A DNA stretch of 64,000 bases. Source: Thysanoteuthis rhombus (Eukaryota; Mollusca; Cephalopoda; Oegopsida; Thysanoteuthidae). Made by a program: the position numbers and the translations under genes. Of this stretch, positions 1 through 64,000 are shown in pieces (position 1 is the stretch's first letter; every line of letters starts with the position of its first letter). Location of the stretch: contig OY735207.1 of assembly GCA_963457665.1 (NCBI GenBank), forward strand, positions 59,907,613-59,971,612, in the 5' to 3' direction. The notes under the pieces were generated by a model that ran no database searches, had not been told where the DNA came from, and was given only the letters and a program-made list of their open reading frames with translations.

Positions 1-126
1 TAATCTTGGAAATTCATCCTATCCTATTTTCATTCTTTTTTTCATTTCATTCTTTTTTCAAAATTTTGCAAGTCAAAATAGGGTAGCACATTAAACAACA
101 AAGGTCACGATTTGGGGTAGACTTAC

Positions 127-1800
127 AGGTTGAAGTAACTGGTACCCACATCCTCCAATTCATTAAAATGGGCTCTATGTAATCCCAGAATGAAAAAATC
201 ATTCATGATGACAGAGGGTGTTTATTGAGTATGGATGAAACTATTATTTAAAATGGCTAAATACAGAATATAAGTAACTATATATATTGATCTATAAGAC
301 TATTGATTTACAAGGATATTTTGAAGACTACTGCTTACTGCAACTCATCTAAGCCCCGATGGCTGTCCATATCAAGCTTTAGTAGATAGCCCACCCCCCA
401 GTCATAATACCAGTGCAATGAATGCTGTGTAATATTTGCATCATTTTTTCTTTAAAATCAATGACCGTCACAAATACCAACAAATATGGTAGTAAAAAGA
501 ATAGTGGAAATATTAAAGTAAATAACAAACAAAATGGGTCTTTTGTTAGCTTAAAGGCTCTGTAATCAACAAGGATTATAAAGCAGCATAAAAATTAGTC
601 TTGTAGAGTTCAAAAAAGAGAACTTACTTGAGACAGACTTTTAGGTATGACATTATCAGCTGAGCATATTGTTGTGAAGAGGTCTGAAAATTAAATGAGA
701 GAAATAACATCAATGAAATCTCAGTAAAATTCATCAAAAAGTGTTAGAATGTTTAACAAAGGTACAACATAGGTTCTTTCTCCTCATAGAAAAACATTCA
801 AAAACATCTTGCATACTCAATATTTTTCATAATACTTGAGTGCTGCCAATTTGGATGTTTTTTGTTTTGTTTTTTAGAATTTGTGAGTCCATTGTTGACA
901 ATATTCAGATGTTTTTAAATATTTTTTAATGAAATCAAGTCCAGTGTTACAAAATAAGATGATTTTTTTGATTTTTGACTTTGAGAGTGAATTCCAGAAT
1001 AAAAAAAAACCCTGAAAAATCACATCCGAAGTGGCAACAGCGATACTAATTATTCCTCCGCAAACCACACATCTTGGTTTGGATCTTTTTTTTCTCCTGC
1101 CAGCCTCCCAATTTATTACCATTTTCTATACACCATTCTTTATGTCTCTGAATTTTACAACATTCAACTATAATGTCTGAACAATGGTTCCCCCACTCTT
1201 TTCTTCATCAACAATTGTGGTATGCCAACAACAAGACATTTTTCATCAAGATGATGAGACAGAGCATAAGATGCAGATTCATGCCTATCCTAAGGGTATT
1301 AGTGATAAGTAAACACAAGCAGTTTCAGTTGGAATTCACTAATTCCATTTCCTGTACTGATAACCATTATACTACTTGATATCAAGGTTGCACAGATTTG
1401 ACCAGAAGGGGAGAATATCCAAGCTTTATCTCAGAGACTGATCTAACTCGGGTATTTGAATGTAGAAAATGAATGAGTCTGGAGCCAAAGGTTCAATAGT
1501 AGCCTTTTGGGGTGGAACTTTGCCTTGAAACTGTGCTGGGTAAGTCTCTAAAATAAAGCTTGGGTCAATAATTTCTTTTTTTCTGACCAAATCTGGTATA
1601 ACCACTTAATACTGCCACACAACATACATACAATATTGTAAATAGCAATGAAATAGCTTTAAAAAATTCAGTTTTTACGAGGCATTGGTCAATTGAATGA
1701 ATCTACTCACTTGTTCATAGTACAGAACTGCACACATATCAGCAATTTTGGAAGCAGAAGGGTAAAACGTTTTTGGAGTAACTGGTTCTGGGAACAAAGG
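127..1800 (-). CDS. TDRD12: TDRD12-like C-terminal exons 36-38 (residues 2554-2617, incomplete)
   Basis: Exons 1711-1800, 628-683 and 127-174 continue the frame (PLFPEPVTPKTFYPSASKI; YAQLIMSYLKVCL; AHFNELEDVGTSYFN). All borders are consensus, and the junction AA + A is in phase. The final donor is CCT|GTAAGTC at 126/127, so at least one more exon lies off the left edge. In known TDRD12 proteins a CS (p23-like) domain follows the last Tudor. It is not visible here and would be expected beyond the window. Confidence 0.7.
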
Positions 1801-4800
1801 CTGTAGAAATACAAGAACAAAATGACAAATACATTACAAAGTCATTCTTGGTAGAATATTGATGCATTTATTACTTTGATAAAAAAAATCACAAGAATAT
1901 GAGAGTGAATCAGTAAGTCCACAGCTTGACACAGTTATTAGCTGAATTTTGATTTGAAATTTTAACTGTCTGATGTTCAACCTATGCGATCAATATTCAC
2001 CATTGAATTAAGTGCATAGACAATGGACTTATTGATGTTTCTACTTATATCCAATGGAAAGATCTGTACAAGACATAATATGGTAAATCATTTTTGACTC
2101 TTATGTGCCTTTTGTTTAAAAAGGTTTTGATAGCATTACCATTATGATTTCAGGTGACTGAAAAAACATCATCTAAGTTAAATATCAATAATACTCTTTC
2201 TGCTTGTCCCTACTTACGTTAAAATGTTGTGCTTTAATTTGGAGGGGAGGGTTTAGGTAGTTCATTTAGAGATAGGAAGAGAGAGGGGAAAAGGAAGTTG
2301 CATTATTTAATGAGAGGGTAGTAAGAGGGAGAGGAGAAAAAAAAGGGAGAATTTGCCATATGAAACTGATACATCTTTGCATAACATTTAAATAAAAACA
2401 TGGATGGGCAACTAGGTTGGAAAGGGATAGGGGAGAGAAGAGCAGACCCATAAGATGATGAATTTCCACTGGTCCAACCATTCAATAATAAGTGGAAAGA
2501 ATTTCATCAAGCTCAACTCATATGTAATAAAGATTTTTCATTTTCAAGTTATAACAAAAGGCATGTGACAAAGTACCCAATGAAGATTTTATAAATTTTC
2601 ACTCTTATCATGAAAAAATTGTTGGTCTGATTTTTAAATCTGTTTCCCAATTTTTTTTTTCAAACTGAAAAAAGATCATTGAAAATTGTAATGAATAGAA
2701 TTTACAAATTAAAATCAGAACTTAATTTATTAGAAATCATTATAAAAGGAAATTGAACCATAAATCTCATAGTCTCCGTTCTAATGCTTTAACTACCAAG
2801 CTACCACTAACTGATATCACAATTCATTTCAATTACAGCTTCATAAAAATTTAAAAAAATAATCTGGGTCTGAATTCTTTGAGATCTTGCAAGTAATGTG
2901 TACCAGTTCATTTGGACTGATTTCCCTTTCACTGTTGTTTTTAAATCATAAAAATAGAACAGGGAAGACAGTTCTAAGAACTCAGGAAAAAAGACACAGA
3001 ATACATGGTAATATATGCCCTCAGATCAAAGTTCAACCTTTTAAATACATCAGACAACCAAAGAAGACTGGAGGGTACAGCAGCTGAAACATTGAAATGA
3101 AAAACAAAGAATGATGAAATTAGACCAAATGAACCAATATTAAAAATAATAATCCTTCTCAAGAGAGAAAAAATTCTAAGCACCTGGAAATGGTCATCAA
3201 TTGTAGCTGCCATTTTCCACCAGACAAGTTCTTGGGCAATGTTAATCACTCGCTCGTAACTTGTGTCCAGTAAATTGACATAATATTGAGGCAGTTTTCC
3301 TTCTGTAGGCACTTCATGAATCACCTACAATAATAGAAATAATAATAAAAACATCAGGAATCCAAAATGAAATATGAGCAAAGAGAGAAATAATGGGTGA
3401 AGCTTTAAATAAGAAACATATAAATAGCTAATTGATTAGTAAAATCTGATCAAATATTACGAAGTAGAAAAAGTTTGTGTACAGGCAGAAATCCCCTAAA
3501 TACCAATCACACATATACAACTTCCTAGTCCTGCAAGGAAAATGGTAGGCTGGGGTACAGGCTAACCATTTCTAAATGAAAATGTCTTCACAATAGAAGA
3601 AAACATTACAAAGAAAAGGATTATGCCAATGTACCCAACCAAAGCCAAAAGAATAAGTTTTTAGAATAATTTTTCAGTTATTAGTTGAATTTAACTTCAT
3701 AGGATCCATGGGGTTACTTATACCATTTAGCTATAATGGATTATACAAGTATAAGACTGTAGAAGGTAAAATTTACAGCAGCCATTCTTAGTGGGTGCCA
3801 TATGGCCTTCTTGGGGGCCCTGACACATTTGAAGGGGGCCATAGACTGAAATAATAAATGATTTTCTATGTATCTGTTAGCATTGCACCCAAGGACAGCT
3901 TTCAAGGGAGGCTGTGACCAAAAAAGGTTGACAATGACTGATTTTTTAAAGTGATTTTCTCTTCTTCTAGTCATATTTATGATAATGAACCTCGTCAAAC
4001 CAAAATGGCACATCTATGTTCATCAAATAGCAGATGAAAAGTACTTCTATAGTTTAGTATCAAGTGGAGAAAAGTGCTCTTTTATTGCCACTGATTAACT
4101 GCTTGATTAAAAAACTACTTGAAACGATTTGTAATCGAAAGTGGAACTCTCTAATGAACAGCATAAAAAATAGAGCATCTCTTCTATAAATTGAATAGTA
4201 AAAAAAATCACCAAATTGTCGCAGGGAGTTGATTTCAATCAAGAGTTATTTCCCCTTGATATTAACATTCTATTTTCTTGGTATGAAATTAAGAGTTGAA
4301 GCAAAGGAGTTGTAATGAAAAATTAGTTACTCACATTTACAGCAAGTGTTTTGTATACATTATCTGCAGTCATGGACATATAATACATAAGATCATTGCA
4401 TTTTGCCAGCCACTGGTCTTCTGAAAGATGAAAAGTTGTCCATTATAACTACATGACTTAGAGTCAACTGAACTCATAATTATAACTTCTTCATTTTCAA
4501 TTGTTTAAAGATTTTTCAAAACCCATATCATGAAGAAATTAGATGATAATAATAGAAAAAAAACTTACCTGATGGCTTTATATGGGCCAATCTACATTCA
4601 ATGGCCTGGGAAGGCAGATACATCAATTCTCTGGGCATAGTTTGCAACTCATCAATATGAACTTCTTCAATATTTCCATAGTCAACAAAATGGACAACTG
4701 CTTTGGAATCCAGTAGAGTTAGAATAATCACCCTATACCACCTAGAATAAAAACAAATGAATAATGTTGAAAGTTACTTAAATCAGTACAAGGCCAAATG

Positions 4801-7800
4801 GATGGAGGAATTATGTTGCATCAGTCTTCAGAATAGGGACGGCCAGCCTGCATGTCTTGATATTTACTAAGCTCAGCTTGATATGGCACAAGACTAAATG
4901 GGATTAGGAAGATTATGCTGCTGCAATCTTTCAAATAGGGATGGCTTGCCAACCTTGAAAATCAATATTTTGAAATTTTAGCTTTTATCTAGATTTGACA
5001 TGCTCACTACTCTCTTGATTAGCACAAAAAAATAAGCATGTCCTCTGCTCAGAGTCACAAGGCAGAAAACTGAGTCTAGCAAGTTGTTGTAGCTCTTTAT
5101 ATCGCCTTAAATAAAACTGAAGAATTGATGACTCCAAGGCAAGGCAAGGCAAAAAAAATTTTTTAAACTCATCTTTAAATATCCTGAATAGATGTACAAT
5201 ATTTATTAGTGTACCAGACAAGGAATTTTATATCAAAAGTCAAAATTGATTAGAGGAAAGGGGCCATTATACATTAGCAATATTTTGACAAATTTTTTTT
5301 TGTATCAGAGGAGTAACTGGTGCCCTGCTCATTGGAAAAAGCATGAATATATTCACAGAAAAAAATTGGTGGGGCAGGGATGATTTTTAAAAAAGGAAGT
5401 CGAATTGAACACAAATATATGCTATTATAAGAATACATCAATCAGGTTGAAAGTGTTTAGCTACAATAAAAACAAATACAAGACTTAAAAAGCTGGAGGA
5501 ACATTTCTTTTTTGGTTTAATTACCTGGAATCTAGTGAAGATTTGCTTAAGCAATGCATCCCTGTGCTCCATTCCCGCTTCTGTTGTGGTTCAGTCTCGA
5601 GGCTCATTTCCTCTTGAATCTTCATCATCAAATCATTCAAACTGAAAGATAGAGAAAAACAGGTCTGGTTAGTCACTCAATAGAAACCGCAACATGACCA
5701 ATATCTTTTGGCAACAATTTTGGATCAATTTAGCATTAACTCACATAACAAAAATTAAATCCCACAATAAAAACCTATTTCGGAGTTGGGATGGGGATTC
5801 TCACAAAAGAAAAGAAAATCATTTTTTTCTAGACATAATAAGAGTAAATGTTTGAACCATTAGCCTTCTAGCTCCATTGGTGTGGCCTGTATGCATGACA
5901 CAGCTAGATTAGTTTGAAACCTTAGGTGACAGTTTTGGTTGACAGTTTCTAATAAAAATGAATGAAAAATCAAATACTTACCATATTTTCATGTCCAACT
6001 TTTGAACATAGAAGTGTTCTGGTTTAAAAATATATGAGATGATTACATTTTCATAATCATCACCTGCCTGTAATGTTTCGCTTTCCAGATCAAATTCCCA
6101 AGTAGGACAGCTACAAAAGGATACGAAATTGGAATTTTCATTAACAATTCAGACTGATGAAAAAAAAAACAAAAAAAAACCAAAGCTGGAAAACTCAGAG
6201 AGCATATACCTCTGTTAGCACCATGAACAAACTAAAAACTGAATGAAAGTCAGTTCATATACAGGTACGATGGAGTGGAAGTAACTGTATATTTTGATTT
6301 TCCAAATTTGGGCTATTGTCTTATTATATAAAAAATATCTATCGAAAACTTATTCCAAGAAGCTCCCCAAAATTTGGTCTATTTTTCCTTAGCTTATGGC
6401 CTACCCTTCCACAAAATGTCATTGAAATTCATTGAGAGCTTTTGGAAGTATTCCGTGGACAGACAAACATATATAAGTGAATACATGTACAATTTTGAAT
6501 TTTGTCAGCAGAGTTTTAAATAATATTGAAAAAACAAAACTAGCATTTTGTTTTTGTTTTTTTTTTTCAAATAAGCTTGCATCAAAAACAAAGGATTTCA
6601 ATAATAACAATAAAATTTAGATTAATAATGACTCTTGAAGTAATAATGAAGTTATAGTTAATACTAGGGTAGTGCCCATTCCAAAGGTGCATGTTTGAAA
6701 AGGGCCGGGCTTTATGGGGTGTGGAGCAGCCTACCATAATTGTAATTTAAAATGATTTTCCATTTGTACCACCTCAAAGTATTTTGGTTACTTCTCTCCA
6801 GCATTTGCAATTTAGATATTTTATACCTAAACTCAGACGTATAACCAATATATCTAGATTTAGATTTATAATCATGCATAAAAGATCTATACACTATAAT
6901 TTTTAAAATCTATTCTTATTAGAACCACAGATTAAAAAACCTAATATATTTGGTGAATGTAAACTTTGTACAAGGGCCAGTTGTTCAGTAGTCAAACACA
7001 CACACACACACACACACAGACACACAGTGAGGGATTTCTATCAAAACCCTCATGTGACCAATATCTTTTGACAGTATTCCATGTTGGGTGTTCAATCAAT
7101 TAAAAAAAGGAAAAAAGAGGGGATCAATGAATAAGTTACTTCTTGCCTTTTGTTAGGCAGTGATCACTGATCAAGTCTGAATTGAAAAAAAAACAGCCTG
7201 AATGCTGCTGAAGACAAAATAAAGGACCAAATTAGTATAAACTTACATTGCAAATTGAATTTCCACAGAAACTTATTTGGGTTGGGAGATTTTCAAAAAA
7301 CAAAATGCTCTTCCTAGACATAATGAGTAAATGTTTGTACTTTCAGTCTTCTAGCTGCATTGGTGTGGCCTTTATGCGAGAGTCATAGATAACCTGCCAC
7401 CCAGACCAACTTGAAAACTGAAGAAACCTATGTTGACAGTTTTGGTTGATGGATTCAAACAAAACAACGTGGCTTCCCAATTCTTAATTGAGAAAAAAAA
7501 GTTTATTTTGTTTTGATGGTGTCTCCAGTATCAAATCAAACGAGAAACCACACCTTTTCCATAACGATTGCTAATATTGTATTAAAAGCTCAAACAAATA
7601 CTGAAAGAATACAATTTGTAACGGACAGAGAGACAATCTGAAATCAGATAAAGATAAAGTTCAATAATCGTTTCTCTATAAATATACGTACCTTGTGTGC
7701 AAAGTGTTTGAGAGTATCATTTTAGGAACATAACCTTCAAATAGTTTATGTAGTAGTATTAAATGCTGTGAAAGAAAAAGAAAAAAATCAATAAACTTAT

Positions 7801-8000
7801 CAAATTCCAAGTAGTTTTCAGGTAAATCAAATGAGATCTTTAATGAAATAAAATTCTAAGTGGAAATTAAATTTGGGTTGAAATTTACAACGTTCTAATT
7901 TCATGGGGGTTTTTATTTTTATTTTTCACAAAAGAATCTTAAACTTATCTGAATATTTGGGAAAGAGAGAACACCAATAAAAATGATTTGATAAAATTAT

Positions 8001-8035
<35 letters not shown>

Positions 8036-9339
8036 CTTTATTTTATACGCACAACCATTACACTTTATAATTATTATTCATCTCTTCTCAAGTGTCTTGT
8101 ACCAATAAAATTTGTCAATTTGTATGCTTTCAACATATTCTTGAGTTTTTTTTACTCCTTTCTTCTGTTGATGTTTCACCACTTACAATCTAATGAACAA
8201 GGGTAAGCATGGAAGTGGGTGCTTATGCTTGAAGAGGAGCAATAGGGATTGACCTTCACAATAATTGTAAATCATTCATTACTCCTCACAGACAAGTCTG
8301 AAGCCTAAAGATCAAGTTATAGCAGATCACAGGTTTACAGACAAATAACAAAAGTAATCAATAATAATAGTAAGATAAAATAGTTTCATTTGCTTTTGCA
8401 TCTTATCATAGTTAATACAGTTACATTCAAGTGGTAATGAATTATGTTGACAAAATTGAATTCTTTGATTCAAGAAATATGTATGCCAGAGAAATGATCA
8501 AATTTTAGTTGCCAACACCCACAGAATTTCCACAGGTCCACTAGTCAACATAAGCAGAATTTTGGGGCATTGATAACTACAAGAATCCCCCTTTTAGTGC
8601 AATTCCAATTAGCATGTTTTTGATTAACATGCTAACAATTATCCCCCAAAAATCAAATAGCCTGCCCTATTATGTATTGAAAAATAAAAAGGTTTCTATT
8701 ATTTCCCAAAGGTATGAAGGTCATATAAGATTTTTTTTATATTGAAGAAAGGATAAAGATAACAGATGAATTTGTAAACTATTGCATAAAAGACTCTTAT
8801 TACCATCTTTTAAAAACCTAATGAAGTAAACAAGATTATCCTTTCTTGTATTCCAGCAATTTTAAATATTCATTAGAGCAAGATGAGCTAGCAAAAAGTA
8901 CCATGACAATGGGGCGTACGGATTATATTATAAGCAGAAAAAAAGAAACAATAAAACCGAACCAGATACATTCACCTGGACAAGTCTAGAGAATGCACCA
9001 GGTTAAAAGTGTAAAAAAAAATAATATTAACAGGTTTGGTTTGTCACTAAATAGAAACATTCATGTGATCAATGTTTTATGGCAGGATGCCATGTTAGAG
9101 GTGATCAATTAAAAAATTGGAAAAAGGGGTGATCAATGAATAAGTCGCTTCTCTTGTCTTTTGTTGGGTAGTGATAACTAAAATAGTCCCTAATTTCCAA
9201 AAAACAAGAGTGAATACTACTGGGTGCAATTTATCATATATTTGCATTGTAAATCCAGGTGGGTATCTCAAAAACGAAATAAAATAATGTATTTTCTAAA
9301 TATAATGAAGAGTAAATGTTCAAATTTTCATTATGTGTG

Positions 9340-9404
<65 letters not shown>

Positions 9405-12400
9405 GCCAGCCAGACATGCTTAAAAACTGAAGAAACCTATGTTGACAATTTTGGTTGACAGTTCCTGATAGGATCCTTACCCGAGGATTATCAATGGCGA
9501 GATTATTGCTAATCAGCTCCCTGCGTAAACTTGGGCCATTAGTGACCGTCTTGATAGCCTTCAGGAAAGTCCGCTCAAGAAGAGGATCAAGCCAGAGGGT
9601 ATTGTCCATCCTGAAACATAGAAATGCTTGTTCTTTCAACATGGCAAAATATTTGAAACTTTTTTAACACTTACTTCCAATGAAAATGAAGCATAAGACA
9701 AGATAGAACTTTTTTCTAAATTTGCAATTGAATGCTTAAAAAAAAAATGGAAAAAGTGATGGCTATTAAATTTCTTAGAGGACAAATATGAAAAAAAAAA
9801 GTTGAGTCAGATCAAAAAATGAAGTCGCTTTCTGTGTCACACGACACATGAGGCAATGATTTTGTCTCCATTTCTTGAACAATCCACGGGGACCCAATCA
9901 TTGTCTCTGTAGTAACTGTAGGTTTTTATTGAGCCAAGGTGCTATCCTTACACTCAAGATGGACTATCTTACAAGTCAAAAACACTGAAACAGCCCTTTT
10001 ATTTATGTATAGCTGGGGGAATGAAGTGGATTCATGCATTTCCCAAGGGCATTAATGCAAAATGAAAGTAAACTGTCTCAACTGGAGTTTCGACTCAGTT
10101 CACCAATTTCATTTTCCGTGCCCCCAGTTCCTAAAATTAGGTAAAAATTAACAGTAAGAGTTGTTGAACAGGAGACTTTTGATGGCTTGCTTTTTACACA
10201 CATTTTTACCATCATAGAGGCATAAACTGTTACTTTTTACTAAAATTGAGTTTAAAGTACATCATCATTAGGTTGCAAGTGCGTTCATGTATTGCTATAA
10301 GACGGATCTTTAAATTAGCAGCCTGTTTTTAAATTGCAATACCAAATCAATAATTATATTGCCACTTCTGCCTGAAAATGAATCACTAAGTTTCATCATT
10401 TTCCTCTCAATACCCTCTTTCTGTAAGTTTTTACTGCTCTGTCACCAAAACAATACATGACTTGACAAGATCAAAGGCACCAACCAACTGGAGTTGCCAG
10501 TTTCAAGGGAAGAGATGTAACAGAACCAGTAGGACAAAAAAAGGATGATTGAGAATTTATCAAGCAAAGTATCAATAGATTTCAATAATATGAGATAAAA
10601 TTGATGACTCACACAAATCTGATTTTGCCATAGAGCATTTTGGATTCAAGCCAGCTTTCAGCAAATGAGTTGGCCTGAAATAGAAGAAAAAAGATTACTC
10701 CCTAACCTATCAAATCATTTAGAATAAATTTTTTTTTAAAGCTGTTTGAATTATATAATTTGTCTTAGCAAGGAGACAGTCAGGTGTCATGAATGAGATA
10801 ACTCATGTAATGATAGTGTTATCTTTTTCTTTTTTTTTTGGTCTTATATTCACATTTATGTATATATTACATTTATTAGATATTCTGTTGGGCATATTAG
10901 ATGGAAAAAAAGAAGTAAAAACATGTAAGTATAAGAGTTGAATAAAATACATACGGCTGGTGTCCATTGTGTGTCAGAATCCACTGGATACAAACGACAG
11001 AGAAACACTTCCACAGCCTGGAATGGAATTGCCTTGAATTCCTCAGCTAGTTGATATAAATTGCAGATTGGGTGACTTTCTATTTTGCCAATATCGACAA
11101 AGATCAGCTGAAACAAGGAAAAAAATAAAAGCTTTTGCTTTACAAAGTTTGGTGTTCAAAAACTAAGACTCCAGAGCCCATGGGAAAAACAAAAAAAGTT
11201 GAAGAAGCAGAGAGAAACCGTAAGTAATTTAGGGTCAGACTGAGAGAACAGATAAGACCTCTGGTTTGAAGCAGGAGATATTACGTGGTTAAGCTAATAG
11301 CCAGTTGGAAAGTAAGGGTTGCAGTGAACAGTAGAAGTCTAGACAAGATCAGGCGAGCCAAGGCACTGAGTTTGGCTTCCAATTTTGCTAGAGGACTTTA
11401 GGTCTAAAAGTCTGGAAAAAGTGCGTATTATGCACAAATATGTACAGTATATCATGTATAAGTATATACAAGTATACATCATACATGTATGTTTAAGTGT
11501 ATATTGTATGTATAAGTATACTTACGCTAGCTGTGTTCTTAGAAGCATTGTCATATGGTTGCAGAACTTTTACTCTATGAAAGAAAAGAAAAAAAGTTCA
11601 CCAGGAATTAAATCTAATTAGTTCTAAAAACACTTGGTATATATTTTTAATATCATAACATTGAAAAAAAAAGAAAGAAAAAAAGGTCAGTAATAGGCTC
11701 TATTACTAACATGCATAAGTTTTTGTTTAGTATGACACAAAAAAGATTTTTCATGATACAAATCAATGTTTAAATACCTTCACAGGATTTGATTTCTTCA
11801 GTTTTTATAGGATTGGCAAGTTTTCCAAGGTCCCCATGTATTTTGTATTTGGATTCGTGATTAATTTTTTAAATAACCCAAAATTTTACCCTTTCGAGAT
11901 TCTTGGAACGTATACGTTCTGAGGTCTCTATGACTGCTGGGATATAAGTTCTGTAGTTCTATCTGAGAAGTCTACTGGATTATTATGATTCAGGTCTTAA
12001 GAACCTTAATATGTTAGTCTTGAAGGGTCAAAAAATGAAAATAAGACTATTATTAATAAATATGATTACATCTCGCTACCAAACTTATCAGTACATGAAT
12101 ATAGTGAAGCCACCTTTTTATTGAATTTGTTGGTGCTGAATGCATTTATCAACATAAGGGAACTTCAAAAAAAATTTATGTCCCATGCAATGCTTTCTTC
12201 CTCACTTGTAACTGTGTTAGGTGTCAGGAGGATTTCATTTAACCTCGATTGAGAGTAAGCTGTCATCTAATCAACAATTTGTCTTGAAAATTTTTACATC
12301 AATGACACACAAACACACATTAGCTAACCTGGAAAACTGTTCACTGGTATTCACAACACACAACAATCCACTTGTCAGTTCATCTAGGGGAAAAAAAAGA

Positions 12401-15400
12401 AAAACATTAGATGAATAAAAATTCTGAAGAGAATCTGTAAGTTGGGGTGGAGATTAGGATTCAAGAAATTCTTCAGCATCATATAGTGATATGGAAATAT
12501 ACAAATGTTCTTACTTTTAGGTTTGGAATATCAATCCAGAGAAGAAGAAAAAAGGGGAAAAAATGAGAGCACCCATCTACACTGAAAGGCATACATTATT
12601 ATCCTCACTATTTCTATTAAAAAACTGTTGACCAAAATTGTCTACATAGGTTTCTTCAGTTTTTAAGTTGGTTTGACTGGTAATACATGTAGGTATCATG
12701 TACAGGTCACACGAATGGAGCCAGAGGGCTGAAAATTTCAAAATTTACTCCTTTTTTTTTTTTTTTTTCCAAATTCTCTCAAACCCAATAAATTTTAGAG
12801 AGAGTTCAATTAGCAATGAGAGTTTATACTAAATTGCCCCCTTGTGTGTGTCCAGCAGCAATCATGCTTGTTTTGGGGAAAATCAGACTTTTCTAGTTGA
12901 TCACTGCCCAACAAAATAGGAGAGATATAATCAATCCATTGATCAACATCCATTTTTCCAATTTTTTAATTGATCTCCACAAACATGGCATGCTGCCAGA
13001 AGATGTTGGTCAAGTGACAGGTCCTATTGAGTAACTTACTATCATTAGTTTTATTCCATCAAGTTATAGTTGCTTTATTATCACAATATTGTGGGATTGA
13101 AAAATTGAATGAAAAAAAATTTTCTTAGAAGTATTCAGATACATACAATTAGTTGGGCCAATAACATTAATTTTAATGGAAAATAAGAAAAAATTGGGAT
13201 ACTTTTGCCTCTTAAACAAACAAAAATGACTTTAACCACAACATGATAGCAGAAGAATTAACAACATTATTTTCCAAAATAAAAGTTCATTTTAACACAG
13301 AATGTATCACTTTTGACTTGAATAGATTCAATTTTAAAGCATGCTCAATTTGGGCAGACTGCTAATAAAACTAAAAAGCAATCGTTTTGATTTCATTAAA
13401 GCAAAACTTTATACAACAATAACACATAGGGGAGTATTTTTCTTAAACTATAGAACTGGAAGAACTGCATAGAGGAAGCCAGCATTAAGAAACAGACCAA
13501 GTACCAGGAATTGATGGAGAAGTGCCAGAAGCGGAGGGAGGGGGCTTGATGGTCTTTTGTGAACTCATTGAAGTGGGTTGTTGGGGCCTTGCTGGCCAAT
13601 CGTTGTTCAAAGTCTACTCTCTGCTTGGTATTAATGGGGCCTCAAAAAAATGCCATCATAGCTTGGAGAGGACCTACAAACAGCTCTGGATCAGAAGGAG
13701 CGGGGCAATGCCACTGGGACAAATCAGGGTTGATCAAACCCTGACTGGGTAGCCCAGGGTGTGAGACTTTGAGAGACCCGAAACACACAATGACCCTAGT
13801 AACATCACTGCGTCAGTGCATCCTTGCATATTTGTCAAAACCATGAGTCCAGGTAATTCATTAAAGTCTGCAAAGTTATTGGTAATGTACTGCCAAATGT
13901 CTGGTCCTAATCAATGTCTGGATTTAAGGTAAACAATAATCAAAGGAGATATGAAAGAAAAACTCACTCAAAACTTGTCTGTTGGAATGATTACTATAAT
14001 GAAGGGCCATTCCCATAATCAAGCTGGCCAAATCACTGTGGACCTGTATTGACTTCTGTGTACCAATTTGATGCTCCAAAATACGCACATAAAAATTATT
14101 AGCTGTCTTCACATGCAGAATTTTCACCTGGAATGAAAAAAAAAAAGGGGAATAAGTTTGGTTAATCACTCAATAGAAACTGTAACATGACCAATGTCTT
14201 CTGATAGGTTGCATGTTGAAGGTGATCAATTAAAAAATTGGAAAAAAAACATGATCAATGACTAAGTTACTTCTCTTGCCTTTTGTAATGCACTGATCGC
14301 TAAAAAAGTTTGAAATTTCAAAAAACAAGCGTGAATGCTGCTGGACACAAACAAAAGACCAATTTAGCATAAACTTAGATTGTCAATTGAGCCCCCAGTA
14401 ATAACCTATTAAGGGTGTGAATTTACGAAAAGAAAAACCACAAAAACATTTTTTCTAGACATTATGAGTGATTCTTCAAATTTTCAGCCCTTTAACTTTA
14501 TTGGTGTGACCTGTACCCATGATAGATACATAATAAGCTAGACCAACTTAAAAACTGGAGAGTCTGTTGATGACAGTTTTGGTTGACTGTTCCTAAGAAC
14601 TAATTATAAAAACATATGACACGATACAAAGTCAGAGTTTTAAACTGTCATACCTTATATCTATTAATTTTTGACAAGTAATTCTTCTTATTTCTATTGC
14701 TTTTTTATCAAAACCTTCAGACTGTCATTCTAAAGTCATTAGTAAGTAGCACAAATCCATTGCAATAAAAGTCAACACATTCCCTGACGTCTGTGGCTGG
14801 ACAAAGATGCCTTGTTGTGTTACATGAAGAGTTAAGTATATGCAATAACAATTACTTTTTGAGAAATATAGAGGGACAAACAAATCCAAACGTCCCTTTA
14901 TTCTCAACTTCCTTTGATGTATCTCCTAGCATATGATTTTGAGCATTAATACTTACCCTAACATCTCCTTGAAGAGGCAGGCTAATATGCTGTGTACAAG
15001 TACCATTCAAATCCACAGAAGGCAGCACACAATGGCGATCGTTACAGTGATGTTTATTCCTGGAAAATGAATTAGATTTTCTTTTTAAATTTAGACAAGT
15101 TTTAATATTTTTTTTCTTAAATTTGGCAAGTGTGTACTCATTTATAACATAGGAAGAATTTCCTTTGAAAGAATATTCCGTTACATCAGTCATCAATTGC
15201 CTGTGCCCCCCCCCCCCCACTATGTAATGATATTAGCCAGTTGCCCAGCTACTGAATTCTGATCAAGGTTACTGAACTTTCCCTCCCTTTTTCAAAAATA
15301 CCTAGCTTATGAAGAAGTGAGTTGGCAAAAAATATCTCTTAACATGACAAGTACAGTTAGTGCAAAAACTTTTCAAGCTCATAACTTGTGCTTGCTGCAA

Positions 15401-18400
15401 TGCCTGCAGCCGTGTGTATGCGTTTGTGATATTGCCTTGTGTATGTGTCTGTTTCATTGCCTTATGTATATATTTCGTTTTTCTCTCTAGATAAACCTAC
15501 AGACTATATATCGGGTTCCAGCATGATAAATGAAGTGAGCATGTTTATTTTGGCTGTATTTTGCACATCAACTAAAAGTAGCACTAAAAATAATAGTCTA
15601 GAAGCAGCAATTTTCCTTTGTCTGATAAAACAGAGAAATATCATTCTTGTTACTGCTTTTGTAATCAATGCTTTTTTCCCTTCATATGAACATTTAGTAT
15701 TCTATTCTTCATTTTTTTTTTTTTTGCCTGAAGACATGTATGGGAAAAGATTTATAATGATGAGAATTCAAGATGTAGTACTACCTCCAAAGACATTTGT
15801 ACTAATTAAATTCCAAAACTGATTCATTCTCTTGGTGAAGTTTGTTGGCATTAAAACTAGATCACTTGCATTCAGTATTCGGGTAGTACAGGAATTCCTT
15901 GAATAGTGTAGTTTTGATGCAGTAAGATTAAAGTATTGCAGTACAAATTAATGTAGATGAGTATTAACTGAGAAAAAACATGAAATCATAATAAAGTTTA
16001 GAAAAGTACAGAAAATACTGGAAAAAATTAACCGAGCCAATGAAGGTCTATCTGTAATTTATATATTGACCAACAAAGAAGTAAATTTTGTCATTTATTC
16101 AACTTACCTGCATTTTCCAAATGCTTTGAGATTTATGCAGAGTTCCTTCTTGGGGTCTAAATCTTCTACCTAAAAACAAAGCAAAAAATCAAGATAGCAG
16201 GCTATTGAACCAAAATCAAAAGTAAAGAAGTTTTACTCATTTTCCTTATTAGTCTTGAAAGAAAAAAGTTTTTTTAAACCGTATTTCTTCATGTCTTCAT
16301 GTATAAGACAATAGATTTTGTACTCAGACCCAAGTGGAAATGAGGGGGGCTATACTCATATGTATGCAGAAATTTTTTTTTTACATTATTAGAATTGAGC
16401 CCATTAGATGATAGAGCTGATGCAGCCCCCCAACTGAGAAATTTGAGTAGGAATGAAATAAATTTTTGAAAAAAATTTTGGTGGTCAGAAAACAGAATTT
16501 TTGAAAAACTAACTTGGGCTTCAAATTGAGTGCACCAAGGTAGGTACTTATGTTGTTTTTTTAATTTCATTTTATTCAATGAAATTAAGATAATTGCCAT
16601 TACATCATAAAAATAGTGAGCACTTATTGTATAACTGCAATATGGCAGAATACAAATATGGATCATTGAAGCAGAAAAATACGTCGGACTGACCAACAGT
16701 TGTGCCAAATTGAATGACAATTTTACACCCATTTTCTAGCTCATAATCTAATAATCATATTATATACAAAGAAATATAGTAGTAATCAAAAAAATTAATA
16801 AACAGGATTAAAAATTACTTATGCAGAAAAGCCCCAATTTTTTTTCAAATTTCCAAAATAATTATTTGCTCATATGGAAAATGCATAATTAAGCACTCAC
16901 CTTACGTATATTGGAAAGAAAATCCCAAGTTTCTTTGTCAGTGACATCAGTGCTTCTTATCAAGAAGGACTTCAGACTCTTTATTTGTTTTTCATCCTGT
17001 GGTGTTATTAGAATGTAACTCTTGACTATTTTAACAGGATGCTATAAAACGTGAGAAAACAGAGAAGAAGGTTACACACATCATATTTATACATCATTAT
17101 GCTAATACATAATATCAATTAATCATATAAGCAGTAAGTGACAATCTTCTTCTTTTTTATGACAATTAAAACCAGGCAGACGACAATAAACTAAAATTGA
17201 ATACATAACTTTTATATTATATTAAATGTTTTATAATAACACTAGCATAGTACTCATCATGAATAAAGGGATCATTTACATATGGATTAGCACTTCAGCC
17301 CAGGATCAAAGTATCTGTGCACTCTGCCTAGGTTCAGAATATAATATCAATGCACTCACTGGAAGGCATTACACATTTGCAATGGATTTATACTGCATTT
17401 TATATATTTAGAGAATTATCTGAAACTGAAACAAGCTGCTTTCTCTTATTTCAGTTATTAGGATCGTTTCAATATCTAAATAGAAATTTTGACCCAATAT
17501 CTTTGGTGTTAAGGCTAAAGATTTTCAAGAAACATGCTAGGAATCGTCTGTATGAGAAGCAATAAAAAATGCTTGTTAGTTGCAAAGAAGTGCAGCATGG
17601 TTAATTGAAAAAGATTTTTTTAGCTATTTACAGACTTCGGGATAATTGACTGGAGAAAGATGTTGAATATTTCAAAACTACAGCAGAGTCTTTTCCCATA
17701 ACTTGATTTAAAAGTTTAACTTTTCCCATTAAGATCTGAGCAACAAGATATCAAATTATTCTCAAATTTATAGAATTAGTAAAGTCTACATAATTTGATG
17801 GTTCTTTAAGACTTTTATCTTCATCTTTTTTGTTGTTTTTGATACATTCCAGCTGATCATCATGTATGATTTGGTTAGACTATTTTCTTTGTCTATGAGT
17901 AAATTTGTTCATGTTTTGACCATGTACCTCAAGGCCTTTGTCAGGTGATGTCCCAACAAAGCCTGGAAGGTCCACGGCTGAAATGTTGTGAACAAATGAA
18001 CACATAGATAAGGAAAATAGTCTGACTATGTCATACATAATGATTGATACATCCCGTCTAACAAAATTCAGAAAAGAATTTCAGCTGATGTTTTTCCAGG
18101 ACATTTTTCTAGAATATTATAAAAGCATCAACGATGAGAAACAATTTACAAGGAAAGAGAAACAATTTACAAAGGAAAGAGAAACAAAGAAAAAACCCTC
18201 GTCTCACAGACTAAAGGCCAGAGAATATATAGGCTGAGAAGTGATAAAAGAATAGAGATAAGGATGTCAATACAAAATAATCATTTAATAGCAACAAACT
18301 TTCATAGAAATTCATAACCCCAGTAGTAAAGATCATTAATTATGATTTAACTGTTTACTCAAGTTAGGGAGGATCAAACACTCAAATTAATCTGCAGACA

Positions 18401-19686
18401 TCAAACAAAAACAAAAGGAAATGAATAAAATTTTTCAAGGATGAGAATAATGAAATTAAATCCGTACTGTATCATTGTTATAATGTTGGTAATAATTACT
18501 CATTGCTTGTATCCTCAATCCAATGTGAATCTTCCTCTTCGGCATTTGGTAATGGACAATACAAGTGGCATCATTAATGTACAGATCACATAAGGCCAAA
18601 TCCGAACATACTGAAATAAGGAAAGATTAAATATAAACCAACAATGGAAATTGTAAGTCAGTTGATGTGGCATCAGTATACCCACATCAATGGATCCAAC
18701 ATTTCATTCAATGTTTGGAGGTGAATCCAACATCTCGTTCAATATTGGGATGAGAATCCAACATTTTGTTCAATGTTGGGAATTAAAACAAGATTGAGGA
18801 AATGGCACAAGATAATATACATGGATTAGTTGCAGAACACGAAACAAGGTACGATTGTTTTCAAAAAGTAAAGAATATTCAGGTGGAAGTAAATGTAAAG
18901 ATGGAAGTAAATACTCACCCAAAACTCGATAAAATTCTTTTTCAGACAGAGGTAATTTCCATTCTGAAGAGATGACTTCCCGTTCAGATTTGTACAGAGT
19001 GTCACATGCTACAGCAATAGGTTTTTGCAGGATTTGATTCAGTAACTACAAAGTGAGGAGAATAAAAATCAACATAGTTTGTCACTTTAGGAAGGAAGGA
19101 TTTTGATGAATACAACTAACCTATTAACTGTGGCAGGTGATGAAGAGTAGTAATTATTACTATTTACTCCAATGACTGAAATTTCAGTCATTTGCATTTG
19201 ATGGTTCGATATGTTCAACAAACTTCCATTTGGAAGCTGAAGAAAAAGAACATGAAATTTTTTTTTTGTGATGTACTTTTAAGCTTGTGCATTGACCAAA
19301 AAGTTCTCCAAAAATGAAAAATAAACTTACAATTTGCAATTCAAAACATTCGTGATCAAGGGCAAAAATTATGACCTTTTCATCTTTTTTCATGATTTGT
19401 GAAACAAGTTTCACCAACTGATCTTTTCGTTCAGACTCTTCACACATAATTGGGAACTGGAAAAAAAAAATGGCAATATTATTAGATTACATTTGATCAA
19501 TTCATGTATGGGAATTTCTTCTGGGATTGGAAAACCCCAATTTTGCAGAGTTCCAAGTCACTTTTTAGTAAAATGTTAATCATCAGCCTGGCATAACAAA
19601 AGATTATAATACTGATACTCAAACCTTTAATGGTTATTAGCAGTAAAAGACTTCAAATGCATAAATATATGCCTCACAAATTTAAT

Positions 19687-19731
<45 letters not shown>

Positions 19732-20193
19732 TCAGTAGACACGTTATAACATAAAGTCAGGGTCCATAATTTTCTACATCATTATAAGTTAGTCCGTGTC
19801 GTAACATATTTTCCATTTTTACAAACCTCAATCTAAGTCCCTCCAGCAATCTCTTCAAGACTTTGTGCAGATATGAAGAGAAAACCATAGGGGTAGGAAG
19901 AGGTTAGTCCAACAGGAAGACAGAAATGATTATAACCTCACTAGAAAGTGGCTTTTTGACAAAACTTGGATGCATATGTAGTGAGTGCCCAAAGTAGAGA
20001 GTTTGACAATACGTTAGTAATTATTTTAATGACAGATTGAAGGGAAAGGAGTGACAAGATTCTTTCATTGACAACTGAAACGTTTTTGTCCAATTCATTC
20101 TCTCTTTACAGTTGGTGTAACCTGATATTATTTTGTGAGACAGATTTTCTTATGTTTGGAAAATTGGGGTCCAACCTTATAATGGGTCAACAG

Positions 20194-20224
<31 letters not shown>

Positions 20225-23200
20225 CATATTAAGGATGATGAATATGATGATCCTGATTATAATCAATTTTTAATAACTAGTCTTCCTTTCATCTCATTTG
20301 TTGCTTTATACTGTATCTTAAGACCAATCGAAAATTAATAACAATGCGTCATCCAAAAAATTTGAAATACTCATACACAAGAGAGAGAGAGAGAGGCCAA
20401 ATGGACCACTTTCAGCTAGAAAACTGACACAACACTCTTCCCACTCCTATTCCCTAACATTTGGTTTTGTGCAAGAAAAATCTAAGTTTCTCTATCTTTT
20501 GCTCAACTGATGAATTCAGTATTTTTGACTTACTTGTTTCACACATCCATAGACTGCAGCTTCCATCATATCTGTGATGATAATAACTGGGTCATGAATG
20601 GCATTCTTCACAAAACCCTTGATATAAGATGTCCATTTGGAACTGTAGGCCATCACCTGATGGCGTTGATAGCTTTTATCTCGAGACTCCACCAAACTCT
20701 TGTACTTACACATCAAATCCACTATCTGCCAAGAGAGAAGAAACAGACAATGAGAAAAAAAAGCAAAAATTTAGCCAATAACCATTAGTATAGATAAGAT
20801 AATAGTAAAACATGAGTTGTGATTATTTTCTCAAGATTGAAAAATTATTGTAACATAATCTTCCTACTCTTGATTCCCTCTCCCCTATTTATGTCAGGAC
20901 CAGATTAAAAGAATGAAAAAATCAGAAGAACATACTTAGTAGCAGCAATATTATCATGATTTATCTTCTCATTAGATGAAACATTGTCAACTATTTGTAA
21001 TTTTTAACAAGTATTTTCTTTCATGTTAATTTTAGTTGCTTTTTATCACAGTCTAAAGCAGTGAGTACACAGTGTAGATTAGAAATAAATGATAACCTCT
21101 CTGAGAGTCAAACTCACAACTCTTTTGCCTAAGGAAAACCTGGTAATCTGTTAACTAGCTACTCTTACACATTGAGCTCCAAGAAGCCAAATGTTGGCAG
21201 AAGATCAAATCTAATCTTTAAACCCACCATAATAAAAATAATCAAGATAACATTCCTGACACTAATAGTAAAAATATAATAACAATACGATGCCAAGAAA
21301 TTGGGGAAAAGATGAAGGGTGGGATTAAAGGTTAGATTTGTTTTCCTGCCATTCGTAGGGTTCTCATAGCTCAATTAGTGAGAGCAGCATTCAGAAGTAA
21401 CCAGTTAAAAGTTGGTCTAATTATTTTTGTTATGAAACTATCTATTAGCTTTTCTTTTGTCTGGATGAGCTGAATGCAAAAAAACAAAAGCGATTATTTA
21501 TTTTATTACATAAATCATTTTACTTTTTTACTGAAGATCTCTCAAGATGATTGGAGATAAAATTTTTTGAATGTTTAAATATTTACCTCGTTGTAAAAAT
21601 CTTGCAGCAAAATATCAGCATCATCAATAACCTTGAACATAAAAAAAGGCAAAGATTAAACTATTTTATAAATAGACATGAACAAATACAATCAATTTGG
21701 AAATCTTTGTATCACAAAATCATTACCTCTTTTAGGTCCACATTTACTTACAATTGCATGACCAAAAATATTCGTTCAGTTCATTAATTAAAAATAAAAG
21801 ACAAATTTTTCATTTTCAACATTATTTAACAACATATTTACAGTTTTGTTCCATTATCTTCTATCTTTCAGGCAAAATCATAATTCCACCCTTTCTGAAC
21901 ATTTTATCTTTCTCAGCAAGGAATTGCATTTGGTACCTTTTGTAGTCTTCCAAATATTTTTCAGTAAGACAATTCTGTAAAGACCAGAATAAATTGTAAC
22001 CTTAAAGTGCAATATCTAAAAAAGATTGCAAATGAGTCAAACCTTTTCTAACCAAACTGTATTAATTTTTGCCAGGTCATCAATGAAACATGTGGTCACA
22101 CATTATCCTGATGGAATGTTATACCCTTTCTCGGCATTAATTCAGTTGCTTTTGCCAATTCATGCATTCAAGTGGTCTAATTGGGAGCAATACTTGTTTG
22201 AATTAATTGCTTGGATTACCAGAAGGAACTGATAGTAGGGAACCTTACAAATCAAGCCATAAATACATCACCACCTTACTTGGTTGAAGCCAAGCCTTTG
22301 GTGCAGTTAATGGTATTTCATTTTGCTTGACCCTCAACCTCTTGTGTTTCATATTGTTGTAAAGTATCCACTTTTCATCACTGTCACATCATATTTTTGT
22401 AATGTTCAAATAGCAAGTGGAAATAAAGATTTCTCTTGCTACACATCAAAGAAACTAACATAACCAAGCACGTACAAATGATTTTCAAAATTTCATTTGG
22501 ATATTTTGACTACATTGGCTAGCTCTTGTATAATGTTGATTATTATTAAGTAATATCTTGATTTGAGCCTTATCAACCTCAACTGATCTTTCTCACCATG
22601 GAGCATCTTTCAACAATATATCTCCAGCACTAAACTTTTGTCACAGTAACCTTTCCATAAACAGCACAAATCTTTTTTTTGTGTTTGAGTCAATATTTTT
22701 ACCTTTCTTTAAATGAAAAAGCATATGTGCAAGATGTTGCTTATTTCCTTCCACCTATAATGTTAGAATCAATAAACAAAACATGCTAATTTTGACAAAG
22801 TCTTTTTAAAAAATGCACACTAGTATGATAACAGTTACTATACAATCTAAAGCAATTTTTTGAATGAAGTTAGTTGAGATTCAATACCATTTAATAACAA
22901 ACAGAACAAACTTTTGGACCAACCCAATATATTACAGGACAGGCTGCTGCATGATCAAACTTCATTCCAACTTCTATTCTGACTGAAAATGATTACTGCA
23001 ACTTTTGTATTTCATATATAATAGATGAAAAAAATTGTAAAAATGTATTCATTTGTAAGAATGAATTAAACTTGTGCGTACCCATATGTTGAATTTTCAT
23101 CAATATCTGAGACTTGTCTATTCAGCTCAGTCAGTAAACCTGCTGGCAATCAGTCAGTTGTAAGTTTAAATCACATAAGGGGAATGTGGGTTTAACATAT

Positions 23201-26200
23201 CAGTGAGGATTGTTCTAGTTGTTACAGACAAAAAAAAGGTAACTCCAGACTTTGTTACTGAAGTTTGATAACAATAAATTGGGTACATCTTTTCCACCCA
23301 TTCCCATTAGTAGGTGCTGACAACAGTCAGCCAGAAACTACAAAAGAGAAAATGGGGCCAAAGGATGATGTGAAATACAGGGAACAATGGGGTTAGAAGG
23401 CAGAAAAACCAGCTTATAATGCCAAGACCAACAAAACTCTCACTGAAAATATATGATTCATAAAAATCAATGACATAAAGGAAATGACAGAGATTAAAAT
23501 CAACTCACTAAATGGCACAATCGATCCAGATTTGTGAATTTGGATTCCAACATTCTCTGGAAACAAGGCAAGGTTGCAACAAGAATATGACATCCATTCA
23601 GTAAATTGACCTGAAAAAACAAAACAGGCAGAGTGGAAAATGAAATGAAATATCTACATGAATCTTTACACATAAACTGCATTTTAGGTCTCTCTATTTA
23701 TTTAACGTACAATGAACATTTTCAGGAAATTTTAGAAATTGTTTCGGTGTGGGCATCTTCCTGAGATTAACTAGACACACTGCTAAATTAAGTCTCAAAT
23801 TCATATAAGAAAATTTAAATCTTAACATGAAGGAGAATAAAAACTGATCAAAGTTACCTCCTTTCAAGCTTTAGGTGAATTTCTAAATTCATGTTTCATT
23901 CTGTCATCATGACATTAAGAAGAATTCTACCAATTAGGAGTAGTATCAAGTACCTAGTTAACCCCTGTTGTCAGGAAATTACAATATTTGAATAATATAG
24001 GTTGATTAACCGTAGAAAGTGAGTAAGTAAATGCATTGCTGACACTAAATCTTCAATACAACAAAGTATAAACATAAATTACTGATGATAAAATTTAATT
24101 TAGTAATCTTAAGAAGACATTTGATACTTACTGTCTTTTTGCTTTCTTCTCCTCCTCCATACACTACTTCAACAATGATCTCTCTATTACTTTGACTGAT
24201 ACGTTTGCATTGTTCATAAACGGAGATGGCTTTTTTCCAGGATGGCACAAGAATAAGGACAAAAGGCTGTAAGGAAAATAAAATTATTACAAATGGCAAA
24301 CAATTAGTTTTTCTCATGCACAACTAATTAGACATGTTAATTTGCTATAGTGATTACAGTGTGGAAAGGTGGTAGACATGTAAGATAGTGTTACAAGTGT
24401 TTGAACTGTCTTTTCATTTGTGTGAGCCTGGAATGTTCTAAGATGAGACTAGAGATGTTTACTCACCATGGCATCAGACCAGTGTGAGGTTAATCAACAC
24501 TGATAGGAAAGCAGATAGAAGAACTGCATTTCTGCTTTGTTGGAGCATCCAGAATTTTTGCTTAGAGCTACAATCCAGTGTAACTGCATCTAGAAACCAC
24601 AGACAGCCACACTACCTGGAGATTCTGTACTTCAAGTTGCAGACAGTCATACTGTCCCGATTCTCATTCAAAGGGACGGTAGAACTCTATAGTCAGCCAG
24701 GCATCTAACAACCGCATACTATTCACACTCTATAGTTCAATGACAGGAAAGCCCTACTTTTAGAATACTCCTTCAAAGAGGCGGCAGACCCCTACAGCAA
24801 GTGCGCATTTGCCAGAAGGACAACTCCTGTTAAATGTACATCCTTGGCATCCTACTCTTATTCATCTCAACTGGGTGAACCATAAGATGCTAATCCTTGG
24901 TTTAAAGGGTGGGGTTGGCCCTGGACAAGCTGGCCTCACCTTAAAAATCCCCCACTCAGGCTAGAGGGAAAATCCTTACACAGGCTCTGCTATCTATGGT
25001 TTTACTGCAGTGGCTATTTCTCTAGACAATTTTTGAACATTCATATTTGGGGATACACTAGCTCAGAGGGAGAGAGAAAGTCAAATTCCCACAGACAGGG
25101 GCAGAGCAAGCATCTGGAAAACGACATTGTATTGGTCACATAAATACAAACCAACTTCCTTAGCCTATATACAATACTTTTCATTCCTGTACAGTCTTTT
25201 TGTTTTTGAAATAAACACTTGTAAGTAATCAATATTCTATTTGTCAGTGGTTTTATGAATATTTTAATGTTTATTTACATCATTATGAAAACACTATCTA
25301 ATGATAAATGAACACAGAAATATTAGCAAATTCTCCCATGAATCTTATTTGTTAACTGAAAATTGATCACTATAAACACTTGTTTTGGAATCAATTATTC
25401 ATGTCTTAAAATTGTCTGATGCACAATGTGAAATGATGCGGTTATACAGTTTTATACACTAAAATTATCCTAACAATGATTTTTATAATGTAACAAGTTC
25501 ACCCAGAAAACGACAGCAATATTTGAATAATTTTGCAATTATATTGTACTTAAAAAATATCAAAAACATGTGGCTCCACAAATTCTTGTTTATGTTCAAC
25601 CAGAATAAATCAGATTTTTTACGTATTTGCAAAAAAAAGAGTAAAAGGAGACAACTCAATGATAATCACTTAATAGTTATCTCCTTTGACAAATTTTACA
25701 AACAGAAAATACATGGCGTATCATATATGTAGATAATATTATTAAAAAATCAGAATTAGACTTACGCCATTGCTGAATTTAATATCTGAATAGATATTGT
25801 ACTGACAGAGCGAAGCAAGAATAGGGATAATATAGGCCCAAGTCTTTCCTGAACCTGATGGAGAAATTCCAATGACATTCTTGCCACGAATAACAGGGCC
25901 CCATGAATAAGCTTGGATAGGTTTGGGCTGGATATTCAAGTTTTCAATCAGCTGCAAAAAAATTATAATAATAAAAAGATGAAAACTATTTTCAGATATC
26001 AATTTGTTCGTGGCTTTCATAGACAGATATTTCATATATCGTTTTGTTCTTGAAAAGTAGTTCAAAGCAAATTAGAATTTGACTCCCCCACCTCCTCAAA
26101 TCTATTTTGCTATGATATAGCAGTTTATGGATCCTAAAGTATTCTAAGAACAAACAAACGTTTTAATGTTACCACACTCAAAGTGATAGCACAATCAAGT

Positions 26201-29200
26201 CTTAATTTTGATGAATGAAAATCTGAAAAAAAAAATATATATTTTACAGAAAACCTATCACTCTACACTATTAGGAAAGTACTTATACATATAAGTGTGC
26301 TTAGAAAAGTAACAAAACTATCATAATTGCCAAAGTGGTAAATAAACAAAAACTCAAGATATGCAGTAAAGTTGTTCAGAGATAGATTTCAGTTTAAATA
26401 TTTACAAGAAAAATTTGAAGTAAAACATTCCAAAGACTGAAATGATAATAATAGAGGTATGTATGTATTCAATAGAATTAGGGGAAACTATTCTTACTGA
26501 AGGATACTCTTGGTTCTTTGATAAATGAATTATTAAGATTAAATCACACTAATCCAGTTGATTTCAATTCGAAACTTCAACTTCAGAGTATTTTTGATTT
26601 TTTCATTACCTCACCCAACAAAGTTAGACAGCAGTCATATATATTCACTTATAGAACTCAATAAATTTCAATGACACTTGGACCAAGGGAGAATTTATTG
26701 AATTTTGGGGTAGATTCAGAAATCTTTTTTATTTTTAGTGACAATAGTGTTAGCATAGGTATGTGCTCTCTGAGAGCTTCCTGGTTCTTACTGAATTCTA
26801 ACACAAGGCCAGAAACAATCTGTGTTGATTTTTGTTGTCTATTCAGGTAAGGTAAAGAGTCATGTCTCTTAAGAGACAATCCCTAATGGAGTATGATGGC
26901 CAGTGACAAAGCCCCGGTTTCTGTTGACTGGTGTAATGCAAGTCTACCGAAGGGATACCTCTATTCTAATCACATTGGTTGGAGTGTACTCAATTAGCTA
27001 TCAAGTGCACAGGAAAATTTGATCCAATGAAGAGTTTTCCACACTCTTCCGTCATAATGGGAATCGAACCAGGACCTTGTATATGCGAGGCAAACGTGTT
27101 GACCATTACACTATCCAAGCAGACTTGTCTATTCATGAAGTAGGAGTTAGAACAAAGATTCTACAACTTTCAACAAAGCTTGTTCTTCCTATCCCTTCTT
27201 TTGAATAAAATTTCAAAGAGTTTTAGGATCACGTAGCAGATTTATTTATAAGGATACTTAATGGAACAATTGATATAATACAGACAATGCATTGTTTCAG
27301 AATGTCAGATTACAAAGCAGATGAATAAGGGTGTAGAGTAAGATTCTACAAATGCCATTCATTCCGAGAGATGCAATGAGCTGATATGGAATTAAAAAGT
27401 CATTATAATTGGAATTGGAATCTCATTTGATGATGGAAATATTCAATTTCTGTGACATAATGAATGACAATTCTGTCTTTCATTTGAAAATGAGGAATTG
27501 TCATTATTATGTTCATTGATTTTTTTAGACTAGTGTCCTAATCTGGATTTTTATTGCCACAATTTGGCAACTGAACCCTAGCCTTCTTCGGAAGTCTGTT
27601 GTACTTGGTAACCAACTAGGAGTTTCAAATCGAACCTTTCATTCAATCCATGGGGATAAATTATTCTTATTCCGTTGTCCCTGTACGAAAGGGTGATTTC
27701 TGTATCGGTTAACTCTTCCACTTCTGTTTCAACTTTCAATGAGAAATACATTTACAAAACAAATGATTATGTTGGAAAATCAGTAAAAGAGGTGATGTAA
27801 GAAGAAGATGTAAGAAAAACATTTTACCTGGGAAAGGACTTCAGGCACATTAAAATCTTGCAAGTTGTAAATGGGATTAGGGATTTTCTCAGCCACAAAC
27901 AAGACTGAATCATTCAGTAAGATAGATTCTGTACTTAAAGATTGCTGAAAAAACAAACAAACAATAGAGACATATAAAGCTAGTATTTCAAACTGAAGCT
28001 TCAAAAGTAAAATTATCAACTGATAGAAATTCAACATAGTATTAGAGAGATCAGTTCTGTTTCTTCTATGAGGAAAAAAAAAGTCTAGGAAATGTTATTA
28101 AAAATCATAATAAAATGTTTTTATGATGACAACATTTGAACATTGACACACCATCATCCAATCAAAAAGATTTGAATTATACATACTGTGTGATTGCTTT
28201 CCATTTTTTTGACTTTCTTGGTGACTCCAAGTTTTTCTAAAATTCTGGAATAATACAAGTTACCAAAAATTATATTATGAAGACACTGAAAGCAAGAAAG
28301 GTAAGTAATTTTTCAAATAATTCAAACTGCTAAATCTTTTCATTCTACTAAATAAATCAAACAAAAATATATAGTGGAATTGATAAGCAACAACTAATAA
28401 TTTAATTACATTCTCATGTAATTTGCTTTAGAAATAAACAATACCATACAGATCTGGTTAGTCACTCAATAGAAACCGTCATGTGACCAACATCTTTTGA
28501 CATGCCATGATTGGCAATGATTGATTGAAAAATTGAAAAATCAATGAATAAGTTACTGCTCTCACTTTTAGTTGGCAAGTGATCAGTGAAAATGTTCAAT
28601 TTTTTTAAAAACAAGCATGACACAAAGTGAGGGATCAATCTAGCATAAATTTACACTGCAAATTGTAATCTCCACCATAGCTCTAGATCCATGATATACA
28701 GCCAGTCAAACCAGCTTGAAAACTGAGAGAAACCTATGAAGACAGTTTTGGTGGAAAGTTCCAAACAGATGACTTTCTTCTGTTCATGTAGGCAAAAAAT
28801 AGATTTTTTTCTGAAATAACAAATCTTTCCTAAATTTTAAGAAACAGAAATGACAAAATATGGAAAAGAATATCAAGTCATTTCATAAAACATTCCTTGA
28901 TTACCTCAGAGCAGAATTATTCATTTTTATAGTCATTGTTTGAATATTGAAATATGAATTGGAAACTGTAGGATAGTTGAATGAAGTCTACTCTGACTGA
29001 TGTTGTGATGTCAGCTGTTGCTACTTCTGTTCAGTCATGTGCCATGGGGTATAAATGGTTGGCAGTCAAGTGACTAATATATATGGTTGATTTAGGAATC
29101 AAGTGGAAGTCATTGTGAATAATGCATAGTGTAAGACTGGAGGTATGGTTCAAGTAACCAGAAAATTCTTTGTTACGGTATCAATCTGAAGCAAGTGGTA

Positions 29201-32200
29201 TCCAGCCCACCTTGAGAACAATTCCTATCTTGCTTTCCCACATTATAACATTTGGCGACTAGTAAAACAAAAATTAACCCCAACTGATTTATTTCCATAG
29301 TGATTTTACCTAAAAATTACTCCAGATAAAGTTAGAAATAGTCAAGATGCCATGAGTCACATTTTCAGATAATTATTAACACATCTCTGATTGATAACTA
29401 CATTTTGGAGTCAAGACCTCAATAGATATTGTATTTCATTTATAAAGATCATGTAACTATCATTCTCTGGTTTTACCATGGATTTTGAGATTAAGTCGAA
29501 GATTGATTTGAAAGATATATTTCGAGAGAAAGTCTAAGATTGGCTTCAAAAAATATATGGATTAAAAACAATAAGAAAGTTTAGAGCAAAAGAGAAGAGT
29601 ACAGAGAAGGAATAATATCAAAATGAAGACAAATGATTTAAAATCATCAAAACAATTTACCTTCTGCCCCGAATACAGTCCATTGCACGATCTCTAGCAT
29701 TCAGCGATTTTTCCCCAGAACTAAATGGAAGAAAAAGGACGAACAAAATAATTGTTGTAGAAATCTATACTACAAAATTAATTTAGATTTTAGAATTATG
29801 ATACTGATCAATAGAAATAAGAACTCTTTTTTCTCAAGCTAACATTGAGCCTCAGCCCCCCTCTCTAACATAGAGCTAAACTTTTACAATTGCATCAAAA
29901 TCTATGTTGATCATTTCCTTTCATATCTCAATAGTAAGAGTTTCATTTTTCTTTACAGTTTCAACAACAGAAACTTTCGGAAATTTTTTTAAATCACAAA
30001 AAACAAAAGCAAAAAAAAAAGATTTATTTTGATAAAAGCATGAAAAAAACTTTGAAATGCACTTACAAGACAGAAAAACAGCTTTCACATAAGCCATGAA
30101 AATAACTAACATTTCTTACTTTCTTTCTCATAATCGTATAGTGAACAGATAGATTTTCATCATGTTTACTGTTATTATGAACCGTGCGTTTTCTTTACCT
30201 AGCTTCTCTTGAAGTTGAAAAATAATGCTCACTAAGTTTAAAAACTCTTGAATATATGAGATGTACTACAAATGGTCAACATTGCGAACATGCTTAAAAA
30301 ATCAATATACAACAGGTTAGTAAGAGAACATGTACATAATTTTATAGAAGAACGTACATCAGTTCTTTTCTTTCAGAATTACAGTAAAGAATCGGTTCTG
30401 TACCTCAAGCTAGTTTCATGTCTTACCTGGTCAAAATATATAAACTATAAAATTTAAGATATCAGGATGATAATCTTACTGTATACTGTATTTTCTGGTG
30501 TTGAGGGAGCCCTAAAATTAACCTTTGACTTTTAGGATGGATGATAAAATTTTGAGACTTATTTCAGGAAAAAAAAAATTACACTTTCATCCTATAATGT
30601 GGGAATGTGAATATATACACACGTTAAAAAACTGACTTTGTATTACATTTTCCACAATATGGGAATGAAAATAAATAACTCCTACGTCAAAACATCAGAT
30701 TTTTTTCCTTTTGACAAAATATTTTATGATATATAATCTGTACTGTACTAAGGAGTACTTTTGTTTTGTATATAAATTCAGTATCACATTTTTCCTCTTG
30801 TACAGATTGCATTTTCTATAAAACATGGTACTTACCTAGTACGATCTTTTGTAGTTTGGTCTGGAGACATCCGACTTGAAAGAGATACTGGGGAGGTGTT
30901 GGGTTTTATATCACCTGGGGAGGAAATAGGTTGCACAATGCCTGCAGAAGTAATTTGTGTGTTATCATCAGAGGTGGATGCTGAAATGGACTTTGCATTT
31001 CCATTTGGAATAGTGTGTGGTTCGTCAGAGAAAGGATCATTGTTTTCATATAGATCAAAGGTACACAGGTCAGAAGACACGGTATTATCTAATTTATCAT
31101 CTACCGTTTCAGTGGGTAACGTTGAGTTAACTGATTCTGGAAAAACCACTTTATCATCATTCATTGAAGGTGAATGAGGCTTGGGTTGATGACTGGTATC
31201 AGATACTGAAGGTGCTGGAGGTAGAATAGAGTCTGGATTGTTATCAGGTGTAACCTCAACTTCAGCATTATCACTTGATGTCACAGATCTATTGCAGGTA
31301 TCATGCACAGAAGATGCCATGGGCAGAATGGAGTCTGGATCATCATCAGGTGTAAGGTTGACTTGAACATTATCACTTGATGTCACTGATTCAGACTCCT
31401 TATCTTTAATGTCAATGGATAACAATGAAGAAGAAATGTTGCAGTCATCATCTGTTATGGTTTCTGATGATGGAGAGACAAGTTGCATTTTCCGATCTGA
31501 AGTAGCTTTTACAGATGAAGCTTCAGATTCTGTTACGTTATCTGTACCAGTAACTGAAGACTGAGAGGCAGACAATATGTCTTCATTCACATTTACAGAC
31601 AGAGATGCGAATTTAGTTTCATCAGCGGCACCTGTTGAATCAGGCAGTGAGGTAGATATGGAATCTATGTTGAGATCTTCAGCAGGTGATACCAATTCAG
31701 GAATATCAGAAATAGCTTTTACATCTGTTGAATCTGACATTGAAATAGATGTGGATTCTATCTTGGGATCTTCAGCTGGTGATGCCAATTCAAAATCAGA
31801 GTCGGTACTCTCATCTATCAGAGCTGGCATGGGCATGTTGACATCTGGAAAGGTTAAAGATGTAGATTCTACATCGTCCTCTAATTTAGGCATCTCTGCA
31901 TAATTATTAGTTTTAGATGGCACTGTTGCAGAGGGATATTCTATATCTTCTTTTGGTAAAGCTAAGTCTAATATAGAGGTAGATTCCGTGGGGTCCTCAC
32001 AGATGATTGGTATGTCCTTAATATCAACTGGCGTACTGGATGCCAATTCCTTACTATCTGCTACAGATGACAGAGCTATGGAAACAGATCTTGTCTCAAT
32101 ATCAGACCCACTTGCAATGTCTACAGATGAAAAACAATCCTTACTTCCATCTGCTGGTGCAACTGATTTCAAGTATTCAATGTGATTATTTTTTCCAGAT

Positions 32201-35200
32201 TCATCAGAAGACAGAACACCAACTTCTTCATCTGAACTTGGAGACTTTGTAGAAAGGATCAGACTTTCATTGTTTCTGGCAGTCATTTCCACGGAAGGGT
32301 TTTCCTCTTGATTTTCAGATACAAACGGCGACAAGATATCTTTTGTCTCATCTTCTTGACAATCAGCAGTATCTGAAGCTGCAATACAATCTTTGTAATG
32401 AGGTTCTGTGTTGGTGGAAATGCACTGAGACTTGGCATCGTAGTTTTCATCCACTGTTGATAATTCAGAAGATGGATTGTCCTTTTCTTCCTTCAAGCTC
32501 TCGGGTATAAATGTATCGATGCCCTTTTCATCCACTGCTGAACGGTCTTGTTCCAAGTCTTGAACCGCAGCCAGGATTTCAAGGTGGTTTTCACTGCAAG
32601 GAGATAAAGAGAAAGTTGCTTTTTTCAAAAATCAAAGAAAGAAAGAAAAAAAAGGGCAAAAGGAATTCAAAGAAGAAAAACTATTTTTTCAAGCTCATAA
32701 TGAGAGAGGAAACATTTTAAAAAATAATATTGGATTCATAAGATAAATCTTTTCTAATCACATGAAAAGGGTTAGATTCAAGCTTCAGAAAAAGCATAAA
32801 TCCACCCTTCCCTGCACTTTGCCATATCTTATTGTTGTCTTATCACATGTATGTCATGATGGGAAACAATGAAGAGAGAGCTGAGGAGAGAAATTCTGAA
32901 AGTTTTCCCCAGAGTTATCAATACTTACACCCCCCCCCTGCAATGTTCAATTAAAAACCGAATATATCATACAGAGAAAAGAGTGATTGTTAACTCAATT
33001 ATCAACTGAATCCATGACCCTTTGATTCGCTGATGGTTATCATAAATATACAACAGGCTACTACTGATACTATAAGAGTGACAGTTAAGTAGTTTAATGA
33101 GAGGGTAAAGGGACTGATGGCTGTCACTGATACTACAAGTCTGACAGATATGGCTTTTATTATTTATATGATGATGATTTCATCGACATTAAACTTGGGA
33201 AATTAATTTTTATCATCAACCACAAGCTGAACCATTTTTTGTCTTTCTTTCACATAAAAAAATTGTCCAATTCACGTGATACAATATTTCACTAGTTTTA
33301 TACATGCAGAAAATTATACATAATCAAATATCACTGTATGACTTTTGATGTGTTTGAAAATTGTGAGAAATCCTTATCAATCAGACTATTTTACGCTCTG
33401 TGAAGTTACCACCATTTTAAATATCTATCTTGAATTAAATATGTCTCATATCCAGCCACATACAGAACGATTTTTTCAAAAACCTGATAAAGTTCCAAAT
33501 TCCAGATACTCATATGGCTAGTTGAAGATTCAAACTTCTGATTAAATCAAATAACTCAAAGATAATTGTTTGAATATTAATGACAAGATCATAATAGACA
33601 ACTTTAAGATGTTTTTCTACCAGAATTGCTGAGGATCAGAGTGCAGTGTCTGTATGCTCATTGAAAAGTGTTACCCATACAAAAAAAAAATAAATAAAAT
33701 ACTATATATGGATACACATTGCATTTCATATGTGGATGGATCTATAGAAATTGCATCTTAATAAATTACAAAACATTCAGTTTTGCTTTTCTCTCTCTGA
33801 TTGAACATCAAGAAGAGTGTAAGCAAAACATAGTTCATAATTCTTGACATCTATATAACAGGAAAAGTCTGATACTATTCATTTGTTTTGATGTCCAAGT
33901 AGCCAAAATGGTGTTGTGTAGCGAAGACGTATTGAGGGTCCCCCAAAATGCACTAATCTGAAGAATGATATTAGCATGGAATCTGTGGCAATATGGCAAA
34001 TTGATAAATACACACACATAAAAATTTAAAAAAAAGAAGGTAGACAGCATTTATTAGTTACCTCACTAGACAAATCAGTGCTATCAATATTATAACAACT
34101 GATTTGTCAAGGGAGATAGACTGCACAAGGTTTTTTTTTAAATTATTTTTGAAAATTTGCCAAAAATGAAAAAAATTCAAGATTAATTCTAGTTGCATCA
34201 GATTGCAATAATTTTCTTTCAAAGGGTGATCCAACAGGTCAAAAGATTGTCTAGTTTTCACCTAAAGTCATCAGTGACTCACTTTTAAGTCTTAAAAGTC
34301 ACAAGGAATTAAATTTCCAAGTTTTAAAAACTTTGGGTTTTTTTTTTCTATTCTTAAGGTATTTATCATTCATTTATTAAAAAGAAGAGTTCTGTCAACT
34401 TGTCGTGCAACTATCATAGGAAGTAAAATTACTTTTAAGCTAATTATTTGATTATCCTATCATGACTGACATAGTGACAGCATTTCAATATTCTACTCAT
34501 ATTTATAGATATTTGTTTGAGAAATGCAGCTTTGTTACAAAACCACATGTATAGAGTGCCAAGTGAAAACAGAATCCACTCAGATTGGATTGCAAGATCA
34601 GCATCACTCAAAAACAGGTAGCATACAAGATTAATTGTTTTCGCTCTTTATTAGAAAAAAAGTCTGCATATACTAAGATATTGAAGTTATTTTGTATTTT
34701 TGGAGCTGAAAGAAAATCCTATTTAAAAGCAATAAATGTTAAATTTATTTGTCAAAGATATGATCATTATTACTAATAATGATAAAAGCCAACTTTTATT
34801 CCTTGTTGAAAGAATTTGGGATTCTAGGCAAAAAAGAAAAAGAAAGAAAAATGCTAAACAAATATTATTAGTTTCTAAAACAAAACTTTACCCACTAATG
34901 TCTTGGTGAACTCTGTTTTGAGCCCTTAGAATGAAGCAAAACTCTCATAGGTGATCTTTATTGTTAGGTACAAGTTAATAAAAAAATTCAAGCAAAAAAA
35001 ACTTCAATTTGGTCAACAGAACGGGTGTCCTTCTTCAGAATGATGATACAAGCTCACACTCAGTAAAATAAACTCAGATGATCAAATCATTAGGTTGGGA
35101 TATCATACTGCATCCTTCTAAGTCAATGCATTTAGTACTTCAAGATTTCCTTCCACTGACTTTACAGCTACTCCACCACTCCCCTACATGGCTTTAATTT

Positions 35201-38200
35201 TCTGTAACAAACTAAATAATTCAGCCAATAACAGAAAAATTGATGATTTGCAATGTCTAACCACAAAATTGTATTGGTAAGGTTTATGATATTCATACAT
35301 GATGATCAATTCAGCTGATAACATATTTTAGGGATACAAGTAAGGTAAAGATATGTGTCTTTGTAAACATCAGTAATTTATATTGTAATTATTCCAAATT
35401 AATATCCTTTCTAAATAATTTGTACAATTGCAGAAAAAAAATATTTTAAAAATGAACATCAAATTTGATTACTGTTCCAGTGACAATCTCATTTGTAGAA
35501 CACTAAGGGAAAACCTAACTCACAACGTCTCTCAAAAAGAGAATGCTAACTGCTGCATTATGAATACTCTTAAATGGCTCTTTTCTTTTGGTATATAATT
35601 GGGTAGTAAATTTGTCTGAAATGATTGATCAAGCAAACAAGATGAAGGGAATGTCAGTTAAAACCTGAAATAGATGGGGGAAAAAATGCCCGGATATTTG
35701 AAAGGAAAAAAAAGTTTGAAATCATAGGAAAATACATTTTGTTCACATACTAGGCATTCATTTTTTTTTAAATTGCAAACAAGACTAAGTGCTTACTTGG
35801 CTATATATTATTTTCTTTTTTCAAATTAAAAATTAAGAATGTATAAAGAGAACTTGTGGTGCAACTATTCCACAAATTAGACTGATACAAAAACAAAATC
35901 AACAAACTAAACAGTACTTTTCATTCAAGTTACTCTTGCATTTTTTTTGCAATTATATGGCACATGCACATACAGAACTGTGCAAGATTTTCCAACATTT
36001 ACTATTTATTAAACGTCGTATACATTATCAGTCTGGAATTATGCCCCGTTCAATAGTATCATTGCCCCTTTTTTAGGTTTATATGCCCTCATAAAATTTT
36101 TGAGTCTGCAGTTCTGAAGAAAGCGGAAAATATAACATGTTCAAAAATGATTTCCAACCACCTTATCGATTTGGTTTCCTAGTGGACAGTTCAATCAAAA
36201 ATATTCAAGTTGTTTTTTTCATCATTTTTTATTGCAACAACACTAATGTAGAAAAATCCAACTTCACACTAGAACATGACAAAAACAGTGAAGTTTAATA
36301 AAAGGAAATTCTGTTTTGGGGATAAATAAGAGAAGAAAAAAGAGTAAAAAGTTTATTAAAAGAGATGATAGCTTGAATAGTGCCAGTTGTTGGATGACAG
36401 ATATTAGAATGGATGAAGATGTTCTTTGCCGTGGAGCTCTACATCATAGATCATATAGACCACAGCTGAGTCTGGACAAACATTGAACAAACGTGGACAG
36501 GGAAGCACATCAGAAAAATCCAGTCTTGAAGAAGAGAGGGAACTCAGTCATAAAGAATGGCTTCTTATACCTGCGAAGATGAAGGACACCTCCCTTTTCA
36601 GGTGTATCAAAATAGTAATCAAAGCCAAAGGTATCCACAAAAAATATTAATCATGTATGAATAGGGGAAAAAGTGTATCTTTATAAGTTAGCATCTAGCT
36701 TGGCTTAAAGTAACCAAACAAAAACCTTTTACAAGTTCGTTTTTGAACATGTCACATTTTCGTCCTCTATCAGGTTGAAAAGCTTCAAAGTCTGCCAAAC
36801 CTAATAATGTTTGGAATCAACACATAAAGGGACATTAGTATCAGTCAGTGTAAAAGGCAATATTCCAGACGACTACAAACCACTATCTTTTGTATGAAAA
36901 TGATCCAAATTCTGTGTTAGCCTGTGAATTTGTTACCATAACACAGTAAAAATAGATTATTTTAGCACAATTTCTATTAGAGCAATACCATGAATTGCTC
37001 TTACTTGGAAAATTTCCAGCCCATTCATGTCACCAGTTTCTGAGTAATTGAGCACAAATTTAAGGGAACTGCCCAAGGGAGATAACTCTAGGTATTGTAA
37101 ATGCTAATTAAATTCTAGAGAAGAATAAGCAAATAATTATTACATGAATACTATACATCGAAAGTGACCCGATATCGAGCTTGAAGACAGCTTTTAACCA
37201 AGTAAAAAAAAAAAAGAGTAGGTATTAAAGTCATGTATGATTAAAATTCAGGCTTAAAACAGAGGACACTTTTGTCGCTAAAAATTGATTGATCATACAA
37301 TTCAGAAGGGGAAATAATCTACACCTTTGCATTTAGGTCAACCTAAAGATACCGAAAAGAGTTTTGGTCTGTCAATGATAGTTTTAGACGAAAAATGTCC
37401 ATTATAAATCCTCAATTCAGAGCTTCACTTCAAGTTAATTTTCTTCCAAGCCAAACACAGAAGGATTTTATTATTTCTCGTGGAACAATACACACTCAAA
37501 ACAGATATTATCGGTATTGTTGATCAAACTCTATAGTATTGACATTTTTGCCAAAAACATTTCCTCATAAGGCATACTCATTTTTGGATTGCAACACATT
37601 CATATTTGGGGCAACAGAGTTTCAACATAGCTAGTATCAGGAATTATCTTAATATTTTGATTCTGTAATGCTCCAATAGAAATGATAAAATCCTGCAGTA
37701 TTTGGTTTAGAAGAAAATTTAAAAGGTAGGGTGTGCTCATTTATGGGCATTATTGAACATATTTTAATAAAAAACAGAATAAAGAGATTAGTCACAATTA
37801 GTGTCAAATCTTATAAAAGCCCTTGTCACTTTTTATTTGATTAAAGGTTTATTCTATCACTCTCAAGCAAACCAAAGGGAGTATGGCAAAACTCTTGTCT
37901 CTGTGGTTGAATATGATGAACCACATAACTATCTATATGTCAACGTATTTTCAACTACATCATTATTACTGATTCAGCTGTCTACATTGAATAGAAAATA
38001 AATATAAGCATCTTGGATTTTTCTTGAACAAAACTTGTTTCCCCACATATCATAGAATGAAAAAATTTCAACTTTTTACCTAATTCCGTAGCCTTATTAT
38101 CTTAAATTCATAAAAATAGAATATATGAAAAGTTGTAGAAAAATCGACAGAATAAATTTCATTTGATGTGATTTTCTTTTTTTTTACTTCGGTCAACCAA

Positions 38201-41200
38201 GTTGGAGAGGTATAGGTATTTCCATTTGTCTGTCCACACAATATCTCCGAAAGTACACAATGGATTTCAATGAAATTTTGCGGAAGGTTGGGCAACGGGG
38301 TAAGGAAGAGATGGTTAAATGTTGGGTTGGATCCAAAAATTTCTTTCTGATTGAAAGATGCTTTTCTGGTTTCTTTCCATTCATTTATGTATATGTTCAT
38401 GACCATCCACATATTTCCAAAAGTTAAGAATGAATTCAGTAGGAGAGGGATACAATAGGCTATGACAGAACTGATTAAATTTTAGAATGGATCCATGTAC
38501 AATTAATCCCCTTGACAATAGCATTGATGGGGGTATGTGATCCCTAAGTGCTTTCTAGTTTTGTTTGCAATAAATACATTAATACTAAAATATATTTGTA
38601 TGATTTATCTATATATAAACAATACCATCATTTTTGATCGGTGCTATACCAGTACATTGGCAAACTTTGAACAAAACACTGACAACTTATGAGAAGGGTG
38701 TCTCAGTTAGGAAAAAATATTGCTGGACTCATTTCACATATTCTGGGTAGAATTTTTGCTGAAAACAAATTTTATAAGATATCAATACTGCACCTAAAAG
38801 AATTATTGTGACACAAAGTAAATAAAACCGGTTTAGGACATTCATTTTGGAACAAAATGCATATATGCATATGCAATGTCCCAGAATGAATCCACCTAAT
38901 GGGTTTCTGTCTACTCCTGTCAGACAATTGCAATGTAAATACTGTATCTGAATGTATATAAGATGCAAATATTAAAAAACAAAACAAATTGTACAAATAT
39001 TACAATGCATGGTATTATATGGGCTGGTATTATAGGAAGCTGTCTGACAAAGTTTTGAAATCGACATGCAGGGCTTAGATGAGTTGCAATGAGCACTAGT
39101 CTTCTGGATACCATTTTAAATCATGCATCTTATATACTGGCCAAGACAGTATCTACATTTTGGGGAAAAAAAAAAAAAAATTTACATTTTAGGCAAACTC
39201 AGATCTTCCTGTTTGCTGGTTATAATGGGCCTTTCCACTTTATCTTCAAAAATGGGAATCTGCTCGCTGGATGCTGCATCAGGTTCAGGTGATCTTACTT
39301 GAGATTTGAAATCACAGCTGGAGGTTTCTTCAGGATTCAAAGGAGAAACTGGAGACGTAGGATCGTGAAGGCATTCGGAATCAGAAAATTTTCGTGATGG
39401 AATTATTGGTGACATTTTAGAATCATCAGACGTAACAACATCTCTCTCCTGGTTTTCTAACTTTTCAGACTTGTTTTTGAAAATCTCACATGAATTTTTC
39501 TCTGGGTGAGAACTGATGACGTCACACGAAGATGGTTCATCATCTCCAGTTTCAGACAGGTCACTGTCATCATTGCTGGTAAACGGTAGACATTTTTTTG
39601 AGAAAAAAGATCCGGAGGAATTACTGTTTTCACATTCATTTAGCTTGTTCAGAGGTAAAGTGTTGAGACTTTGCAGCATTCGGATTGTATTACCAGGTGA
39701 GGATGAAAGAAGCTTTGAAGATACAGAACGATTTAAAATCTCAACAGCAGAAGTAGACAATCCAGATGAGGTAAGAACTGTTAATTTAGAAGATGCATTA
39801 CTTTGACAGCTCTCCGAGTTTTCAACTTCAGAAGAAATATTCCTTTTAGGACTGCAGCAACTCCTGGTAGTATTACTAGTATTGTCATTTTTTTCATTAG
39901 TGACTATGTTACAATCAACAGTTGCTTCAGCTTTTTCAATAAGAGTCTTATTAGTTATAAAGAAGGATTCGTTAGAGCTATCGCTGTTACTCGTAGAAGA
40001 TAAAATTTTAGAGGAACATGAAGGTTTTCTCTTACTATATTTGCTTTTGGCATAGGCTGAATCCGAGGGTGGCACATTTATTTTTTGAGACATTGATGCC
40101 CTATCGCAATGAAAATCCATCATACTGCTGGGTCTGCCATCATCATCTGCCTGAATCCCACTAAAAGGCACATCTGACTCTGTTTCATAACAATCAGTGT
40201 TGTTATTTGAATTACAGTCTGTAACTGGTAAAGGCTGTTGGGAAAAAAGTGACTGATTGACAACAGGTTGATGTTCACAGCAACTCGACCTTATTTCTGA
40301 ATCACATTTATCATTAAGTACAGATTTACTCTGATGCTTTTCTGTCTCCCTTGTTCTCTTACAGTGAGGAACAGGAAAACTATTTTCTGTTTGGATATTT
40401 TTGTCATCTGCTCCCCTCTTGGCAGATTTATTTATAGAACAGTCATTTGCATCTGAAACCCCTAAGTGTGGTACCAAATCTCGATTATTGCTCACCAGTT
40501 TCTTATGGTAAGCAAGAAAATTGCTTAGAGCACTTTCAGTTCTTATGTTGGATTCCTTATCAGGGGATGTTTGTGAGTTTTTAACCGAAAAATCTTTTGA
40601 AGTTTTGGTATGATTTGTTGATATCACAGCTGAAATGGAATTTTTTCCCCTAGTCACTTCAGAATTATAAAACATTTCACTATCTTCAGTCATATAAGAG
40701 CTGTCAGATTCCAAAATGGGCATAGGCAAATCAATATTACAGCTTTTAGACTCGGCTTGCAAGGCATCATTTTCTACATTAAGTAGCTGGTAACTTACAG
40801 AATGTGATCTTGATTTTTGTCTGAATTTCTGAGATGAGGAATTATCATTATGATATGCTGATTTACTTGGACTAACTCTCTGCTTATGCACCGATTTACT
40901 TGGACTGATGTTCTCACATGATTTCAATTTTGAAACTTTGGGCTTATGCACTGATTTACTTTGACTAATGTCCCCATGTGATTTTAATGAGGAAACTTTG
41001 GGTTCCACAGGCTGTCTTAACCTTCTACTATACCTGCTATACGTACCATCGCACGAAGGGTGTGCAGAAAGTGAGGGATTGGATTCTTTTTTCATTTTGT
41101 TATTTTGTTGAAGTCTTTTATGGTAAGAAAGCAACTGTTCCAAAGCACTGAAATTTGATGAAGCTTTCTGATTGGTAGATTCTTTGGAAGGAATATCTGA

Positions 41201-44200
41201 TGAATAATGGATTTCTCTGCATCTTTTAGTGACAAAGTTATTGGTTGGGCTACCTGAGGAGGATGGACTATCAGAATCATCAGAAGAATTGATCTGAGGA
41301 ATGTCAGATATACTTGTCATGTCAACATGAACAGGATAATTGTTTATAGTAAGCTTTCTATGAAAGCCATTCACTGACACTGCCGCATTGACTGAAGAAT
41401 TGTTGACTGGATACTCAAGCCGTTTTGGTTTTTGAGATAATCTCTTATTTATGCATTTTGTCTGGAACACATCTTGCAGAATATTGTTTGTTTCTTCATC
41501 TATAAAAAAGATAAAAAAATAAAATTAAAAACTGTATTACCTGGTGAAGTAAAGACATTGTAACAGTGATATAGATCTTTGAACAACTTTTCGCTGAGTT
41601 CAAATTGAACAAAAAACAGAATTCATATATTTTCCATTAAGTTTTGAAATATTAAATTCACAACAAATTTAGTATACATAACCTTTCAACTAAGTTAGAA
41701 CAAGATAGCTCGTAAAATAAGCTCTCATAGTAAGATTCACAATATGAAACTCATGTGGATAGCTCGCCATTTTAGCGGAGGTTCTTTCTTTTTTTTCTTA
41801 CTGCTTCTCTGTTCTATACTAAGTCCATGCCTTGCATGAAGAAGAATGTGCAGAAGTTTGCTTGCAGTAGGTAGACAAAAAACTCCTTTTTCGTTATCAT
41901 TTAAATTTGTGTTGAAGCCAACTTTTCATTGAAAAAAAAAAGATAAAAATGTACTCAATCAATGTGCTTTAATGGCGTGTGTTCATTATTATGTTCACTA
42001 TTTCATTCATTTTGTATCATTTATGTTCTGTAACATGCAGATTCCTTTTTATTTCTCTAATACTCTCTTCTGTTTATAATAAAAGGTTCATATTTTTACA
42101 GAATATCTGTCTTTGTATTTCTTTTGATGTATTCTGTTATATTTGACAAAAATACAAACAGTACTAAAATTAGAGGCATACGTTTCTCTACAAATAACAC
42201 TTCATGTTTGGTAAGTACAATGTCATCTCTACTTCAAAACACCGAAGAAAACAAAACTGAAGTACAGCTATGCATCCCTCTATGCCTCTAAAATCTACAC
42301 CATCATAAATATCACTGACATTCAATAATTGAGCGATTATGTATCACAAGGAGAGAAAAACAAAGCCAGTGCCGAAGCCTAATTCATTATCCTTATTTTC
42401 TTACAACAACTGAATAAAGCTGAATATTATTGGTCTAAAGTAGATTCATCACAAAATTATTTGTTTCTCAATTTTTAGAATGCATTTTAATTACGCTTTA
42501 AACGATGTTTTAATACTTACCAAAGCTTTTGTTGATATCAGGATCTTTGATGGCATAACCCTTATTGACCATTTGATCATTGAGAGACAAGATTTCATCA
42601 TTGCCAGAAAACCTGAGATATATCACTGCAAGTAACACATTTTCTTCTCCTTTGGATTTTATCACAGCCTGAATGGCACTTGCATCTGGAATAGGAATAA
42701 GTCACAAACACTATAACGGCAAATCCCTTTCTTTTATTTTTGATTTAAAAATATTTTTTGCAACAACTATGCCACAATTCTTTTTTTCAAATTAGGTAGA
42801 AAGTTATTTTTTATCAGAATCTACATTTAGGATGGTTTTGAAAAGTTACTGATCATAATTTCAACTTCTAGCACTCTTTTTCAAGGGTGCCAAGATCTTG
42901 TGCACTTAGTAACTTTGAAAGTATGTAAATTGCAGGTCTGACTCAAATTGACATAACACAATCACAAAATTAAAAAATAATTGTTTGACAATCAGAGCTG
43001 CCTGTAGTGGTGGGACAAACTTTTTGTTTGACAAAGTTACCAACAGAATTCAAAAGGTCAAACTGGTTTCGAATTACAAATTATCTTTAGCATAGAAGCT
43101 AAGAACTGAATCATATAAAACTCATTTTTAGTGAAAAGGGACTGAATACAAGTAAGCAATTGCTGATTAACTCTTATGACGCCATCTTTACATTTTGGGA
43201 AAAACTGGGGGAAAACAAAAAAAAAAAAATCACCATGAATCCATTTCAACTTTTCTGCTAACATTGATAATATATGAGAAAATCAAGTGAAACACCGTTT
43301 CAGTGTGTCAGGCATATTTAGCTAAGAAATGAAATGCTTGTCAGCAGTTTCAAGACAAGATAGAATTTGGTTTCCATTTGCGGTTGGAATCATACATCAA
43401 AATTTTTGAATGCCTTTTGCAGAATAAGGTTGAGATGAATCATTTGTCATTCATTTTTGCTTCTTTCATCTCATTTTAGTTCTTTTTTTAGCAATATTCA
43501 GGTCATTTCTATCTTTTATGATTGTTAAGTACCTACTTAATATGGACATCACCTTATTGATTAGGCCATGAAGACTCAACAGCAGGCAAAATTTAAATTT
43601 AGTCATATAGCTACATTTTTCCTCAGCCCATTTTCCCAAGCCATACTGTTTGTTTACTACTTTGTAGCAATAAATATCTTGAGTTGTTTGAATTTCTTAG
43701 ATGAAACAATAGAAATAAGGTGAAAGAAAAACAAAAAAGTGATTATAACAACAATGCTTCACCTAAGAACTTTGGACAACTTAAGACTATTATTGCAGTT
43801 GTTTCCAACAATTTTTATTTAGTATTTCAAATTGCAAACAGGTCCCACATAGGATAACATCAATGGCCGTCAATGTAGGATCAAGCTTCAGTCCAATTTC
43901 CATACTTAATTTTGATCTCACAACCAAGTCTCACAACTCAATTCTTCATGGCTTTACCCAGTACAAGTAGAAGACTTGCCCCCCCCCCCGCTCAAATATA
44001 CAAGGGAGATAACCCAACAAATTAAGATCACTTCTTGGGTTATAAGCTAATCTAACCACATAATGAGCAAACAGGCAAATGGCCCCTTAGTGCCAATCCA
44101 TATATAAATGACCCTATCATTTCTGACGGGTATATTCTAGTGAATGAATGAATACATACAAAACAGAAACATCATACACAGAAAGAAGCATAAGAATAGA

Positions 44201-46976
44201 AAATTCTTACAGTTAATCATCTTTTTAATGTGAATAGCAGCTGACTTATCCCATTTCTTACAGGGTCTGAAAAATAGAAGACCAAATAAATGATTCATAA
44301 AACCAGGTTTTAACCAAGTTCCAGAAAGTAAGGCAAAACATTAGCTTCAACATAAAATATGAAATAAAAAGATTTCAGTTTTTTTTTTCAGAGATCTATG
44401 GCTTAGACTTTCTTGTGTCCAATTTATTGCATCTGACAAGTATTTTAAATCTTGAATTAAACCTCATAATCATTACAGAACAGTAAATAAAGTTAAGCAC
44501 ACATATATTATCATATGCATTATAGCTTCATTCTATCTAATTCCTGACCACTGACAATCCTTTTTGCTCTCTCTTGATTCTCAATACATGATATACAAAT
44601 TGAATGCCACAACTTACTCAGGAATATAGTTGCTAAATCCAGTGATTGATCACAAAATCTTAATGAATCATTAACAATGTATTTCTAGAGTGAAATCATT
44701 TCTATACATGCTTTTAGGATTTGCTGTTTCACTATATACAATAATCAGAGTGAATAAAAATTCAGGTGCATTTGTTAGTCTTACCTACATAACACAGATT
44801 ACATAATCAGCCAATACGTGTATAATATTGACACTAACTAGGCATCTAAATGGAATGCATCCCTGAGGTAAAACTTGCAAGAGTGCATAAAACTGTGAAA
44901 GCCTATTAATGATACCAGTACGTACCTTTGGGAAGCTGTCAGTGTGGGATCAAGAACAAGGGAAAGTGGCTGAAGTCCATACAAAGCAAATACTTTTACT
45001 TGGAATGGAATAGTGAGAAATTTTTCAGGAATTTTCTTCACTCTACAAGAAACAGAAAAATTCATACCAACAAATTCAATGAAATTGAGAACAAGCATAA
45101 AAATGAGCGAGTTATGAATCTATTTAAAAACCTAATAAGCATTTTTTTTTAATCAAATTCCTAATCTGTTTGTTATTTTAAAGAACTTGTATAAATTGTA
45201 CATCTCTTTACAAATGTTGGTAAATCTTCCATGACTGATGTTCTATGAATACTTGATTATTTAATATACATGCTTGAACTATACAAGCAAATAATGCAGC
45301 TTAATAATATCAAAGTAAAATTTGAAAAACACAGCACAAAACAGACTCACTTTACAATTTGAACCATTTGATTTTCACCGGTGTCCAAAAAGAAGCAGCT
45401 GCAAAAAAAAAAAAAAAATGGCAATGTCATTTCACTTAAACAAATCCATTATAGAAATATTATACAGATACAGTAAGAAAAAAATGTTTAAACCTTAGTT
45501 ACAAATGTTACCAAGTCTTGAATTCATGGACTATTTGTATTGACAGTGAAACTTTTCAATAAATAGAAATAGAAATAATAGAGCTTTTCTGTGAATTGAC
45601 AAAAAAACATTTTTATAATTCACTTGATGGTCAAAGGGGGGATAATATCAATCAAGAATTATTTCTCTAAATTCATTTAAAAAAATTGAATTTAAGAGTT
45701 AAAAGCCATTTGTTTATAATTCATTTATTGCATGTTAACTTTTAAAGAAGAATCTGTTCATAGCTTTGATTTCTCTCTCAATCACCTAAGGTAATTTACA
45801 AGATCAAAATTACAAATCATGATAGACCAAATCAAGATCGGTTTAAGAGTTAACTCTTCTTGACTAGACAGAATAGATCCTCAGTAAACATAACACTTGT
45901 TAGATAACTCATCTCTGTACTATCTGCAACATCAAGAAGGTGTTGGAGAAAGCACATCTAACAAGCATTGAATCCATGATACTGAAACACAGGCACTAAT
46001 GGGCAGGGCATACTTCAAGGATGGAGATATTGTGTGTGCTAGAGGCCGCCTTCTTTCTTAAACTTAGTGCTGGAAAGCACAATCAATAGGAGCCCTAGAA
46101 GCATTTTAAAGACTAGCCTTCACTTGAAGTTACCAGGAAGCATGTAATAGGAAAGACTGCATCAATGCAGCCAGTCTCAAATCTAAAACTGAGACGTACA
46201 GCTGTTGAGGACAAGCAAAGCGTCTTTCTGATACAATCACCCCAGGGATTTCCTTGTCCTAAGTGAGGAAAGGTCTGTGCTATGTGGAATGGGTTCCACA
46301 TTCACCTTTGAGCCAGCAGAAAATAAACAAACCATCCTCTTCAGGCCATTATAAGCAAGTAAATCTTATCGGATAGAGTTGCTAGTCCCATAATCAAGCC
46401 GTAGTTTTTTTCTGTCAGAGTAATCTTCCTTTAAATCAACTGTTCTGAAGTGGATTCATGCCTTTCCCAAAACGCATTAGAGCCAAATGAGCAGTCTAAA
46501 GGTAAAGAATTTGTAAAATGAAGGTAAAACAAAAATTAATTCTTACTCTGCTTTGGCACCACTCAGTGTAGTCAGGATTTCCCGGACTCTTACTCTGTGC
46601 CATCTGTTATTGTTACTACTGAGGGCAGCACAAATCTGAAGAAAAAGAAAATTTTATCTTAGTATACAGATTTACCAAGTGAGAACAGTGAGCTATTCAG
46701 GCAAAAATTCTTACCTTTTACACACAGAGCAGTTTCAATTAACTTGAAAATAATCAAATAGGAATTATTTTGCAATACACAATTACTTCAAAGTCTTTTT
46801 TCAGATAGTTGCAATATAAAAAGTAAAACAAATCAAGTTAACATGGCTGGACAGATTTTGATCAGTTAAGGTTTATAGACAAATACATAGAATTATAGAA
46901 ATTTGAAGTTTCAGGAAATAAGACTGATGCAAAATTAAGCCATCAAAATCTCTCTCCCTCTCTATATATATATACT

Positions 46977-47008
<32 letters not shown>

Positions 47009-49769
47009 AAAAACACTTCAAAATATTTAAAAAGTATTATTTTTATGAGTATTCAGCAAATTAAAGTGTGTGTGAGTGTGTGTACATATCTATCTACCTA
47101 TATAATAAATTTGAATCTGTGTATATCCTCAAAATAGCTGAAACTGTGTGTTGTATCCAGTGGTATTGGATCAAAGTACATATGGAATGCACTAACTGGA
47201 TGGATTTAAAAAAGTAAAAAAAAAAAAGAAAATTTGCAACTGTTACATTATGTTTTGGTAGGCGGTCCTATTTATGATGTAACTATAATGTTGAATTTGA
47301 CCTTTACTTTCAGTCTGTTGTACAAAACTTCAACTTTGAAGTATACAGGTTACTTCCCTTTACTCACTTGAGAAATCATTTTTCGAAAACACAAAATTTA
47401 GATATTGAATCAAGATACCCTTCAAATGTGTTAACTAAAAAAATGCAAAAAAATAACTCGAGGCTATTTGCAAGTGAAAATAATATTGTGAGGTCTGTGT
47501 TCCTGCTCACACTGATAAGTGACCCGATGGGTTATAGGGTTGTCTAGTAATGCATGAAAATGTCAGAAATTAATACAAAATTGTTTAAAACCATGAGAAA
47601 ATGGAAAAACAAAAAAGAACTTTAAATTAATGCTACTGTAAAGCTACTTAAAAGATATTAAAACTATTTTTCATTCAATAGATATTTTTTTCGATGACTA
47701 AACTTGTAATGAAATGATTTGACAGATGCTATGCATTTCTCAAATTTACTATTTAATCATATTAACAAAAAACTTCACTTTAGGGATATATTAGAAGACA
47801 TAAACTAGAACAGTCACAAAAACTGTCCAAATGGGTTCCTCCAGTGAGTCTGGCTGGCTCTGTATGAATCTCAATCTGAGAGAGAGAGAGAGAGGATTGA
47901 GAATGTCAACAAACAGGATTTCTGGTAAGTTTCTTTTTTAGATGTTTTTAAAAATGTGGTTAGACAAACTTACCTCATTAGGCTTAGGAGAATAAATCTC
48001 AAAAGTTAAAACATCATTATTAAAATAATTATTCATTTCTTTGAAAAATGAAGCATATTCTACAGTCTCCAAAGATGCTGTAGGGCCTGGAGTCTCTCTG
48101 GCAAGAATTCGATCAGGACCCTGCACCTAAATAAAGATAATAATATACTGAGACCGGAGTATAACTCAGCTAAAAAAAGGAGAGAGGGGTCAAATAAAAC
48201 AAAAATGCAACAGGAAATAAAAACAAATATAATGAAATGGAGTAAGCAGAATTTTTTTTTTTTTCATATTTTGTGAATCGACAGATGAAGTTCAAACTAT
48301 TACTTAGAAGAACTGATACATTAAAGTCAGACCTTATCTGTAATCTTATAATAACATTAATATAATGTATCATATTTGTCGGCATACGAGATGTACATTA
48401 AAATAAAAAATACAATGCTGCGAATATTGAAATATGTCTAATACACTGGAATTATGACTAAGGTACAGTCTACTAAAGCACAAAATGGACAGCGAAAGGG
48501 CTTGGATGAGTTGCAATGAGTGATAGTCTTCCAAAAACCCTCGTGAGCCATGTGTCTTATAGGTGGGCAAATATGGTAATTAAGTTGAATCTCAAATGAA
48601 GAGCCTAAATGAAAGAAAAAAGTTACTCGACAATGTTACATTTTACATGCTCTTTAATAAATTACTCAAGTTTACAATTTTATAACTTGACTTTCCATTA
48701 TTATAAAATTGTTCAAACCATGAATGCTAGAAAGCATTTCTATCATATCGAACGGCTTTGACTTCTAAAACAATTATAGTAATGCAAGAGTTAGCAGCAA
48801 AGGCACACATGAAAAGATTAATATAAGAACATAATTAAACCTAAGTAGATAGACATTCTGTGAGACGAAACTGAACTTTGTGAGAGCATGTCTGAATGAA
48901 GACAATAGACAAGACAGGTCTTTTTTTTATTTTCAAGTTGACTTTTGTTTATATTTGTGTCCAGAACTAATGAATAAAAATATTGCCCAAATGTTTGTGG
49001 TCTAGTGCTTTTAACTATAGTTCTGACCATTAAGGAAATTTGTAGATGTTATTCATTTTCAAAGTTTTATTATACTTTCAAACTCTGCATTTACCATTCA
49101 GGTGTTATGATGTTTATGCATGAGGCAATACGCAAGTAAAATCCTTCATTGGACTAAATGTATCAACCAGTAGTTAAAATGTTTAAAATTCCATTTTCCA
49201 TACTGAAGAAGACCTTATACACCATTAACTGTAAATAAAAACAATCTTCAGATTCTTGAAGCCCCTTGGGGCTGTTTGCACTAATGCCTTTGGGAAAGAC
49301 ATGAATCCATCTCTTCCACCCCTCAGCCATTGATAACATAGTAGGGCAGATTAGGCTCTCAAGCCTTGAGGGGGTAGCCAGTCTAGGAGAAGGACAACTG
49401 ATTCCAAACTAAGGAGTGGAACCCCCTTCAAGAAGGACTAATGCCCAATTTGATATTTTCCCAGCAGCTCCTGCAGCCAAGCTGATTCCAGACATATCAC
49501 TCTCTGCTTTCCTCTCGACTTCAGCAGTGAGACCAAGAGGGGGAATCTGATGACTGGTCATCCCTGGATCCCTATATGCTTCAAGAAACTAAGTTAGATC
49601 TTTTTTAGTTTGGAAACAGATTTTAAATGTAAATAATAATAGAACAGGTGAAGAAATATGCAAACATTGTCGAGTTAGAAAAATGTCCAAGAAATAATAC
49701 TTTCCAAAGAAATTGAAGAAAAATTAAAGATATTACCTCTACAACTGTCAGATTCATGTAGCGTGACAT
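127..49769 (-). CDS. TDRD12: TDRD12/Yb-like Tudor-helicase protein, 38 exons, 3' end outside window
   Basis: Spliced gene. Coding exons in transcript order: 49737-49769, 47974-48126, 46547-46635, 45351-45398, 44926-45042, 44211-44266, 42521-42685, 39186-41499, 30836-32593, 29661-29720, 28187-28244, 27828-27944, 25766-25951, 24132-24266, 23509-23610, 21587-21631, 20534-20725, 19331-19456, 18919-19045, 18468-18610, 16901-17041, 16108-16169, 14957-15059, 13968-14127, 12329-12383, 11526-11574, 10955-11107, 10613-10674, 9481-9610, 7692-7765, 5982-6110, 5525-5641, 4569-4741, 4335-4420, 3184-3324, 1711-1800, 628-683, 127-174. Every intron is GT-AG and every phase matches, giving 7853 coding nt. Domain order Tudor, linker, DEAD-like helicase, CCCH, Tudor, Tudor identifies the TDRD12/Yb family, known to act in germline piRNA biogenesis as a PIWI-associated factor. 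The start ATG at 49767-49769 has an in-frame TGA 12 nt upstream. Human TDRD12 is about 1180 residues, so this protein is more than twice as long. The last exon ends in phase 2, so coding continues left of the window. Exon borders are hand-derived; the 18468 and 4335 edges had alternatives. Residue numbers elsewhere in this annotation use this model. Confidence 0.87.
310..400 (-). repeat. Fragment of TATAAGATGCA-type TIR element
   Basis: The minus strand shows GGGCTTAGATGAGTTGCA, GTAGTCTTC, matching segments at 39075 and 48498. The copy is partial and lies in the last intron of the window. Confidence 0.45.
1225..1370 (+). repeat. SINE-like fragment, GGATTCATGC family
   Basis: Contains GATTCATGCCTATCCTAAGG, then a run ending in ATTCCATTTCCTG, alignable by eye with 10015-10135. 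Related pieces lie at 46447-46500 (+) and 49255-49330 (-). Intronic. Confidence 0.4.
2735..2815 (-). repeat. tRNA-derived SINE or tRNA-like pseudogene
   Basis: The minus strand has a box A-like TAGCTTGGTAGTTAAAGC and a box B-like GGTTCAATTTCC about 30 nt apart. The acceptor stem does not pair, so it is not a working tRNA gene. Confidence 0.45.
3184..7765 (-). CDS. TDRD12: TDRD12-like extended Tudor domain 3 (exons 30-35, residues 2314-2553)
   Basis: Exons 7692-7765, 5982-6110, 5525-5641, 4569-4741, 4335-4420 and 3184-3324. The key exon, 4569-4741, reads WYRVIIL, HFVDYGN, ELQTMPREL, LPSQAIEC and LAHIKPSG, a textbook extended Tudor. The cage residues are all present: Trp2421, Tyr2422, Phe2438, Tyr2441 and Asn2443. 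It is the only Tudor here fully fitted to bind symmetric dimethyl-arginine, as found on PIWI tails. Exon 32 supplies KPEHFYVQKL and exon 33 HCLSKSS, the flanking strands. The donor of exon 34 was taken as AAT|GTGAGT; an alternative, GCT|GTAAAT 6 nt upstream on the minus strand, keeps frame too. Confidence 0.85.
3776..3950 (-). mobile_element. Short non-autonomous hAT-like remnant
   Basis: On the minus strand it begins CAGTCATTGTCAACCTTTTT, resembling hAT ends (CAG..NTTCTCAACCTTTTT). The opposite end has GGGTGCCATATGGCC. It holds no coding sequence of its own; open frames through it are by chance. Confidence 0.35.
4800..4985 (+). repeat. Imperfect tandem pair, about 100 bp unit
   Basis: Two diverged units, each with GGA..A.TATG.TGC..CA, then AATAGGGA.GGC and ending in AT.TT. 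They lie in the intron before exon 33. Confidence 0.5.
5660..5955 (+). mobile_element. MITE-like family copy 1 (internally shortened), fills an intron
   Basis: Starts CAGGTCTGGTTAGTCACTCA and ends GACAGTTTTGGTTGACAG, TTTCTAAT, as in six other copies. It occupies 296 of the 340 nt between exons 31 and 32. The inner third is missing relative to the 440 bp copies. Ends share the inverted motif TAGAAACYGTCA. Confidence 0.7.
6378..6475 (-). repeat. GTTTGTCTGTCCA-type repeat fragment
   Basis: The minus strand reads GTTTGTCTGTCCACGGAATA, then a segment with AATGAATTTCAATGA. Similar text occurs at 38205 and 26650 on the plus strand. Confidence 0.45.
6996..7018 (+). repeat. (CA)n microsatellite
   Basis: Uninterrupted CA dinucleotides just before MITE copy 2. 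Confidence 0.9.
7040..7462 (+). mobile_element. MITE-like family copy 2
   Basis: Shares CATGTGACCAATATCTTTTG, the central TGATCACTGATCAA and the end GTTGACAGTTTTGGTTGA with the other copies. Intronic, about 230 nt from exon 30. Confidence 0.6.
9031..9470 (+). mobile_element. MITE-like family copy 3, with (TA)n insert
   Basis: From CAGGTTTGGTTTGTCACT to GGTTGACAGTTCCTGATA. It carries a (TA)n run at 9346-9398. Its end lies about 10 bp from the 3' border of exon 29, so the donor context GTAAGGATCC borders the insertion directly. Confidence 0.65.
9481..14127 (-). CDS. TDRD12: TDRD12-like extended Tudor domain 2 (exons 24-29, residues 2111-2313)
   Basis: Exons 13968-14127, 12329-12383, 11526-11574, 10955-11107, 10613-10674 and 9481-9610. 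Tudor order is clear: ANNFYVRIL, GLLCVV, FSRVKVLQPYD, LIFVDIGKIES, LAEEFKAIPFQAVEVFL and CRLYPVD. This is a full extended Tudor, matching the Tudor that follows the helicase in TDRD12. The cage tyrosine of the FVDYG motif is isoleucine (FVDIG), and the W/Y of the first strand is Phe-Ser, so methyl-arginine binding may be lost. A MITE copy ends about 10 bp from the 3' border of exon 29 and another begins about 25 bp upstream of exon 24. Confidence 0.82.
9830..10135 (+). repeat. SINE-like element, longest local copy
   Basis: The left part (ACACATGAGGCAATGATTTT, GTCTCCATTTC) matches 56843-56960. The right part (GTGGATTCATGCATTTCCCA) matches 1270 and 46447 on plus and 49255-49330 on minus. The composite structure suggests a SINE with a conserved central core. 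The 3' part resembles elements with AAGTGGATTCATGC...AAGGGCATTA. Confidence 0.5.
12613..13036 (-). mobile_element. MITE-like family copy 4, reversed
   Basis: The reverse complement starts ...GTTACTCAATAGGACCTGTC and ends AATTTTGGTCAACAGTTTTT. It is the only copy in minus orientation. Confidence 0.65.
14153..14596 (+). mobile_element. MITE-like family copy 5
   Basis: From TAAGTTTGGTTAATCACTCA to GGTTGACTGTTCCTAA, with the full-length layout. It begins 25 bp from the acceptor of exon 24. Confidence 0.68.
14957..16169 (-). CDS. TDRD12: TDRD12-like CCCH zinc finger (exons 22-23, residues 2056-2110)
   Basis: Exons 16108-16169 and 14957-15059, phase 2 junction. The joined sequence contains C-x8-C-x5-C-x3-H (Cys2066, Cys2075, Cys2081, His2085), the exact spacing of a CCCH zinc finger. 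Such fingers usually bind single-stranded RNA. It lies just after RecA lobe 2 and before Tudor 2. The intron (14.96-16.17 kb interval) falls inside the finger, directly after the second cysteine, so the motif is invisible in unspliced translations. Confidence 0.75.
16278..16400 (-). mobile_element. MITE with CGTATTTCTTCATGTATAAGAC-like end
   Basis: On the plus strand it opens CCGTATTTCTTCATG, then TTCATGTATAAGAC, a common inverted-repeat end of short DNA transposons. The opposite end is unclear. A 147-codon open frame across it (16289-16732, minus) shows no homology and is not called. Confidence 0.35.
16901..19456 (-). CDS. TDRD12: TDRD12-like helicase domain, RecA lobe 2 (exons 18-21, residues 1877-2055)
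   Basis: Exons 19331-19456, 18919-19045, 18468-18610 and 16901-17041. The fold is recognisable from KVIIFALDHE (motif IV position), then LLNQILQKPIAVAC, and VCSDLALCDLYINDATCIVHY (first residue V1961), which aligns with the usual V.TD.AARGLDI.....VI.YD. The motif V arginine and glycine are missing (LCDLYI). The motif VI HRIGRTGR is replaced by IHIGLRIQAMS, with only one arginine. ATP-driven unwinding is therefore unlikely; a structural or RNA-clamping role is more probable. For exon 20 I chose donor ACA|GTACGG at 18468 rather than GTAATT at 18500, because only the longer form keeps the reading frame into exon 21. Confidence 0.82.
17850..18055. repeat. Fold-back (inverted repeat) element
   Basis: Arms at about 17855-17912 and 17990-18046 are reverse complements (ATCATCATGTATGATTTGG... 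against the inverse ending GTCATACATAATGAT). An inner pair (AGGCCTTTGTCAGG and CAACAAAGCCT) lies between them. It is intronic, between exons 20 and 21. Confidence 0.65.
18692..18785 (+). repeat. Minisatellite, three units of about 34 bp
   Basis: Three units of the form GAATCCAACATTTYGTTCAA, TGTTGGGA, directly upstream of exon 20 on the minus strand. Each unit contains a small palindrome (CAACAT...ATGTTG). Confidence 0.7.
19690..19730 (+). repeat. (TA)n microsatellite
   Basis: Perfect dinucleotide run in the intron between exons 17 and 18; a second run lies at 20193-20219, followed by (GA)n at 20381-20395. Confidence 0.9.
20534..27944 (-). CDS. TDRD12: TDRD12-like helicase domain, RecA lobe 1 (exons 12-17, residues 1618-1876)
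   Basis: Exons 27828-27944, 25766-25951, 24132-24266, 23509-23610, 21587-21631 and 20534-20725, all phase 0. DEAD-box landmarks in order: a Q-motif-like F.VPEVL with NIQPKPIQ; motif I PSGSGKT (residues 1687-1693), intact; motif Ia PSWKKA in place of PTREL; a GG element; motif Ib ATLP; motif II DDAD (1800-1803) in place of DEAD; and motif III SSK (1840-1842) in place of SAT. ATP binding is therefore plausible, but the acid that normally activates water (Glu of DEAD) is Asp, so hydrolysis may be weak. Degenerate helicase domains are known in the TDRD12/Yb group. The intron between exons 15 and 16 holds a mariner. Confidence 0.85.
21085..21430. repeat. Two tRNA-like SINE heads in opposite orientation
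   Basis: Minus strand at 21085-21185: GAGCTCAATGTGTAAGAGTA with box B-like GAGTTTGACTCTC. Plus strand at 21361-21430: TAGCTCAATTAGTGAGAGCA. Both resemble box A of tRNA-derived SINEs. Confidence 0.45.
21820..22765 (-). mobile_element. mariner-family transposon, transposase broken
   Basis: Minus-strand text follows a mariner transposase from end to end. The N-terminal part is HLAHMLFHLKKGKN (22690-22755). Then come FSAGDILLKDAPW and RSVEVDKAQIKILL (about 22560-22630), SDEKWILYNN with the first catalytic Asp (22350-22385), KAWLQPSKVVMYLWLD (22247-22295) and KGITFHQDNV.PHVSLMT with the second Asp (22075-22135). The C-terminus is YLEDYKRYQMQFLAEK, MFRKGGIMILPER and NCKYVVK-stop (21829-21970). Stops and frame changes interrupt it, and the third catalytic aspartate (SPD region) is not recognisable. 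It sits in the intron between exons 15 and 16 in the same orientation as the host gene. The divergence suggests an old insertion. TIRs were not located. Confidence 0.85.
23115..23180 (+). repeat. tRNA-like SINE fragment
   Basis: TTCAGCTCAGTCAGTAAACC followed by GTAAGTTTAAATCAC resembles box A and box B of a tRNA-derived SINE. Confidence 0.35.
24485..24960 (+). repeat. GC-richer repeat of unknown family with internal repetition
   Basis: Base composition is clearly less AT-rich than its surroundings. Repeated phrases such as AAAGGGACGGTAGAACTCTA and AAAGAGGCGGCAGACCCCTA, about 110 bp apart, indicate diverged tandem units. No protein homology recognised. Confidence 0.4.
25952..27827. other. Intron between exons 12 and 13; no gene, repeat pieces only
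   Basis: Apart from the GTTTGTCTG-family relative at about 26650-26790 and the SINE at 26880-27125, I see only AT-rich sequence without supported features. Confidence 0.6.
26880..27125 (-). repeat. tRNA-derived SINE
   Basis: The minus strand begins with a tRNA-like head: TGGATAGTGTAATGGTCAAC (box A), GCCTCGCATATACAAGG, then GGTTCGATTCCC (perfect box B). About 170 nt of unrelated body follow. There is no 7 bp acceptor stem, so a functional tRNA is unlikely. Confidence 0.65.
28187..29720 (-). CDS. TDRD12: TDRD12-like exons 10-11: basic pre-helicase segment (residues 1578-1617)
   Basis: Two small exons, 29661-29720 and 28187-28244, encode a Lys/Arg-rich connector (SGEKSLNARDRAMDCIRGRR, then ILEKLGVTKKVKKMESNH) leading into the Q-motif region of the helicase. 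Splice sites are TTTAG|TTCTGG and AAG|GTAAAT for exon 10, TTCCAG|AATTTT and ACA|GTATGT for exon 11. No domain recognised; placed by phase and by position. Confidence 0.72.
28448..28764 (+). mobile_element. MITE-like family copy 6 (shortened)
   Basis: From CAGATCTGGTTAGTCACTCA to GACAGTTTTGGTGGAAAG, with an internal deletion compared with copies 3, 5 and 7. It lies about 200 bp from exon 11. Confidence 0.62.
30836..32593 (-). CDS. TDRD12: TDRD12-like giant exon 9: acidic Ser/Asp/Thr/Pro-rich disordered linker (residues 992-1578)
   Basis: A 1758 nt exon with acceptor CTTGCAG and donor CTAG|GTAAGTACC, phase 2 on both sides. It encodes about 586 acidic residues dominated by Ser, Asp, Glu, Thr and Pro, with no tryptophan. 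It contains internal duplications: a 34-residue unit repeated with an exact 102 nt offset at about 31196-31400 (SVTSSDN...TP....PDSILP), and a 31-residue unit with a 93 nt offset at about 31630-31820 (SPAED...STS...DST). It is predicted to be disordered and rich in Ser-Pro and acidic-Ser sites typical of CK2 or proline-directed kinases. It sits 6.6 kb from exon 8. No homology recognised. Confidence 0.8.
38205..38560 (+). repeat. GTTTGTCTGTCCA-type repeat, longest copy
   Basis: Opens with TCCATTTGTCTGTCCACACA, then CAATGAAATTTTG and GGTTGGGCAACGGGGTAAGG. Similar to 6378-6475 (reverse) and 26650-26790. A second, diverged start (CCATCCACATATTTCC) near 38404 suggests partial tandem duplication. 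Confidence 0.5.
38951..39140 (+). mobile_element. MITE with TATATAAGATGCA terminal inverted repeats
   Basis: Begins GTATATAAGATGCAAAT and ends ATGCATCTTATATACTGG, so the ends are inverted repeats of about 14 bp around a 190 bp element. It carries GGGCTTAGATGAGTTGCAAT, shared with 310-400 and 48375-48565. It lies just 46 bp from the low border of exon 8. Confidence 0.6.
39186..41499 (-). CDS. TDRD12: TDRD12-like giant exon 8: basic Ser/Asn/Lys-rich disordered linker (residues 221-992)
   Basis: A 2314 nt exon, open throughout, joining phase 1 to phase 2. It encodes about 771 residues rich in Ser, Asn and Lys, with no tryptophan and no recognisable fold, between Tudor 1 and the helicase. Near-identical 20-residue units (60 nt period) lie at about 40855-41001 and carry KSVHK and SPSK/SQSK motifs. 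A 17-residue motif (SAL..xL.YHK.L..NN) occurs twice, at 41099-41149 and 40484-40534. The donor at the low end is AAAAT|GTAAAT; unspliced reading stops immediately (Met-stop). The phase match with exon 9 (AT + T) supports splicing. Vertebrate TDRD12 has only a short linker here. Function unknown. Confidence 0.8.
42521..49769 (-). CDS. TDRD12: TDRD12-like N-terminus and extended Tudor domain 1 (exons 1-7, residues 1-221)
   Basis: Exon 1 gives MSRYMNLTVVE, and exons 2-7 give an extended Tudor fold. Exon 3 carries the RWHRVRVREIL strand. Exons 4-5 carry CFFLDTG, then IPEKFLTIPFQ and LYGLQP, the usual Tudor order (WYRA, FVDYG, LP..F..LP.QA, L.GI.P). The segment ending at 42521 resembles the flanking SN-like lobe of extended Tudors. 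TDRD12 proteins begin with such a domain. The conserved DYG tyrosine is threonine here (FLDTG), so dimethyl-arginine binding by this copy is doubtful. Phases: exons 1-2 end in phase 0, exons 3-5 in phase 2, exons 6-7 in phase 1. Confidence 0.82.
46020..46330 (+). repeat. GC-richer repeat segment in the intron between exons 3 and 4
   Basis: Less AT-rich than the flanks. It is followed at 46447-46500 by the GGATTCATGC SINE-like family, to which it may belong as the missing body. No coding homology seen. Confidence 0.3.
46977..47003 (+). repeat. (CA)n microsatellite
   Basis: CA run next to short (TA)n and (TG)n tracts at 46965-47085. Confidence 0.85.
48375..48565 (+). mobile_element. MITE with TATAAGATGCA-type ends, second copy
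   Basis: Starts GTCGGCATACGAGATGTACA and ends CATGTGTCTTATAGGTGGGC, diverged inverted repeats of the same type as 38951-39140. It shares the GGGCTTGGATGAGTTGCAAT core. Confidence 0.55.
49255..49600 (-). repeat. SINE-like element, GGATTCATGC family, reversed
   Basis: The minus strand contains GATGGATTCATGTCTTTCCC and AAAGGCATTAGTGC, matching 10015-10060. The remainder (49340-49600) is less AT-rich and may be the element body. It lies 140 bp from the start-codon exon, inside the first coding intron. Confidence 0.45.
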
Positions 49770-49796
49770 CTCGAGGGCTCAGTTTCTTTCTCAAGG

Positions 49797-51646
49797 CTGT
49801 TAAATGAGAACATATATGAAATATTTCAAAAGAACTAAAGGATTTTGGCTGATAAAAATGATTTTTTCAATAATACTATTAAAAAAAACAAACAATCTTT
49901 TGTTGCATGATACTCAAAAATAGGTTTCAAATGACATATTTATTGAGCTGAGGATACTCAGGTGTCTCGCTGACACTTGTGTAGCTTATGTTAAAAAGGG
50001 GGTGATAATTTTGGAAAAATAAGTAAATAAATACATGACTCAATTTCCATATACCTACATTCATATATATATATATATATTATATATATATATTTATATA
50101 TAAGTCGTGTATGTATCACACAGCTACCAGACCTTCAGTAATTACAATATTGAAGTTATTCATACACCCCAATTAATTGAGTGCAGGGAAATAAAAGGAA
50201 GATCATGTTGATAAACATTTATTATGAATTTATCAATAATGAACACTGGGGGACTTTAATCTGCGGTTATAGAAATTATCATTGAAATTAAGTTTATTAC
50301 TTGCATTGTTATTTTTCGAACTACCCCGTCGTCAAATTCAGTAAAATAAAATCGAAACGTTCAATTCAACAGAACTAAAATTTGGGATAATCAATTATGT
50401 AGTTAAAAAGTAAATATCTCTTTGTCGTTAAATGAGGCAATGATATCACAATAAGAAATGAATTATTAATTTTGAGACATTGGATAAGTAAAGAAAATAA
50501 GACCAAAAAAAGCTTTTTTCTCCACATTTAAGCTCCTGGATACTTGGCGTAAAAAAAATATTCAAAGAACGCCAACAGAATAAGATGGGAGATAGCAATC
50601 TTTCGGTAAGAGGACCCAGAATTTTAATCTATTGGCGATATTTACCACGAAATATCACGTGTATATTTGTTGTTTTTTTCTGTCATTTTTTTTAGAAAAA
50701 AATGAATTTATTGTAACATTTAAAACACACACAAATATCGAGGGCAATTATAATTATTGTATGTATTCTCTAAGGAAAACAATCTTTCGAATGAATGAAT
50801 TAGAATGGGACAAATCCTTTTACTTTTATTTTCGCGTTATGGCTGGATATTGACAGGACAGATTTCGTATCGTCACCTTTTTTCTATTATTTAGAAAGAT
50901 ATATAGTTTTTAAGGCCAATAGGTTTATTTGTGTTTATTTTCATGTGATATCGCCCGTTTGTTCCTTCAGCATTTTATAAATTGGTTAATTTTTAGTAGT
51001 TTCAAGTTTCAGTAATTTATGATTTACCCAAATCAAAATAAGAGCATTAAACCTACTATTTCTATTTTCTGTGACTGTTTCATATGATTTTAAAATTTCG
51101 GGGGTCAATACATGAAATAACGATTGATTTTCTTGGCCAAAATGTGATTCAGAGTAACCTTAGTGACTTAAACAATTTTTTTCCATCTTATTCCGTTTGT
51201 TTGGTAAAATCTCATGATTTATTCAATGTACGAAAACTCAGTTGTCATTATCCATATATATTCTTTTTTCAAGTCATTTTTTTTTTCATAATAAAGGCTT
51301 GAATTCGGTTCGTTTTTTAGTCTAGTATTTTTTCTAGGAAATGTATTTTATTTTACTTTTCTTGTGTATTTTTATGTTTTGAAAAAATATGACCTTCATT
51401 TTGGGGGGGCAGATTTTTCGTTTTCAGAGAGAAAATTCAGTTTTAATCAAGGGATCTGAAGTTGCAAGAATTTAGTTTTGATCTTACCTCCAAAACTTTT
51501 AATTTAATCTTCATTTCGCTTCTACGGTAATTTATTTTGGTATTTCCATTTTACACTTTAACCACGTGTAAAGGGGAACCACTTTGAAGTCGGAGTGAAG
51601 ACTCTGGACTAAACATTAATTCAGAATGAACTTATTACAACACGTG

Positions 51647-51708
<62 letters not shown>

Positions 51709-53100
51709 CGACAAAAAGCTACAGTTGAAGTGTTATGAAATAAGGAAACCAACGGTGACACTTGGTAACAACATTCGTTTTTAATTTTTTTTCCATAGAA
51801 AGATGATAAATTCCTAAACTCAAAATCGAGAATCTTCTGAGAGAAAAAAAGGGGAGAATGTACAATGACAATTTAGACATAGAGGAAGAAACAATATATA
51901 GATAAGGATATACTTACTTTAAAAACGAAATAAAGTTTCAGATCCTCAATATACCCCCGAAAACACGCTCTCTTGTTGTGGTTGAATCTATACTTTAGAT
52001 ACAAAGTAAAAATTGAAGTAGCGAAACAAAATAAAACACCCAGTTCATATTGATTTTAGGTGAACCAATTATGACATCTCGACGTAAAAATTATAATTTC
52101 CAGATTAAATGAATCGTACCCAAGACATGAGAAAATAAATTGTAAAACAAACATTAACATCAGGTACAAGCAATGCCGGACTTAAATTTCCCGGATACTA
52201 AAAATCATTGCGCATGTGGCGACTAGCCTCGTTTTGAATCAGACGCTCAAAAGAAAAGTACTTATCACTCGGCGAGGCGTTGTCAATTTAGATATTTTAT
52301 ATCTGAATTTAGATATTTTTGTTCAGTTTTAATATGAGAAATTGTTTTTAGATATTTTTTGATGACATTTTAGATATTTTAAGATTTTGTTTTTGCAAAA
52401 TGTCGATATTTTCAGATTTTTTTAAAGCAGAATCTTGATATTTTTAGATATTAGGTGAATTTCAGACCCTGAACCTTTGCCAATCATCCAAAATATCAAA
52501 ATTCTGCCCAATCCCCGGAACTTCATGGAAAGTTCTCTCAGAAGATTTTGTTCTTATAATTTTAGGTACTTTTAATCAATTAGATCCTAAACTTTCCGAA
52601 AATTTGTCGTCTTTAGAAGAAATTTTTTTAAAGGTTTTATGAGGAGTGTTCTATTTACAATGTAACTACAATGCTAAACAGGGGACCCACCTTCCATCAT
52701 ATTCACAGAGGTTCAGCTTGCATGAATTATCTTTCGTTTTTTTTTCTTCAAATAACCATATTTAGATATAGATTTAAAACTCAATATTTCTCAAAATGAA
52801 AAGTTTTCTGATAAAATGAAATTCATGATCATTCAAATCACAAAGATAAAAAAACATTTTATATTTTCCCTTTACAGTCCTTAAATACTTTGGGACAGTT
52901 TCTTTCATCTGACATTTTTTCAACAAAAATTATAGTAAGATCCATAAAACTACATATTTTTTTAAAATCTGTATTATATGGGGGAGGTTTTTGTTCAATT
53001 TTTTGAAACTGCACATGAGTGCATGTAGGGGTCAATGGTTCTTTTAGGGCATTGACTTTTTAGGCTTCAATAACATGGCCCCTCAACAAAAAATGTAATA
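49797..53100. other. Region upstream of the start codon; no supported gene
   Basis: Very AT-rich, with (TA)n at 50065-50102 and a (TA)n/(GA)n compound at 51642-51708. At 52285-52455 the phrase TTTAGATATTTT recurs several times as a degenerate array. Only the candidate 5' UTR exon at 51918-52200 stands out. Confidence 0.55.
51918..52200 (-). other. Candidate 5' UTR first exon and promoter area of the TDRD12-like gene
   Basis: The exon with the start codon opens with only 27 nt of untranslated sequence after a 3' splice site (ATTTAACAG), so an upstream noncoding exon must exist. The best donor upstream on the minus strand is AAA|GTAAGTATATCC at 51917/51918. Sequence above it (to about 52270) has several CpGs, unusual in this AT-rich region. 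No TATA box or start site could be fixed, so the upper limit is arbitrary. Confidence 0.3.
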
Positions 53101-53109
53101 GACAGACCA

Positions 53110-54195
53110 AGTTCGAACTGTCGTGATGCTCTCTTTACTTTTAATTAAGAATTAAAAATGAAATCCTTCTTTTCGCTAGATATCTAAAATGTCACCTCCA
53201 AAGAGAACTCCCCATAAGAGCTCTGAACACATGTGTTCAATTGCTCTTATGTCTCGGTGCTTCTAGCTGCTCACTTTCTCTCTCCTTCTCTCAAGGATCG
53301 GTATATTTTCGCAAGCCTACCAGCCAATTCGAACTTTACCATTTGTTTCACCATGACCAATCACCGTATTAAATGTTGCCCATTTTAGTTCACCAATGTC
53401 GAGGCGTCTCTCATACACATAGCTACTCAATCATGTCCTTACCACTAGCTCAAAACACATATACACCTCTATCTCTCATCAATGAAATGGCAATGCTTTT
53501 TACTAGATAAGTCCCGTTGATCTGTCTTCTAATTCTCCTTACTCCGGGAAGCGCACATGGACCAAACCTTAAGTGTTTTCTGTGGCCCAAATAGTCTGTC
53601 CGTCATGTGTTTTTCAGTGTCTGAGAATGGCCCCCAAATTGCTTACACACAATTCCAAATACATTGGCCAAAACTTGACAGTTTGGTATATGCACAGGTA
53701 TCTGGTCTCCATAACCATTCCTTGGCACGCTCCAAGTTTTATGAAGTCACAGTAGTTCAGACATCTCCGCTCCAAACACATGACTGCTATCACGGCACCA
53801 AGCTTGCATCTTTCGCTTAGAGGCTATCTCCCATCTTCTCTCCTCTTCTTTTAACCCAATCATATCAATGTTTTCTCATAAATATTTCCATTTCAGTCCT
53901 GTATCATCATAAATGCTTATGTATTAAATGTATGTTTCATTTGTTCATCTAAATACTTGTACATGTCATCTTTACTCTCTACAATCCCTGTATCCTTAAT
54001 CAAACTTGGCGTGCATATTCTTCCTGCAGTCACAGCAACTATACATCTCCACTCCACCTTCAACATCCTCCATGATGTCAACGTGTCGTGCTAACAGCCG
54101 CACCATGTGGCGGCAGAATCTTTTGTCTTCATCACCAACATCTTCTCGCCACACAAGCCCACACAATATTGGGATCATCAAAACTATTCTATGAT
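53110..54195 (+). repeat. LTR-like fossil repeat, left copy
   Basis: About 1.1 kb noncoding repeat with a second copy in inverted orientation at 54640-55680. Shared landmarks in the same order: start TCTTTACTTTTAATTAAGAA; a TATA-like CCCATAAGAGCTCTGAACAC; TAAATGCTTATGTATTAAAT, resembling a poly(A) signal region; TCTAAATACTTGTACATGTC; and GCAGAATCTTTTGTCTTCAT. Promoter then poly(A) region, with no coding, is what a solo LTR would show. The family is unknown and the copies are old and diverged. Confidence 0.4.
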
Positions 54196-54639
54196 TGAGA
54201 GAGTTTAACTATTTTTCTTTCAATTTTACATGCTTTCAATGTATTTGAACTTTGAACTTCCAAGAAATTTGTCATTTTTAAGAAATTGAATATTCAATGG
54301 CTTTATAAGAGGGGGTTCAATTTATAATGTAGCTATAATGCTTAACTGCACCCATACCTTTTCATAAAGGAATTGTAACAGAGGCATAGCTGAAGCTGGA
54401 GGTGACATTGGGAGAGAGGACCCAAATCTCTAGTTACAGTATACCACTGAATGCTAACTCAACAGGACCTCTCAATATCATCCAACATTTCAATAAGGAA
54501 AGCACAAGGTTGTATTTTGTGTGTCTTTTACACTTTACAATGATGGGATCAAAATATTGAAAGTTATCCTTGTGTTTGATCATTCAGTTTCTATATGCAT
54601 TAACAAAGTAATGGATATGACTATGATTAGAATTCATCT

Positions 54640-55680
54640 ATTTATGTCTCAGGGTCATCAGTCATGAATACTATTGTATCTATATAAGTTGAAAAGTCTT
54701 TAGTTATAGTGATTCCTATAGTGAGTGAGGGAGAGTAGTAATGTAGCTGGAGTTCTATGTGGTGACGAGAATGTGTAGTTGTGGAGGACAAAAGATTTTG
54801 CCTCAGTGGCAAAGATTTTGACGTCAGTGGAAATGTTGCAGGAGGAAGGTGGATGATGGTCACCATGACAGAATGGAGAATATACAAGCATGAGTGAGGA
54901 CAAGGAGATTAAACAAAGTACCAATGATTGTAATGAAGACACACACAAGTATTTAGACAAACAAGTAAAATGTACATCTAATAAAGAAACATTTATAACA
55001 GTACAAAACTGAAAGAAAATACATGTGAAGAAGCATTAATACAATCAATCGTGGAGAGAAAAGATGAGCTCTATTTAGCTTAGATGGTCATTCTCCAACA
55101 TTAGAATAAAATATTGGAGAAAATGATTCGTTAGGGAAACACGTGTCATAACGGATCTAATGTTGTTTGATTTCTCAATCAAATTGAGCCTGATTGGTAG
55201 TACCTATCATAATGAGTGTTATGTTTTACTAAGCTAGATTATTAAAAAAAGTCATAGGTTCAGGTTAGGTACAAGAAGGAGCTAAAGGGGTGAAATAATA
55301 AGTGCAGAGTTTGTGTTGTCCCAAAAAATGAGATAAGTGAAATAGTTTCAGTATTTGCATTGAATAGCTATAAAATTCTTGCAGATTCTCACATTAGTGA
55401 CAAAAGACAATATAGTCATGGTCAAAGAATGGAAACTAAGCCAGCTGCATTTTAGAGAGAAGGAAAGGAAGAGAAAGAGAGGAGTAACCGACAAGTAAAG
55501 CCAGGGCAAAAGAACATTTGAACACATGCATTCAGAGCTTTTATAGGGAGTAAATAGAAGAAATAACATTTTCTACATGGGGGCTTGATTCAGGGTTTTG
55601 TAGCTAAATTTAATACCAATTTATTTTCACATTTAATTTTGACTAAAAGTAAAGGAGCTGTTACATCACTATTAATCCAA
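54640..55680 (-). repeat. LTR-like fossil repeat, right copy
   Basis: The minus strand runs CTCCTTTACTTTTAGTC, CCCTATAAAAGCTCTGAATG (TATA-like), ATAAATGTTTCTTTATTAGA, TCTAAATACTTGTGTGTGTC and GGCAAAATCTTTTGTCCTCC, parallel to the left copy. The two face each other across a 450 bp spacer. Short open frames in both copies are not called as genes. Confidence 0.4.
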
Positions 55681-55704
55681 AACACACATTTCTAAACTTT
55701 ATCC

Positions 55705-56200
55705 ATTACTAGCAGAGGCACCCGGCATTGGCTGGTTGTCAAATATATGAAAACATTCATTTTGTGCTGAATTAAAATGAGTTAATTGAATTGATAAAAT
55801 TACCTGTGTTGTATTGCTTCCTGTGTTCCAAAATTATGATTATAGCATGTGGCATTTTTTTATGCAAAATTGAGTGAAAAAACCAAAAAACCTGAATAGC
55901 AATATCTGATATCTAGAAAAATATGGATTTTCTATTATGTAAAATTGAGTAGAAAAAAGTCTAAAGACATAGGAAAAATATAATCTGAATAATGAAATCT
56001 ATAGCAATATCCAATGTATAGATGTTGATAGGTAAAATTGAGTCAAAGAAACCTAAATATCAAAATATGATGTGTAGATGTAAAATTATTATAAAGAAAA
56101 ATGATTTAAATGGCTAATTGTGAAGGACTGTCTTTGTCTGTCAAATTTTTTATTATTGCAGGTGGCTTTTATAAAATGTAAAATCAAGTCAATAAAATAG
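55705..56200 (+). repeat. Diverged tandem array starting ACTAGCAGAGGCACCCGGCA
   Basis: After a GC-rich opening, the phrase AAAATTGAGTNNAAAAAA recurs at about 55866, 55940 and 56034, with intervening ATATCTGATATCTAGA-like text. It appears to be a decayed repetitive element with tandem units of 75-95 bp. Confidence 0.45.
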
Positions 56201-56842
56201 AAAACATATCAAGAAAAAAAAAATCTAAATACAGGGTCACAGAGAGATTGAGCTAAAAAACATACTTTCAAGGTTTCAGTATTGGAAAAATACAGGGTTG
56301 GTGTGATAAAGCAAATCTGTGAATAGAATGTGTTTATTTTAGAAAAGATTGGACATTGTAGCATGTGGGTATCATTCACAGCGATAATCTGATTGGCTAA
56401 TTCTATACAAAAGTTAACTTTCCATCCCTCACTGATTGAAGATTGCATAAATCTAGATTTAAAAAATCCAAAAACATCTAAATAAAGGAAAAGAGTTACT
56501 ACCCTTGATTCTTTCACTTCCAGGAAAAAACATCCAAACAGAGAAATACATAAAAGTTTCATCGGATAATAACCAATTATAATTATTCAGGGAAGCCTGA
56601 ACTGGGTTTTCTTTGTTCATGCATTATCATTGGGCGCATCTTGACCTCCATGCCAAAAATGGTAGAGATTCGTTCAGAAATGACAATGTAGTTTCAAGAC
56701 AAACGACCAAACAAACAAACTTTTACTCTTATTATATATATCATATCTTTTCCTTGATGTGCAAATTTTCCATGGTAATATTCTATAACTACTCACATGA
56801 TTTGACCATTTATTAGGAAAAAAACTTGTCACTTGGGATAGT

Positions 56843-57000
56843 AAGCATGGCACGTGAGGCGATAATTTTTGTCTCCATTTCACAAATAATCCATGGAGAC
56901 CCAATCATTGTTTATAATGATGGTAGGTCTTTACAGGGTCAAAGCGCTAGCTAGTCACCAAAGATCAGTAAGTGATTCTTGGTGGGTGGGTGGGGGTCAA
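56843..57000 (+). repeat. SINE-like fragment (left part of the 9830 family)
   Basis: GCACGTGAGGCGATAATTTT, GTCTCCATTTCACAAATAAT and CATGGAGACCCAATCATTG match 9840-9905. Confidence 0.5.
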
Positions 57001-57474
57001 GGAGGGTGATGCAGTGACTGAGGATTACAATGGGGTGCCTGAGCTTATAGAGGGGGCCTCTGTAAAGATTCCACGAATACTTATGATTCTGATTTACAAA
57101 TGGCTGTTGTTTAGTATCAACTACTTACTAACAAGAACAAAATAGGATTAAGCAGTTGATAAATGCTTATTCCACCTAACAATTTATTCTTTACAACTGA
57201 GTAACCGGTAAGTGGCAAACTATTGGACTTGGTTCCCAGTAGTCTTACTATTATCCAATGAATAAAGGGAAATAACCATTTACAGTATATCTCCCTTTCG
57301 AACTAGTGTACAATAATGGCAATAAAGCATACTCATGTGCACTAATTGTTAAGACTATCTGCGCAGTTATCAAAAAGTGAAAACTTGTCTTTGTGTCTTT
57401 TCTCTCAATGTGTGTGTGGGATGTTATGCAATGGTTTTACTTCCTGAAATGTATAAGTACTTGAAAAGAATGCT

Positions 57475-59985
57475 CCCAAAGAGGCTGACAGCAATCTAGA
57501 TGCAACTTCTGGAAAAGACAAAAAAATGAAGCAAATTAGACAGTATAATGTTGACTACTTGCAATATGGTTTCATTCCACTACCAATAAATCTGCAAAGA
57601 GTTTTCCAATGAGGCTATGAAACTGTTGAGATTTCAAGCTAATCTTCATAAGAAGTATCCAGGTAAAGCAGGTAGTGACGTTGTAGTACATCACAAACTG
57701 AAGGAAACATCAGAAAAATGTACAACTCATGCAGTTTCATTCTTCACAATGAAGTTTCTGACATTGAGAATGGTCTTAATGCTCCTTAGAATACTTCGAG
57801 AATAAATGTGGAATCTCACACAGTCGCTGAAATGTTAGTTTTACCATGTATATCTGAAATTCAGGCTGCTATTCTCAAGATGAATGCAGCTAATGTTCTG
57901 AAATCCATCCATCCCTCACATTGTACTGATGAAATAGGAAATTACTGTGAAAGTCACTTGTGTGCAAATCTGCGCCAAAATGAAAGAGTGGATGATCAAC
58001 TATACAAGACAATGAGGCATTGTTGATGGCTTATGCATGATTTATCAAAGAGGCGAAAGTACATGAAGCAATGCTGTTTGCAGATCAGTGAAGTCCAACA
58101 CCAATGGAGAATCACTCTCTGAATATCTCAAGACATATCTTATGACCAATTATGTCCCAATAACAAACATCAGTACTTGTGCAACAGATGGAGCACCATC
58201 GATGATAGGTTGCCAAGCTCGATCAATTGCATTGATGAAAAAGGAAAACTTGTCTTTTTGCAATCCATTGTGTTATTCATTGTCAGCATCTTGTCTCTAA
58301 AAAGCATAGACCGAGCCTCCATTCAACTCTTTCTGCTACAATTTTGGTATTTAACACGATTAAAGCACATTCATTAAATAGCAGGTAATTGCGCTAATTG
58401 TGTTAAGATAATGAAGAGGAGTTTGATTGCTCTCTTTTGCACACAGAAGCTTGCTCTCCGACGGTTCATGCCTACAGCACTTTCTAATCTATTTGATTCG
58501 GTAATGAAATTTATGCAATCCGTTGTAAATGAATTAAAAAAAATGAATTATCTGCATGGAGATGAGGCATATTTGGCTGACATTTATGATTAAATAAATA
58601 GGTTAAACTTGCTGCTTCAAGGTGACAATTGCAATTTATTAAAGGCCAAAACTGCTACGTCTGAGTTGGTACAAATATAATTATTTGATAAATAAAGAAG
58701 TAGTTCTCTCCCCTTTTGTGAACCTTTCCCTATGCTAAATGTCTTCAAAAAGTAACTTCCTATGTGAATACTCCAGCCAATGAGAAGCCCGGAAGCAATC
58801 ACATGACAGGCGCTAAGTTTGAATTAACTTTCTTTTCCCTTCAAGCTCTTTGAGCTGCGGCAGGTGAATAAAAATCACTTCTCTCATCTTGGGCATATGT
58901 ACCTCAGACCAGAGGCAAATCTGTCATCAAAAATAGTTAGTCACATTCCTGAACTCCTCACTCTACTCACACTTTGATATTGTACATGCATTTTCCAAAG
59001 ATGCACATGAACACTTCTTACAAAGATATATCTTTGATTTTGATTACACCCATTTAAAAGACATTATAACAATGTTATACATGTATTCACCCATCACCGT
59101 AGAAAGACTTGAAGCTTTCTATGAAATTGGAATACTTACCAAGACACACATATAAACACATCTTTTTCTTATTCGTTGAATGAATTAGATTTGTTTTCCC
59201 TAAGATTTGACTCCTTGTCTTTTGTTGCTCCTTTTGTTATCCTCATTTATTATTTTTGGGCACACATTGATTTGTACGACAGCTCAACATATGCTCCTTC
59301 TTTTAACACAAAAGATATGATCAAGTAATATAAACTAATGGAGTCAAATATAAATATCATCACTTTCTTCAACTAGCCATAACTTATAGTAGCCTTGTAT
59401 CCTGCTCACTATGTATGGATGTCCATCTATTCCTCACAGAGGTATGTTAATGGAAAATATTGTAGAAACCTCTTTCGTACATAATTCCTGGGGGTTCTAT
59501 CATCTTCTTATCCACAAACAGAAAGACACTTGGCCACCATACATTCACTTTCATCAGAAAGCTGGATTTTTTCAAATAGAATAATGGCAGAAGAGGTTTT
59601 CTTTTCAGTTTTTTAGCATGAGCTCGATGTATAAATATACTTCCAGACAGAATTTGGAAGAATATTGTATGTGTCTACAGTCACTGAAAAATGATTTTGA
59701 AAAGAGCTTTGAAGATCTGATAGAAATCATTGGGCAGCAGAATGATGAAGAATTGAAACAAATCTTTGATTGCAGAGGATATCATGAAATGTGGATGGAA
59801 ATATCCTATTCTTTGGAAAGAAGCAAAACAGCTTTTCATTGCTTTTCCCTCTTCTCACCTTATAAAATGGGAATTCAGTGCAGTTGTGACACTAGGGGAC
59901 CAGGAGTCCCCCGTGTCCTAAAAATTACTATGGTTATTACCAAAAATTACTATGGTTATTACAAAAGGAGTTATCTGTATTAAAA
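57475..59985 (+). pseudogene. Decayed hAT transposase of the ZBED5/SCAND3 type
   Basis: Pieces in three frames follow the order of hAT transposases related to ZBED5/SCAND3/FAM200. RQYNVDYLQYGFIPLP (57528-57590) matches the N-terminal R.Y...YL.FGF. EAMKLLRFQANLHKKYPGK (57610-57670) is the BED-like finger remnant. Next are SHTVAEMLVLPCISEIQ (57810-57870), TNISTCATDGAPSMIGCQAR (58165-58225, the CTDGAPAM..C signature) and LNLLLQGDN (58602-58630). The C-terminal dimerisation region is NLEEYCMCLQSLKNDFEKSF, DEELKQIF and FHCFSLFSPY (59640-59870). About 850 bp between 58700 and 59550 do not align and look like a later insertion. Multiple stops and frameshifts mean no product is expected. Confidence 0.75.
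59922..59970 (+). repeat. Two tandem copies of a 23 bp unit
   Basis: AAAATTACTATGGTTATTAC occurs twice in succession at the 3' edge of the hAT remnant. Confidence 0.85.
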
Positions 59986-59991
59986 GGGATA

Positions 59992-60300
59992 ATGTGTTTT
60001 TTGAAGATACTGTAGCAAGTTGAGAATTATGTGCTTCCAAGTGCGGGCACCTGCAATTTCTCAATGTCAAATCCCTGGGTTGCAAAAACAAGTACTTTTA
60101 GAGAAGTTCTCTTCCCGATTCGATGACCAGATAAGGGCTTAATATGTTTTTTGAAGATACCGTAGGAAGTGAGAATTACGTGCTTCCAAGTGCGGGCACC
60201 TGTACCTTCTCAATTTAATATCTTCTGTCAAATCCTTGGGTTGCAAAAACAAGTACTTTTAGAGAAGTTCTCCTCCTGGTTCGATGGCCAGATAAGGGCC
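59992..60300 (+). repeat. Tandem duplication, unit about 150-160 bp
   Basis: The unit from ATGTGTTTTTTGAAGATAC through GCTTCCAAGTGCGGGCACCT to GACCAGATAAGGGC occurs twice, starts 150 bp apart. The second copy carries an extra 10 bp. Similarity is high, so the duplication is fairly recent. Confidence 0.8.
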
Positions 60301-61240
60301 AGTATCTGGGGTCTTGAGAGAAAGAGTAAAGCTTTTGAAAGAAAAAGTAATTTGCAGAATTCTTGAAAGAGGGGGGGGGGCTAATTTATGATCTTGGACG
60401 GACTTGCGTCGCTGGATGGATGAGGGTCAATATTTGGGATTTTCTGGAAGGATCGATATAACAGGAAAAGAAAGAAAGGAAGTCAATTACAAAGAAATAC
60501 AGTGTTGATACCAGGGCTTAAATAGAAGGGATTTTCATAACAGCGGAGTAGAGTAGAATTGGGTTTGGAGAAGAGAAACGCTGCCAGTCTCTCTCTTGTC
60601 AGCCGTCCGCCCTTCATAACCGTCAACCACTGCTACCCAGTAGACTACTGTTCGTGACATGAGAGACCAGTCATCAGTTTGACTTAGATGAAAATCGGCC
60701 TCCTCTCTTTTCAACTGCGAATAAGCATTTCCCGTCTCCAGAGATATTGATAATCAATACTCTATATAAAACAGTTAAACGAAATTCCGACTTGTTGCCT
60801 TCTTTTACTAACCCAGAACCACGGCTGGTTTGGTATAGTTTGTGAGACCATCACGCACACGCGGAAGGCCCACACAGTGAGCCATATACTTATATAGAAA
60901 AGAAACAACAAGGATATTGCAAGTCGTAGTGACTTGGGATTCTATTTGCCACAGCTTAAATCAGGTATTCCCTCACGTGTTGAAAATCAACAAGCTCAAG
61001 GTTCACTCTTGACATAAATATCTATGTTGTATGTACACTAATGTAATTTACTTTTCGACGAACCCTTTAAAATGCCTTGCAGTCATAATTAATTTGATAA
61101 TGAGCTGCCATTAGAAATTCATTGATATACTTACTATAACATTTTCCTTTGAACTGAATATTGATGTTTTTCTTTATTATATGATGGCAAGATTATATCT
61201 TTTTTATCTAAACCATGAAACTTCTTTGTTCTTCCTCTAT
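60301..61240. other. Less AT-rich segment without recognised gene
   Basis: Sequence at 60540-60900 has more G and C than the flanks and includes a TATATAAAA box-like site near 60763. It could be a promoter of an unseen gene or an old repeat. I found no open frame with homology on either strand. Confidence 0.4.
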
Positions 61241-61245
61241 TCAAA

Positions 61246-61694
61246 CAGGTCTGGTTAGTTATTCAATAGAAACTGCCACACGACTAATGTCTTCTAGCTG
61301 TTGGCAATGTCGGGGATGATCAATTAAAAAATTGGAAAACGGTATGATCTATCAATTACTTACCTTTCTCACCTTTTATTGGACAGTGATCCCTAAGAGA
61401 TTTGAATTTCAGGAAAACAAGCATGAATGGACACAAACTAAGGGATCAATTTAGCATAAACTAACATTGCAAACTGAACCATGCACTAAAAACTTAGTTA
61501 AGGGGAATTTAAAAAAAAAAAACAACCCCAAAAACGTTTTTTCCAGATAAAATTTTTTAAAAGTTCAGGCCTTTAGCTCCATCGGTGCAGCCTGTACGTG
61601 TGATACTTTGCTAGCCAGCTAATCAACCAGACCAACTTAGAAACTCGAGAAAAATTGGAAACTTCGTTGACAGTTTAGGTTGACGGTTTCTAAT
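61246..61694 (+). mobile_element. MITE-like family copy 7
   Basis: From CAGGTCTGGTTAGTTATTCA to GTTTAGGTTGACGGTTTCTA. The only copy outside the TDRD12-like gene; full-length layout. Confidence 0.68.
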
Positions 61695-62840
61695 TAAACA
61701 AGCGTTTAAACTTTATGGACCGGAAAGATTCTACCTTAGTTTCAAAAACAATAAGTAAGAGTCTTTTCCCTTTAGCTGGAACCAAGATCCTTTCCTTGAA
61801 TAAATGTATTTTCACTAGGTTGTGACTGACACTGAACAAACGGGCATTATCACAACATTCTAGGTCAAATACCTTCTCACCATTGAAGTAAGTTAGTACG
61901 ATGTTTTTTTTGTTTCTTTTTGTTTTTTTTTAAAAATTCATTTTATCTTCAATTTGGAGTGTGAGATGTCGTAGGGTTAGGGGTGGAGACAGCCGTCGAT
62001 GACTCAAAGCAGGCGTTCCCAAGGAAACGAAAGTTTAGATGAGGGTGAGTGGGTGATAGATTATCACATACAAGCGGATTTTTCCTTTCTTTATCTAAAA
62101 AAAAAGAAAATAAGGTGATCTCTTACACTCAATAAATAAGGGGGAGCAACTCCCACTTGGTGAATGACAAAATATGTTTAAGAAAAAAAAAAAAAAGTTT
62201 TAAATCATTAATTCAAATTTCTTTTATTATGTTATTTCATTATAAAAGTACGTGTAGGTTGTCCAGAAGCTCCAAATGTCTACTGTAAGCAATTTATTAT
62301 GAAATTTATTCGGCTCATCCGAGATAAGGTATTACATAAATTTCAGAAGATGTACTGTCAAGCTACTTAATTCGAGTATTTATGAACTAAAAGCATTTAG
62401 TATTGTAGCCATTTTCGATGGGGCGATATCACGCCTTAGGAGTCAAAAGTTGAGCTGAAAGAGCTGTAGACTTTTTTTAGAAATAAGTGAAAGGGGGCAG
62501 TAGGTTTGAATAAAGTTTGAGAGACACTAGCCTAAATGTTTACCTATGTGACAGACTGGTCGTGGGACTTCAGCGTTTCAATGCTACACACTCGATTGAA
62601 CGCCTGTTCTCCCCCTGTCTTATTTCAGCATTTCTTTATGTTCACTTCTGGCTTGCTAGACCCATTGAGGCTTCACTAGCCGACTGAGTATAAGTTGGTT
62701 ACATCTGTTTGAAATGGTTGCTTCTTTTATTGTCAAGAGCAACAACAAAAACAGTCCTCGTCAAACTTAAGGGAGTAAACTTTCCACTGTTTGACTAATA
62801 TATCAAGTTAAATCAAACCTATACAGAAAATGAATATTTC
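61695..62840. other. No supported feature
   Basis: AT-rich sequence with poly(A/T) runs. TTTGAGAGACACTAGCCTAA near 62520 resembles a hAT end but has no partner that I can see. Confidence 0.5.
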
Positions 62841-62849
62841 CTTAACATG

Positions 62850-63361
62850 ATTTGAAATCACAATTGACTGATTGCTAGGCAGCTCTCTTACCAACTCTTA
62901 TATAGTACAAATTGATTTACAAAATTTGCAGTAATCATCTTCAGATGGAATAGAAATGAAAATGAAGCTTGATACTGCAGCAGCCAGGCTTGTTTTACTT
63001 GATCTCTTAATTCTTGTTTTTTGTGATCAAATATTCTTTGATCAACAATAAGTTAAAGGTTGCATCCATTTTCCATTTTTTTTTGTCCAACTCCAGTACA
63101 AAATCTGTAGTTGACTTTGTTTTCCTACTGTAACAACAACAACAACAACAACAACAACAAACCTCACCAAAATGTGAGGTGTAAACCGATATGTAAAACC
63201 TACATTTCCCAACTGTGATCTGAAGTCATGATCAACTAATAGCCAAGAGGCTGTCTAACTGATTGAGCTAAATTGGAAAGTCTCAGATAGTAATGACAAT
63301 CTATCACACAGATACGCAGAGGCTTATTTCATTCTAATAAATAGATAAATACATTTTTACT

Positions 63362-63437
<76 letters not shown>

Positions 63438-63700
63438 AATAATTTTTTATTTGTTATACATACAAAACAAAAGTTGCAGTAATTATCTTTTGTTGGAATA
63501 GAAATTGGAGTGATATTTGACCTTGTAGCAGTCAGTCTTGTTTACTCAATTTCTCTCTATTTGAAAGATGTCCAATCCTTTTGTGTCTTTCAGTTCAAAT
63601 GTAGTGTGAAGTAAGTAATTAAAAAGTAGCTTCTAATGAGATTCAAATCCCATATTCTGGGACATAGTCCTCTATGGACAAAACTTTGACCAATTCAAAG
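62850..63700 (-). repeat. Cluster of tRNA-derived SINE pieces with (CAA)n and (TA)n
   Basis: Minus-strand tRNA-like heads: GAGTTGGTAAGAGAGCTGCC (about 62885), TTTAGCTCAATCAGTTAGAC (about 63255) and GGGATTTGAATCTC (about 63640, box B-like). The bodies share GCAGTAATYATCTT..TTGGAATAGAAAT at 62930 and 63477. (CAA)n lies at 63132-63161 and (TA)n at 63366-63436. Confidence 0.55.
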
Positions 63701-63844
63701 GATATTAAACCAAGAAAGGATAGAATATAACAATAATAAAATAAAGGAAAAAAACTTTATCTCAGAGATCAACTTTCCGATCAATATACTGAACATACTT
63801 GCCTAAAATTTGATCCCATGTAAAATTGCCCCCTTGCTTTTTGC

Positions 63845-63990
63845 CAAAAAATTGGATTTTTCCCCCAAAATTGGATTTTTCCCCCAAAATTGGATCTTTC
63901 CCCCAAAATTGGATTTTTCCCCCAAAATTGGATCTTTCCCCCAAAATTGGATTTTTCCCCCAAAATTGGATTTTTCCCCCCAAATTGGAT
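63845..63990 (+). repeat. Minisatellite, 19 bp unit, eight copies
   Basis: Unit AAAATTGGATTTTTCCCCC, with TTGGA recurring exactly every 19 bp from 63852 to 63985. A few T/C changes separate units. The minus strand stays open as repeated Gly/Lys/Asn-rich text because no unit frame contains a stop; this is not evidence for a gene. The array reaches close to the window edge. Confidence 0.92.
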
Positions 63991-64000
63991 TATGCCATGT

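Follow-up and report, generated by a model that had tools for sequence, protein, structure and literature searches.

A candidate TDRD12-like gene of Thysanoteuthis rhombus in which a probably disordered linker of about 1,356 residues would separate an extended-Tudor-like region from a DEAD-box helicase

The window analysed here is a stretch of 64,000 nucleotides from Thysanoteuthis rhombus, the minus strand of which carries a candidate TDRD12-like gene with two giant exons of 2314 and 1758 nt (exons B and C) that separate an extended-Tudor-like region from a DEAD-box helicase (Table 1). The reading that we put forward, and to which we give about an even chance of being right, is that this is a single-copy TDRD12-like gene in which an insertion of approximately 1,356 probably disordered residues separates extended Tudor 1 from the DEAD-box core and would serve as a tether with docking sites. 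The two exons had been noticed before in a sequence-only reading, and their coordinates, sizes and open frames were confirmed; their place between Tudor 1 and the helicase and the proposed TDRD12-like identity are supported.

Table 1 Features of the TDRD12-like gene in the window.
Feature	Position	Strand	Evidence
Tudor 1 exon CFFLDTGENQMVQIV	45351..45398	-	exon chain; Pfam TUDOR match below curated cut-off; splice sites
Tudor 1 exon IPEKFLTIPFQVKVFALYGLQ	44926..45042	-	exon chain; Pfam TUDOR below cut-off; splice sites
Extended-Tudor exon PCKKWDKSAAIHIKKMIN	44211..44266	-	exon chain; SNase-like half below cut-off; splice sites
Exon A, last exon of extended Tudor 1 (SNase-like half), out phase 1	42521..42685	-	SNase-like match below cut-off; splice sites
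Exon B, 2314 nt, ~771 residues of probably disordered linker, phase 1 in and 2 out, weak donor	39186..41499	-	
Possible third, degenerate motif copy NAAVSVNGFHRKLTINN, linker residues 37-53	41339..41389	-	shuffle score
Motif copy SALEQLLSYHKRLQQNN, linker residues 117-133	41099..41149	-	AlphaFold2 helix 117-134, pLDDT 73 in block 121-130
Tandem 60-nt (20-residue) duplication, basic patch of exon B	40874..40993	-	
Motif copy SALSNFLAYHKKLVSNN, linker residues 322-338	40484..40534	-	AlphaFold2 low-confidence helix 323-335, pLDDT 49 in block 321-330
Exon C, 1758 nt, ~585 residues, acidic Ser/Asp-rich, probably disordered linker, symmetric phase 2-2	30836..32593	-	
71-nt duplication at 93-nt spacing, exon C	31629..31792	-	
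94-nt duplication at 102-nt spacing, exon C	31195..31390	-	
Exon leading into helicase; acceptor 27944 (phase 0) or 28065 (in phase with exon C)	27828..28065	-	exon chain (27944)
DEAD-box exons 25951-25766 (motif I SGSGKT), 24266-24132, 23610-23509	23509..25951	-	exon chain; PF00270
Rest of helicase: DDAD exon 21631-21587, Helicase_C exons to 18468	18468..21631	-	exon chain; PF00271
Cys/His cluster CINLKAFGKC-RNKHHCNDRHC, two exons, zinc-finger-like by eye	14957..16169	-	exon chain
Second Tudor domain exons	10955..14127	-	exon chain; PF00567, 4.4e-13
Third Tudor domain exons, possibly same gene	4569..6110	-	exon chain; PF00567, 1.9e-26

Domain order and relation to TDRD12

The order on the strand is Tudor with an SNase-like half, exon B, exon C, DEAD, Helicase_C, Tudor and Tudor. 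The query for the Pfam scan of the helicase region consisted of hand-joined exon pieces with gaps, and it gave DEAD-box (PF00270, E = 5.7e-24) and Helicase_C (PF00271, E = 6.5e-05) matches, both above the cut-off, between the Tudor domains; C-terminal to the helicase lie the two PF00567 matches of Table 1. On the N-terminal side, TUDOR reached E = 6.7e-4 and 20.2 bits, below the curated cut-off of 23, SNase reached E = 0.0041 and 18 bits, below the cut-off of 21, and the extended Tudor domain of TDRKH matched weakly over residues 3-123 of 128 (E = 0.047-0.075). TUDOR followed by the SNase-like half is the right order for an extended Tudor domain, with both matches being weak. No Tudor exons were recognised upstream of 45.4 kb, and the Cys/His cluster had no Pfam zinc-finger match. 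The DEAD, Helicase_C and C-terminal Tudor matches support the TDRD12-like identity, and the position of the linker, after an extended-Tudor-like region and ahead of a DEAD-box helicase, is likewise supported. With a human TDRD12 sequence, serving as a lead only, the pieces align in order, with identities of 27.7% for Tudor 1, 29.0% for the helicase, 27.6% for the Cys/His cluster with Tudor 2 and 38.1% for the tail. In the same sequence about 185-230 residues separate Tudor 1 from the helicase, and the earlier description of the vertebrate linker as short is loose wording to that extent.

TDRD9/Spindle-E carries an HA2 domain (table in PMC12147562), and since HA2 is absent among the Pfam matches of the hand-joined pieces at E values up to 0.1, an identity as TDRD9/Spindle-E was set aside. 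The CS domain has no Pfam match at or near the window, and the three CS matches of the genome are on other contigs (C3, C18 and C32). On the same strand, approximately 11 kb outside the window, a joined piece gave weak matches to p23-like proteins (Sba1, E = 0.0014; At3g03773, E = 0.0025) and may be a CS/alpha-crystallin domain of the same gene.

Zebrafish Tdrd12 has 1362 residues with two Tudor domains, a DEXDc helicase and an alpha-crystallin domain (PMC5485951). The gene described here resembles it in the succession of Tudor, DEAD, Helicase_C and Tudor, and perhaps in the p23-like piece further along, but differs in that the linker alone is about as long as the entire zebrafish protein and in that a third Tudor domain, possibly of the same gene, follows; in the table of PMC12147562, TDRD12 is listed with a single Tudor domain of its class. 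The combination of a DEAD box and an extended Tudor domain is shared with BoYb, SoYb and Yb, the Drosophila members of the TDRD12 group. BoYb, with 1059 residues in all, consists of two halves joined by a flexible region (PMC12014135), at the place of the proposed linker insertion in the squid gene, while Drosophila Yb has an N-terminal Hel-C self-association domain (PMC6958439), unlike the gene here. The portions available of the literature on BoYb, SoYb and Yb do not mention a repeated helical motif, and the titles and abstract openings of the matches listed for TDRD12 and for mollusc and cephalopod piRNA literature contain no report of a giant TDRD12 linker.

The giant exons and their splicing

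It is clear that the open frames of exons B and C exceed chance, since they run for 780 and 599 codons from stop to stop, while the longest ORF in 200 windows simulated with a first-order Markov model was 211 codons; the next longest ORF in the window itself has 148. Exon B is free of stops over 770 codons, while its two other forward frames contain 33 and 112 stops and the three reverse frames 30, 48 and 52; exon C is free of stops over 585 codons, compared with 29 and 77 forward and 14, 29 and 41 reverse. Codon usage is uninformative as coding evidence: the synonymous codon use of exon B is indistinguishable from that of intron triplets (correlation 0.89-0.92), and its correlation is 0.50 with approximately 300 helicase codons and 0.59 with exon C. 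Neither exon has a match in Pfam or PDB. A second copy was not found in the 2.73 Gb genome (31 candidates scored), where the two matches both represent this locus, and 12 of the 13 matches in the corresponding helicase search are the TDRD12-like gene itself. We infer that the two giant exons belong to the coding sequence of a single-copy TDRD12-like gene, and that both would be spliced into one mRNA.

Matching phases had also been claimed for these exons, and this holds for exon A into B (1 and 1), B into C (2 and 2) and C into the acceptor at 28065 (2 and 2). It does not hold for the acceptor at 27944, which is in phase 0 and runs into a stop when read from exon C, so that the path into the helicase requires either the in-phase acceptor at 28065 or a further exon that escaped detection. 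The exon B donor (AAAT/GTAAAT) scores 2.8 bits, the lowest among the 18 exons picked for splice scoring, and is directly followed by an in-frame TAA; the splice sites of exon C are strong, with 12.6 and 10.4 bits. The exon-chain program, which is permissive and has a coding score partly trained on exons B and C themselves, added four small exons, two of them (37068-37005 and 34924-34896) separating B from C and the other two (29720-29661 and 28244-28187) lying between C and 27944, all four lacking outside support. A direct B-C junction is thereby left unproven by the exon chain, and the B donor and the step from C to the helicase are weakly supported. Skipping of exon C causes no frameshift, while skipping of B or of both exons shifts the frame, and because of this phase arithmetic exon C, and not exon B, is predicted to be capable of acting as an optional cassette.

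Composition of the linker and a repeated motif in exon B

The linker amounts to 770 + 1 + 585 residues, close to the roughly 1360 first estimated, and contains no tryptophan in either exon, as had been observed. It is probably disordered: TOP-IDP exceeds 0.1 at 89% of positions in exon B and 98% in exon C, compared with 25% for the helicase pieces. AlphaFold2 gave pLDDT values below 50 for 742 of the 770 residues of exon B and 561 of the 585 of exon C, which counts weakly, since a single sequence was used and the program often yields poor models without an alignment.

The sequence-only reading had described the first half as basic and the second as acidic. The latter is correct, with a net charge of -84 over the 585 residues of exon C, but exon B, with 95 K/R and 99 D/E (net -4), is neutral. 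It is basic only at residues ~101-250 (+10 to +12 per 100), and from residue 601 onwards each 100 residues already carry a net charge of -8 to -11. Charge is more segregated than in shuffled sequences both in exon B, whose value is reached by 3 of 300 shuffles, and in the linker as a whole (12 of 300). In exon C the segregation is weaker than in most shuffles, 293 of 300 reaching the observed value. RG/GR occurs three times in exon B and not in exon C, FG is absent, and there are 50 aromatic residues in the entire linker.

Exon B contains two copies of the motif SALxxxLxYHKxLxxNN, 205 residues apart, sharing the rare residues Y and H. A plain BLOSUM self-comparison did not separate the pair, which scored 55 against a mean of 49 and a maximum of 65 in 60 shuffles, because of the biased composition of exon B; in the information-weighted score adopted after this failure, none of 200 shuffles reached the similarity of the two copies. 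The stretches at the motif copies are the only helices of at least four residues that AlphaFold2 predicts in exon B, and the motif is not among the top eight in a Chou-Fasman ranking. A third copy is suggestive: its score of 31 is reached by 21 of 2000 shuffles, an unrelated reading frame at another place in the window comes to 30, and AlphaFold2 predicts no helix at this site. When the three regions were aligned with MAFFT the third copy was out of register, and shorter pieces align with A, H, L, N and N invariant. Genome-wide, the motif core was found at 12 places, compared with 16 for a reversed control, and no partner or second protein was found in this way; it lies in a long ORF only in the TDRD12-like gene (two places), the other ten places being in frames of 12-84 codons.

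Five direct-repeat families are listed, with spacings of 102, 93, 189, 60 and 615, all multiples of 3. For the four families pooled, with the 24-nt family at spacing 189 left out, dN was 0.226 and dS 0.421, corresponding to a dN/dS of approximately 0.54. There are 30 residue changes compared with 35.5 expected, a number at or below which 32 of the 792 stop-free simulations fall (3000 run). One of the four pairs (C_D2) has equal dN and dS and no selection signal. The signal of purifying selection in the duplications is therefore weak.

Possible roles of the linker

If the linker is such a tether, the helical motif in exon B, present in two and perhaps three copies, would catch one partner protein multivalently, the basic patch beside the motifs could contact RNA, the acidic Ser/Asp-rich arm of exon C may be phosphorylated, and Tudor 1 and the helicase would be free to work on different parts of a piRNA-processing complex. 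More tentatively, the linker may make TDRD12 a multivalent hub through a new kind of docking motif, with two or three copies of the helix, which in this genome lies in a long open frame at this locus alone, capturing several molecules of one piRNA-pathway partner on a single tether of over 1,300 residues, a proposal that we think possible and would not expect to be right on balance.

A somewhat doubtful but still serious account is that the linker is real and belongs to TDRD12, but is mostly a passive spacer, i.e. tolerated disorder that has grown by in-frame duplication under weak constraint and has little specific function. The in-frame duplications with their high dN and weak purifying signal (ratio 1.0 in one pair), a synonymous codon use equal to background, the lack of any domain match and the failure of BLOSUM scoring to single out the motif pair all agree with such a spacer, while the conservation of the motif in two distant copies, Y and H included, and their coincidence with the only stretches predicted to be helical argue against it. 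It is unlikely, in our view, that the transcripts are split, such that exon B ends at its in-frame stop to give a short Tudor 1 protein with a disordered part and exon C either serves as an optional cassette in the helicase form or is part of another transcript. The weak B donor with its immediate TAA, the skipping arithmetic and an exon chain without a direct B-to-C join would all fit, but exon C has strong splice sites, an acceptor in phase with the exon B donor and no Pfam domain of its own, and, as weak evidence, the 986 nt downstream of the exon B stop contain no AATAAA or ATTAAA, against approximately 2 expected (7 occur within 3 kb).

The sequence-only reading had also suggested that disordered blocks of opposite charge could drive condensation in nuage, and the long disorder, the charge segregation in exon B and in the whole linker and the acidity of exon C point in this direction. 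With exon B neutral, however, there are no adjacent blocks of opposite net charge and the idea loses its basis; it was rejected as the leading reading and we consider it very improbable, the more so as exon C is poorly segregated, RG/GR, FG and aromatic residues are few or absent, and fly Yb bodies require the Hel-C domain and RNA binding (PMC6958439). The repeated helical motif in exon B is better supported than condensation. As for an origin of the ORFs in an intronic insertion of a transposon or pseudogene, the large genome and the repeats within the window would allow it, but neither multiple copies nor a transposon domain were found in the genome and Pfam searches and both ORFs are in phase with the flanking exons, and this scarcely credible origin was rejected.

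The gene differs from TDRD5/TDRD7-type proteins in having no LOTUS match in the pieces scanned, and its product would, like them, be a Tudor-family germline protein with a long disordered region. In PMC12925329, sea urchin TDRD7 without its central disordered region forms fewer granules and its recruitment to Vasa is compromised, and TDRD12 in sea urchin embryos, unlike TDRD7, is without granular character.

A lineage in which over 1,300 disordered residues separate the Tudor module from the helicase module would illustrate the extent to which the two can be uncoupled, and the repeated helical motif would be a concrete bait in a search for partners. From its TDRD12-like identity, the gene would be predicted to have a germline role in the piRNA pathway and transposon defence, with PIWI binding; mice without TDRD12 have nearly no MIWI2-bound piRNAs and stall in meiosis (PMC8317503), and zebrafish without Tdrd12 are masculinised and infertile (PMC5485951).

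Open frames and predicted splicing of the giant linker exons

The TDRD12-like gene is found on the minus strand of the window, and its putative linker of about 1,356 residues between Tudor 1 and the helicase would be carried by two giant exons, B and C, whose coordinates and sizes in the sequence-only reading were identical on rechecking. That both exons stay open was also confirmed. The frames that hold them far exceed chance: when the whole window was simulated 200 times with a first-order Markov model, the longest frame reached at most 211 codons (median 130); the third-longest real frame in the window has 148 codons. Only one of the six frames is stop-free in each exon, with 0, 33 and 112 stops forward and 30, 48 and 52 reverse in exon B, and 0, 29 and 77 forward and 14, 29 and 41 reverse in exon C.

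Coordinates of the linker exons and of the motif copies
Feature	Position	Length	Strand	Remark
Exon B	41499-39186	2314 nt	minus	inside 780-codon stop-to-stop frame
Exon C	32593-30836	1758 nt	minus	inside 599-codon stop-to-stop frame
Motif copy SALEQLLSYHKRLQQNN	linker residues 117-133			exon B
Motif copy SALSNFLAYHKKLVSNN	linker residues 322-338			exon B
Possible third copy NAAVSVNGFHRKLTINN	linker residues 37-53			score 31

The proposed matching of phases stood for three joins: exon A (42685-42521, the last exon of the extended-Tudor-like region) ends in phase 1, exon B begins in 1 and ends in 2, exon C begins and ends in 2, and the exon leading into the helicase begins in 2 at acceptor 28065. 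It failed for acceptor 27944, chosen by the exon-chain program: this acceptor needs phase 0 and gives a stop when joined directly to exon C. Either the exon therefore begins at 28065, with an added hydrophobic stretch that matches nothing, or one small exon has been missed. The program, using generic splice matrices and a coding score partly trained on B and C, returned an ordered but permissive exon set with many small exons lacking outside support. In its best chain, B and C are separated by two small exons, and two more precede 27944 on the way from C; these four, which differ from the simple reading, were taken as noise.

An in-frame TAA directly follows the exon B donor, which at 2.8 bits is the lowest among 18 hand-chosen exons (next 3.3), while unchosen exon-chain exons reach down to 1.7 bits. 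No AATAAA or ATTAAA is found within 986 nt after the exon B stop in a window with about two per kb, which speaks weakly against a terminal exon B; seven such signals occur within 3 kb. The lengths of exons B and C are 1 mod 3 and 0 mod 3, respectively, so that skipping B or B + C shifts the frame, and skipping C alone does not.

Composition, disorder and a repeated motif

Tryptophan is absent from both exons, as had been stated, and the description of the second half as acidic and Ser/Asp-rich fits exon C (S 17.4% and D 12.0% of 585 residues, 35 K+R vs 119 D+E). The first half was wrongly called basic: exon B (S 19.5% and N 8.4% of 770 residues) is neutral with 95 K+R vs 99 D+E, being basic only at residues about 101-250, and acidity starts near residue 600, still within exon B. 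The exons do differ in charge (0 of 2000 permutations), and the contrast is neutral versus acidic, not basic versus acidic. TOP-IDP is above 0.1 at 89% (B) and 98% (C) of positions, compared with 25% in helicase pieces. The predicted disorder of the linker is supported by composition, by the Uversky boundary, where both exons are on the disordered side, and by the absence of matches to B and C in Pfam (two of six joined proteins scanned) and in PDB. Mean pLDDT from single-sequence AlphaFold2 was 35.9 for B and 37.2 for C, which is weak evidence as no alignment was used.

The strongest new lead is a repeated, predicted-helical motif, SALxxxLxYHKxLxxNN. With rarity-weighted residues, and comparing 17-residue stretches more than 40 apart, the similarity of the two copies was reached by 0 of 200 shuffles of exon B and 0 of 200 of the whole linker; plain BLOSUM scoring, tried before the weighting, did not separate the pair from 60 shuffles. 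The only exon B helices of at least four residues in the AlphaFold2 model are at 117-134 and 323-335; for exon C two helices of low confidence are modelled, at 3-14 and 423-433. Of 2000 shuffles, 21 attain the score of the possible third copy, and a search of all six frames of the window gave 30 as the highest score for an unrelated stretch; the model has no helix at this third copy. As a DNA pattern the motif core occurs 12 times in the genome and its reversed control 16 times; of the 12, only the two in the TDRD12-like gene are surrounded by a long ORF.

Duplication within the linker and comparison with other Tudor proteins

Five direct-repeat families were listed, with repeat lengths of 94, 71, 24, 60 and 38 nt and respective spacings of 102, 93, 189, 60 and 615 nt; every spacing is a multiple of 3. 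Pooling 86 codons from four families, with the 24-nt family left out, gave dN 0.226 and dS 0.421. The copies differ at 30 residues versus 35.5 expected from neutral simulations (792 of 3000 kept as stop-free; 32 of the 792 at or below), and the synonymous excess is missing in one of four pairs, so that constraint is weak. Synonymous codon use was rejected as an aid, because exon B resembles intron triplets (correlation 0.89-0.92) more than helicase exons (0.50).

In the published passages considered here, zebrafish Tdrd12 has 1362 residues with two Tudor domains, one DEXDc and one alpha-crystallin domain (PMC5485951), and BoYb has 1059 residues with a flexible region joining its halves (PMC12014135); the present linker would thus enlarge a site whose flexibility has been reported in a relative. 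Eight fetched Tudor loci also have giant open frames, up to 1,119 codons within the fetched pieces, several of which overlap one frame. These frames contain tryptophan, and the longest run of disorder in them spans 118 positions, versus 204 and 180 in the present linker. Overall, the gene is TDRD12-like, and its putative linker is exceptional.

Flanking domains and neighbouring sequence

Among six proteins hand-joined from window pieces, Pfam gave Tudor matches in three, the first under its cut-off, and DEAD and Helicase_C in one. Once exon A and exon 44266-44211 are included, the first Tudor piece matches TUDOR and SNase, both under curated cut-offs, and shows a weak PDB alignment to the extended Tudor of TDRKH (residues 3-123, E 0.047 to 0.075); exon A is probably the closing part of the SNase-like half in the first extended Tudor. 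At E up to 0.001, the helicase pieces match 116 distinct sequences of structurally characterised DEAD-box proteins. The comparison with human TDRD12 serves as a lead only. A helicase-to-Tudor 2 query of the whole genome gave 13 matches, 12 of them this gene. The other is a DEAD-helicase-like stretch on a second contig (C39:30009643-30010131), 26% identical to the TDRD12-like helicase; as it lies within a 779-residue open frame, it suggests either a helicase encoded by a single giant exon or a retrocopy.

Between helicase and Tudor 2 (14957-16169, minus strand) a Cys/His cluster, C-x8-C-x5-C-x3-H-C by eye, gave no zinc-finger match in Pfam. A third Tudor domain after Tudor 2 (4569-6110, minus strand) scores well (E 1.9e-26); it is absent from the domain list of zebrafish Tdrd12, and may be part of the TDRD12-like gene or the beginning of another Tudor gene. 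Some 11-13 kb to the left of the window, on contig C10 (fetched piece L010, 7225-9261, minus strand) are exons for a p23/Sba1-like CS domain and acidic tail, reading KYWPRLLQDKYNK ... LYVDFEKIEDSDDSGSDEF, which could be the C-terminal domain of the TDRD12-like gene or an adjoining p23-type gene. Between the third Tudor and this piece, the minus strand of fetched piece L009 holds a run of helical-looking exons, including HPEKLIAENVPGYFLKLLSYTHDPDMFSSVVDYVKLLM, whose sole match is a sub-threshold ENTH (E 0.0049, 17.3 bits, cut-off 24); these exons may form a region of helical repeats in the same gene. Microsatellites reading as IYIYIY and VCVCVC frames occur at 9237-9419, 46876-47052, 63332-63541 and elsewhere, and the right-hand end of the window (63765-64000) is a short tandem repeat that reads FGGKIQFWGKNPILGEKSN in several frames.
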